Shown here: positions 1 to 64,000 of the stretch, piece by piece
How the letters are laid out: the number at the start of each line of letters is the position of its first letter
How positions within the stretch are numbered: the stretch's first letter is position 1
Assembly: GCF_008831285.2 (NCBI RefSeq)
Contig: NC_045143.1
Location: 17,024,464-17,088,463 of the forward strand
Direction: 5' to 3'
Source: Nymphaea colorata
Lineage: Eukaryota; Streptophyta; Magnoliopsida; Nymphaeales; Nymphaeaceae
DNA: 64,000 nucleotides
Translations under genes and position numbers: made by a program
The notes under the pieces: generated by a model
Databases searched by the model: none
What the model was told of the DNA's origin: nothing
The model's input: only the letters and a program-made list of their open reading frames with translations

Positions 1-199
1 GTTTTTGGTCTGCCTTTTCTCGAATCCTGGGGTGACTTCGCCTGTGGGGTTTCGTGTTTCGGGGGGTGCTAGGCAAAAATCGTGTTTCTTGGTTGTGTGA
101 TTTTGGGTTTCCGTTTTAGGGGGAGGATCTTGGGAGAGTCGAGTCGGTGCATTTGGGGTTGGGGGCTTTCTCGAACTGAGGGTGTTGTGCGGGTCGTAG
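1..199 (+). promoter_or_regulatory. 5' leader of the RING E3 gene
   Basis: GC- and T-rich sequence directly before the RING-ligase start codon. It contains several short upstream open frames and a pyrimidine-rich stretch ending in TTTTAG near 119. That could be the 3' end of a 5'UTR intron, but no donor is visible because the window begins here. No TATA box was found, so the promoter probably lies left of the window. Confidence 0.4.
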
Positions 200-1375
200 A
201 TGTCTTCCCTGAGCTCCTCCTACTGGTGCTACCGATGCAGCCGGTTTGTGAGGGTGTGGACCAGGGAGAGCGTCGTCTGTCCCGACTGCGATGGAGGGTT
301 CGTCGAGGAGATTGATAGTCCCGGCAGGTCGACCGAGCTCCGCCATCGTCGGTTCCCGGCTGCTTCTGTCGGTCGGCCCACTAGCCGGTCCAATTCTCCC
401 GGGCGATCGTCTCCGCGCGCTTCCGTTGGTCAGGGTTCGAGCTTCGGCCGGAGGAACAGGGGCAGCGGGGAGAGGTCGCCATTCAACCCCGTAATCGTCC
501 TACGCGGGCCCCCCGGGGAAGCCGGTCGCGGGGCGGTGTTGCCTGCGCTCGAGCGGGGAAGGTTCGAGCTATACTACGACGATGGCGTCGGATCGGGGCT
601 CAGGCCGCTCCCGTCGAGCATGTCCGATTTTCTGATGGGATCCGGGTTCGATCGGCTCCTTGAGCAGCTGAGCCAGGTTGAGGTGAATGGGGTCGGACGC
701 TGCGAGAACCCGCCGGCGTCCAAGAGCGCGGTGGAGGCGATGCCCACGATCAAGATCGACCAGAGCCATATCAGTTGCGATTCTCACTGCGCCGTCTGCA
801 AGGACCCCTTCGAGCTCGACGCCGAAGCTCGGGAGATGCCGTGCAAACACATCTACCACTCCGACTGCATCCTTCCTTGGCTCTCAATGCACAATTCTTG
901 CCCAGTCTGCCGCCACGAGCTTCCTACCGACGTTCAGCCGCCGGCGCCAAGGACTGCCCCTCAAGCCACTGATGCCCCAGAGGAAGAAGACACGGTCGGG
1001 TTGACTATTTGGAGGCTGCCTGGTGGTGGGTTCGCCGTCGGCAGGTTTTCTGGTGGCCGCCGTCCAGGGGAAGGCGAGCTTCCGGTGGTTTACACGGAAA
1101 TGGACGGCGATCTCAATTCTGGAGCGGCGGCAAGGCGGGCGCCTTGGGTTGCTGCTCGAAGCAGCAGCTCAAGGCCGAGTGGTGGTGTCGGGCAAGCATT
1201 TAGAAGGTTCTTTTCCTTCCTCGGCAGGCTCCGCCCATCGTCTTCTTCAAGATCGTCGAATTTGGAATCTCCGAGGGATCGCAGCAGGCAGCATGGTTCG
1301 GCATTGTCCAGGCCCTCGAGGCAGCATGGTGCGTGGGCATTCGAATATGGTAGTGGCGTTTCCAGATGGGGTTAG
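200..1375 (+). CDS. RDUF2: RING-H2 E3 ubiquitin ligase with zinc-ribbon and DUF1117 (RDUF type)
   Basis: Single-exon gene of 391 residues. The N-terminus carries a zinc-ribbon (C10, C13, C27, C30) around the motif YWCYRC, typical of plant RZF/RDUF ligases. A low-complexity Ser/Arg/Gly linker follows. The RING-H2 finger runs from about 197 to 237, with ligands C197, C200, C215, H217, H220, C223, C234 and C237 all present. Residues 266-303 match the DUF1117 signature (LTIWRLPGGGFAVGRF, then PVVYTEMDG) that marks Arabidopsis RDUF1/RDUF2. The C-terminus is Ser/Arg-rich. Family role: E2-dependent ubiquitin transfer, linked to ABA and drought responses in Arabidopsis; the role here is inferred. The start was chosen because the zinc-ribbon begins within ten residues of this ATG. 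The gene is GC-rich compared with the DNA that follows. The member name is the closest recognised relative and could equally be RDUF1. Confidence 0.93.
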   Translation: MSSLSSSYWCYRCSRFVRVWTRESVVCPDCDGGFVEEIDSPGRSTELRHRRFPAASVGRPTSRSNSPGRSSPRASVGQGSSFGRRNRGSGERSPFNPVIVLRGPPGEAGRGAVLPALERGRFELYYDDGVGSGLRPLPSSMSDFLMGSGFDRLLEQLSQVEVNGVGRCENPPASKSAVEAMPTIKIDQSHISCDSHCAVCKDPFELDAEAREMPCKHIYHSDCILPWLSMHNSCPVCRHELPTDVQPPAPRTAPQATDAPEEEDTVGLTIWRLPGGGFAVGRFSGGRRPGEGELPVVYTEMDGDLNSGAAARRAPWVAARSSSSRPSGGVGQAFRRFFSFLGRLRPSSSSRSSNLESPRDRSRQHGSALSRPSRQHGAWAFEYGSGVSRWG

Positions 1376-2030
1376 GAGCTTCCGTTCATGCCGACGGCGG
1401 CGGCGATGGTGGTTGGAGGAAGTTTGAGGGATCATTATGCTCCTTTCTTTTGGTGGGATAATTGTAAAAGCCATGTCTGTTATGCATATTCTTTTTTTCC
1501 TTGATTGTAAATATACAACCATGGTGCAGACGACAAATTTGGGAACTTCAAAATTGTGACGGAGTAGAGAAATCAATGGGGCTTCTCTAAATCAAGAAAG
1601 AGATGCAAGAAAGATGGAGTCTAATCTCGTGATGGAGAAAAAAGAAAAGGTAAAGTCCATCCTGATCATCTGTTCCCGTGACCTGAAAGAGACACTGTGA
1701 TTAAGCATCTGCTTTGGATGATTGGAACTGGCAATCCCTTTTCTGTATCATGCCCTCTGCTAATGATGTGATTATTCATTAATTCTTTTCATACCTGCAA
1801 CTCTTTTGTTGGTTCTTCCATCCCTCGGTCAATCTTTTCTCCGATGAATCCCGAATTTTTTCTTGTGGTTTGTTTGGATGACGCCGAGCGGCTATTTTCC
1901 TGTAATGCGTAAACCTGTTTTTATGACGGTATTCCAACAAAAAGAACCAAGATGAGATAAGGTTGTGGTCCCTTGCTTTTATCCTGCGCGCGGAAGATCC
2001 CCTCACTCTTTTTTGCCTTGGGTTGGTTGG

Positions 2031-2072
2031 TTCCATATTCGCTTTTTCTCGTTCCATATTCGCTTTTTCTCG
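2031..2072. repeat. two-copy 21-bp tandem repeat
   Basis: The unit TTCCATATTCGCTTTTTCTCG occurs twice, back to back and identical, inside non-coding DNA. It looks like a recent slippage duplication. Confidence 0.85.
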
Positions 2073-3812
2073 TGTTCTTTTTTTCCACAATGAAATCACA
2101 CTCAAAACTGACAGACCTTGTCACACGCTCAACCCCATAAAATTTTAATCAGCATTCTCGCTACCTTAACTTTTAGGAGCTACCTCTCTTCTCCTCCTTT
2201 CAAAGAAAGATGTTATCACTTATCCGCCTCAGTCTCGAAGAAAAGATTTGGTGTCTGTGTCATCCGCGGACGTGCTGGCTGTACTTAGCACTGGTTAAAG
2301 TGGTTTTCTGTTCTCTTGTTGGTTGAAAAAATTTGCGTGGTAAGTCGCCACTGGCGACCATTGCTAACGACGCAGCACGTGGATTAATTGACCTGTTTAC
2401 TGTGTCTTCTTCTAACTGTTGGAACCTATCTGTAGATACGTGGCTTTAAGAGAGTAAAAGCTTTAACTGGCCTGTCTGAAACTCCCCCAGACATCCGCAT
2501 GGTATAAAAAGATATGAAAGGAGGACCAGGGTCTGGCGAGCCGCATCATCATCTAATCTGAAGTTCTGAACGAAGCTGGCTTCCTCAAGTTACAAGCCTT
2601 GGTGGTTCAACCTGAAAATTCAATCGGATCAAACTTCCCAAGGTCCACTGGTCCAATGGGCCCATAAACTGGTCGAGTTGTCTGCCCCTTTTTCACGTTT
2701 GGGACTTCTCATGGTGGCTCTCTTTTCTCCCAGACGTACGCCGACTTGGCTGCTGCCTTACCAGTGCGGTGCAAGTTATAAATGGCAGGGCAAGCAGGGA
2801 TGATCATTTCCGCTACTGCTGACAGTAGCAGCGAAGTCTTGGAGCTTAAGCTAGAGGGGAATCGAGTTAAATCAGTATCCGCTACCCAATGTTACCATTT
2901 TCGCGCAAAAGGAACCATCTGATCAACAAGGACAAGTCAAGTCATTCACTGTCATTTTAGAGCAGCTCAAAGGCAGCGATGCTTTTGAGTTTTGTCCCCG
3001 TCGGAAGAGAGAGAGAGAGAGGAACCCCCGTCCCCTCCTCTGCCCATCTTGTAATTCTGGCATGCCAAAAAGCCGGCGAAAGAGTTCTTGCGGCCATTGG
3101 TCAAAGATCGTGCAAAAGATGAATTGTCTTCTCGCAGTATGTAGCCGTAGAACTGCTGGCGTGCAGCTGCACATCCTCTCTCTCTCTCTCTCTGTTTTGA
3201 AGCAAAATTTTCTTGTGTGCATGTGGTCGGCCGAATTTTCGAGGCGTCGAACATGGCACCCAAAGTCTTTGCTTTTATTTTTAATCTTTCAAGCCATTAG
3301 GAATGTCAATAGACATAGGAACCTAAGTACGATTAGTTGGTTTCAATGAAGCGAAAAGGAATTTATTAGTAACCAGATTCAGATTCCGCGTGCATGTTTG
3401 CATTAGAAATGAAACCCAAGCATGAACTGAACCTGAAAGTGGACTGCGACTCAAGTAATAAATGCTAGTCAACGAAGAACTCAAACCTTTAGACTCTGCA
3501 TCTTGTTAGGTTTCCCAACTTGTTTTTCTCAGTTTTCAGTCTGTAGACGATCTCACCGTTCTTGAAGTCGGTAGTACATGCAGATTGGATAAAAGGCAGA
3601 GCCAGAAATTTAAGTAAAAGAAGACAAACATGTAAATTTGTAGTTGTAAGATACACAACTAAATCTAAGTATATAGGATCTTTGGATTTCTCTTGTTTAG
3701 TTTCAACAAAAAAAAAAAAAAGTTTGAATCAAAAGAGTCCTCTGACCTCTCACAGCACACCATCGGATGCAATGCATGAAGTGGCTAGTCACCAGTGATT
3801 GGACAAAGGTGT

Positions 3813-3815
<3 letters not shown>

Positions 3816-3855
<40 letters not shown>
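3816..3855. repeat. AT dinucleotide microsatellite
   Basis: An uninterrupted run of about 20 AT units in non-coding DNA. Confidence 0.95.
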
Positions 3856-6800
3856 CTGACTTTCCATGTCTCTGCATGGATAAGCCCATCAAACAATACT
3901 CGGTCCTGCCGGTCCTGTGGTGGGTGCAACACTGTCTTTAAAGTAGTGGTTCAAAGTAGGAATGTAAGGGCAGATTCATGTAAGAGTTACAGGGTGTTAC
4001 CGCTGCCAAATGCGTAAGGTAGCTGGAACAGTATGTGATTGTTTTATGAATTTGAGTCAAACTTGAAGCAGATTCATTTGAACACTAAAACTAGTGTTCC
4101 ATCTGCCCTAATTTTTGAAGTGAATTCATAGAACATTCCCACACTGTTCCATTTTCCAAACGACTCATCACTGAGCCAGATCCAAATTGAGTCCAACCTC
4201 TTTGATCCGAGCAGTTCTTACTCTCGTTTGTATTCTCAAGTGATCTTAACAGGAAAGGCTTCAGATGATTTTGCAATTTTTTTTCTGGGGGCAGCGGGAG
4301 AGGCAGCCGTCTCCTCCTACGTGATGATCACAAAGTACTCTTTCGCCTGCCTTGTTTTGACGGTTCAGGGCAGCGTACCCTTTTAGTCAGATGCCTGGTG
4401 CAAGGGGAAACAAAATTTTCAGAAAAGTAAGGACTTGAAGTCATTATGTGCACAATTAGCATATTTATTTTAATTGGATGTGAACCTGCTTCAGATGCGT
4501 AAGGAAAAGATTTTGCAAAAGAGACATGTTCAACTATTCATTCCGGTTATTTGCTCAGTCAGACTTGGTTCGCCTTTCATGGACATGCATCGCACACGAT
4601 GGTGCAACGTATAAGAACTAGGTTGGGTCGTCTGGCCCGATCTTGACGGATGCTTAATTTGTGTTACAGAGGCTTGCTCTTGTAGTGTGCGTGACCTCCA
4701 TGGTGAAGCAGGTTCAGTTTTCTTCGTATGAATGGACAAATGAGTCCGAGTGTGGAACAAAATGGATCGAACTAAACATGGACGGCGGTATTCTGGATTG
4801 TCTCTTTGGTAGATCTTTCTTGTAAAATGAGGAGCTAGTGTTACGTAGCCCACTTCACCCTTTGCTAATTTAATCCCATTGCTGGAGGAGGAACCTTGAG
4901 CTGTAAACCCATGGCCCAGAATAGCAACCCATACTCAATTATTCTAAAATGTGTTTTCGGCCAGATCAAATGAATGTGAATGTCACGGTCACTCCTTATC
5001 GCAAGTGCAGTATCTTTTTATCGAATTCTAACCCGACGAATGCGTGGTTTGATTACCTGATCTCGACGTTTGATTACATTTTCAATTATTTTGTCCTTAC
5101 AAAATCCTAGATGCGCATAAAAGTTGACAGTTCTCGTAGTATATCCGAAGTTTTGAACATATAGATTACATTTCAGCAGTTTGAATTATTTCTGAAAATG
5201 AAAAAACTATCTATTTTATCATCATCCTTGTAAGTAAAGTTAAATTGAGTTCTATCTCCGCTCACCAAATTACCAACCACAAGTTTGTATTGTCTTCTGC
5301 AAGTTAAAGGGATCCACATGGCCACAGTGGAAGGATAAAGCTGCACCCGGATATAAAAACTTCGCAACCTCCAGATTAAGATGATAGACTTGGAAGATTA
5401 ATGGATAAACGAGGACTGACATACGCACAAAGGTAAATGAAACACCCACAAATACGAAGCGTTTCTTTACTATGTTTGACAAGATGAGCTTCATAATATA
5501 ATCATAGTTTTCTTTAATGAATGATCAATAATTAATATTGTCAGAAGCAGCCAAGCAGGAATAGTTAAAGTTCAAATGCTAGTTCTTTTCCTTTTTCGTG
5601 AATTTTTGTAGCAGTATTTTATTTGATCGATACCACGATCAGATACAGAGAAGCGACGAACAGGGGGCCACTGTTATATATCTGTGTATGATTCGTGGCT
5701 AGAAGAAACCAAATTTAAATGTTTATACATAAAATGGCGGTACTTCACCCTTATCCTGCGCCAAGTGCTTTGTCTTTTCAATTAGATTTCTCAAATACAT
5801 TCGGCAGTTCGCAAGGCAGGAATGAGTTTTTTATTGCATCCGCAACTAACCACAATAATTGAGAAGAAGTATCGGATGACCATACTTGATTTCTTATTTG
5901 TATTGGTTGTTCGTGCGCACCCTTTTGTTCATGATAATTCATGACATTTTTAAAATAATCTGTTTAATTAACCCCTGCTGGAGCTTCAGCGACAATTAAT
6001 AATCGCCCAGTTATGCTTTTCACATCTACATGACTTGGTTTAGAATGTAGGACTAGAAGGTGGTTTAAGAGTTGTACTCCAAAGCATTGCAGCAGACCTT
6101 GTATCTTAAGGAGTTGTTTGACACTCATAACAGATTGTTGCTGTCCAATGATTTTGCTCCAAAATTTCACTGAACAGTAATAATTTATAATTGGTGCCAA
6201 ACGGCCTTTAAGGGAATGATGGATTGAACAGGGGCTTCGGCCTTTGGCCGGATGATAGGTCACCCATTTTTACCGGGAACAAGGTTTAAGAGTTCAATGC
6301 TAAGTTTTAATGATTTGTTGACGGCAAACACGCACATCTTGAGCCAGCAAGCTTGATAGTTTTAGAAAACCCTGTATCGTTTCTATGAACATGGGGAGAA
6401 GATGATCGCGCTCATTAATACCGTATTAACTGAGATTCTAATGGACTAGGTACTATGCTGCTTTGGTTAATTAGCGTGCTCATAAGCACGTTCCAGTTGT
6501 CCATACAGCAGTCATCGGTAAATTTCCTACTTAGAAGGAATCCGCGCCTGCTTGATCTTGCAGATCCTAGCTAGAAGTCTACTTTGGAACTCGTAAAAAA
6601 TTTCAGGTTTCTTTGGAAGAAGCGGGAGCTCAAACAAGCTCGTTTCTCACCGGTAGAAAATTCACTTCCCAAGTGACAAAAAGTTTACTTTAATTATCTG
6701 CCGTTTTTCTACGTATCCCTTTTAGTTTGCTGTTCAAGTTTCTTAAAATTTCAACGGGTGGATGCTGTCATCACTTTTCCACACTACCAAAGTACTCGTG

Positions 6801-9800
6801 CTTTTCTTTCCATTTTGTAAAGCTTTACGTCGCTAGCTTTGGAAAATTGCAACTTAGATTGAGATTAGTTACTCAATTTCTCTTGTGGTTGTTCTACCCA
6901 ATCTCGAAATAGTATGCATCCCTACGATCTTCATCGATCTGTTTCCGTTTCTTTAGTTTTTTTATAAGATGCTTGTGATCTGCCTGTCGACACGAGAAAA
7001 TCACTTCTGACAAAAAGGATGCATTGACAATGAAACTTTCGGTCTGCATGTTGGTGCAACTCACAAGTCAAGCCAGTCAATCTTTTCTCGGAAAGAAAAA
7101 GTTTCATGCAATCCAATTAACAAGATACGAACGTAAGTAGGTGTTAGGCCAAAAGTTACGCAGCCTAAGGCCTGTAAATGGCCGTCTCCAAAACCTACTT
7201 GGTTACCTGACTAGGTTTGGCTGGTGTAAAGGAAGGGAAAGTGTAAGGGGATCATGTGAATTTTAAGAAGGGAACTAAAACATCAAACTATAACTTTTCA
7301 AGGGAACCAATATGCATAAATAATTAAATGATCATGAGGTGTTAATGTGTGAGCTGGTGCCTTCACCGTTGATCCAAAGACAAACCGATTATGCCACCCT
7401 TTGAAACAGTGATGTCATGATAGGGAGAGCTTAAGGTGATATTGGTGCTTGTATAAAACGTATAGGAAGACTTTACAAAGTTTTGCTTTCGTCCCTGCTT
7501 TATGCGCCGCAGTAGGTAACAAATTTTCCAATTTAAACAACAAAGTGCTACTCCTGCAACCTGACTGCTTACAATTTAATGAAACTCAAAAATGTCTGTG
7601 ACATGTGGTCAGATTCTTTAGAGAGAGGGAGAAGGGTGAGAGGGGGAACCCTACCATAACGCTTGCATTAAATGAAACTAAAATAGCAATGGACGCCAAA
7701 GTACAGCTTGAGAAATGACGCAACAATAAAAAAATCAAAAGAAGCAAACAGTAGAGAAAGAGAGAGGGAGAGCAGGAGATAGTTTCTCTGTGCATTCGGT
7801 GTGACATGTGTAACAGGTTATTGATCGGGAGCACTGAATTAGAGAACAATCAACTATTGTAGACGGTGCTGTCACCATTTTCACTTTTCTGGCGGCATTT
7901 CTTTTGGAAAAGGTGATTAATCTAGCCTCATAGTAGCTCAAAAAAATGTATATATAATTGGGCTTGCATGTCTTCCTGATCGCGCATCATCTGATTTGAT
8001 CTGAAATACTTAACATAATGACCATCGACAAAAAGCAAATCAAAAAAATAAAAAGAGAAGCAGCTAGATAAGGATAAGCACTGGTACCTCATCCAGAAGA
8101 GTGTTGCGCGCGTACGCTTCTTCGATGGCTTTAAAACACTTTTGTTAAGCGCAACAATAATTGCTGAAGGCACACCAACCTTAACCTAACTCCAAACATA
8201 TATATATAGATATTGTTTCCCTTGGATTCTTTCAGCTGTTGCTTCCCACATCTCTCTTTGATTCTCATGATTGGTACCCACACGGCCATTCGTTATTTGC
8301 TGCGCGCACGGCTCACCCACTCGAGCGACCGGGCCACACCACCTTCATTTATTGTATTAACAGCCCAACCTTGCGAGATCCACTGAGTTGATCCTTCACC
8401 AGGTCCCCCCTTCAGGCATTGTTGATCTGATTTCTTTGCCACAAATAATACAACTTCATCTTATCGAACAATTTTGCAGAGCTGGAAAGGAGAATTATTC
8501 GGTCGAATTTGATCCGATGTAGGTTTGAGCTCATGACATTAAGAGATTGTTTGCAGATCATGTTTTTTTACAATAAAATTTGCACTATAGATTATTTATT
8601 TACAATTTCACCTGTATTTTCACATCAAGAACATTGTACCATATGCACGAATCATCGAATAATTACAGACAGAATGAGCTGATATTGATCACAGGGGGTA
8701 AGGGGAATGGAGTTGAATCACAAGCACCTCAATTTTGGCACCCTTAAATCCAGTAGTTTGATTAATTTAGTTGCTTTTCACAAGTTTTCTTTTCCAGTTG
8801 TCCACAAGATTGTGTGATAGAACAGAAATGGCTAATTCGAAGACAAGGATTCAAAAAAATTTGAGTTGAGAATTTCAAATCCCCACATTGAAAACATGCT
8901 AATCATTGTGACGTGCACCAACAATGATTGAGCGACCACAGGATTTCAAAATAAGAGCCAGGATTTGTCAAAATCATGATTTTCCCAAAACTGGACCCAT
9001 TTAAGTGGCGTGGCGAGGCCTCTCAGACTGTGTCCTCCTTCTTCCTCGACCATTATTATTTGCCGTCCGACTTTTCTCTTTGGTGGCTTCCCATACCTGT
9101 GCCAATCAATCGTCATCATATTTTTCTTTTCTTTTTCCTCTTTACTTTACCAAAAGCGATCAAAGAAAGATTAGATAGCCTCGATCGTCATGTCGTCTGT
9201 GGGCAAGCGGATGTTGTTTTTAAAATCACAAAAGAACCCAGATATAATCAATGCGTATGGTTGCCCTTTGTTTTCTTCACGGTAGTCGGCCAAGTATTTT
9301 CATAATTATAATTTAACGATAGCCGCCTCCAAGCGAAAATGTCCCTTTCAAAAGCTTCATTGCTTAAATGAGTTGGGTGTTAGAAGTTTGGATCTGCAAT
9401 CGCCCAAAAAAAAAAAAAAGAAAAAGCATTCAAATTTGGTTCAAACTTTGAGGTATCGATACTGGGATCCAACCTAACCTCAACTTGACCTACCATGGGG
9501 GGGGAACGACGTTCCGACTCCTATAAGGATTAAATGGCCTACACCCAAAAGATCTACTAGTCTTTGCGATATTCAAATGTAAATCTTAATTAGATCTTTG
9601 AAAAATCTGGCATTAAATCTTATAAAATAAGACTGATCTGCCAAACCGTGTGGACTATGGAGACTTCACTTGGACGCTAGTGATTCACTCACTTGACTGG
9701 CCGGCTTGGTTAAGCCTAGCTGGTTTCACTACTCCCAGTGCTAGAGACATCATCTTTTTGGCTGAAGGGCACTTGAGTCGCCAAGCCCTCATTTATGAGC

Positions 9801-9940
9801 CATCCCTTTGTTCCCGTCTCAATGAAGGTTGAAGCCTTTCAGTAAACCACATTGGTCTCTCACGGAGGCAAAATGTGAAAATGACTTTTTCTCGTTTCTT
9901 CCATTTTGTCGGTATGAACATTAACCACCTTTGCACAAGC

Positions 9941-10133
9941 GCAATTGTAACAACCCGGCCCACTTTTGGGCTCGAGCCCTTGGTTCGACACATCCCAACC
10001 CACCTCCTACGTGTTTTAGTTGTAATCCAAAAAAAAAAAGCTAAAAACCATGGCAACCATCTATTTAATAACCCCTTGAAGATCCCTCATAATGTTCAAT
10101 AAAAAAACTAAATTTTTAAGATGTTACAACAAT
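9941..10133. mobile_element. small solo LTR of a retrotransposon with target-site duplication
   Basis: The 183-bp core (9946-10128) starts TGTAACAACCCGGCC and ends GATGTTACA. The terminal heptamers TGTAACA and TGTTACA are perfect reverse complements, and TGTAACA-C-rich starts are characteristic of many plant Ty3/gypsy-type LTRs. The flanking pentamers are GCAAT on the left and ACAAT on the right, a 5-bp target duplication with one mismatch. No internal retrotransposon domain or second LTR was seen. It reads as a solo LTR or a very short TRIM-like LTR. The assignment rests on termini and flanks only. Confidence 0.6.
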
Positions 10134-11067
10134 AACGCACAACCATGCAAGCACTGAATGTTCTAAAATTCATCAAAACTTTAGCAACATGAGACCGAAG
10201 TTTGGGTTCAAATTAACCAAATCCAGCCTTTAGCAATTGACTTAAGCTATTATCATGAAATTGTGATTCAGATATAAACACGACCCTCTTTTCGCAAACC
10301 CAAATTCGAGTGAAACCAGTATAACATCCCACACTTAGTTGTATATAACCAGCTCGGTTATTTATCAAATCTCAATCTAATACAGAAACTTTATACCAAA
10401 TACCAATATTCGGTTGAATCAATTTTTTTTTTATCAAAGTATAATAATTCAGGGCGTCCAATCAATTTACCACCCTAGATGCAGCTACCCCTACACTGCA
10501 AGTTATGAAATTCTTGTACTCGCTAGAGGACAATAAAATTATGCAGTTGAAGTGAGCATTGAAGGGCTCTATGTGAACTTTGGCCATACTTCACTAATTA
10601 GCTTGGCAAATTGTGCCTATAAAGACATCGGCTATAGCCCCTTGATGTACATCTAAGATCCAAATAATAAGCTATATAAATGCATTTAAGTAGAAAGTTA
10701 AGACCAAGATTTTGCTATTATTTCTTATCTGAAACTAGTTATGGGGGCGAGTTTGCATCCATCATATCATGATGGGCGCTCATGGCCTGAGGCTCAACGT
10801 ATAGAGATGCGTGTTCCTTAAATAGATGGCAACACCGCCATGTGAACACGCGGAGAACAGCTAGCTACATGATCTTGATCGAAGATAATTGAACACGAGG
10901 CTCCATTTAAAAATTGACTAAACCAAGCTTTCATATGACAATCTTCTTAAAAGGCGAAGTTTGGCATACTCCTTATTAGCCCACGCTGAGAATTGAACTT
11001 GACATCCTCCAATATAAGCATTTGAAAGCCAACCCAGTTCAAAAATCTTTGCCATGTTCCACTTTAA
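10134..11067. other. non-coding AT-rich stretch
   Basis: No coding sequence is recognisable. Near 10321 the sequence TATAACATCCCACACTTAG resembles the decayed start of another gypsy-type LTR, but no matching end was found. Confidence 0.4.
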
Positions 11068-11312
11068 GGGAGTGCTTAGTTGACAACCTAAAAATACTTG
11101 GTTTTTTAAAACCAAGTATTGTAAAAACGTAAGTAAGTAAAAACACAAAAATCAGTTTTTCTGTGAGAAACCTGCTGCTCATCATGAAAACCATGCGTTT
11201 GGTAAAACCCAATTTTAATATCATCCAAAAACGTTCTTGAAAAGGTATTGTATAGCAAAACCACGTTTGGTATCCCAAAACCTGGTTTTAGGTGGTCATC
11301 CAAACACCCTCC
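11068..11312. mobile_element. Tourist-like MITE (copy 1 of 3 in this window)
   Basis: Left end GGGAGTGCTTAGTTGAC and right end GTCATCCAAACACCCTCC are imperfect inverted repeats continuing inward to ACCTAAAA on both sides. The element is flanked by TAA on each side, the target duplication expected of PIF/Harbinger-type Tourist elements. It is about 245 bp, AT-rich, with internal Lys/Phe-like AAAACC/GGTTTT tracts and no open frame of note. Related copies lie at 19922-20145 and 50663-50875. Confidence 0.6.
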
Positions 11313-13723
11313 TAAAAAAATTTAACAATATCCGAACGCCTTAGTTAGGTGGGGAATTTATTAGCTGAAAAGCTTATAAAAAATTCATTTCACCTGATTC
11401 GAATATCGGCATACGAAAGTCGACAGGAGCCAGAAAGAGCGTAGAGGAATTATGATATGGAATGATGGGAATCATCGTTGTCCTGACAGGGGGACGCAGG
11501 ATTTTTCAGACCCGACTCTCCATGTAGCAATTTTAATCCGTGCTCTATCCTTTTCCAACCACGTCTTTTAAAAATTGAGGGAATAACTTTAGGAAGAAAA
11601 ACTGCATCATTTTCTACTACTTTCTTTGGCAGATTCGAAGACAGACCAACTTTTTTTTTTTTTTTTTTTGGGGTTTCCATTTTTGCTTGAAGAGCATCAA
11701 AGGAGGGGAGGTCAGGCAGATCTTTCACGAGATGTGACGATTCGAATCGATCGTAGGTGTTAGGCCAGAGAGTCCCAGCCTACACGAAAATGAGCTAGCT
11801 CTCAAGGCCTACGCATGGTTCCAAATAGTGTAGGCCTGCTGGCCGGCCTTAGCTGGTTGAGCTGCTAGAAAACAAGACAAGGGAATGAGTCCATCTCTAC
11901 TAGCTGGGATCTATTTAGGTTGGATTCAGCGTGGAGCTAAGGTTTATAGGCCGAATCAGAATTAGATTAAGTAGACTTGAATGACCAAAAAGTTGGATGG
12001 CCATGAATAGAAACTGCCGAATCTTACATGTTTCCTGAATAAACCTATCCATTTGAAAAACATATTAGATGGATTGGTTCTCTGCTGGTCTTGATGGTAT
12101 AAAAATTAGCTAACCTAAACTACATTTACATGTCAACTTACTGCAGGCTAAGTCCCAATTCATGATTGATAACAGCTTTGATGGATCTTCGTATGATCAT
12201 TCTGTCTTTGTATTGAAAGATACAAGGTTAGATCTGCTGCATGCACACGGATGTTGGTAGTCAATAACATGAACAGTCATATATGTTTGAAACGTAAGAT
12301 CTTTTCCATATGCGCAGAAATAAAGTGGCTTCTAAACCAATTTGGCTAAAAAAATAAAAGAAGAAGGGCGTGCTTAAACCCTATCGTACGCGAGTGCACC
12401 ACTGTACTATTATTATTATTATATTTTTTTTGGGAAAGAGGTATTTAAAATCAAGCTTTTCTAAAAATATAATATAAGCTGGAATAATATAAAGAAGCAA
12501 TCATGCCATGCCCATCAACGCCGTATGATCGACCGAAACGGCCCAAAGTGAAAAGAAAAGTTCAAAGGTTTTGAATAGAAAGAAAAGAACTAATTGTTTA
12601 TATTGAAAGACAAAAAAATTGTGGAATAAATGAAATTTATCCATCTATAAATTTGAAAAGAATGAACACAGAAAAAGAAAATAAGCGGCGTGGGGGTAAT
12701 GCGTGTAAGAGTTGGTGAGGGAAGCCAGCAAGGCGGGGGGGCGAGTCAACCAACGAGCGCTATGATATGGACGAAAGATGATGATTTGTTTGGCTTTTTC
12801 GTGGGGATGGCGGATGTGACCGGAAGACGGAGGTGGCTGAAAGTTGGGTTGGCCACCGGTGGTCAATCCTGGGCGTGGGGCAGAAGCCGCCCCACCCACT
12901 CTTTCCATTTTTCTGATTTTTCCACGCTGCGGGGCTCCACCATGAAATAGCGACGTCAAACCCCGCCGTAGAAGAGAATCCCCCCATCTCCCTCTCTCGC
13001 TCCCACGGCTTGCTGGCGATTGGTTTCGCTTTCTTCGTCGCACTGTCGTTTGATTGAGATATGCTCTTCGGGATGACGTGAATCGTTCTTTCCATGGCAT
13101 GAATTTGCTGCGGAACAGTCACTGTTGAACGGCGAAGCATCATCCCGACCACGCGGTTCTCGAGGTCTTGGATGATCAGCGTGAGCTGGAGAGAGATCCC
13201 TTCTTAAACCGACTAGGACACGTCCCGACCCGTTCCAATTAGTTCCCATCACCAGCTCAAATTCAGCAACACCACAAAACAATTCTCTTCCTTACATTCT
13301 TTGAATTCAAAGTTGAGCATGTTTTTGTTACAGTTTATAATCTTGAAAGACAAATTACCGACATCAAAAGAGAGATGATAATGTGAACGCCTTTAAGTAT
13401 AAACTAATCATACCGCAGCTAATAAAAGCATAGCCAACATATTCTTAAAACCTTTGCACTGAAGGAGGTCAAAAAATCAATTCTTAAAAGTGCAACCTGC
13501 GGCACAATTTGGCAGGAACTGGACAGTAGCAGCTTGCCAGCAAGCAAGCAAGCAAGCCCCCTTTAAGGGAAAAGTGAAGAAAAGTAAAAAAAAAAAAAAA
13601 CATTCAACTATTAAAGAGTATATTGCCTGTTGCCCGGAAGGACATTCTTTCTGACTTTTCAAAGAGGAGAATGAAAAATTCTTCTCGTGCTCAATAATTG
13701 ATGCGTCACTAATGTGTGTGCAC

Positions 13724-13755
<32 letters not shown>

Positions 13756-16363
13756 TTTACTACTACTTTTGAATGTACAAGTTAGGCCACTGATTCTGCA
13801 TGACTAATGGGAGGCACTTGGGAGAAAAAGCAGAAGCTTTATTCAAGAACGGGAGATCGCCATGTTTCATGAAAGATTTGTTGTACCTACCACAGTGCTG
13901 GTGAACGAACAGAACTAAGCATCCCAATTTCGGCTCTCTTCGGCTCACGAGAATCGCGTTCGTGCTCTTCTCCCTGGAAAAATATGAATATTAGGTGTTT
14001 CTCTTGCTAGCAGTTTTCCTATATTTTTCTATATATAAAATGACAGAGTCGGACCAATGGAAAACACTCATTTGGGGATTTGAGACTTTTGGCTCAATGG
14101 TCTTCATAAAGAAATTTCTGGGCACTCAGCAATGTTGTCCTATCAGGGATTCCCAGTTGGCAGTCAGACTCGTTTTTGAAATCCCCAAGGCAGAAGAGAA
14201 GAAACCCATTGGTTCCTAGTGCGCCAATATCGTCCATTTTAAATTAAAAAGTTTTGAAACACAAAGGTTTTTTTTATTACTTCCGATCTGAAATCCACAG
14301 TTTCTACGGAGACACGAGGATCATAAAACCCGCATATCCTTCCCTTCAAATTATAATCACATGGTTTTTGTAATGAATGTAGCGTCAATCTCAAATTTGT
14401 AGCTCTGAAATCCGCTGCATGCTTCAACAGTTGATTTCACCTAATAATATAGATTAGAGATCTCTAAGGTCTGGACTCCGGAGCTACCAAACATAGTCTA
14501 AGTTTTTTATACTGTTGATTGAAATAAAAGTGGGTATGGGTTTAAATGGGAGGATATAGGCCAGTGTGGCTGAAATCGCTATCATATTATGCATACTATT
14601 GCTAGCTAATAAATGAGCCACATATTATCAATTCAAGGACAGACTCTTTTGGCTTATGTGAGTGGTACAATGGCTTGTCTCCCCAAGAATGTCAGTCAGA
14701 AACATTTCAAAAGTAAGCGCCCTTCTTCTCCATGTGTGGGATGATATGAATCGAGTGGAAGCTCATAAAGTACAAGCCCTTGCTGGAAAAAGTAGAAACG
14801 CCACAGTTCACAGAATTGGCATTTTCCAACTTTAATCCACATCTTACATCTTTCATGAATTTTGTCACGCTGCAAGTTGCCCCGATCATAGCGCTGCTTA
14901 ATCCAGCCCCTGCATCAACATATGTAGGTAGCATTGTAGAAAAGAACATTTATTTACACCACAGTCATAATAGATGTAAAACATGTTTCTCTTTATGGAA
15001 GCAACTTAAAACCAATTGTCAACTACAACAAGTAAAGGACATAACGCGTTGTGGTTAAGGGCCACTAATTAATGTTCATTCTATCAAAGAGCAGAGTTAC
15101 CTCGTTTGGAAAGGCCCTATGCAACTTATCAAATGGGTTAGCTTAAGATGTTCATACTGAAAGTAATTCGATTTTTTTGAAAGCAAAACACAACCAGGAC
15201 ATGAGAACTAGTTTCATGCCCAAACTGTCCATGTATATGTCCTTCAATAAAAACATGAAGCAAGAGGAATTTTGAGAAGGTGTGTTATATTAAGAAGCAA
15301 CTGAAACAGGGCACCCCTAACTTACCTCCGCCATATCTAATGCAGCAGGGACACTTTGTGAGTAACCCACAAATCTGTCTCAAAGAGTGGGCCACATCAC
15401 AACTATATTTCCATGAACCTATCTCAATCTTTGAGATGGAATCGCGTGACATACACAAAATGTCCATGCTAATGAAACATTCCTAATGGTTTTGTTTGGC
15501 ATGCCCTTCTTTTCCAAAAAGAAAGAGAGGAAAACCCAGATAGCATCATATATTATACTAATCTTGAACAAATTTTCTTCTAGCCTATTGGCAGACCAAG
15601 TGATGAAAATCGGCCTTTGTCCCAGTAGCCATGTTCTTGATTAACAAACCAAAAAACAGCCAACTGAATCGCCACCGCAGCTTGTCAACAATTCAGCAGC
15701 ACTGGTCTCAAGCCCTTCCTGAGCTCAGCTTCGACTGATGGCCTGGCTGGAGTCAGTGCGAGCAAACCCGAACAACTACCAGTCAATGGCCGGTTCACAA
15801 TGAACCAGGTTTACTCATCTGGGCATGGAGTTTAGAAATGAAGGACCCACAACTTGGTCAGGTTGGTCGGCGAAACTCATTAAGGTCGTAAGCCTACCCA
15901 AGGTCATTTGAGGTCGCCTGCACCAAGAAGACTAGTCTACAACCTGCTGGCAGCATTTGTCATGGGCAAGAATTGGTGCACATTGCCAAAGAATCTCGAT
16001 TTGAAAATTCGAAACTTTAAAAAGCCGATGAATACGTACTACTGAAAGCTTTTACTGCCCCTACTGTCATTAACATCCACTAATATACACGCATACGCAA
16101 TTAAGATGCCAACAAACAATATCTAGAAAGAGATGTCTCCCTGCTGTCATTGATCATGAAATCAAACCACATTTTTCTATTGTCTCATAACCAAAGAGAT
16201 GCTAATGACGTTTCATTTTTGCCTCCTCCTCTCCTTTCTTCAGTCTCCTCGAACTGGGACCATGGTCGACCCCAACGTTTAATATCGTAAGTAGATCCCA
16301 AAACGACCCTCCCCAAATCAGTCTTTGCCTCTTTGTGGCGCTTCCATCGACCAAGTTCTGCAC
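11313..16363. other. non-coding stretch upstream of the aspartic protease
   Basis: It includes a poly-T run of about 19 (11651-11669). A relatively GC-rich patch at about 12680-13290 has open frames on both strands, but none resembles a known protein. Two possible minus-strand exons at about 15285-15467 and 14707-14930 have good splice-site consensus but an unrecognised product (see findings). Otherwise nothing is supported as a gene. Confidence 0.45.
13723..13756. repeat. compound AT/AC microsatellite
   Basis: A run of AT units passes directly into AC units. It is non-coding. Confidence 0.9.
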
Positions 16364-16370
16364 TATAAAT
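16364..16370 (+). promoter_or_regulatory. TATA box of the aspartic protease gene
   Basis: TATAAAT lies 99 bases before the chosen start codon, followed by a pyrimidine-rich leader typical of plant transcription starts. It implies a 5'UTR of roughly 65-70 bases. Confidence 0.65.
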
Positions 16371-16462
16371 GCTTCTCTATCTCCCCTCCTCCTGCATCCC
16401 ACCAACAAAATACTGGAATCCCTCGAGAATTCCTTGTGAATTACGGGAAAAAGCAGGAAGCC

Positions 16463-18204
16463 ATGACGACTCTCTGCTCCTTCTTCCTGCTCCTCCTCCT
16501 CTTCTTCTTCTTCCCCACCTTCACGGCCTCGAAGCCAGTAGTTCTTCCCCTCCAAACCATGAAGATTTCCTCGGTAAAGCACACCACACCAACAAGCAAG
16601 CTTCTCTTCCGCTATAACTACAGCTTGGTGGTTCCCCTCAAGGTGGGCACACCTCCACAGCAAATCAACATGGTGGTCGACACCGGAAGCGAGCTGACAT
16701 GGGTTCAGTGCCAGCCCTCTCCTGAACTCAGAGGCCCAATCTTCAACCCTTCGAAATCTTCCTCCTACCATCCTCTCGCTTGCGCTTCAGACGTCTGCGC
16801 GAACAAGGCCAGAGACCTTCCTTCCCCGCCCATCTGCGACTCCAAGAAACTCTGCCACTTTGCTCAGGCCTACGCCGACGGTTCGACCAGCGAAGGCACC
16901 ATAGCCACCGAGACCGTCTCCCTCGGCGACCTCACCCTCCCCAGCCTGGTAATCGGCTGCACCACCTCGAGCTATAGCTCCACCAAGGACGATCAGACCA
17001 TGACCGGACTGATCGGCATGAACAGAGGAGCGCTCTCCTTCGTCTCGCAGGTGGGCTCGCCCCGGTTCTCTTACTGCATCTCCGACACGTCTTCTTCTGG
17101 GGTGCTGGTCATCGGCGAGTCGGACCCGGTCTGGGCGTCGGCGGCGTTGAACTATACGCCGTTTGTTGGTGTCTCGATGCCGCTGCCGTACTTTGATCGC
17201 GTGGCCTACTCTGTCCAGTTGGTGGGGGTTAGGGTGGCCGGAAAGGTGCTGCCGCTACCGAAGACGGTCTTCGTGCCGGACCACACCGGCGCGGGGCAGA
17301 CCATGGTGGACTCAGGGACCCAGTTCACGCTGCTGCTAGGTCCGGTCTACACGGCCTTGAAGAACGAGTACTTGCAGCGAACTAGGGGATTGCTGGGGGT
17401 GTACGAGGACAAGAACTATATTTTCCAGGTAACTTTCTTGACTCAAGCAAAAAAAAAAAATATTGAATCGAGAAAAATGTCGAAGGGTCCTATTCTCAAG
17501 CACGAAAATGGATTTCATTGATGTTTTCCGCGTTTCCGCTTCGAAATGTTATTTATTACGACGCATTAATAGATACTATTTTATCAAAGATTTGTTTCAT
17601 TTACTTTCTGATACGAGTATCTCCTTTTGTAATCACTTCCTATAAATGCAAATGCTCTGTTTTTTGCACGCCGACTTTAGAAGGAATACTTCGAAATGAA
17701 AAGTTATCGAAAGTTCTTCTATGAACAGAAGCAGAAAGTTTACATGCACCACCAAATGTGGAAAAACTTGTCCTTAGAAAACTTTCAATATATCTGCCTT
17801 TGCATTTCAATCTTAAGGGGCTGTCTACTAGACTGTTTGCAAACAAACACATCTTTCTTCATGCGTGCTCGCTTCTTACTTTGGGAACTGTGGATTTTCA
17901 GGGAGCACATGACCTTTGCTACAGGTGGTCCGGCCGGGTGCTGCCGGCGCTGCCGCCGGTGGTGCTCATGTTCAATGGGGCGGAGATGGCGGTGACCGGG
18001 GAGAGGCTGCTGTACAAGGTGCCGGACAGGGCAGGGGTGTACTGCTTCACGTTTGGAAACTCGGACCTGGTGCCCGTGGAGGCATACATCATAGGCCACC
18101 ACCACCAGCAAAACATGTGGGTCGAGTACGACATAGAGAGGTCGAGGCTGGGCTTTGCTCCGGCTAGGTGCGACCTGGCTCGCCAAAGGTTGGTCCGGGG
18201 CTAG
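16463..18204 (+). CDS. PCS1: PCS1-like aspartic protease (pepsin family A1), two exons
   Basis: Exon 1 is 16463-17428 and exon 2 is 17902-18204, joined in phase 0. The donor is CAG|GTAACT and the acceptor TTTTCAG|GG. The product is 422 residues. Residues 1-23 are a strongly hydrophobic Leu/Phe-rich signal peptide. The first catalytic motif DTGS begins at D73 and the second, DSGT, at D283, the two active-site aspartates of pepsin-like enzymes. The stretch GVSMPLPYFDRVAYSVQL and the C-terminal GHHHQQNMWVEYDIERSRLGFA are characteristic of plant atypical A1 proteases of the PCS1 group. In Arabidopsis PCS1 restrains cell death during gametophyte and embryo development; that role is inherited knowledge, not visible here. 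The start was chosen because a signal peptide follows it directly and a TATA box lies 99 bases upstream. An in-frame ATG at 16325 precedes the TATA box, so it is unlikely. Reading exon 1 past the donor adds about 30 unrelated residues, which supports splicing. Confidence 0.92.
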
Positions 18205-18387
18205 GGGACTAGGGCTGATGTGCTCGCTCGCAACTTTTTCTTGGACTGTCTGTTAATAGTTTTTTGAATTTGGTCTCAGAAAAAGTACATGTACAGGTCT
18301 CTCTAGCCAAAGTTGTCACTTTGTATATGAAAAATTTTACCAAGAATTGCAGGATGAAAACGACTGGTGAGGACCCTTATATATAAA

Positions 18388-18403
18388 TATATATATATAT
18401 ATA
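18388..18403. repeat. AT microsatellite
   Basis: A short run of AT units just beyond the protease 3' end, with an interrupted AT run immediately before it. Confidence 0.85.
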
Positions 18404-19032
18404 CATAGAGATTAGAGAGAGAGCATGTTTCCTTCATTTCTCCTTGAAGAAAAGTATATTCCAAAGAAGTGAACATTGAACAATGAGAAGATACTAAAAT
18501 TTATGAAGCTTTGCAATGCTCCAATTATTCTCCTATTTGTAGGAATGAATCTGCACTTACGTCGGGAACATTGAAGACATAATGTTTGAAACTTGGAATG
18601 TGGATTATATAAGATGGCGTCTTCTTTTCCCATCAGAAAGAGAAAGTAATAATAAAAGAGCCTGAATGAAAGCATTTCTGCACCAAACTTCATAGTTTTG
18701 CAGGTTTTGTACTACTAGAAAGGGACTTCCCAATGATAATTCGATTTTCAAGAAAGCCGAGTACCGAAGCATCCACTTGGTTCCATGCTTCTAGAGAGAC
18801 GTTTCGAGGTATCTGGAAGCTTTCATTAGCCAAGCCAAGCCTCTCTGCAATGCCATGAAAAGGAATATATATATATATGTGTGTATAAAACTGCCGAAGA
18901 AAGCTGGACCCACTTAGGCATTGCAAATTGGGAAGAGCGGCTCTTGGCGAAGTAGAAAGATGTGAAGGAAGTGGAGCCAGCGGCGCCTCTAATTAAGCAG
19001 ATATATACAGTCACCCCTCGACCATTAATTAA

Positions 19033-19055
19033 CATATATATATATATATATATAT
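19033..19055. repeat. AT microsatellite
   Basis: An uninterrupted AT run of about 23 bases. Confidence 0.9.
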
Positions 19056-19921
19056 GACCTGTGAGAGACGACAAGAAAATCGGGGGCCACGGCCATTTTT
19101 TCGCCGTTAACGTCTTCACGAACTCACCGCCACTCGTACTCTGGAGTCCATAAAATTAAAACTTTTTTGTTTCTTTCTCGGAACTCCGCAGCTGCTCTTC
19201 AAAACATGCAAAACGCGTAGCTTGATTTTCGCTTTAAAATTTCACAGGAAATAGCTGTGGAGAAAGACGGTACGCGAGAATAATTAATCTGTATAAACAT
19301 ATTTGCAGAAATGGTAAAAATGAACAGTTTACGACACGCTGCAAGAAAAAGGAAAAAAGCAAAAGCAAGAGTATCACAATCGAACTATATAAGGCTGCCA
19401 TTTGATGCTCATATAGATTAAAAAAAGAAAGTTTTTTTTTTATATATATTAAAACTTCACGAATACAAATGGGCACCTTTTAAAAATTAAAAATTGTATA
19501 TTTTTTAGCTGGATCCGTATCTGCTATTTGCATATGATTCAAGTGGTCCGCTCATTCTGCAGCCCGACCGATTCAATTCATACATTTTTATAACACTAAA
19601 TTTTGATTATATCAAAAACTTAAAATATCTTCAAAAAAAATTTTGATAAATATCACGGGCTGTGGTTGTAGTTGAAGTGGTGGATAAGGGATTTGTTTGA
19701 ATGAAGGCACGGAGTTCCATGGCCTTTTCCTCAAAAGAAAGGAAGAGAATTCCCACCCTATGTGCAAACCGAAGCTTCATTCTTATGAAAACAACAGTCC
19801 ACCAAATCACCACCAACCTTACTTGCTAACAATCAAATCATTCCCATACATCTTTGGATGTTCTTTGTGAAGCTCATAAGCTTTATTGAATAGAATGAGA
19901 AATATAAAACCATATATGCGT

Positions 19922-20145
19922 TAGGTTTTGGATGGCAAGTTAAAAACTTGGTTTAAAGACAAAAGATCAATTTTGAATGAAAAACTTGGTAAGAGTCAGG
20001 TTTTTCATGTCCTTTACCAAAACTGGATTTTAACAGAACCAAGTTTTCATGTCATCTGAACATTCTTATAAAATGGTATTTTGAAGCAAAGCTAAATTTT
20101 TATCTTCCAAAACTTAGGTTTTAAGTTGTGATCCAAACACCCCCC
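19922..20145. mobile_element. Tourist-like MITE (copy 2)
   Basis: The left end GGTTTTGGATGGCAAGTTAA pairs with the right end TTAAGTTGTGATCCAAACAC followed by a C run. It has the same right-end motif (ATCCAAACACCC) and internal AAAACTTGG/CCAAGTTTT tracts as the copies at 11068 and 50663. The flanking duplication is eroded, with TTA on the left only. Confidence 0.5.
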
Positions 20146-23100
20146 AAGTTTTTTTGCCGAATTTAAAAATTTAAGTGGAAGGATCACAATTATAAAATTA
20201 TAGATGGGAAATGATTGTGGAATCCCACCGACTGTGTCGGCGGGGACAAGTAGACAAGCGATGGGCTCGGGTCTCTGTCTGGGTGCGATGATCCTTTACC
20301 TTAAACTCATGCTTCCCTCGGTCGGCCCCAAATCCTGTTTAGTAATTTGGCGCACCCAACGTGGGCCCCATGCATTCCATTTAGCCACGTTTCGGAAAAC
20401 ATTTTCCCTAGCAAAAAAATTTTGCATGAAAAAATATTATTTGTTCTATATATATAAATATAAAATAGAGGACTAAATGTTTTGAACATATGCACGAAGA
20501 GTTGGCAATTTTAAAGGTAACCGGATGAACTTAATTCAGATACAGCTTGATTGGAGAACTAAACTAGCCGCTAAAAATTTCCGATCAATGATAATTACAC
20601 CACCCTTTTTTCCTTGTTTTACTTTTGGACCTGGATGAGAAATATGTCACTCATCATCAACTGCAGTGCAGCACATCTATCATTTGCAATTTAGTGAAAT
20701 AGTAGCCACGAGAATCAAATTGATGACCCACCTTTCACTAGTCGGCCAACCCAACCAAATAAATAATATAGGATCAACTTTCATATTCGTGATTGTAGAC
20801 GCTCCAACATATGGACCTATCTTCAGCTTTCTCCTCCTTCTTAGAGTTTAGACACTCATGTTTGGATATTTCATTTTTGACTTGGAGATTTCTTATCACG
20901 CGAGTGTACACATTTCAAAGCCAATCATTGCCACGGCCTCTGATTCGTAAGGCCACTTTTTTAATGAAATTGTAGGTGCAATACTGGAGGAATTCTATTC
21001 AAACATGAGATTTGAGATTTTTGAGGACCGGACGTGATATACGGACACGACGGCGAGGATCGGGCCCCTTATTTGGATAAAAGAATCTGAAATTTACTTT
21101 CTCCCATAATACAACGTCCCATTTGGTCAAGCTGCAGCCGGTGGAATCGGGCCGACCTGCTGGACCAGAAACTGGTTAATTTCTAACAAGTCTGATTAAA
21201 ATTTCTTTTTCGAAAACTATGTGTTGACTTCATTCTAATAAAACAAACCGATACCATTGTCATTTCCCAATTCCAGCATTGTCATTTGTTTTATCTTCAA
21301 CGTGATCCCAAGTTCATATTTATTACTCTCATGACCTTAATCATATTTATACATTCAAAGATGTTTAGCAGAAAAAAGCAAAGACAATTTTGCATGCACT
21401 TCTTTTCTTTTTTTTTCTTTTTTTTTTGAGAGGAAAAACATTTATAAATTATAACTAATTATGAAATTCATGTAGAGAACTGCCAAAGCAATCATTTCAA
21501 ACTGCCTATTTTCCTTTCCCTTTTAGAACATTAAAAATTTGATTTCCAAGTTATCTTACCAAAAGATTAACGAAATCCAAAAGCCAATTGTGCTGTTGAT
21601 ATTTAGGGTTCCATGTATATAATAAGGATAATGGTGCATGTAAATCGAGTAAATATGAGAACCATATAAAATGATCATAAGTTACCTGATCAACTTGTTT
21701 AATCGTTTACCGGTCTACAAAATCGTTCAAAAAAACTTTCTTCATTAGGTGCGCATCTGACGTTTTTACCTAATCAATGAAGCTCAGCCATATAAAAATG
21801 CAAGAAATCATAATATCTTCACCGCTGCTGCACAGAGAGAGGGACAGAAAAAGATTGATTGATGTAACTCTTAATACTATTCAAAATTTGGGGTTTCTGT
21901 TCTGGGCAGCATTTGTGGTGTGCCTTTCTTCGCACCTTCAACACGTTTCAGCACCCGGAACTAAAATCATGGGTCGTGAAGGAGACTGGCTCATTTGTCA
22001 AGGTGATCAATCATGTCAACATAAACATGCAGTCGTAAGTAGCCTACAAAAATTCATAATGACAAGGAGAACTGAGTACTTGATGTCTAAAAAGAGTCAA
22101 GTTGCAGAAACCATATGCAAAGTTTAGGTGCGATTAGTAACTAAACGAAATCAGTTTTTTACTCTCATTAGTTGTGATCGAGCCTTGGAATTAGTTCACA
22201 TCGACCAATGGAAGGAGTACGTGGGCAGCGCAGGAGAGTTGAACAGTGCATGGGCAGATGACTGCTTACATAACACAGTTTCTACTGCAGATGGGATGAA
22301 ACCTATAAGTACAACTTTACAATCACAGGCCAAAGAGTGACTCTCTTCTTCTATCATGCACATAAACTTTTGGTTGAGAACTAGCATCTTGACATTTTGT
22401 GGGCCATTGGTCATCCCCTCCTAAGCATACTGCGTCTCGACCCCCTTTGCTTGACCTAACCAGGAAGTTCCCATCGTCCTTGGTAACTCCACTGAACGTT
22501 TCCAATTTGAATTTCAGATCTTCCTACTTTAAAAACTCTGTATGTATTTTCTTTTGGACAAAAACCGATGAGCACCATGCCCTGTGCGTAAGAAACCCTT
22601 GAAGTTACTGCGACGACGGCAAATATGCTCGGGAGAATGGTAGAATGCAGATCCCTCAAGCTTTAAACACTAGTGGAGGCCCCATTAATGTCTCTGATTA
22701 AAATATCTTTGCAAAACTAACGTCAATACTGTGGATTAATGTTTAGATCCATAAGATATGATGGGCAGGAAGAATACTTGGAGATAATGAACATGCAGGT
22801 TTGGTGACCAAAATAAAGTTCTTGGATAGGATGGTTGAAATTTTAACAAAAGTGAAAAAAAAATGCCTGATCTTGAATTGACCCTTCTACAAAAACATAC
22901 TTGAGTTTTGAATGCATACCAAAGTTATGTTCAAGTTTGGATTTCCTCTTTGCCGTGTAATCTGTGCAGAAATCAATACTTAACCATGCTTTTGTAAATA
23001 GAAAGATCCGCCTCCATCGGAGACCAGGTCTTTCTCGTGTGGATTAGAAAGAAACTTCGGGATTCATGAAACATGAAATGTAAAAGTACACATCACATCC

Positions 23101-24717
23101 TCCCCACATGCTCCAAAGGGGTTTCATGCATACCTTTTGTGAGGCTATGAGTTTCGCAACGTTGTTAGGAAAGCAAAAGTGATGGACGCCAGCCATCTAA
23201 TCCCCCGCCCATTAGAAGTCCCTCGAGTTTTTTCTCAATCTTATATATGGGATAAAACTCGCAATGGGGGCGCTATAATAAAGGTAAAGATCACCTACTT
23301 TGCTTATAGTCTATAATGGGCTGTCCTTTAGCATTGACATTTGACAACCACAGTAATACTACTCAAGGAGCTGATAATGCGATAAACTCAAAGTCATCAA
23401 GGCAGAGGTTGCTGTGGTTGCTGTGCTAGCCCCCAGGAATATACCAAGCAAGTTCTGGCAAAACGTTCCTCTTTCGATAGAGGGGCAGTTTTTCTGTAAA
23501 AAAGTTAGACGTGGTAGTTTTCCTTTAACTAATTAACAATGAAACATGTCAAGTCCTGACAGGACCAAATTCTCTGCATCGGTCAAGGATGTCTCTTTCA
23601 TTCTTCCAACTACTGCAGTTTCTTCAAGATTACATCTTTAAACCGCGTGCTGGGGTCAACACTGCAGATTTTCCTAGCAAACTTCGTGTTTCTTTCGATT
23701 ACAGTACCATTTCCCTAGCAAACTTCTTGTTTCTTTCGATTACACTGACATTTCCCTAAATAATGTTCATGTTTTAACGGCACCAAGGTGGCAATTCTAG
23801 TACAAGTATGGAGTTGGTGATGCAAGATACCAGCATCATGAAAGCTCGGAGACACGCCATTCACCTTCATGGGTTTAATTTCTTTGTGGTCGGACAAGAA
23901 TTTGGAAACTATAATGCAAACAAGGATCAAATTATTTTCAAGTTTCAACTTGATTGATTCAATGGAGGGTCACGCAGTTGCATTGCCAACTTTTCATGGA
24001 GTGCAATCACGTATTTGGCGGATAAGCCAAGTACCAGAAACAACCTGAACCCTATGTGTTTGTGTGTGCATTGCACGCCCACTACGGATCTGCAGGAATA
24101 ATATCTGCAGCAAGTAATTTTTGCTTCGTCTAGCCCTGCATATTTCTAGCATAATTTAGCTAATTTACTGATTCGAATTCTGCCTACTGAACCAGCTTGT
24201 GTTCCATTTCTCAGAAAAGTCTTAAAAATTAAAGGCCGTTGATGTGTCATGTGGCATTTAGGCAATTAACATTGTAATATATTTGATGAACGTTCAATAA
24301 ATTTGTTTTCAGTTGCACAAGGTCCATGTTCTTGGTCTTCTGGAAATGCATACAAGCTGGGGATTCGCGTTATCCTGGGTGGTATTGGATGGAGAGCGCC
24401 CAATCAGAAGCTGCCTCCAGCACCATCTGATCTTCTCAGCTACTGACCTACGGGTGATTGATAGTGACGATCTTTATTGGGCCGGATTTATTCACCAGTG
24501 TAACTCTGTTTTGGTTTTTACTGATTCTTTTTTCGTAAGCGTTTGTGTAGACATTCCTGTTTTCTTTGGTTTTCCTTTTGTCCAATTTCGATTCTTGTTG
24601 TTATTTCTAGAGGAGGAATTGTATCCTCATTTTCTTCTCAATATCTGCGCAACATTAACGCCTGGTCATTGTTCTTCAATGAGAAAAGATTAATTTGATC
24701 TTTCGTCAAAGGCCCAA

Positions 24718-24750
<33 letters not shown>

Positions 24751-27700
24751 TAGCAAGTGGCTGTTGATAAGTATGTGAAGCTTTCTATTAGCAGGTCATG
24801 CAACAACGATTCATCAGGCTCAAGCTCATCTTTCGCATGAGCTAGACGAGGGAAGAACCTGACCTGAACCTAACAACTCAGCAGGCTTAGTCGGTTTCTG
24901 CTCATTCTGCCTACTGAACCTGCTCTTTCCTGCTTCTGTAGTATTACAGCCATGAGCCATCGTCGTTGTGCCAATTTCAGTTGGCGCCGATCCAATTCCA
25001 AGCATGCTTATAAACAATCGCACACTCTACCGTCTGTCTCGTGCAGTTTAATATGAAAAGTTGGGCATGTTGGCACATGGATATCCGTTGGCATTCGGCC
25101 ATTTTTTAATAGCCAAAACCATCATTCAACGTCTTGATCAGAACAAGACTCTTATCTACAGGCTATTTATTGGAAATTTTGTCTACATTGACAATTTCTA
25201 GGATGTGTTCATATCATACTGATCCCTTTAATTTTTCTTTTAGTCCTCTTACTTTTGTTAGCCTATGTCTCCATGGTTGTCTTCAGCCTGCCCAGTATGA
25301 TTCTGCCATCATTGTTCACATATGTTTTGATGCACATAGGACGACTTAACTAATCTTAGCTTAACTAAAGAGTGTGATTCCGAGTTAAATAATGTTCCAA
25401 GTTAGAGCAGGTCACATGCATTTAATTGTCGGTAAAAGAAAACAATGGAAATACATTGGAGTTCAGGAACTAGTTGAGAATCTTAAGTTGAAGGTGCATC
25501 GTGGTTTCCAAAGACCCGTTCCTGTTTGGTTCCAACGTATTTGCAATTTGTTTAATAGCGTTCTGTTTTTTTGGGTGTTACGAAAATACTGTATTCGGTG
25601 TAGAGTTGACGGCACCAAAAACCGCCTTTTAACACTATTTCAGTAGGAATATGGAATTGATGCAGCATATTCTGTAAACCGGAAATTCCGATTTTTGTAT
25701 TATTTTCTTTCCAAATTCCAATTATACGGATGTAGCCTACATGTTGCAGAACCTAAAAACGCGCACCTGCATCATTTTGTTGAATATTTAATATGTTATA
25801 CCTCGCAAAATTTCAGAAATTTAAGATTCTTGCAACTTTTTATTCTAATGAAATCCTGTTTATGCGTCCAATTAAACTTGTGTAAAAAGGGATTTCTAGA
25901 TTTTGTCCCATGGAAATTTAAGTTTTTGAAAGAACACTTAAAAAGTTTGATTTCTGAAGTGCCATTGTGCCAATTTGTGCAATCACGTTACACTTGATAT
26001 CTGCTATTGTTTGGGACAATATCAGAGCTGCAGGAAAGCACCATTCTTTGGCGGAGCACCAATTGCATGGCTCCCTAACTGGTCATGAAAGAGCAGCTCC
26101 TTGAATCAGGGAATCTCAAACTAAATGCGCAGACATCTAACAGATTATGTGAAGAAACACACATCTGGTGTTGAACTCTTCACCTCTTCAGACTTGATGA
26201 CCTTAGGCTGATCCTTCGTTTGGGCTCTGTGGATCTCTTGTTGGGATAACATTGACAAAAGGAAACGTATTGCCCTGGCTTCTGGTTACAACAGTCAAAG
26301 ACCATTAATTTGGAAATTGCAAGTTAAGGTATTTGCTAGGAAAGTCATTGGTGGATAAAGAGATTTAGAAATAAATATCTTCATTGAGCTCGGCTAGCAG
26401 ACTTCAGCGTGATCAGAAATTTATGAGTTCCAAACCAAAATTATTTCAGTTTTCAAAACAGACGTGTTTGAACAGATTCTCAACGGATTACCAAGCCATA
26501 TATGGTTATGGAGAAGATTCTCTCACCTGCTTTGATTCATAAGAGGAGCTAGAGGAGAAAAGTTCATAGTTTAGAGTTTAGACAGACAATTGTCTGCTGG
26601 GTTTTTCCTAAAGTGGGAGATGGTTTCAAAGGCCATGCATCCACTTGTTGTTTATATATGCATCTTTTTCTGGCAGAAACCTGTCATGCATTTGTACAGA
26701 TACTCCTCTTGCCACTTGAGGTTTCCTTTTTTCATTGCTCATTGCTAATTCATGAATCCCCGAGAAAAAAAAAAAAAGAAACGGCTATAACTAACAGCAC
26801 GTTGAAGATATCTCATTAGGGAGTTCCTACCTACTGAAGGTATGTGCATCTTTGCTGTAGTATACTAAAGAATTGGAAGACATTCCATCCCTTTACAGGA
26901 TAGCTCAACGGAGTATCCCTCCCTCCCTCTCTCTCAGAGTATGATTCCAACATGTGATCGCCTTAGATTGTCGTTTTTATTGATGTCCGATCCATGGACG
27001 CTCTTGTGGTTTATACCTTCCAACGTTACATAGTCCTTTCCACTTGACATTGGTAATGGTAGAAAATTATCTGTTTATGAACTGGAACATGCAGAATTCT
27101 GTTCATAATAAGATTGGCATTTGCAAACTTGAGCTATTTCCAATCTTCACATATTCACCTCGATAATTTGACTTAAGTGGGAGACTCCTTGGAATGTTAG
27201 CCAGCAGATGCTGCATGGCAGCGGAATCCAGAAACCAGACCATTAACTTATGTTCAACCGCAGAGACATGATTGATTGTAGTTGTTGTAGGATATCCTGT
27301 GCTCTATTTGCTTGCTTTGTCGTGCAACAAATGGGCAACAACGTGCATGCGCTTAATTCGACGAATATGACAAGTGACTTGATGAAATCCTCGATTCCAG
27401 TTGATTATTAGCGACACCCAATTGTCTGTTCTGGAGAAGCTTTTCACCTCTTCTTCCTCATCGTTAGTTAATTTCCCTAAGCTTCTTCGCTCTATTTTGA
27501 TGGTCTCTTTTTGCAGTTTCTGACCGTTCTTAGAGTAAAGCTTCATAAAATGAACCGTAAGCTGGATAGTTTGTTCATAGACAAGTTCCCATTTGATGTC
27601 GATCTTGGATGGCATTTCCAGATGATGACCCACGCTTTTCCAAGACTAAACCTTATATAGTACTGGAATCTGATAGCCTTTTTCAACGTTATCGCAGTTT

Positions 27701-30700
27701 CATCCAGATAGCCAATTATGTCGAAATCCATTTACAACTCCACAGATCATGAGATGCCCAATTATATGTCGTGTATGTGGAATATCATATTCTGTTTTGG
27801 TTATTCCAAGGTGCAAAAGACTCGAGTAGTTGTGTACCCCTTTTCCTGAATGCTTCCGTCTCGTAGAAATATGGATATGCACCTCAAGGATCATAGTTTA
27901 CTTCTCGTCCAACTTGGAGGCTTCAAGTCAACACAACGAGTTTAAAAATTTCATCTCCCAAAATGCTAGAGATTAGGAATCAGGCGATTGATTAATGGAG
28001 TGGTTGCAGCCTTTCTTTACAGCTGACGTTCAGCCAAGTCTTCAAACTGTATGCCCAGGTTGGCTGGATGGTCCCGTGCCTGCTCCGGCCGTTGCGTTGA
28101 ACACCACAAATGAAACCAAAATGCTGGTCAAAGCTACAAAGAAGTTGGGATTCTTTATCATAGTTTTCTAGTTTAGTTTAACTGCTCTCACATGCCTGAT
28201 GATGAACTTGGTCACCCCATAATATTATCTTAAGAGCAACATGCAGAAGGCAGAGGCTATTGGCCCTGTCAACTAGACCAGCGGAATTTCCTTGAAAAGA
28301 GATTAGCCTACCGGCCCTCAAGTTTCTTGGCATGAGAACTTAACAGCAGAAGAATAATTACCTCAAACAAAAAAACAACAATTTACCAAAGTAATTACTT
28401 GTCTCCTCAAGTGATGCGAGGCTTCTGGTCATATCTGGTGTAGTTATGTGGCCGGGAGCTGGCAATTAAGTAGCGACCGTCCGTTTCCATGTGACCGACG
28501 GCAGCAGTGAGCCATATTGCTTCTTGAGATCCTCAAAGAAATGTCTATATCTCTGCAGGGCCACTTCAGTTGGCGATGTGCGTCACATGGTTGGTGCTCA
28601 GTTAATCAGTATATGATACTGCCATTACTTGAAATGACAAAAACGTCGGCAGCTTACGTTAATCTCATAATTTCGTCCAGCGTTTGATTTTTGGAGGTAT
28701 TAAATATTTATATATATATACTACTATGCGCCATTTATGACTATATATAATTTCAGAATAGTTTGGAGTGAAAAAGACCCAAGTGCGTTGAATAATTGAT
28801 GTCTTCTGGTGCATGTCCACAAAAATGAAATCGGCTACGCGCAGCCAGCCGTTCCTTATGTCCACACTGTTACTGCTACGGATGGACGGAGCAGTCCCAG
28901 AGACTTTTGGTCATTCGGTCCAGGGACAGGACCCATTATTCGTGCCGACCTACACGTGTATCAGAAATCGGAACGACAACAGGAAAAAACTCCCGGACCT
29001 GTCATCCGTCTCTGCTCCCGTCCCACCAAATCAACTGTCCCTGCACATATTCGTCCCATTTTTTTGACCACCACGAATTTTCCCAGTGTCAGATTTGGAT
29101 CAGGTAGATCATGTATGAATAACATTCAAATCATAATAAAACTTTTTTTAGCACTAACGTCACGATAAGCACACGATATTTTCATGGCTGTCTTGAGATA
29201 GATGTATATCATGCTTCATATTAACTTCACATGGACCTCCTGTTCGTTGAATAAAAAAACCATGCGGTTCTCAAACAAGAGTGGATATTGGCGACTGCAT
29301 TAAAGATTTCAAATTAATCTCTCCTCTCAAACTTTTCATTTACGAAAATCTGACAGTCAACTAAAAAAAAAATTTATTCTAAAATATGGAGATTATCAAA
29401 ATCCAATTGATTGGACTTCTCAGCATGACAATGCATAAAATAACCTAACCCGGTTGTACAACCTATGGAGTTGACAGAAGCTGTGTAAGAATCCGACATC
29501 CAGACCCATAATCAAGCCGGTCACCAAGCAAGCTAAACCTCGACAATGTGAATCTGAATAGATGAAAATATCCATTAAAACATCATCCGAGTCTGGTTCC
29601 GTTCCGAAATTATCGTCGTTTTCGAGTCTGAGTCGAAGGCCAAACAGATAAGAATTCAATCGGACCCTCTAAATTACCATCAAATATCCAGAATTGGACT
29701 TCTTCACAGATAGATAAGGTTGCTAAATGGATTTAAGTTTTGGAATAATTATTAGATTGAGTAAAAAATTGCAACACCGGTTTATTTCATAAACATGCAT
29801 GTTTCTCACATGCTTCTCTACATATGGAATGTGCTTTTCTTATGCGTGCAAAATTATTGATGTGCAAATCAAAGATCAGTAATGATCTTTAATTTGCTAT
29901 TTCTTTTCCACACGTTTCCGTGTTAAAGACTGTGTAACGTGCCAGGCAATGTACTAAGCTCGCCTTCTTCAATAAATTATGATCAAGATTAGATCCTACG
30001 TACACATTTATGTAAATGCAGGATGGCAACTTGTTTAGTGGTTTTATGGTCTTAGAAATTGCATTCACACGATATTTTAGAAATGAAGCATTACTTTGTG
30101 ACCCATCTTCTTCTTCTTTTCCTTGATTTTTTTCTCTCTCTGTCTTTCATTTTGGAAAAATCAACAACCAAGATGATTTTTTTATAAGTCTTGCACTTTA
30201 GGGTCTTGTACCTACCAAACATTATCATGCGCCGGACTGTCTTCTTCTTTAGAAACAGTTCAATCCAGTTGCTCATCTGTGAGTCCAAGGTTTACTTTTT
30301 TATTCATGAGTGGCATTTTTCGCTTAATTCCAGAGACTTAAACAGTGGTCCTTCACTTTCACCATTACCATAAACCAACCGGCTTAAATGAATTCTCTGT
30401 TAAACTTGAATGCATAACAAACGAAAATTATAAGTCTCTGTGATCAGCACTCTGCAGTTTATCATTTGTCACGCTACCGGCCTCACATATCAGAAATTTG
30501 GGAAAGTTAGTCCCCTTATGAAAAGATTTCATATGGAAGACAGTAGAGATAATAAAAGTCAGGGCCAAAAAACTTTTTTGCTTGGATATATCGATTAGCT
30601 TTTACTGGTCCAAGAACGCCATGTACTGTGTAGAAGGCAGAGTAAAAGTAAAATCGATGGAGGAGGAGTGGAGTGAGTGAATGAGTCAGTACTGCCGTGG

Positions 30701-33700
30701 TACAAAGTTGAAAAAAAAAAGGTTAGGAAGGAGGGGGAGAAAGAGAGAAGGAAAAGGTTGAAGATGGCAAGGAAGGCTGCCATTTCCCACTGTTGATGGT
30801 GATCAGGTGAGAAAGGGAGAGTACAAGAGGAACAATGACAAAAGGGTATCATCATGACCACATGCACGTGCATCCAGTCTGTTCACTTGTGCGCTCTCCC
30901 TTTCACACGCAGATGTGATGGTACGTGGAAATTTTCTCTCGCGAAAATGATTACCTGACCCCTTCTCGCCCTCGTTGTGGAAATTTACCTTTCCAGCTTC
31001 CGAACACTTCTTCTTTTCTTCTTCTTCGTGGATAATTATTATCTGCGACGATCCCTCTGTCCCTTTCCCTCCATCTTTCTTCTTCAATAATTAGAGACTC
31101 AGATTCTTGGCCTTTTGGCGTTAGACGGAGAAATCAATGGATGAAAGTGTTGTGGATTTGTTGGCTCTTTCTCTGCTTTGCGGTACATTTGGACATCCAT
31201 GTAACAGCTTCAAGAGTGAAGTTTCATCTTTTTTCTTTTCTTGTATGTCTCTGTGTTTTTGTGGATTAATCCTTGGCCGGCGTAGGTTGGTGACGTTATA
31301 ATACATTCATCTTTTGCTCCATCTCTCTAGACCCTTCTCTCCCTCGTGAGAGTTGAGGTTCCCACTTGACAACGTAAAAAGGCCAACATAGAGATCCCAG
31401 TTTCCCACCTGTTTACTGTCTAGTAAGTAAGATCATTCTTTTATATGTTGATCTATGAACATTGGAATACTGATAAACCTGTTGTCTGTATGTAGATTGA
31501 AACTGATCTCAAGTCTGTACTGCCTTCTGGAGACACTCGTGTATTGTATGTAAGTGTGAGGTAAATTAGACATGGGTTTTCAACGGAGTGTTATTAGTAT
31601 TAGTACGTGATACTCTCCAAATGACGGTTGCATGATCAGCTACATGATTGTGTTGAACATTGTCACTGCTTTGGCATTGCGCGTTTGTCAGAATTCCATG
31701 TTATATGTCCAGAACGGAGTTCTAAAGATCTTTCGAAAAAATATATGCATCAAGTCAAAAAAAAAAAAAAAATTTAAAAAAAGTGGAAAATGAAACATTT
31801 ATGAAGGAAAGTGAAGAGAAAAGGATGTGGGACCTGCCATGGGAGAGAAAGGCGCAGTATGAAAAAAAATGGAAAATGTGTTAGGGAAAGGGACACAACA
31901 TCATGAGACCCATTGCATCTTGCTGCATATGATTGCAAGTGCTGCTGAATATTGTATTCCACCATTAATGGGTGCAATCTATCTACAAGAGATCTCATCT
32001 GAAAAGGGAAAGCAGTGGCGGTCAGCTACATGTCTCTTGGCCTTCCGACGTGACTACAGTGAAATCATAAAATATTTCACGATAAACGTGAACACCATAA
32101 TGATAAAATCTTTCGCTCTGGCTTGTTGGCTCGGGCTGCAGAACTGTTGTTGGTGCTTACTTTAGAGAGGGAGAACCTTCATGGCAGGTCTATTTCTGCC
32201 CATTGACTAGTAAACAACAATTAACTTTCCTGATATTGCTTCTATGTTGTTAATATCGCTCGTTATCAGAGCGTACTGTTTTGAAAATGGGTACTTAAGA
32301 TGTTAAGTGAGCAAAAAAAAATTTTTTGTCAGATTACTTTCTTTTTAGCGCAATAGTCCTTTCTTGTTCTATTAATTTTCCCATACAAACAGTTAAGCCT
32401 TTCACATCTTTATCACTCTTCACACAAGCTAATATATGTTATTTTGCCAACCATATAAATTAATGTAATTTAAAATTGTTTTTCAAAGAACGCAAGCATT
32501 AAACAAAATAATTGTTGGACAAATACGAGCATTTTAAGAATCAATAGCTAACGGTATTCAGTTCTACGACTTGAAACTTCAAGTTTTTTGCGTCTAAACT
32601 GCATCATGGAAAATATATGTGTATATATCCGAACTAAAATCCGATTTAATTTTAGTTGAGACAATTCAAACCGTTGAATGTTTAAGAATGACCATTCAAT
32701 AATAATAATAATAAAGCTCAGAGGTCATGTTGTAAATTCAGTTAAAAATTAGGATTTGATATATATTATATTGCACTTCATAGATTTGTATATTGAAACT
32801 TGATTTCTTCAAGTGCTTTTCTTAGTTATGTTGAACATGAAACTGCTAATTCAATTTGATTTATCATAAACTTAATCTAAGCAAGGACCATGGTTGGAAA
32901 TTGCTTAATTGATCGTATTTCTCTGGGGAAGAAGCGAAACATAATCAATTACAATTATGTTTTTAAGTTTTTTCCTCGTAGTTGGATTTCCGAAGGCCGA
33001 GCAGAAAACCAAAGAACTACGAGACGACCGAACTCACACGGTCGCTGTTTCTCTCTATCCGGATATATACATACAGTAAACCTGAAAGGCTAAAAAAAAA
33101 AAAACCTTGGCCGCGGTAAAAATGGGTTAGGCAGACCCTGTCAGTTTATGTCAGGGAACTGTTTAAGCCCTTGATTTTCCTCAACTTGGAAGCATTAAAT
33201 CCAACGTCCCGGTCAGGCTGGCTGAGTTTACGTTTTTTTCTTTTTTTGACAAAAGCAACTCATTGATATCTCATCTCCGGTATAAATAAATTTCCTGCTT
33301 ATTGTCCTCCATTAAAATTTTTATGCAAATTTTGTTTTTCCTGTAGCTTTGAAATATCACAAATATTATTTATTCGCACTAATGTATGTCCAGAGCTCTA
33401 TTCTTAGCAAAGCAAATAAATGGTAATGAAAGAGAAAAATGCATGCATGCTCAAATCTGCGTCATTCAGTGGGTTTGCTCTACAGACAAAATTTCTGCTG
33501 ACGGAGGCATTGTGGTCATTTCTTGTCTTTTGTGCTTCCTTTCAAAACGGCAGTCAATTAAGATTCAAAGCTTTTCGCTTGGGGTGTTGTAGGTATAGGA
33601 AAAAGACTACTTTACTTGGTCTGCATTAGAAATCTCTCTCTCTCTCTTATCTCTTATCTCTCTGCAGTAAAAAATGGAGAGTTAACTGTGAACAGCCATA

Positions 33701-33959
33701 CGGCCATATGGGTGAGTGACGGTCCTTTGGGTAGAAAGCTGGCGCTTCTAATTTAGAAATCGAAGCGACACTTTTTATAAAGAAAAAAGAAGGAAAACAT
33801 TAATTTAAGACAAGGCAAGGGCGTTGTTCTTTGGGAACAGCACCATTTTCGTTTTCTTTTCGGCAACTAAATACCCAAGAAATAGCGTCACCTCTCCAAA
33901 AACAGGAGGACACTCAGATTTGAATGACGCCCTCTCCTTCTCTCTCTATCTCTTTTCCC
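20146..33959. other. long non-coding stretch between protease and peptide gene
   Basis: Nearly 14 kb with no recognisable protein, RNA gene or intact transposon. Open frames here are short, lack family motifs and do not join through convincing splice sites. It contains a 41-bp tandem duplication (23670-23751), CT-rich runs near 24720 and 33632, and many simple AT tracts. Confidence 0.5.
23670..23751. repeat. two-copy tandem repeat of about 41 bp
   Basis: Two units sharing TAGCAAACTTC, then TGTTTCTTTCGATTACA, are adjacent and differ at a few bases. Non-coding. Confidence 0.8.
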
Positions 33960-33968
33960 TATAAATAT
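33960..33968 (+). promoter_or_regulatory. TATA box of the DEVIL/ROTUNDIFOLIA-like gene
   Basis: TATAAATAT follows a CT-rich tract and lies 187 bases before the start codon. The spacing predicts a 5'UTR of about 150 bases. Confidence 0.7.
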
Positions 33969-34146
33969 CCACCCCTAAGTCTCACCCTCCTCATCCCAAC
34001 CAGAGCGCCTCAACCTACATCGGAAATATAGGAGTACCTAGAGATTCTTGAGAGAAATCGAAGCTTGGGTGGCTGCACACTTTCCTCTCCTAGCCTTCTA
34101 CGGTCTGCGAATCGCTTGCAAGCTGTTGCAGTGCTTCTGAGTGTTC

Positions 34147-34389
34147 ATGGCGGCTGCCCCTCAGTTCTACGTAGATGAGAAGTGGAAGCTGTCGAAGAAG
34201 GGGTCTTGCAGGAGTGGTTCGTCCAACTCCTCTCTGCTGCGGAGCTCCTCATCCTGCACGTCGTCCAAAAGGCGGCCTTCCTTCACGAGCAGGTGCGCTC
34301 GCCTCGTCAAGGAGCAGAGGGCCAGGTTCTACATCATGCGCCGCTGCGTGACCATGCTCATCTGCTGGCGCGACTATGGCGACGCTTGA
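34147..34389 (+). CDS. RTFL: ROTUNDIFOLIA-like / DEVIL small peptide
   Basis: An 80-residue intronless protein. The first 45 residues are variable and Ser-rich. Residues 46-77 hold the conserved RTF/DVL domain, with SFTSRCARLVKEQRARFYI followed by MRRCVTMLICW, matching the family core (Cys, Arg-Phe-Tyr, Arg-Cys, Met-Leu, Cys-Trp). Arabidopsis members act at the plasma membrane and limit polar cell proliferation and elongation in lateral organs; function here is inferred by family. The frame also opens two codons earlier at GTG, but the ATG at 34147 is the plausible start. An overlapping 112-residue frame (34182-34520) is a GC-driven shadow. Confidence 0.93.
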   Translation: MAAAPQFYVDEKWKLSKKGSCRSGSSNSSLLRSSSSCTSSKRRPSFTSRCARLVKEQRARFYIMRRCVTMLICWRDYGDA

Positions 34390-37251
34390 GATCGGCGCGC
34401 CGGCCTGCCCCTACTCCCCTCGTGACGATGACCGGGCAAATCTCAGCCGTCCGGGGATACAACACGCTTTTAGTTCTTCTTGCTCGCCAAAGTTTGGGTG
34501 GCAAAAAGAGGAAAACATAGGGAGAGACTGAGAGTGAAATAGCGAGAGTCCTGTATATAGATCCATCAATCTATCTATACTGAATTTAAAATTTCTGACT
34601 TGGGAGATTTGTATCTCTTCTCGGATTTAGATGTTGACCTAGATGCATCCATACTTACCCCTTCTTTTTGTTGGTTTTGAATGGGATCCGATTCTTTGCA
34701 TTTTTTTTGTCGATGGGAGGCTTTAATACTTTTTTTGTTCATGAAAATATTGTAACTTTGCTGGTCGACGTACGTTATGTTGCAGATCCAATATATCAGT
34801 TATCAGTTATCTTTTGGAGATTTTTCTTCATGTTGGTTTTCAGGTTTTTTTTCTTTTACTAGATGTGCTCGCTCTCTCTCTCTTTTTCTTTTATCACTGG
34901 TTTTGATGGAAACCCAATCAACGCTGGTTTTGGAGGAAAACCAGCGTAGAGACAGAGAGAGATGGAGAGATTCCTCTCGCGTAGCTGTGGGCTTTCCTTG
35001 CAAGAGTTCCAATGCGCCTGTCAGATCTATTACGAGTTTTTATTTTAACGGAATTGTTTATACCTGTTGCTGATCTCATCGCTCGCGTGGAGGAACATGC
35101 AGTGTTCATTGGGAAACTGAAACTGCAGTGAGCCCCCTGATGGCATGTTTGGTTGTGTGATTTGGGGAGCTAGCTACTTTTCTGGATTTTCCGCTCTCCT
35201 TGACTCTGTAAATCTTTGTTCCAATGGACATGGTCTTTAGTAATTCTGAGATACACAGAGAAAGAAAGAGAGATACATTGCGCTCCGCAGGGGCCTATAG
35301 AGATTCCATTCTATTCCCTAAACCTATTCCACAGTTTTTAGTGATTTGGGGTCATCGCTCCCCCGCCTTTATTCCTGTTTTGTAAAGTATTGCAAGTTGA
35401 GATTTCTAGGTATTTGGCTTCTGGTGTGTACCGGGAGTAACATGGGTTAACATGGTGGAGGTTGGGTGGGATGAAGGCGACACTGTTTGGAGGGACATAT
35501 CACGTGTGTTTCTCAGTGAAAACGTCAGTATACTATTTGCTTATTACAGTTACTAGTGCTAATGCCAACCTAGCCACATGGAACCTCTTGTTCCCATCTC
35601 CAGCTCCTCTCTCTCTTTTCTCTTTCTCTGAGCCAGTTTTCTTTTCTGTAATTTCGTTGTAAAAGTGCCAATGGTAGTAATAAACACATACCCATTATAG
35701 TTATTTTTTTGAATTACTAAATGACCAGCACAACTATGAGTCAGTGACAAGCAAGAGGACCCTGTACAACTAAATGACCAACACCAAAAAAGCTTAGGAA
35801 CTTGTACAGCCACAAACACCCTGCGGAAAACTCCTCCTTTGCTTCATTTCCAAAGTGCGAGTTGACGTTGTATGCAATATATTGGCCTAGAGATCGATGC
35901 ATTCTTAGTTGTCGTGCTGATGATGTTGGAGCATACAACTCAGAGAACGACATCTTCTGATTAGGGGTCAGCCTACATTAATTGCTACAGCCGTCTGGTG
36001 ACTTTGGAAAGAAGAAAAGTTAACCAAATAGACGTAATAGAAGAGCCAAACTGAGCTCGGCCCATGAACCCCATGAAATGGGTCCTCGTCATCTGACATC
36101 TGCTGCACTGCATGAACGCCAACTCTTACCCTTCCACTGCACGCACCACACACTATACAGATCAAATATAAATAAAGAGATGGGGAGAGAGGAATCCGAG
36201 TTAGCGTGGCTTAATTTACCACGGGAAAGGGTTGAAACTGGTGGTAGACTAGTGCAGTAAAAAAAAATAATAAAGGAGGAGAAGATGAGGGGTCCGTACG
36301 TATGGATTTTTGTTCCTATTCTTTTCTTTAAAAACCCAGTGTATCGGAAGCCGCAGCGGCCAACGCACTCTCTTGCCTTCCTCTCTCCGTGTTTGGAGTG
36401 AAAGGCGGAGGGCACGCCCCCTCCCTCTGTTTCCTCGTGGCCTTTCTTTCCTTTTTTGCCGTGAAAGGAAGAAGAAGAAGTTGTGTTTGCAACTGCTCTG
36501 TCTCTCTGTTTGCCCGCTTTTTTAGGCACCTCCATGGATTCCCAACGCCTCCTCTTCTTTAGGCGGGAAAGAAATGCGTCCCCCCTACCCCTCCTGGTCT
36601 ACCCGCTACTGCCACTCTTATTACTTTTCACCAGAAGCAGCCATGGCTGCAGACGCTGGTGATCTCATCCTTTGGTCAGCCTTTTCTTTCTTTTTGGCTC
36701 GTCCTTTCACATAGATTCGAAGAACAAAAGTCGCAAAGCTCCCCCTAGAAGAGGTAAAAATTAGCCGTGCTCCGCGTCAGCACTGTTGAAAAACCTCCGC
36801 CTCACCTTACCTACATGTCCATTGCAGGAAACCTCGACGTGACTCGTTTCGAAAAGAGAACATATTCTATTCAAGTATTTGCATGCATCTCTAACGTGCA
36901 CAGTCTAAGACTCTCGTATCTCTTCGTCTTGTCTTGACTCCAATGCAATTTTTTGGATCTCTGCACCCAGCAGAGAGGCGAAGCCTTGTGGCATCCCAAC
37001 TGAGCCCGGTGCGGTAGGGCTCCCAGGAACTAGGCCCAGCCAAGTTAAACTGTGGCTTGAACTCGCAACCTAAGACTGCCGGCTGCACCGTGAAACTGCG
37101 GGAAGAGGACGGGGGGAGGGAGCGTCAATGTGGGGCCCGGGCGGGGTTCTTTCACTTTCACATCGCTCGCAGGGCTCGCAGCTGCTGCGGGGCCCACAGG
37201 GAGAGGAGGGTGCAGTGGGCCCCACCGGGGGGTTGGCCGCGACGCCCCCTT
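34390..37251. other. 3' flank of the peptide gene and non-coding DNA
   Basis: The first part is the likely 3'UTR. From about 36300 the base composition becomes GC-richer, with open frames on both strands that resemble no known protein. Confidence 0.45.
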
Positions 37252-37358
37252 CACGTGGGCCTGTTTGACTAGTCTAAAGCAGTGGCCCACGTGTCAAGGC
37301 ACCTCCCGCCTCCATTGGCCGGTCGTCACGTGATCGGGTACGAAGGAGCCCACACGTG
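37252..37358. promoter_or_regulatory. cluster of four G-boxes in a GC-rich island
   Basis: The palindrome CACGTG occurs at 37252-37257, 37288-37293, 37327-37332 and 37353-37358. At least three are flanked by GG or CC, in the GCCACGTG-like contexts bound by plant bZIP and bHLH factors (ABF, HY5, PIF and MYC types). An ATTGG (inverted CCAAT) sits between the second and third at about 37313. A CT-rich tract like a plant 5' leader starts at about 37399. No coding sequence was recognised on either side, so the controlled gene is unknown. Confidence 0.55.
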
Positions 37359-40300
37359 GGCAGCCCGGGTCCCACTGTTGTCCGTGGCCCCACCCCCCTC
37401 TCTCTCTGTCTCTCTCTAAAATCCACCGCGACTCTGCGTAGGACGGCCATTATCGAAGACGGGGGGGACTCCGGAGGAAAATGTTACCTTTTCTTGGCAC
37501 CTGCTAGTTTTCTTATCAAGGGACGGTTTAATCAGACCCTTTTACATTTTAATATTAACGATCATTTGAAATTGACGATGCTTTCGGGAAAAGATAATAT
37601 AATCATAATATAAAACCGACAAACGATATGATCACGATCAATGTTCTTGAAAATCATGGTACACATTCTCAAATATCGTTCTCTCATTTGCCGTTAGTCA
37701 GCTTAAGTAGATCCCCTTTTTCTTCTTTGACTCGGAAAAGACGACATTCGGGCTATGATGCTTTGGCTTGTGCAGAAGTCGATGATGATTTAAGCAAATC
37801 AAACCAGCAATGGACATCATCCCCATCATTGGCCCAACCAGCTGCGCCAAATCCATCGGAGCTGGATCCTTCTAGCTTTCCAAGCATCGATAGTCATATC
37901 TATGACTCAATGGACTTCAGGGAGCATTCCCAATCACCAGCAAACGTGGGCGATTTTGGCCTCTATGCATTTTCTATTCGATCTTCTTGAGAAACGCTGA
38001 AATTGATCTACAGTTCACTAGAAGGTTTCCAAGCTAGTATTTGGATTATCTCAAGTATGTGTACAAGCAGGGGGAAGGTAGAATCTTCTTATTAGGGGTC
38101 CAGCCAGAGGAGCTGGTGCCGAGGTCACTCTCTTAGCAAAACAAAACCAGGTAGGGGCCTCACGAACTCTTATAACTCGCCACAACAACTGGCTCTTGGA
38201 TGTAATATAAACTAAAGCTCTAGTTAAAATGCTGCCCACTTATTGAAACCCCTCGGAGCTAATGCTCAAGTTAGTGTGAAGTAGGTCCATTCCTTTGACG
38301 GGCCGACCCTTACTATAGATGGTGTCGACCATGTTAATTCTGCCCACAACGGAAATATTCATGTAATTCGAAGCATAGGAAAAAGGAAGAAAAACTGTTT
38401 TTCTTGACCATTCCAGCGGCACTTCTTTGACACAGTTGACGTGATAACTAATATCTAATCCAAGGCTGCTATAGCTTTCCAAAGTTCATTACTAAATATT
38501 ATATGTTCTCCTGAAAAATAGTTTTTCTGCATGCTTCTTTGTAAACGCACATTTTGATGTAAACTAATCCAACATCCCCAAAAAAACTTGATGGCCTGTT
38601 TCGCCATCAGGAGCCATCACTTCATCTACTAAAGACAGATGCTCTGCAATCACATATATAATTTCGTAAGGTGACGTTGAAATTCGCACGAACTCCGTAT
38701 CAGCCAATTACTTAACTAAAAGAAGATCCATAATTAGAAGATGCCAATGTTGGGAAGATCTTTGGAGTTTTGCTCATTCAAAAGCTAATGCATGAGTGAT
38801 TAAGCTTCTGAGTTGCGAAATTATAGCGCAATAGGGCCCATGCAAAGTGTAGGATTGACGTGGTCAAGCTGGAGCCTTAAGCCAGGAAGATAACGAGAGG
38901 GCGAGGTGCGGTCTCTCAACCGCAGCGTTTTCCAAACAATAATTGAACCGCACTATTTGGAGCTTCGTTTTGTCAACAAGTAGCGATGTGGGGAGGAGAA
39001 GTGATCCTAACTTCATTAACTCTATGGTTTCCAACTCTTCCTCACTATCTAAGTTGTAGAAAATATTGACAACTACATAATGCTTTCCACCTCCGACACG
39101 TTAGTATTTGAGTGAGAGAGAGACCTAACGAACAACGTTGTCCACTTGATTGATATTCACTATTGTTGGAGATAGAATCAGAAGATAAATAAATGTGGAA
39201 GTGATGAGAGAGAGAGAGAGCGGGCTATAATATGGTTGAGATTGAGATGGAGGATGATGTAGATAGGGGAGCTCATTTGGCCAATATGGCGGCAAATAAA
39301 AGTTATGATGGGCGTCCGGTCCCACTCTTGGCTCATGAAGAATTGGGGAGAAGAAACTCTTCTGCTGCTCTGATATTTCTCCTCGCTGCCAAACTGGAAA
39401 ATTAAAAGTAAGAGCACGAAACACTAACGCGTCAAGAAGCGAGGGCTCCAGATGGCCGGTTAGCTCCAGTAAACGACAACCACGTCAACATTTTTCCTTT
39501 TTGTCTTCCTCAACTGTGCAGATCGATTGTTCCTACTCAACCGAGATTGTCCACCAATCTATTTGAATATTGAAAACTGAAAGTATAATAAAGAAAAGAA
39601 ACAAACAGGGTCCAAACAGTTATTTTTCACTCTAAGAGATTGCATTTATGAAAAATAAAGGCACACCAACATAAATTAAGGTGGCACCACATGGTCCACC
39701 AAAAATATATATACAAACTATTGGATTGTTTATATCAAATCAATTAACTCAGTTGATTATACAAAAGTTTAGAGTTATTATCTCAAAATCACAATATTTA
39801 CTGTAAGAAAGGTCATCCCATTGGGTTCATAATTTGAATTTGGTTTTAAATAAATATATGATCGATAATAAGCATCAATACAATCAGTTAAATTTTCCTG
39901 TATGCACTGTATATCCATACATTTTGAAAGTGAATTCTTGACATATCATATTGCAGTTTGGATTCGATTGCAGTGAATTTAGATTCTCATCAGGAATTAG
40001 AAGTCAAATTGGACATTGTAGAGACTTTTTATCTCATTTCCATTCAAATCTGAACTTGAATCTGTAGGTGTACACTCGACTGTCGAAGTGTGGATCCAAA
40101 TCAAATGTGGTCTGTTGGTATCCCCACAGACCACTTAAGTCGGAGAAAAATGCTAAACCACTATGTGTGTGTGTGTGTGTGTGTCTTGCTTTATGAATTA
40201 ATTCTTTTGGAAAAACACACGAATCACATTGTACAACTCAATGAGCTTGCAATACAACTGGAGAGGGCCCAATCTATCAGACACTAGTAGCTGGTTAAAG

Positions 40301-43300
40301 TAAGTAGGAACCATGATTCCTTAGAGCAATATCTCTTGTCGCTATCCTCAACTGTCCTCTTCGATAGTCCCACATTGAGCTGTTAAATTCCCATTCCTCG
40401 TTGAGGACATCCACAGAACAGCCCTGCATCGTACATTCAATTCATTATTTTACTTAAGCAGAAATTACTGAGTGCTTATGCGTCCGATAAGCAGCTGAAC
40501 ATTCCAGGCTACATCTCCTTGAACACCAGTCCTCCTAAGTTCAGCTAATTAATGCATCTTCAAAAGGTGTGTTGGTTCTCTCCCACATTCCATTGATCCT
40601 GTCCACTCCCCTTGTAATTGAAAACAAACGCAAATCTATGTATTTATTAGCAAAATCCGATCTCTTAAGATATCTACATGTTTAGACTCTACCTTGTGCT
40701 TATGCCTCGTCAATTATTTGTCTTGAAAAGAAGCACCCTGGTGTTTCGTATATATTACATTTGATATTGGATAACCAGATCAGCTCAGCTACGCAAAAAA
40801 CATCTCTAGGGCCCAGGCTTTTATAAAGATCGAAAACGATCAACCCTGAATCCAATATATATATGAATGTTGACGTCAATGACAATTAGTAGACAATTGA
40901 GCCCTTTGGGTTGAACGGATGCGAACCAAAGTTATTGAATCTTGCCATGTTGAGAACGTCTGCAGTGTCGAATCTTATGAAAAAAACCGCGATCATTTAG
41001 TTTCTTGGCTGTTCGGATTCGGACAATTCCTAACTATAGGTCAACTTCTGTAATCTGTATGATCATAATTTGATCAATGCATGACATGCATCAGACATAC
41101 CCATATGCTTTTCGGGATCAAGGAAGATATATGCTGCTTATAGTTCCTCAAAACTTGATCTTAGAAGATTAGGGCATCTTAACTAAATTCCTTCAATCCA
41201 AGCCATGGATGATGGATGTTCGTTGCTTCCTGTTTTCTTTTACGGGGAAATTTTTTAGTGGTATACTGGGTTCCGGCAGATCCTTAGCAGATCTCTGCCA
41301 ATAAATGAACCTTCATATCAATCTTCTGACAGTGCCAAGCCAATGGTCTCCGGAATCCTTTATGTACGTTTCAGTAGTAACATCCCATCAGAGGAATCTG
41401 CACGCATCTTATAAAAATGATAAATGCTAATCTGCTTTTTCCATTGCAAAAAGCGAAGTCTCTTTTCTCTGTTCTTGTTCACCCAAGCGTGACTCCTTTT
41501 TAAGGGCCAGAAAGAATCCATCAGAGCCGATGACGTCCTGCATTTCCGATGAGTGCCATAAAAGTACTTGTCTTAAAGCTACTGCGTTTATTTAGACTTT
41601 CCTTCTGCCACTTTCACAATCCAGGATTTAAAGTATGAATATCTCTTACCAATTTTCTTTTAAGTCGGTGGGAATGGCATTGTGTTAGGCGCCTTGTGGG
41701 CGATAAGCCAGTGCCGCACGACTTCACCCGTATCCTCCAACTCTGCTCATGAAACCCCCCCACTTTTACTTTCCAAAGTTCAACCTCGAGTACGAAATGT
41801 ATCTACTAAGAATGAGAATCTTCCTGGATCAGTGCAACTGTCATGAATCGACCAGAAACATACCAAACTGCATTCAGTGTATACTCTTCGAAAAATTCGA
41901 AGAAAAACATATCAAAGTGCAGTGCATACTCTGCTAAAGTTTTGGACAGTAGTAGTAGCTCTGGTACAACGGCAGGGAAAGACCAGCTAGTCAGGTCCCC
42001 AACTTGTACTCTTCCACCAGCACTTACCATGTAGGTGTCCAAGACCTAGTAGCAGCTAGCTAGCTCGGTTCACCTAAGAGTCTAGCTTGGTCCCAAAGCA
42101 CCATCTTGGCCGAGAAAGATGAGTCAGAGTCCTGCCAGTTTGCAGAAGTAACCAAGAGGAGCCACAGGAGGCCATTGATTCATTCATTAATGCCTTTTTT
42201 GGCTCATTACGTGAGACAACAAACTCTGGGCAGGTGAACTTTTGCAGCTACCACTTTCTACCGCCGGCACACAAGTTCATCAGTTAGCAGCCTTCGAATT
42301 GTCTCCGCCTCGAATGGAGGTCAGAGACGAAGACCAGACCTTTAAGGTAAATATTTATCGGCATTTTTTGTGCAATCTAACCATGTGACTGATATGATCT
42401 TGAAAGTGAATGTATCAAGTCAATCCTTTTCAAGCTTTATATATGCTGTTTAAACATTAAAAGATTGGTTGGCTCTTACAGCATCAATTTTTTAATAGTA
42501 GAAAAATTAATAATTTTCATAATTAAAAAATGGTTTGTTCTAAATCAATATTTATAAGCACGTAAGCGTGCTTCCTGTATTTTGTTTAAAAAAGTTTTTA
42601 ACAAAAGTTCAGATAGTCTGGTCTTTGTCTCTGACCTAAATAATGGTTGTGCACAATCTTACCAGATTATGACAGGCGAAGACAATATCAAACTACACTT
42701 GAACTCGTTTAACTTGTCAATCTTGTTTTCGAAAGCTAAGTGACGAAGGCACTCGCTAATCACCAAACTGGAATTGGCTGCACATGTTTGTGAAAAGGAT
42801 AAAGTTGGTGGGGAAGATGAAGAAAGAAGGAATAGGGAGCAATGATCGATTTTATCTCACATTGATGTTACAGAACAAGAAGGCAGTGACAATAACTAGA
42901 AGGGGAATTAATGACATCACATCTTGCTTTGGCGTACCACTATTCTCTTTTCGTGAGGCTGGTGTTCAACAGCCCGGCTATGTGAAAATGATTATAAATA
43001 GCGCAATACAGGAGAATGGAATCTGTCGAGGACCACTTAGAGCTGACCCAAAAGCTTAATTATAATGTGCATATTCGTTAATAAGGAACATATGTTATTG
43101 AGCGCAATAAGATCGTGGGTGGCATAATTTGCTCATGGACGCCAAAGCTTAGAAATTCCCAACATTTTTTTTTTTTACATCATGGTTGGTACAGCTGGAT
43201 CTGATCCACATTATTGATCAAAGCCATTAGATACGCCTGTTTTTATCGATATACTGAGGAACATTCCACTGATTGAATTCTTCCGACTGAAAAACCAGAA

Positions 43301-46300
43301 ACTTAACTGTGATCAGTACACTGGGGCTATAAATCCACTTGTCACGCTTTAAAAATTGCGTGTTAGTTAATGCCCGTATGAGATTCTTGTTAAATGGTAA
43401 TCATATTTAATCGTTTAAATTAAACAAAAAGAAAAGAAACTTGTGACTATACTTCCCAGGATGGTGTAGCAATTTTCTACGTTGGATCTGTTTCTACTCC
43501 GTTAATTTGGTCGGCGGATTCCCAAAGGATGATTCAAAGAGGTGCGTCCCAGGAATCGAACTTCTCACAGCTTTTTATCTTGAAGGTCCCAACAGAGTGC
43601 CAACAAATTAAGAAGCTCTAGCAAATAGTACTTCAACTTGCAGCCTTCACAGGCATGCAGACATTCAGAAGACATGAAAACCAGCAATTTTTCACGCTTT
43701 GCTTCTATATATATGACAGAGAATGTTCTTCACGGGCTCAACTTGCCAGGAGGTTGGTTCGTCCACATTACCAGGATCCTGGAGCCCTTTTTATCTCCTC
43801 TAGCTTCTTTTCCTGATACTTCAGTCCAGGCCATACAGGAATTTTGTGCAATTCATTCTGATTTCATTAAACTCATTAAGTTAAATCGCATTTAGATGGA
43901 AGTTCGTATTAGGCCCCCATTAATTGTAAGATGAGGGCCGAAGATGCAGTCTTGCAAGAGCTCCCAATTATATATTGTTTAAAAATTACTTATCCGAGAG
44001 CAGAGATATACCCCATTTGCAAGTTCTTGGTACACGACCAAGATTGTTGAGTAAGAGGTTAGAAAGTATCCGCATTTTTATGGCATGTGCAGGTCTTTTT
44101 GGTTCACGATTATAATCCTTCCTTGAATGGCATGCCATGTTTATTCATCGACGATTGCCTGTTGCGAGAGGGGACCTCATACGACACATGTACAGAAAGA
44201 ACAGCCACATACAGATATAAGTAAAAGAATAAACAGAAGAAAATTACATCACAGAGATCATTAAGAAAATCTCCAACATTCTCAGGAAGGTCTTACCAGC
44301 ACCACTTCTAATTTTGTTCATGTTTGGTTTTTGGATTTTGGATCTGCCCATGATGAGCAGGATCCAGGCCTATTTAAGGAAAGAAGAGCGGTTACACTTA
44401 GCAACCGCCTTCTTCCCCACTATAAGGCGTGCGTACATGAACATACAAAAAGAGTGTTGAGTGGATGGGAGAAAAAGGGACTGTTTTGTGGAAATAGGGG
44501 TTCTCATTTTGTGACGTCGTTTTCCTTATTGGGACTTTGGACATGCAGTCGATCTTGGAAAAGCGCCAGAGTAAGTATCCACCATTATGTTGCCTTCAGT
44601 TGGAAGTCAACCAATGTTTGAAGTTTGCAGCGGCACCAAGTGATTCCTTGTCCGATTATTATCTTTCAATCCACAAACTGAAGATACCCAAGACCCTGGA
44701 GAAACTTCCATCTTCCTGCTACTACACAATGAATTACGACTACCTCTGTGGCTCCTCTGGGAATCAACATCGAGTTCTGAATCTCAGTTCTGGGAACAAT
44801 AATAATCCGTGTTTACTTCGCGGTCGGAATATTATGATGGATGCTCAAACCGGGGATCTTGGATTCTTTGGCCTTCTTCAACTAGCTTGAGGGGTTTCTT
44901 GGTCCAACTTCGCGTACTCGGGAATTCTTTCATATTCATCAATATTGGCCTTGTTTGATAGTACTTTTCCCTTCTTAACTTCTTGCCTTTAAGCATTTGT
45001 CGAATTAATGCCTCTTCCCTTTGCATTCAACCATGACAAATAGGTCAGGTCCCCTGTGAAGTTGACAGAAACAGCCATCCATGTGGAAGAAACACTTTCG
45101 CCCTTTTCTCTAGGATTCTTTTGGATAGGAAAGAGTGTTGCTGGGAAGATTTAATTTAGCAACATGAACCAACTTTGTGGAATTTATTGCAAATGATTCT
45201 ATATATCAGTCCCAAATTTTTTCACCGTCATCACATACCAGTCCTCCTGTCAAAAAGAGCCAAAATAAACTAGAGTTATATGTTTTACCAATGACCATGC
45301 CCAAACAAACATAGATGAAGTTTTGTTATAGCAGTATTTCTCCAAGAAAATGGACGCAGCCCCAGTTATTCTGAACTCCCGAACATAAAATTTAAGAATT
45401 GAGACAAGGTGAATGAGTTCTCTGTATGTGTTCAAAAAATTTATGGATCAGTCTGAATAGAATCGCTATGTTTGTCGATATGTATCACATTATCCGAATG
45501 TTTCGATTACAAAGCGTGGTCCTTATTTGTTGCCTTGGTTCTTCGAATTTGGTTAATCTAGGCAAAAGGGAATATGATTTTTTCCTGTTCCTATAGTTTT
45601 AGAGGTGAAATTATGTTGACATCGTTAGCTTTTGAGCTTCAACCTGAGGCTATTTGATTCCTTAGATAGCATGCCAAGTAATTTTAAAATCGTTACCTTA
45701 TTTGAACAAAGATTTTTTATTACCTTCATCACAAATCATCAAATTGCTTGGTACTCGTATATACAGGTAAATGGGCATGGTTGATGGTTTGAAGGTCCAT
45801 GATCCATGAGTCTGCTTTGGTTTGAACAATGAAGAAGCACGTGATGAAGCCCTCCTGGGTCCCATGTGGATGAGTGCGGGTGACGGAGACAGACGTGTGG
45901 AGCTTCTTCAATAACCTTGACGACGAAAATGACAGGCCTTCCATCATCATTCATTTCCCATTCAATGGAAAATGACAAAAGACTTGTCATCTTCCATTCT
46001 TTCACCTTTTCTTTTGTTTTTCCAATCGTTGTTCCTTTCTCAAGCCAATCGAAGATCAAATCACACAAACGTCGCTCTCTACGGTAGTATCTTTTAACAA
46101 AAATCTTCCTCCAATATTTTGAAGTTATAGGAACATCAACATGCAATATGCAAAAACATCACCCAAAACAGCGAAAATATTAATTTTAAAAGTCGAAGGT
46201 GATATAAACAATTGGCAATTTGGTGGTGAAAACAGAAAATTTTCAATTGTAATTCCTCGGCTTTTGTGCAATTACATTGAACTTGTTCTTGGTGGAATGC

Positions 46301-47375
46301 GGGTCGAACCCCCCAGTTCCTTCCCCCTCTCTTGGTTTCAGCAGCTTCTATATATCCTCGCGTTCACACCGAGATCAGGTGCAACGCAATTGTACAATCC
46401 GAGCTCTGAGCATAAGAATATGGCGTACAAGATGAGTTAGATGCACGTGCACGTTTTCTAAACACCACAAATTTGACGATCTAAAGTTTTTTTGAGATTT
46501 TGGAGGCGTTAGCATAGAATAATTTTGCCTAAACAGCCCAATCAATCTAAATATGGATGGGTAACTTTAAGCATGGGAGTTGCCAAATGAAAAAAGTTGT
46601 AAGTACGAAGAGCAGATCCCACTTGTATAATTGAAAGTTTTTTCATATAGTTGATTTAAGCATATGTAGCTTCGAACACGATTACACATCCTTACCACTC
46701 CCTCCCGGTGTCTTTGAGTTTACGCCTGCTCCGAAACTCATATTTTGTGATTACATTAATCCAATCAAACGATAAAGGAATTCATCATCCTAATCTAGTA
46801 AATAGATCAAGCATAACAATTATTGAACCTGCACATAACTATTGATTTAGTTTTGATGCACAAGCATGAATTCTAAAGGTGCAAATTTGAAATGCTAGAA
46901 CCACCGGGCCAGAAGATGCAAGCAACACATCTCTTTGAACCTCCTGCCGTCTACAAGAAAAGAAATTTTTACATCGAAATGACAGAGATCGTTCTTTAGA
47001 CCGACTGCTGCAGATGACCAACTACCATTATTTGCTTTCCGAAAGGCACCATAAATGATGTACAAAAGGAGAGACTTATGTATCCCAGTTGACCCCCCAA
47101 AAGGAAGAAAGAAAAAAACCCATCATTCTTCAGCCACATAAGCTATAGAAGTCAAAAAAACTCCTCCAGAAAACAACAAAGTGAATGCTATCCCACATAA
47201 AGAAACTAAAACCAAAGAGACAAACCAAAAGAAAACAAAGGAAAATGGATTACAAAATACTATTCGCTATGCAACCCTTTTATGGTGCGGTCGTATTTTC
47301 AACCATAGGCTTTGAATTGCAACAAGACGAGCGTATTATCATACAATATACAGAACAGAGAGAGAGGGAGACAAT
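37359..47375. other. long non-coding stretch up to the trihelix gene
   Basis: No recognisable gene in about 10 kb. A 120-codon frame at 37628-37990 and frames at 43638, 44537 and 45739 were read and show no family motif. Near 42315 a short ATG frame ends in a good donor (AAG|GTAAAT), but no second exon was found. The last few hundred bases are the likely 3'UTR of the minus-strand trihelix gene. Confidence 0.45.
40163..40184. repeat. TG dinucleotide microsatellite
   Basis: A run of about 11 TG units in non-coding DNA. Confidence 0.9.
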
Positions 47376-48773
47376 TCATCCTGTAATGGAGGAAGGTTCT
47401 GATCTCTTGATCATGCCATCAATCTCAACCTCCTTCTGTCTCAGCACCAGCAGCATCCGTTCGTTATCAAGCCTCATCCTCTCGTTCTCCAGTTTCATCC
47501 TCTGTAGTTCCCTCTCTTTTTTCCTGCTGAACTTCTGCCACTTGAACCTCTGCTTCTCTAGCTCGAACGCCTGGCTTTGGAAACGCACCTTCTCCTCCTC
47601 CAGCAGCAGAGACCGGCTTCGAATCCACTGCCTCCGCTCCCACACCGTCTTCCCTGCATCCTGCAGTTCGCTCGCCAACTCAGAGTTCAGCTGGTGCAGC
47701 ATCGTCGACAAAGATGAAACACTGCCATTACCACTACTCCTGCGTAGCCTCTTCGCCGACGCTCTTTTCTCCTCTCCTCCGGCTTCATTTTCATAGCCAT
47801 CGCCACCATCGTCTTCCTCTTCGTCCTCCTCCTCGTCGTCATCTTCACCATCATCATCGTCATGCTCATTCTCATCTTCAGCCTCTTTATGAATTGGGAC
47901 CATATCTTGATTGAAGCAGGGTGGGTTCTGAGGCCTGGACAGCTGCTGCTGCTGAAGTTGCTGAACTATGGCAGGGGCGTCGGCTTCACAAGGGTGGTGG
48001 CCATCGGTGCAGCTGCTGTGGTAGGCACACATCTCCTTGAAGAAGAGATGCTTGGAATTGAGGAGCTTCCTCACCTCTTCCTTCATTTTTGGTGAGATAT
48101 GGTCCATGGTTTCCAGAAGGCTCTGGTTCTCCACCACCCTGCAAGCCGTCCCCTTCCCAAGGATGTCGTTCACCCGCTTGTACCTCTTGTTGAGGTCGTT
48201 GAACTTATCCTCGCATTGTTGCGGGGATACATAGTACCCTCTGTCCAGCATCGCCTTCGACACGGACTTCCACTTCCCCTTCTTCTGCAACATCCCGCCG
48301 CCACTACCACCGGGCTTTTTCTTATCGCCGGTGCCGGAATCCAAACCGGCGGCATCGTCGCCGACGAAGAAAACAACCATGATGAGCAACCTGACCATGT
48401 CATCGGTCCACTTCATCCTCTGCCACGGGGACGCCTTCTTCACAGCCCGCCCATCGCCAGGGCCCCCGTTGCCGTCTTCGGCGATGTAGCCGCTTGCGGT
48501 CTCCTCCTCATCGCTGAAGGACATCTGCTGCTTGCCGGCGGCGGTGGCCTTGGTGGTCATGGGCATCCCGTAGGGATGCTTCTGCTGCGGCTGCGGCTGC
48601 TGAGGATGATGGTGGCTTGTGTTGGCGTCGTGGACGAGGGAAGAGGCGAAGGAGGACAACTGCTGCTGCTGGAGATGGTGGTGCTGCTGCTGATGGGGGG
48701 GCACCTCTAGTCCTAGCATTCCTGATCCCATCCCAGGGAGCATAGAACCTGGCATCCCCCCATTGCTTTCCAT
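47376..48773 (-). CDS. trihelix transcription factor, GT-gamma type
   Basis: Intronless, 465 residues. Residues 25-70 are rich in Gln and His. The trihelix DNA-binding domain spans about 116-205, opening with WQRMKWTDDMVRLLI and continuing through KGKWKSVSKAM and QQCEDKFNDLNKRYKRV. The segment after it (about 213-255, including KLLNSKHLFFKEMCAYHSSC) is the hallmark of the GT-gamma clade, which includes Arabidopsis HRA1 (At3g10040) and At1g21200. A strongly acidic tract follows (298-335), then a basic KRLRR (341-345) and a long charged helix likely to form a coiled coil (376-455). Clade members act in the nucleus; HRA1 tempers the hypoxia response and rice GT-gamma genes respond to salt. Which member this is cannot be told from sequence alone. 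The start is the first ATG of the open frame, followed by the MPGSMLPGMGSGM motif. Confidence 0.93.
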   Translation of the reverse strand: MESNGGMPGSMLPGMGSGMLGLEVPPHQQQHHHLQQQQLSSFASSLVHDANTSHHHPQQPQPQQKHPYGMPMTTKATAAGKQQMSFSDEEETASGYIAEDGNGGPGDGRAVKKASPWQRMKWTDDMVRLLIMVVFFVGDDAAGLDSGTGDKKKPGGSGGGMLQKKGKWKSVSKAMLDRGYYVSPQQCEDKFNDLNKRYKRVNDILGKGTACRVVENQSLLETMDHISPKMKEEVRKLLNSKHLFFKEMCAYHSSCTDGHHPCEADAPAIVQQLQQQQLSRPQNPPCFNQDMVPIHKEAEDENEHDDDDGEDDDEEEDEEEDDGGDGYENEAGGEEKRASAKRLRRSSGNGSVSSLSTMLHQLNSELASELQDAGKTVWERRQWIRSRSLLLEEEKVRFQSQAFELEKQRFKWQKFSRKKERELQRMKLENERMRLDNERMLLVLRQKEVEIDGMIKRSEPSSITG

Positions 48774-49193
48774 TCCTTCTTCCCTCTTTTTCTTCTTCTT
48801 TTGCCTGCCTACCCAAAATTTAGTCTTCCTTTACATGTACACCTTCATTAGGAACAAAGGCGCCACAGATTTCCACAACCCAGATGTTTCTCAGTCGTGG
48901 AGATATGGATGATGGTGACGGTGTTGCTTCTTCTATTATTGAACTTGGAGAGAAAAGAGAGAGGTCAGTACACTTACATGCTAGCTGCTTCTTTTCATTC
49001 TTTCAGTATGTAGAAATGGCTCCTCCTTCTCTGTACGGAGTTCAAATCTCCTGCGGAGAGAGAGACTATGTAGGAGGAGGGTGGATGATGTCCTTGAGAA
49101 ATTCGTCCAAGAAGGGAGACGCATGAGTCGATTTCATGTCCTCCGATCAGAAAAGGAGGAAACAAAAAGCAACTGGATTTGTGCCAAACCACT
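48774..49193 (-). other. 5' leader of the trihelix gene
   Basis: About 420 bases between the start codon and the TATA candidate, CT/GA-rich. It may hold upstream open frames or a 5'UTR intron. No separate gene was seen. Confidence 0.4.
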
Positions 49194-49200
49194 CTTTATA
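49194..49200 (-). promoter_or_regulatory. TATA box candidate for the trihelix gene
   Basis: On the minus strand the sequence reads TATAAAG. It lies 421 bases before the start codon, implying a long leader. It is the best TATA match between the gene and the GA repeat. Confidence 0.4.
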
Positions 49201-49394
49201 TGAAAGCAGCGATAGGAGAAAGAGGGCACGGCAATGGTGGTGCCGTACACGCTCAAAGGCTAAAGCCATGAATGTTTCCCTGCACTTTAAGAGAGAGAAT
49301 GAGAGAGAACATGCTGTTTTGTGCCTGCCCATTGTTTTCTGCTCGGGGCCCCAGTACACAGAAATAACACAAAACTGCTGCAAGCAAAACCAGA

Positions 49395-49397
<3 letters not shown>

Positions 49398-49429
<32 letters not shown>
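49398..49429. repeat. CT/GA repeat upstream of the trihelix gene
   Basis: Sixteen CT units in a row (GA on the coding strand of the trihelix gene), about 625 bases before its start. GA repeats of this kind are binding sites for plant BPC/GAGA-binding proteins, so a regulatory role is possible, but it may be only a microsatellite. Confidence 0.85.
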
Positions 49430-49430
<1 letters not shown>

Positions 49431-50662
49431 AGACAGGCCATTCCATTGGTGGGTTTTGTCCATGGCCGACTCCTACGGTACCACCGCCATTCCCCCACCC
49501 AAATTTTTCTCCGGCAACCCGCAGGCTACCACGCTCGTGGTTTCTGAGTATGCAAACTTTAGTTTTGGACCCGAAACCCAAACAGATCTTACCCGTCGCA
49601 AGTTCCAGGTACCTTCGAGTTCAAAATCCGAGACAAAAGCCGGATCTGATCTCTGTCAGATCTGAATTTGGTTCCAAACTTCAAGTCTGAATTCGAATCC
49701 TAATCCCCAAATGGTAGACCCGATTCAAGTTCGAACAGTTAACCTTCCCACCTCCCCCTGTTTTCTTAATCCAACGTAATTGACAGAAGACCGATAATTA
49801 AAGACGACTTTGGGTAAAGCCGTGCCACGCACATAATGCTGATGTAATGTGCTGATAATATCATATTAATACTCAACCAACCATTCTCATACTATAGTTT
49901 CTTTTACATATCATATGAATAGCAGTCCACGTCTTCTTCCTTATATTAAGATCTCGTTGGCGTGTGGAGCGCCGATTCTTGGGGTTGAACCTTGTGATTT
50001 GAGTGGCGTTCCCCATCAAGATAATGATTCTCCTTTAGACCTACTTTACTTTGCATATAATACATACAGACATATATGTATAGTATAGATTTTTTTTATT
50101 TAATAAAATGTATTGAAGCAACTACGTGTGGGGGCTTAAGTGAGCCCACAATCTACGTCTCCGGCCAAGTCAACCTAGTTCAGGATCGTGCAGCTTTTGT
50201 TGCTTCCGTATTAAATTTTAATCTCAGCCAACACCCGTGTGGATGTGCGGAGCCCGACCATCGACGCCCACAGCACCATAAGAACTTAAACTTGTAATTG
50301 TCATGACAGATTCCCCAGGGGATTTTGTTTTTTTGGGGATATTTTTATTTAAAAACCCAGTTTAAAATAAATTTAACGTGTACGTGCGAAGAAACCAAAA
50401 GGAGAGCTTCGCAGCGGGCTTTTATTTAAAACGTATATGTGTCTGTCCCGATATTTTCACTAAAATAAACCGTCATTCAATGAGTCCCAATTTTACAAGT
50501 AATTGTTTTGCTTTTGTTGTTTATTCTTGGGTGACCCATTTTAATCTCACCCGTTCCTCATTTTGGACCTTCAATGACACCCTCACTCATCTTACTTAGT
50601 TTTGTCAAAATAGGTTTTCATAAACTTAGATTTCTTAATGAGTTCTATTTTTCTTTTTTTTT
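49430..50662. other. non-coding stretch
   Basis: A 67-codon plus-strand frame opening at 49462 (MADSYGTTAIPPPKFF) lies directly beyond the CT repeat. It has no recognisable family and no partner exon, so it is not called. The rest is AT-rich with no recognised feature. Confidence 0.4.
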
Positions 50663-50875
50663 GGTGGCACTCAAAACTTAGTTTTTAAACAATGTAATGG
50701 GAGACCAGGTTTTTAATTCCCTTTTACAAAACCACGTTTTGTCAAAAACCAAATTTTCCTCCAACTCAATTTTGATGGTACCCAAGTACTCAAAAAACAG
50801 GATTTTGGAGGTAAACAGGATTTTACCTTCAAAATCTCGTTTTTGGGTGTCATCCAAACACCCCCTTAAAGGTTA
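50663..50875. mobile_element. Tourist-like MITE (copy 3)
   Basis: The right end GGGTGTCATCCAAACACCCCC is almost the same as in the copy at 11068 and is followed by TTA. The left end (GGTGGCACTCAAAACTTAG) is degenerate. The interior is made of GGTTTT/AAAACC-type tracts like the other copies. Confidence 0.45.
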
Positions 50876-51129
50876 ATGTCTTTTAGTCTTAAAAAATGTG
50901 AAATATTTTTTTACATTAGGACTCCCAAATTAAAAAATGTTGGTTGTGTTAAAAAAGGAGAATGTGTTTGTGACGGGCTGATCCTTCTACTCGCTTGGCC
51001 GGGCCATTATTCTTTTATTTAATCTGGCTAGGTTATTGATTGACTTATTGGCGTCAATTAAGAGATAAAAACAAGAACAAGCTCCGTCTAGTAATCAATT
51101 GAAAATTTAAAGCTGCGATACTTCCTTTT

Positions 51130-51933
51130 AATTAAAGTAAAAAATGTCGTCACCTAAAAGCAAAATTTCAGTAAAATTCAAGTTAAGGCCTCCCGTATGC
51201 CCATGCCTTCTTGCTTAGCCAATAAAACCATTGTAAAGAATTGTAGATGATAAATATTTAACCAACATTTCAAAGTCCAAGGCCTTGAGATTATTTTGTT
51301 TAGAAGGGTTTGGGCACGTGGCTCGTCATAAATGCTATCCATATCAAATACCAGACCTGAAACATTAAAATTGTCTCGTTATTGAACACAAGGACTAGTT
51401 CCTGGCTAAATAATAAGCCGCTTTAAATTTTACCAAAAATGCAGAAGATGTAGATTTCAGTATCAGTTGATTCAGAGGGGAACCCGCTCAGCAGTTTGAG
51501 GTGGAGATCGATAGAATCCCCTGATTCAGATGCTAGAGAAGTTGCAGAAGCGAGCGCATCATTTGTTGACGAAATGGCAACTAGCTGCTGTTTTTGAGAA
51601 TATACAAGAGTATTGCTCTATCTTTGACAATTGACAACCTCCTTACTATAACTAAGAGTTCCGACTATATGATTTACTGGTACCACTAGCAACTGTTTGA
51701 CATTAAGAACAAGGTGTGAATGTTTCATGAATCTACCTCAAAATTGTGGTAAAAACACGTAAACAAATATCTCATGAATCTACTATAATTTTGAGGTAGA
51801 TTTATAGAATACTCACATGTTCTTAACACCAAACAGCCCCTCGACGAACTAAAGAGACAACGTGATGGCTGCATCTCTTTAGAAAGAAAATAAAATTGCA
51901 AAGAAGAATTAGAAGGATGAACATTTTTCTGAA
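51130..51933. repeat. duplicated segment, copy A (partner 62250-63057)
   Basis: About 800 bases align collinearly with 62250-63057 and look roughly 90 percent identical by eye, with small indels. In copy B the same sequence lies just downstream of the FHY1-like stop codon, so this is the 3' flank of a duplicated FHY1-like locus. It ends abruptly at ...TTTTTCTGAA, where copy A jumps to the FHY1 coding remnant. Embedded in it is a MITE (51691-51840). Confidence 0.85.
51691..51840. mobile_element. 150-bp MITE inside duplicated segment A
   Basis: Long terminal inverted repeats of about 55 bases. The left arm runs from AACTGTTTGACATTAAGAAC to CTACCTCAAAATT, and the right arm is its reverse complement, ending TTCTTAACACCAAACAGCCCC. 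The spacer is only about 40 bases. The same element sits at the same place in copy B (62812-62963), so it inserted before the duplication. Confidence 0.65.
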
Positions 51934-51940
51934 CATTTTT

Positions 51941-52138
51941 AGATTCAATGCCTTGTTGCTCAAAGCTTAATGCTGCTTCCGTATGTCTGACAGATGATTG
52001 GGTTATACACTTGACCTTTGATAATGGCAGCGTCAATTGCTCATCTTCTAATTTTCTTTTCTTGCTCCAGTCGATGATAACAAGAGAAGGTGAGACTCCA
52101 TTGCAGCCAATACTGAAGAAGTTGTCAAAACAAGATGG
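51941..52138 (-). pseudogene. FHY1: FHY1-like pseudogene, N-terminal remnant
   Basis: On the minus strand an open stretch of about 65 codons reads CFDNFFSIGCNGVSPSLVII, then DWSKKRKLEDEQLTLPL, then SKVKC. KKRKL...EQL.LPL.K..C is the conserved nuclear-localisation region near the N-terminus of FHY1/FHL proteins. It continues into SFEQQGIES, identical to the first residues visible in the FHY1-like gene at the right edge of the window (64000 downwards). After that codon the sequence departs. About 0.9 kb that follows in the good copy (63058 to about 63973), including the phytochrome A-binding C-terminus, is missing, and the frame runs into 3'-flanking DNA. It cannot make a functional FHY1. Confidence 0.75.
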
Positions 52139-53354
52139 TTAGGCTCAAGTTCCTCAAGAATAGAACAAAAAAAACCAGCAATCTGAATACAAGGACTGTA
52201 ACAAGGAGACAATTTTCCATGATTTGTGCCTAGTGAAAGAACATTCAGAATAATTTTACCATCTGATTCATTATTGGCTAAATGTAGACAATGCAACGGA
52301 TAGCTGCAGCTGAGAAATAACTGGAAATTCCATATCCTTCTGCAATGAACAAATAATTTCATTATCATGTTTTTCCTATTATTTTACAAAGCCCTGTCCC
52401 ACTTCATGTGCATAGGCTTCCTGATTCTGCTCTTTAAATGTAATGCCAAGTTCCGATAATATACAGCATTTGATTGAATCAACAAAAATTTGAAGTTGCA
52501 AGATCTAGGCACAACTTAGCAACTAAAAGCAGTTTCTACATTCTAAGTTAAAAATGAGTTTTCTTCGGGAAAATCTTGGTCAGTCGAAAAAATTAATTCA
52601 GTCATGAACATAAAAACCAAGATTCAACTGTTGGATCACCTGTAGGTTCATTCTCAGTAAATTCTATCCAAAATGATAGAGAAAATTTCAGTTCGCTACA
52701 CAATAGCAACTTAAGCAATAAAAAATAGCTGTAAGTTAAACACACAATTTTTTCAGCAACATATCAGTGAGCAAAAACATAAACATAACTTTCTCATTTG
52801 AGAGAAAAAGCAAAAAACATAAACACATAAACCAATCTGTCCGTTTGGAATTAAGATAGAGGGAGAGAGATACAGACTAAGTTACCCCTCCAAAAATGAA
52901 GATAGGGATGGGAAAGGCCCTACCATAAGTGATAAAAAGGAGGGTTTTCCCAACAGGGAACCAAATTTAGTCAAGACAGAGATAAACACTTCATGTATGT
53001 TTGAAGCCATGGACCTAGAAAAGTAAGTTTGCTTGATAAACCTTCAGTTTGATCTACCTCATTGACATGGTAAATTCATGAGTATCCAGCACACTTTACT
53101 ACAATCAAGAAAGCAGATGATGTAAAAGTGTCATTTCAACGCAAAGTGACTTCAAAACAGCAGGTAGAAAAATATGAGAGATATTCTTCAATAAAGATGG
53201 CATCAAACCTAGAAAATAAAATAAAAGCTTGTCATGCACCAAGGGAGCTGGAGAAGACCCGAACAGGGAAGTGAACACAATTATGAAACCTCATCTGAAT
53301 TTGATCATGAAGCCAAAGGTTGACAAGAACACACTCGAAAAGAAACTTAATGAC
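52139..53354. other. AT-rich stretch between FHY1 and PMS1 remnants
   Basis: No exon was recognised. I looked for the next PMS1 exons (the conserved GQFNLGFI and DQHAADE motifs) on the minus strand here and did not find them. Confidence 0.45.
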
Positions 53355-53831
53355 CTTCATTTTAGCAAAATTCTCTTTTCTGAAGGACCTCTCTAACTCT
53401 CTAGTTGCCGCAGCCAGAGCCCTTGCTTTAGCTTCTTCATCTTCATGCAAGCAACTTGACTCAATTGTTGCAGCAGAATAGCACTTGCACCACAAGCAAA
53501 CAAAGAAAATATACAAGTCCAGTCTGACATAGTCTAAGAGAACACAAATGTCCACTGACCTGCCTAGGGTCCCATTCCTGTTTACATAATTACTGGGACA
53601 TAATATTGACAATCGCTGCTCCCTTCTGCTTCTAAGTTCGTTGAAATCAAAATGCAAAGTTGGATACCTATCTGGCATCTCATTAGACAACTTAATCCTT
53701 TTTGGACTTTGCACAACTACACCACTAGATGATCGTAACACCTGAGCTGCTTGAGCAGTGCTCTCAACCATATTCTCATCACAGCTATTATGAGAATCTT
53801 GTAGCCCTTTATCTTCACTTGTCAGATGCTC
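53355..53831 (-). pseudogene. PMS1: fragment of mismatch-repair gene PMS1 (MutL homologue)
   Basis: Two exon-like blocks on the minus strand. The first (53831-53560) starts after a TTATCCAG acceptor and ends ..LGR|GTCAGT. It contains PTLHFDFNELRSRREQRLSIL, the block that precedes the C-terminal domain in plant PMS1. The second (about 53483-53355) contains CYSAATIE, then KARALAAATRELERSFRKEN, then FAKMK|GTCATT, matching the start of the PMS1 C-terminal region. The gap of about 75 bases between them has a donor but a poor acceptor; it also reads through in frame without a stop. The following exons (GQFNLGFI, DQHAADE) and the N-terminal ATPase are absent from the window. PMS1 works with MLH1 in post-replicative mismatch repair; this fragment cannot. 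Part of a functional gene with a very long intron is possible but unlikely, given the neighbours. Confidence 0.7.
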
Positions 53832-54680
53832 CTGGATAACATCAAATTTTCATTTTCAAAGGAATCAGGAACAAATATATAAGGTACCATTTTAGAGGCA
53901 TATTCATGCAAAGTCAAGCATATACAGTCCACATATAAATTTGAACCAAATATGCTACCTCTCCTTTCCCCATGCACAAGCACATATACAAAGAAGAGAA
54001 ACAAAAACATGAAGAAATCAACCAACAACTGCGCAGCGGGCAAAACCAACACTAAGCAGGCTAAGTCTTAGGGGACCAAAGCAACCTAGTCTTTAGAGGA
54101 CTCTGTACTTAATATTTACAGAGTACAGATACACGCACACACAGTTAATCAAAGGCAGTTGAGAAAATGCACACTAGGTCATGTGGCACTTTCCCTAAAA
54201 TTCTGGGTGAGACAAACCTGAAAAAAAATTCAGATCCTTTCCTTTTCTATAGGACCTTTGGAACAAATGTTGGAGAACCAGAAAAAAAGGAAGACTAAAG
54301 GGAAAAAATAATTAAATAAGACTATAAAATCATCTAACAGTACTTTCACAGCCAAGTCTCTTATGTGACTTGAAGGAAAAACAGAAATACATTAATGTTA
54401 TCTGCAATACCAATTCATTCAGGGTATCTAGCCATCGATATGATACACATGCATGCACATGCACACACACACACACACACACACACATACATATATCAAC
54501 ATGACACCCTAAATAACGTTTGCATCTCTATGAGCATGACACTCTTGAATAATATATCTACCTTCCTCCTTAATGAAACTTCAACAATAAATATTCTATA
54601 AGAAATCATATAGACTTAGTAATTAGGGTTGTCAAGAGACTCAAGACGGTAAAAGTTAACACCCAACCACATATATGTAA
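53832..54680. other. non-coding stretch before the palindrome
   Basis: AT-rich, no earlier PMS1 exon recognised. It contains a CA microsatellite at 54461-54487. Confidence 0.45.
54461..54487. repeat. CA microsatellite
   Basis: A run of about 13 CA units following a GCATGCACATG sequence. Confidence 0.9.
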
Positions 54681-56421
54681 TACACCTAGTAAAATATAAA
54701 AAAGTGCATTACAATTTTACGCCAATTGTTGTACACAACCTGCTCAGTGGACTAGTAAATCAAGTATGAATTAGAGTTGTCGCATACATCATTTTTTGTT
54801 TACCTACCTTTTTAAGTAACCTTAAGCTAGCCCTCCCCTCCCATTTACGCTTATGAAGTAACGCAGAACTGGTGACTTGAAGATCAAGCTTGAGATGGAC
54901 AAGGTGAGTTTTAATTAAGCTAACTAGATGCGATTGCTTGTTGAAATCCATAAGGACATGCCAACTTTCTCACTTAGATGAACTGAGACCGCTTAAACAA
55001 CAGCCGAGTTGAAGCTAGTCAAATGCATCATGTATGTGTGTTCTTGAACTTGTTTCTCAACCCTCTCTGTGGGTCATTAATATCTACACTTCTTGGCGAA
55101 AGTTCCACAATTCTTACAAAGAATTAGAAGTCCACGAATATGGTTATGAAGAAATAAATTCTGCTGAATCCTTTGTTACTGTCATTTGAGTGCATCGCAC
55201 AATGTGAGGTCTAACCCCCATTTATCCATTTAGAAAAAGTTGGTTTTGTAAAATTTAGCGTGTTCATCAATTTTGCTACTTAAAACCAACGTACATTTTG
55301 ATGGCGATATGATATAGAAAAAGTTAAAAGTTATAAAAAAACTAGTTATCTAAAATGTAGTTATTTAAGTAGCGAGCGCCGTGTGTGCCAACTGGAGATC
55401 CCAACTTAGCATTAGATGCAGGCCTTTCTTTTTCATCCTTTTTTCTTATGTGAAAAAATTGGAAACAAAAAGTTATCTATTTATATTTTCCCGATACGGA
55501 GAAACAAAAAGTTATCTATTTATATTTTCCCGATACGGAGCCCCGTATCGGGAAAATATAAATAGATAACTTTTTGTTTCCAATTTTTTCACATAAGAAA
55601 AAAGGATGAAAAAGAAAGGCCTGCATCTAATGCTAAGTTGGGATCTCCAGTTGGCACACACGGCGCTCGCTACTTAAATAACTACATTTTAGATAACTAG
55701 TTTTTTTATAACTTTTAACTTTTTCTATATCATATCGCCATCAAAATGTACGTTGGTTTTAAGTAGCAAAATTGATGAACACGCTAAATTTTACAAAACC
55801 AACTTTTTCTAAATGGATAAATGGTGGTTAGACCTCACATTGTGCGATGCACTCAAATGACAGTAACAAAGGATTCAGCAGAATTTACTTCTTCATAACC
55901 ATATTCGTGGACTTCTAATTCTTTGTAAGAATTTCGCCAAGAAGTGTAGATACTAATGACCCACAGAGAGGATTGAGAAACAAGTTCAAGAACACACATT
56001 AGGTCCTAGTACATGATGCATTTGACTAGCTGTTGTTTAAGAGTTCATCTACGTGAGAAAGTTGGCATGTCCTTATGGATTTCAACAAGCAATCGCATCT
56101 AGTTAGCTTAATTAAAACTCACCTTGTCCATCTCAAGCTTGATCTTCAAGTCACCAGTTCTGCGTTACTTCATAAGCGTAAATGGGAGGGGAGGGCTAGC
56201 TTCTTAAGGTTACTTAAAAAGGTGGGTAACAAAAAGATGATGCAAGCGACAACTCTAAAATGGGAGGGCTAGCTTAAGGTTACTTAACAAACAAGTCGAC
56301 ATAAAATGATGTATGCGACAACTCTAATTCATACTTGATTTACTAGTCCACTGACTCAGCAGGTTGTGTAGAACAATTGGCGTAAAATTGTAATGCACTT
56401 TTTTATATTTTACTAGGTGTA
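54681..56421. repeat. 1.74-kb near-perfect inverted repeat (palindrome)
   Basis: The left arm (54681-55538) and right arm (55543-56421) are reverse complements over almost their whole length, separated by just 4 bases (AGCC). The outer ends are TACACCTAGTAAAATATAAA on the left and its complement, ending ACTAGGTGTA, on the right. The arms differ by scattered point changes, a 39-bp tandem duplication at the tip of the left arm (55462-55539), a direct duplication of about 70 bp in the right arm (56189 to about 56329), and a 10-base insertion near 56002. No transposase and no known protein are encoded; the 63-65 codon frames on the two arms mirror each other. A clean target-site duplication was not found. 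It could be a foldback transposon, a MULE-like long-TIR element without interior, or a head-to-head duplication. A transcript through it would fold into a hairpin of about 860 bp. Confidence 0.9.
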
Positions 56422-56707
56422 TTTATCCCCAATACACCCACTCTTCTTCCAGCCATGCAACATAACCAGCTTCTAATAACATGGCGCCGCTGTGGATATT
56501 CCACCTGAACACTCTTCGGGGGCCCCTTCCTTTGTCATGGTCTCCGTTTAACAAGCTTCATTACAATTCGACAAAGGAACAAGTTTATTTCTAAGCAAGT
56601 TATTAAAAGTGAATCATTCAATAATAAAAATTCTTTAGACTTGAACGAATGAAAAGGGAATTTTAAGGAGAAGTGCCTTCCACAATTTTAAATTTCCAAG
56701 TGTGAAC
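56422..56707. other. right flank of the palindrome
   Basis: Non-coding. AATACACC occurs at 56431-56438 and also at the left boundary of the palindrome (54679-54686), but the spacing is not clean enough to call a target duplication. Confidence 0.35.
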
Positions 56708-56774
56708 TCATAACTCTTTCAAGTTAGGAAATGCTCCCCAAATCTTCCCACTCAAGCTGTTGTTACTTAGATCA
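56708..56774 (-). pseudogene. possible leucine-rich-repeat exon scrap
   Basis: After a TTTTGCAG acceptor the minus strand reads DLSNNSLSGKIWGAFPNLKE and then L and a stop. This matches the plant extracellular LRR consensus (LDLSNNxLSGxIP..) and the acceptor position fits the intron phase usual in LRR receptor genes. It is only about one repeat long and ends in TGA, so it would be a relic of an LRR receptor gene. Chance similarity cannot be excluded. Confidence 0.35.
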
Positions 56775-58007
56775 CTGCAAAATTAGAGTTGGCATCTAAT
56801 GAGTAAATCGAACGACCTGCTCTTATTTTGAGAAGCTGCCTGCCGAGAAGTAGAAAATGGAGTAAAGTAGTACTTGTGGCACCCTCGCTTGGTTTGGTTC
56901 AATTCAACAAAGAGCAAGTCACTAGATCTTAAAAATAGTTCACAGCCGAATGTCTGCAAATTCCCAAACGTGCTTTCTTCTTTTCAAATCAAGCAGGTAA
57001 AAAGCTGAAAATTTTAATCAAATTCGAATTGAAAGAGGAAAGCTCCTTGTCCAGGGAAGAGTCGTTCCGAACAAGTACATTTTACATTGAATTGAATTGA
57101 ATGAAGGCCGTTTAGTGTTGTAGTAGAATCTTGGCATTGATGACTCGCGGACCACCTCAAATAATGCTTTCCCAATTTGAAATCTTCTACGGCCAAGGTG
57201 GCCTATAGCATAGCACCACAATACAATACTTGCATAAGTGGGATTGTCCGGGAAAGCATTTCCCACATTGCTTTTTGTCGTTTGAAAGCGAAAACATCTC
57301 CTTGTCTTCGTAACTTGGATTCTCGTTGTTATCTGATGGTCACACTTGATGAAGATTTCATACTTCACTGTCCAGCTTATAAAACACTTTTCACGCTTAA
57401 TGAAAGATGCTTCCTAATGTTTCTAGGCACCAATAATAACATTGCCATGCTTGGATATTTCAGAACAGAAAAAAAAAAAAAAAAACCCACAAATCTAAAC
57501 AAATGACTCATCAACCGCTCAACGAAGAATTTATGAAAGCTCCGGAGCTAAGCTAGGAAACAAATATTTTTCCATAAATTTCTATCCATTCTGATATTTC
57601 ATTTCAGGATGTCTTTGGAGGGGGGCCCGGCCCACCCACCCATATTCACATACCTGTGCGACGAACTCGCCATTGAGGCCATCAGATTCAAAAATTGACA
57701 TTCAGTGGGTCCCATGCTCTCCATAACCTTGCCAAAGCAAAATTATTTCACCATCCACAAACAAAATCTTGAAGATCGGACAGGACAGCCCCTCCCTCCC
57801 CAACTCCCAACGGCAAGTCCTTAGCTTAGAGCTAGGAGCCATTTTGGAAGAGTTTCTTTTTCTCGGGGTCCCACTATGTAAAATCTTCAAAACCTGCGTG
57901 CTGGGAAAAAAAAAAAAAAAAACTGCAGGGATGAACAGAGCGCGCATCCCCTTGTCAAGAGAAAAGCAGAATCTTGCTTGCTTCACAGGCTCGTATCACC
58001 TTCAACG
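56775..58007. other. upstream region of the UGT relic
   Basis: A 116-codon minus-strand frame (57018-57368) has no recognisable motif. A-runs occur near 57470 and 57905. No promoter element is certain. Confidence 0.4.
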
Positions 58008-58962
58008 ATGGCGGACCGAGGTTCGGTCTCCCATGTTCTAATCTTCCCCTTCCCTACTCAGGGCCACATAAACTGCATGCTCAATCTCGTCCAGCTACTC
58101 TTCCTCGACGGTGACCTCTACGCGACATTCCTCAACTCTGAGCAAAACGACCTGCGTCTCCGTCGGTGCACCGACCTCCACACCCTCCGTAGCTCCCGCA
58201 AGAACTTACGATTCCGTGCAATCACCGACGAGCTGCCGGATGATCACCCAGGTCGGCGGATGATATCCAGGAGCTACATGCTTCGCTGAGGACGACGACC
58301 AAGAACGTCTTCAGGCAGATGCTAATGGCAGCCCAGGAGGAGGGAGGGGATAATATCGGGGAGAGGTGCCACTTGTTTCATGTCTGACTGTTGATGGGAT
58401 CATGTCCTTTGCTGCGGATGTCGCAGAGGGGCTTGGAATTCCATGCATCTCCTTCAGAACGATTAGTGCAGCGAGTTTCTTGGCCTACTTCTGTATACCT
58501 TGGCTTGCGGAAGGTGGAGCGATTCCCTTCGGAGGTATCGTAGTTTCAGATTGCATTCCCTCCCATCGTAGCAACTCCGGTTCTATCATTCTTTATTGAC
58601 TCTTTTTGTTTTTTTTTTTTATTGAGAGTAACAAAGTGCCAAGTTGAGAGGGATCTGTATGATGATGTATTGGTTAGCAGCTGGTTTCTGTTGGTTTTTG
58701 CGATTCGAAAGATCAAGTTCTTGTTTGGCTTGCAGAAACAACAGACATGGCCCGCATCACGAGATGCATTCTAGGAATGGAGGGGGTGGTTCGTCTAAGA
58801 GATCTACCCAGCTTCTGCCGGATAAATGACCTGAACGACGACTTGCTTCGCCTCGTCCTGACCGAAACCCACCAGTCGATGAAGGCAACAGGAATCATCC
58901 TCAACACGTTCTACGATCTTGAGGCACTAGTGCTTCAACAAATTTGCTTTAGAAGCAAGTAA
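58008..58962 (+). pseudogene. UDP-glycosyltransferase pseudogene (UGT709/UGT85-like), truncated
   Basis: It opens MADRGSVSHVLIFPFPTQGH, followed by the INCMLNLVQLL block, the N-terminal acceptor-binding start of family-1 plant UGTs close to the UGT709/UGT85 groups. The frame breaks near 58250, where a single missing base in the DDHP-R-S-A-D-D region leads to a stop at 58287. It breaks again near 58345-58366, before CLTVDGIMSFAADVAEGLGI. An intact intron (58535-58735, G|GTATCG to TTGCAG|AA) joins GGAIPFG to ETTDMARITRCILG in frame. The second exon runs through GIILNTFYDLEALVLQQI and stops at 58960. Everything after that, including the PSPG box that binds the UDP-sugar, is missing. Intact enzymes are about 480 residues and glucosylate small molecules. 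This copy is dead as a glycosyltransferase. Confidence 0.87.
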
Positions 58963-59612
58963 AAAGAAAGAAGATTTGGCTAACTTTTAGCTTAGAAGTG
59001 GTTAATTTTACCTTGATTGTCTGAGCCTAATCGGAGACGAGCGTCGCCTGAGAGAAAGATTCGTCGTCGACCAAAACCGCCTTCTTGACCAGCATCTTCT
59101 GAAGAGAACCAAGGGTTGCCACCATTTCTGTTAAATTCACTATGGCCGCTTTCCATCTCTCTAATCCACTAGTCTCCATTAGGATTCCTCAATCCTTCTT
59201 TCTCTTCTCCTCTTTGAATCAAGATCTGTACTTTCTTACTTAAGAACTCCCCAGTTTCTTCTTATTCTTCTTCCCTCCTCTTCTTCCAATAGGATTGAGA
59301 TTACCCAAGTTCTTGTTTGTCGTCTATTTTCCACTGAGTTAAGATTCCACAAGCCTCCTCCATCTCCTTTTGTCCAGAATCAGCCAATTCCTTCTTCTCC
59401 TCCTCGTTCATACTTCAAGCACTAGTGAATTTGCACTAGTTAAAGCAATCATGCAAGCAAATGACAATCTTAACTAGAAAAAAAAAATACAAGTATGTGT
59501 TTACATGGATATAGCTGAAGTATGTGTTTCACCATGAAAAGCTACCATGAACCTTAGTTACACAACACATAGAATGACAACACATAGAACGAGCTTAAAT
59601 AGTTGAAGTTTC
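58963..59612. other. stretch between UGT and terpene synthase relics
   Basis: The UGT homology ends sharply. The sequence from about 59020 to 59360 is pyrimidine-rich and of different character from its surroundings, possibly inserted DNA, with no recognised motif. Confidence 0.35.
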
Positions 59613-59915
59613 TATAATTTTGGCAATGATAAACATGGAAAACGAAATCTGATTTTTGTGAAAAGATTTTCTTTTCCTTTGTCATTAATTTTGATTGATA
59701 TTGCTTAGATTATTTCCTTTAATTTCTCTAGAACAATTGTCTTTCAACATTATCGTTTAACACTATAATCTTGACAATGATAAACATAAGAAACTAAATC
59801 TGATTTTTTTTGGAAAGATTTTCTTTTTACTTTATCATCAATTTTAATTGATCTTGTTGGGATTCTTTCTTTGAATTTCTCTAACACGGTTGCATGTCAA
59901 CCTTATCGCTAACAG
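59613..59915. repeat. tandem duplication of about 151 bp at the 3' end of a terpene synthase intron
   Basis: Unit 1 (59613-59763) and unit 2 (59764-59915) both begin TATAAT.TTG.CAATGATAAACAT and align throughout with roughly 80 percent identity by eye. Unit 2 ends ATCGCTAACAG, the splice acceptor of the terpene synthase exon. The matching end of unit 1 is ATCGTTTAACAC, which lacks the AG. Confidence 0.8.
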
Positions 59916-60179
59916 AATGAGGCAACGGTAGCGGAGGAGCAATCACGACAACACATAAGGAACTTGCTAAGGGATGCATGGAGGAGGCTCAATAGGGAGC
60001 TTTTCTCGGCTCAGTAGCAGCAACATGTCACCTTCTGTCGTTCATTCATGAACGTGGCTCTCAACATTGCGAGGGTCTCTCAGTGCTTGTACGACTATGA
60101 AGATGGGGTTGGTGTCTTGGAGCATGAGTCCATGGACCGAGTTTACTGTCTCATTGCCGAGCCTATCCAGACTGCCTAA
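59916..60179 (+). pseudogene. terpene synthase, last exon with premature stop
   Basis: 88 codons after a CTAACAG acceptor. The translation has RQHIRNLLRDAWRRLNRELF, then after the break SFMNVALNIARVSQCLYDYE, DGVG, and finally DRVYCLIAEPIQ and a TAA. This is the conserved C-terminal exon of angiosperm TPS-a/TPS-b enzymes (helices after the NSE/DTE metal site, ending in a REPI-like tail). Codon 34 is TAG (60015-60017). No other TPS exon (RRX8W, DDXXD) was found in the window, so the exon stands alone. TPS enzymes cyclise prenyl diphosphates to mono- or sesquiterpenes; this relic cannot. Confidence 0.85.
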
Positions 60180-60524
60180 GCAAACCACTATGTTGGTGCC
60201 CATTAACTGAATCCTACTTATGATGCTATGTATCATCATATAATAAATTAGACACAATAATACATTAAATTTAGTTCTCTGTCTCTTTGTTTCTCTCTCT
60301 TTATCTCTCTCTCTCACACACACACACATGTATGCGCGCAGTCTGTGTAGTGTGTTTAATTATATTGGTTTGCTTCCAATCTCAACTTTACTATAATTAG
60401 AACTGTTTGACTAAGTGTGAATTGTGCTCCTATTTGATAACTTGAACAAAAAACTATTTGAGTAAACTTACATATCCTGCACAAAATGAGTCTTTGTCAG
60501 TGTCAATATGAAAAGAAAATAAAG

Positions 60525-60566
<42 letters not shown>

Positions 60567-62249
60567 GACCCATCATTATCTTTCTTCAAACTTTATTAAT
60601 CTTCATGTTTTACACTGTGGAAATCAATCACAAAAATGAGTTTTATAAGCTTAAAATGATGATATTGACTATTAAGATCTTATTTTTGCATTGTAATGCC
60701 ATTTTAGGTAGAGTTCTATTGTTTTGAGGACCAAGATTTACGTCTACATTTTACACTAAAATGATATGGAATGTTAAAAGCGGGTGTGACAAATTCAGCA
60801 CACTTTTTCTATCAATCTTTTGTAAGAGATCTTCTAGATCCCAAAAGCAATAAATTCCAGAAATCATAATAAATAACAATTTAACATTAATTTCAAACTT
60901 AAGCACGTTTGAAAGTGATTATGCGAGCCAATGCATATGAACGACACGAGATGGTGTTTCAATTTTTGATACACATGAAAGAAACGTGTGAGCTCCACCT
61001 ACTCGGTGAAAATCGGTTGAAGTAGGCAGGATCCGAGGGGTGGAGCCGGTCCGACGAATAACGTTTCCAGGGAACTTCAACCCCAAAGCTCTGTCTCCTT
61101 GATTTCCTCTATTTACTCAATAGCCGCCGGCAACCCGGACGACTGATGGCTACCCGCAGCGCCCGTGACAGATGACATCTCCTTCTCTTCTTCACTGGTT
61201 TTTCTCTCCAACTCACTTCCTCTCGATCTCGCGTTCTCTCAACTGTTTTCTCCTTGCCCACCTCCTGCAGCCCAAATGCACCAATGGCCTCATATTCCGA
61301 CTATTTTTTCTTAATTAAGCATGACCTCAAACGAAAGAGACTCATGTAAAAAGAAAACAGAGAAGTGGTAGTTATGAGTAGCTGCATTCTACCGCTATAC
61401 TTTCGAAAACATATCAAACATTTCTTTGCCATAATTTGCTTTTCAGCCAATTGAGTAAACATGAGAAGGGCACAAGAAATTGAGCATAAAACATGTGTTT
61501 TCATTTTCCTTCTAACAACCAATTTTTATCAAATCAAGTCAATTTTCATGTTCACCTATTATTTTTGCCTTTTGTACTTGAGATTTTTTGGCTATCTATT
61601 CTTTTGCTTTGCCCAGATATCCAACCTAGCTTGTTTTCTAGTTGAATAAGAATTGGGCAGTCCTTGTTCTCCTTTATCCAATTCCCTAGATATTTGATCT
61701 ATGGGTAGCAAAGTTGATGGCGTGGAGGGAGTTGGGTAGCCAGAATGATAAAACTAGGTTGTGCACATATTTTTTGTAGTTGAACCATGAAGTTATAAAC
61801 TACTATTCAAGTCTTTGTTCGTTTTCATTGGTGTTTTTTCTCTGTTAGAGATCTTTTCATTAGTTTTATCATTATTGAGTAAGCAAATTGTTCGAATAGT
61901 TTTCATTTTCTATGCCATATACATAGAAATGTTGAGATCTTTTAATGTTAGCAAATGAGGTTGTTATATTTGTAAGCACATCTACTCCTATTTTTTATTG
62001 CTAATAGTTGTGGTAGGACTTTGATTTTTATCGCATTGATTTGTAGTGATTTTTGATATCTGATGAGCTTTTTCTCAGTAACCATGAAAAAAAGTGAATC
62101 AATTAGCTCCATAGCCAAATCGTCTTTCCTAGAATGGTGAATGAAACCTTCATCCATCATGACATTGAAACGACTGAAATTCTTAAATTCCTCATTTTAT
62201 AAATATATTGACATTGAGTTGAGAAGATAGGTGACTTATGTAATGATTT
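60180..62249. other. non-coding AT-rich stretch
   Basis: It contains a long AT microsatellite and a CT/CA-rich tract near 60285-60328. A locally GC-richer patch at 61010-61270 has no recognisable coding sequence. Confidence 0.45.
60528..60562. repeat. AT microsatellite
   Basis: An uninterrupted AT run of about 35 bases. Confidence 0.95.
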
Positions 62250-63057
62250 AATTAAAGTAAAAAATGTCGTCACCTAAAAGCAAAATTTCAGTAAAATTTA
62301 AGGCCTCCCGTATGTCCATGCCTTCTTGTTTACCAAATAAAACCATTTTAAAGAATTGTAGATGATAAATATTTAACCAAGACTTCAAAGTCCAAGTCAT
62401 TGAGATTATTTTGTTTCGAAGGGTTTGGGCACGTGGCTCGTCATAAATGCTATCCATATCAGATACCAGATCTGAAACATTAAAATTGGCTCGTTATCGA
62501 ACACAAGGACTAGTTCCAGGCTAAATAATAAGCCGCCTTAAATTCTACCAAAAAAGCAGAAGAAGACGTAGATTTCAGTATCAGTTGATTCAGAGGAGAC
62601 CCGCTAAACAGATTGACGTGGAGACTGACAGAGTCCCCTGATTCAGATGCTACAGAAGTTGCAGAAGCGAGCACATCATTTGTTGACGAAATGGCAACTG
62701 GCTGCTGATTTGAGAATATACAAGAGTATAGAAATATCTTTGACAATTGACGAACTCCTTACTCTAACTCTAACTAAGAGTTCTGACTATATGATTTACT
62801 GGGACCATTCGGAACTGTTTGGCATTAAGAACAAGGTGTGAGTGTTTCATGAATCTAACTTTGTGGTAAATTTTGTAACACGTAAACAAATATCTCATGA
62901 ATCTACTATAATTTTGAGGTAGATTCATAGAATACTCACATGTTCTTAACACCAAACAGCCCCTCGACGAACTAAAGAGACAATGTGATGGCTGCATATC
63001 TTTAGAAAGAAAATAAAATTGCAAAGAAGAATTAGAAGGTATGAACATTTTTCTGAA
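62250..63057. repeat. duplicated segment, copy B (partner 51130-51933)
   Basis: It is collinear with copy A and lies just 3' of the FHY1-like gene. A minus-strand frame (62510-62746, SSTNDVLASATSVASESGDS) is partly conserved in copy A, but a 1-base indel changes its end, so coding is doubtful. It may be part of the FHY1 3'UTR or of an unknown neighbouring gene. Confidence 0.85.
62812..62963. mobile_element. 150-bp MITE inside duplicated segment B
   Basis: It has the same terminal inverted repeats (GAACTGTTTGGCATTAAGAA on the left, TTCTTAACACCAAACAGCCCC on the right) and the same position as the element at 51691-51840. Its left arm has decayed more than that of copy A. Confidence 0.65.
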
Positions 63058-63211
63058 TGCCGAGATAATTCTAGGAAGAAACGGTCGAATAAATAGCTGT
63101 GATAGCAACTTTTTGCACAGCTAGTAAGGTTTTGCATGTGATTAATTTACTGCGAAGTACATAATTTATTTTGTCACAAAATGATCATGTTTATGCAACA
63201 AGAAGTCTAAA

Positions 63212-64000
63212 CTAAAGCATAAGTGAGGAGAAATACTGCTCAAATTCTTGATCGATTGTCGGTTTCCTCTCACACTTAACACTGCCTGCATCCCAAAAAA
63301 AAACAGTTAAACTACATCATGTATACTTGCAGAGATTATAAGGCCTTCAATGAAATTTGCAAGATTCACCTTGGCCATTCGATCCACCGGAAGAGAGCAG
63401 ATAGATAGGCGAAGGTGCATCACTGAAATACAGGGAGGTGTCGTTATCTGTGTTTCGACATGCCTCAAAGTCGATTAGCTCATCATAGCTTATGCCCAAG
63501 TCTAGCAGCTGATCGTATCCTGAATATGAAAATTCTGTTTCATCATCTAAACATTCATTCAAATTTTCAACGTCCACCTCCCTATCTAGGACACCAATAC
63601 AGTTCAACAGCTTGGTGGGAGAGTTTGATTCTTTTCTTGCAAGTTCTGTTTTTTCTTCTTTCTCACTGTCCTTTGATTTCCTTGTGATTGTTCTGCTATC
63701 TAAGGAATACAAATTTTCCCTGAAAGTGCTACCATCAGAATCTTCAGAGAAGGAAGATTGTTTAATTTCATCTTGTGAACCAAAAGGCATTCTGATGCGG
63801 AAGTCACCAAAAGAGTTGTTGCTTCCAGTGCAAGAACTTGAATCTCCGGACCAAGTTACCAGTTTGGTGTATCCTCCGCCACTATCTGTAGGTGATAAAA
63901 CATCAGTGAGCATGCTCTTGGGATCACAGTCCTTCGATCCATACATAGACTTCTGATTACAAGTGCCAGTGTTAGATTCAATGCCTTGTTGCTCAAAGCT
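63212..64000 (-). CDS. FHY1: FHY1-like protein (FAR-RED ELONGATED HYPOCOTYL 1), 3' part
   Basis: The coding exon enters from the right edge (64000) and runs to 63370 (donor CAAG|GTGAAT). The final exon is 63285-63212 (acceptor GATGCAG|GC), in frame, stop TAG at 63214-63212. Together they give 234 residues in this window. The C-terminus reads KPTIDQEFEQYFSSLML, essentially the invariant tail of FHY1/FHL proteins that binds light-activated phytochrome A. Just before it, SPIYLLSSGGSNGQ corresponds to the family's YVLSSGRWSVNQ. The acidic middle part is Ser-rich and variable, as usual. The N-terminal nuclear-localisation region lies beyond the window, but its duplicate is visible at 51941-52138. 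FHY1 carries phytochrome A into the nucleus in far-red light. No stop or frameshift is seen, so this copy looks functional as far as it goes. Confidence 0.87.

What the first reader, a model, noticed from the sequence alone, without database searches (positions are those of the whole stretch)
54681..56421. A 1.74-kb almost perfect palindrome with a 4-base loop
Two arms of about 860-880 bases are reverse complements with very few differences and nearly no spacer. Such structures are unstable and usually decay quickly, so this one is young or maintained. It encodes nothing recognisable and matches none of the gene fragments beside it. If transcribed, it would give a long double-stranded hairpin, a classic source of 21-24 nt small RNAs. 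It lies among broken genes, so it may be a foldback or long-TIR element or an siRNA-producing locus of a new family.
Basis: partly seen in the sequence, partly recalled or inferred. Interest (0 to 1): 0.72.

Follow-up and report, generated by a model that had tools for sequence, protein, structure and literature searches.

The report
Inverted duplication of receptor-kinase gene fragment
A plant chromosome carries a 1.7-kb near-perfect mirror-image sequence that is most likely not a mobile element but a fairly recent inverted duplication of a broken piece of a receptor-kinase gene, probably made when a broken DNA end folded back and copied itself; it could produce small RNAs, but nothing here shows that it does.

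Summary
The palindrome is real: arms 54679-55538 and 55543-56423, 4-base spacer, 8 substitutions in 794 ungapped aligned bases, plus about nine indels. It is very probably not a foldback element. In the host assembly (408 Mb plant) the outer 550 bp of the arm occur in single orientation at two places on contig C5, in what reads as an intron of malectin-like LRR receptor-kinase genes, and the inner 250 bp once on C10 (77%). The C5 match runs through the right edge of the palindrome into the right flank, to an LRR exon and a scrap of malectin exon (56424-56866), but not past the left edge. So the right arm is continuous with an older gene fragment and the left arm is a truncated inverted copy. 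A 20-mer beside the C10 match shows that inverted sequence lay near the centre before the duplication, which fits fold-back priming at a short inverted repeat. Each arm keeps ancestral alleles that the other lost, so an assembly fold-over is very unlikely. A transcript would be a strong hairpin (-1368 kcal/mol; 10 controls -363 to -557); small-RNA output is untested. Ordinary in kind, unusually well recorded.

The parts
54679..55538 (-). Left arm: inverted, truncated copy of the right arm
   Evidence: C5 homology stops at 54679 and does not continue into the left flank
54679..55230 (-). Module A in the left arm: receptor-kinase intron-like sequence, inverted
   Evidence: 84% to C5:4781181-4781787 and 82% to C5:4804225-4804834
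55231..55538 (+). Module B in the left arm; one relative found, on C10, 77%
55462..55539 (+). 39-bp tandem duplication, left arm only, next to the centre
55539..55542 (.). Central spacer AGCC
55543..55811 (-). Module B in the right arm
55812..56423 (+). Module A in the right arm (presumed parental): receptor-kinase intron-like sequence
   Evidence: carries most of the derived changes
56416..56438 (.). 8-bp stem, 7-nt loop, exactly at the outer edge of the right arm
56424..56802 (-). Right flank: rest of the intron and an LRR exon (reads DLSNNSLSGKIWGAFPNLKEL) of the receptor-kinase fragment
   Evidence: 15 of 379 sites differ from C5a; frame read by eye
56803..56866 (-). Scrap of malectin-like exon joined to the LRR exon after loss of about 1.4 kb
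   Evidence: Malectin_like in the C5 relatives

Best explanation
The palindrome is an inverted duplication of sequence that is single-copy at its relatives. Shown: a fragment of a malectin-like LRR receptor-kinase gene (intron-like stretch, LRR exon, piece of malectin exon) lies on C6 next to module B; the right arm is part of that fragment; the left arm is its inverted copy, cut off where the right arm runs on into its flank. Inferred: a broken or stalled strand ended in module B, folded back on a short inverted repeat at what is now the centre, was extended by copying its own strand for about 0.86 kb, stopped at the counterpart of 56423 and was joined to unrelated sequence at 54678. The arms then diverged by substitutions and small indels. 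If transcribed it would fold into a long hairpin RNA; any silencing role is secondary and unproven.
For: Single-orientation relatives: A at two C5 loci, B at one C10 locus, none palindromic in the stretches compared. Homology to C5 crosses the right edge (56258-56802 at 91%) but not the left. C5 relatives are receptor-kinase genes: Malectin_like and kinase Pfam hits, then GDPC and LRR exons read by eye, in order. The 20-mer at the centre, with up to 1 mismatch, was reported in the whole assembly 3 times in the palindrome and once more, starting 12 bases past the end of the C10 match and in the inverted sense (sequence), so inverted sequence near the centre predates the duplication. The copy ends exactly at an 8-bp stem; 0.36% of window positions lie within 1 nt of such a stem end. 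Yeast precedents: inverted duplications centred on natural 3-15 bp inverted repeats (PMC10622511, passages); short fold-back inversions captured by end joining (PMC11724301, passages).
Against: Polarised against C5, 6 of 7 resolvable substitutions (of 8 in all) and 6 of 8 module-A indels are derived in the right arm, the presumed parent; an error-prone copy would predict the reverse (6:1 gives p = 0.125). The short fold-backs in the PMC11724301 passages are about 2-150 bp, far below 0.86 kb. C10 keeps only one side of the putative central inverted repeat, so its extent before the duplication is inferred. The stem at the outer edge was noticed after the fact. The origin of the left flank was not established (searches unanswered).
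Confidence: 0.8

Rival explanations
1. A foldback or long-TIR transposable element (MITE, MULE or foldback family) inserted here.
For: Long near-identical terminal inverted repeats with a tiny spacer. An 8-bp direct repeat, AATACACC, stands at 54679-54686 and 56431-56438.
Against: That direct repeat lies inside the left arm and is the other half of the edge stem; C5a has it at the same place without a palindrome. With ends shifted by up to 6 bases the best flank match is 4 bases. No other palindromic copy was found (lower bounds); homology crosses the right edge; arm content is receptor-kinase intron-like sequence.
Confidence: 0.05
2. A hairpin-RNA locus maintained because its siRNAs regulate the receptor-kinase cluster on C5 or the AP2-domain gene near the C10 match.
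For: Very stable predicted hairpin; 172 exact 21-mer positions in the 50 kb of C5 examined and 5 in the 20 kb of C10; gene-derived palindromes in Arabidopsis make siRNAs (PMC13213937, passages).
Against: The shared 21-mers lie in what reads as intron (C5) or about 1.3 kb upstream of the AP2 frame (C10), so mature mRNA would probably not be cut; stem perfection is explained by youth; the arms are decaying by indels; no transcript or small-RNA data on hand.
Confidence: 0.1
3. An assembly or sequencing fold-over (for example a missed adapter).
For: Tiny spacer and high identity are typical of such artefacts (general knowledge).
Against: Each arm keeps blocks of 7-11 bp, also present at both C5 relatives, that the other arm lost; the two flanks differ.
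Confidence: 0.04
4. Two-step origin: an older inverted pair of module A, with a separate B palindrome inserted later in its centre.
For: 0 of 8 substitutions and 1 of 9 indels fall in B; 16 of 17 events in A (p about 0.009).
Against: C10 shows B in one orientation only; arm-to-arm conversion near the centre would explain the same gradient.
Confidence: 0.1

Closest known systems
Fold-back (hairpin-primed) inverted duplications at breaks near short inverted repeats, yeast (PMC10622511, PMC11724301; passages seen)
   Same: Inverted copy of adjacent sequence, short inverted repeat at the centre, second end joined to unrelated sequence
   Different: Here a 0.86-kb copy in a plant chromosome with no dicentric or large rearrangement in sight; mechanism inferred from sequence only
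Arabidopsis Cvi VIM4-VIM2 and PAI4-PAI1 palindromes (PMC13213937; passages seen)
   Same: Gene-derived inverted repeats that can form long RNA stems
   Different: Those make siRNAs, and the VIM4-VIM2 stem covers a first exon and intron; here the arms are intron-like plus non-coding sequence and expression is unknown
Inverted pseudogene pairs in rice (PMC2708354; passages seen)
   Same: Broken gene copies in inverted order able to form hairpin RNA
   Different: The rice example has a 185-nt duplex and a 1,283-nt loop; here about 0.86 kb and 4 nt
MITEs and near-gene inverted repeats of Arabidopsis (review PMC12595863; passages seen)
   Same: Inverted repeats that often yield 24-nt siRNAs
   Different: No shared element ends, further palindromic copies or target-site duplication found here

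Membership tests
Foldback / long-TIR transposable element | Inverted repeats flanked by a target-site duplication | tested here: not met
   With each end shifted by up to 6 bases the best flank match is 4 bases, at unmatched shifts; 2-3 bp duplications cannot be excluded; the 8-bp direct repeat AATACACC lies inside the left arm and exists at C5a without a palindrome
Foldback / long-TIR transposable element | Element ends bound the homology among copies; several copies | tested here: not met
   C5 homology crosses the right edge; no second palindromic copy found (lower-bound searches)
Fold-back inverted duplication | Parent sequence exists in one orientation | tested here: met
   C5 and C10 relatives
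Fold-back inverted duplication | Parent arm continuous with its flank, copy arm truncated | tested here: met
Fold-back inverted duplication | Short inverted repeat at the centre before the event | tested here: inconclusive
   C10 keeps one side, starting 12 bases past the match; the other side is inferred
Fold-back inverted duplication | Copy arm carries the changes of error-prone synthesis | tested here: not met
   6 of 7 resolvable substitutions are derived in the presumed parent arm; not significant and not strictly defining
Hairpin-RNA / siRNA locus | Long near-perfect stem if transcribed | tested here: met
Hairpin-RNA / siRNA locus | Transcription and 21-24 nt small RNAs from the arms | not testable with these tools
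   no RNA data on hand
Young MIR gene by inverted duplication of a target gene | Arms match exon sequence of a target gene | tested here: not met
   In the C5 (50 kb) and C10 (20 kb) stretches examined, shared 21-mers lie in intron-like or upstream sequence; the rest of the genome was not examined for 21-mers

The most novel reading that the evidence does not exclude
A fold-back event with both template points still readable: entry at an older short inverted repeat (trace on C10) and exit at an 8-bp stem. It would be an intermediate between gene fragment and hairpin-RNA locus, whose 24-nt siRNAs could methylate introns of a receptor-kinase cluster on another chromosome.
Probability: 0.08. Interest if true: 0.5.

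Novelty: new member of a known kind. Interest (0 to 1): 0.22.

Why it matters
Long near-perfect palindromes are expected to be lost quickly (general knowledge), and their origin is usually hard to read. Here relatives of the parent sequences survive elsewhere in the same genome, so copy direction, both breakpoints and the changes on each arm can be named. It also warns that a striking palindrome among broken genes need not be a mobile element.

Tried and rejected
Pfam on read-through translations of window 49000-64000 (2 of 3 minus-strand frames, no plus-strand frames) and of C5:4780501-4786000 (5 of 6 frames) gave nothing; chosen C5 reading frames then gave the receptor-kinase domains. A simple text pattern for LRRs found none in C5 or in window 49000-64000, only GDPC once in C5; the LRR exons were read by eye in the frames printed there. 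Rfam and tRNA scans of the window: none. The 205-aa frame at 53232-53849 had no Pfam or PDB-sequence match. Methylation decay: CpG observed/expected is 0.71 in the palindrome, 1.26 in B, 0.70 in the window, 0.47 in the C5a intron-like stretch, and 1 of the 7 polarised changes is of the C-to-T kind, so no sign of it. Host: assembly size (407.8 Mb, 783 contigs) resembles Nymphaea colorata (409 Mb, 804 scaffolds; PMC7015852, passages), but this is a guess, not a test. A background count of long palindromes was planned and dropped.

Literature: searches were seen as listings (titles, abstract beginnings); passages were seen of PMC7015852, PMC13213937, PMC2708354, PMC10622511, PMC11724301 and PMC12595863. 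None was read whole.

Full report
Observation. The two arms (54679-55538, 55543-56423) are reverse complements around a 4-base spacer. Aligned, they give 786 matches, 8 mismatches and 114 gap columns; the second copy of a 39-bp tandem duplication at the centre of the left arm lies outside that alignment. Folded as RNA the 1,745 nt reach -1367.6 kcal/mol, with 787 pairs across the centre, against -363.3 to -557.0 for 10 same-length control stretches of the window.

Parents. The window lies in an unnamed assembly of 407,766,735 bases, contig C6; its genes are those of a plant. A search of that assembly with the left arm found, besides the palindrome itself, two C5 places covering arm positions 2-550 (84% and 83%) and one C10 place covering 551-797 (77%). 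The tool scores only its best candidates, so counts are lower bounds. A separate search with the inner module found only the palindrome and C10. In the stretches compared (C5 50 kb, C10 20 kb) none of the three outside places is palindromic.

What the parent is. On C5 the matching stretch lies on the minus strand of a receptor-kinase gene, in this order: Malectin_like exons (E 9.4e-46 and 4.3e-21), an exon with GDPC, LRR exons, the matching stretch, then kinase pieces (Pkinase E 0.0012, below its curated cut-off, for the first; PK_Tyr_Ser-Thr E 1.1e-7, above it, for the last). The LRR exons were read by eye; a text pattern for LRRs did not catch them. With no transcript to hand, 'intron' is inferred from that order, and whether the C5 genes are intact was not tested. 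In the window the match continues from the right arm into the right flank: the LRR exon is present with a 9-bp loss, followed by a 63-bp piece of malectin exon after about 1.4 kb missing relative to C5. That malectin piece also matches three further C5 places at 4.94, 5.03 and 5.07 Mb. To the right of it, pieces of 56884-57910 resemble another C6 place at 16.45 Mb at 69-79%, so the surroundings are a patchwork of gene pieces.

Copy direction. Homology with C5 passes 56423 without a break and stops at 54679. The right arm is therefore continuous with the older fragment and the left arm is the inverted copy.

Age and decay. In module A the arms differ at 8 of 525 aligned sites; 15 further changes are shared by both arms against both C5 copies and so predate the duplication or lie on the C5 branch. 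Six differences are derived in the right arm, one in the left, one is unresolved. Module-A indels: six derived in the right arm (losses of 9, 11 and 7 bp; gains of 3, 58 and 4 bp), two in the left (losses of 11 and 11 bp); the 58-bp gain and the 11-bp loss beside it form one gap run and their split depends on the alignment (one search counts 7 runs). The right-arm bias is against the simple idea that the copy is the error-prone arm, but 6:1 is not significant (p = 0.125). Module B has no substitution in 269 aligned bases; 16 of 17 events lie in A (p about 0.009), which suggests conversion between arms near the centre, or a two-step origin. With three substitution rates recalled from other plants the age comes to about 0.4-1.2 million years; arm-to-arm conversion would make this too young.

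Centre and edge. At C10, starting 12 bases past the end of the module-B match, the 20-mer of the palindrome's right half stands in the inverted sense with one mismatch; in the whole assembly the pattern with up to one mismatch was reported only there and three times in the palindrome. So inverted sequence near the present centre is older than the palindrome. At the outer edge the copy ends exactly at the inner end of an 8-bp stem with a 7-nt loop, the only such stem listed in 54600-56500 apart from the centre; C5b has one and C5a two differences in its first half. This coincidence was noticed after the fact. Because of that stem, AATACACC stands as an 8-bp direct repeat at 54679-54686 and 56431-56438; a 7-bp one, ACACCCA, joins 54659-54665 and 56434-56440. 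Neither sits where a target-site duplication would, and the right-hand AATACACC is present at C5a; they could be microhomology, which I cannot test.

Mechanism. Best reading: fold-back priming at a short inverted repeat, strand extension, then joining to unrelated sequence. Yeast work describes fold-back annealing at 3-15 bp natural inverted repeats (PMC10622511, passages) and a mixed route of polymerase-delta extension and end joining for short fold-backs (PMC11724301, passages). I give about 0.9 to 'inverted duplication of a gene fragment' and about 0.6 to fold-back priming as the route.

Function. A hairpin transcript is possible. A review reports that around 486 of 634 near-gene inverted repeats in one Arabidopsis accession make 24-nt siRNAs (PMC12595863, passages), so siRNAs would be no surprise. 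Exact 21-mers shared with the examined stretches number 172 positions on C5 and 5 on C10, in intron-like and upstream sequence. This favours at most an effect on DNA methylation, not on mRNA.

Artefact. A fold-over read would give arms that differ only by error. Here the arms differ by blocks whose ancestral state is vouched for by the two C5 copies, some kept by the left arm and some by the right, and the flanks are unlike. Raw reads were not available.

Noticed in passing
51127-52514 and 62247-64554: Direct duplication in two blocks (90.5% and 95.4%) flanking the palindrome and the UGT fragment (the second block runs past the window end).
   Followed up: partly
57882-58289: N-terminal piece of a UDP-glycosyltransferase, best PDB-sequence match 2pq6 at E 5.1e-6, no Pfam match; further frames suggest a broken gene.
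   Followed up: no
53232-53849 (-): Frame that recalls a plant MutL-type mismatch-repair protein; from recall only, no Pfam or PDB match.
   Followed up: no
56962-57052 and 59577-60187: Match a place about 100 kb downstream on C6 (17.19 Mb, L029) at 88-96%; the receptor-kinase fragment and palindrome to the left of them have no match in that 3-kb locus.
   Followed up: partly
59612-59908: Two copies of a 153-bp unit, 80% alike.
   Followed up: no
56189-56327: Right-arm tandem duplication whose two copies are only 78.6% alike although the arms are 99% alike outside gaps; mostly different internal losses by eye; unexplained.
   Followed up: partly
16295-18204 and 47376-48830: Aspartyl protease of TAXi type, and a protein with Myb_DNA-bind_4 (trihelix type, recalled).
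   Followed up: no
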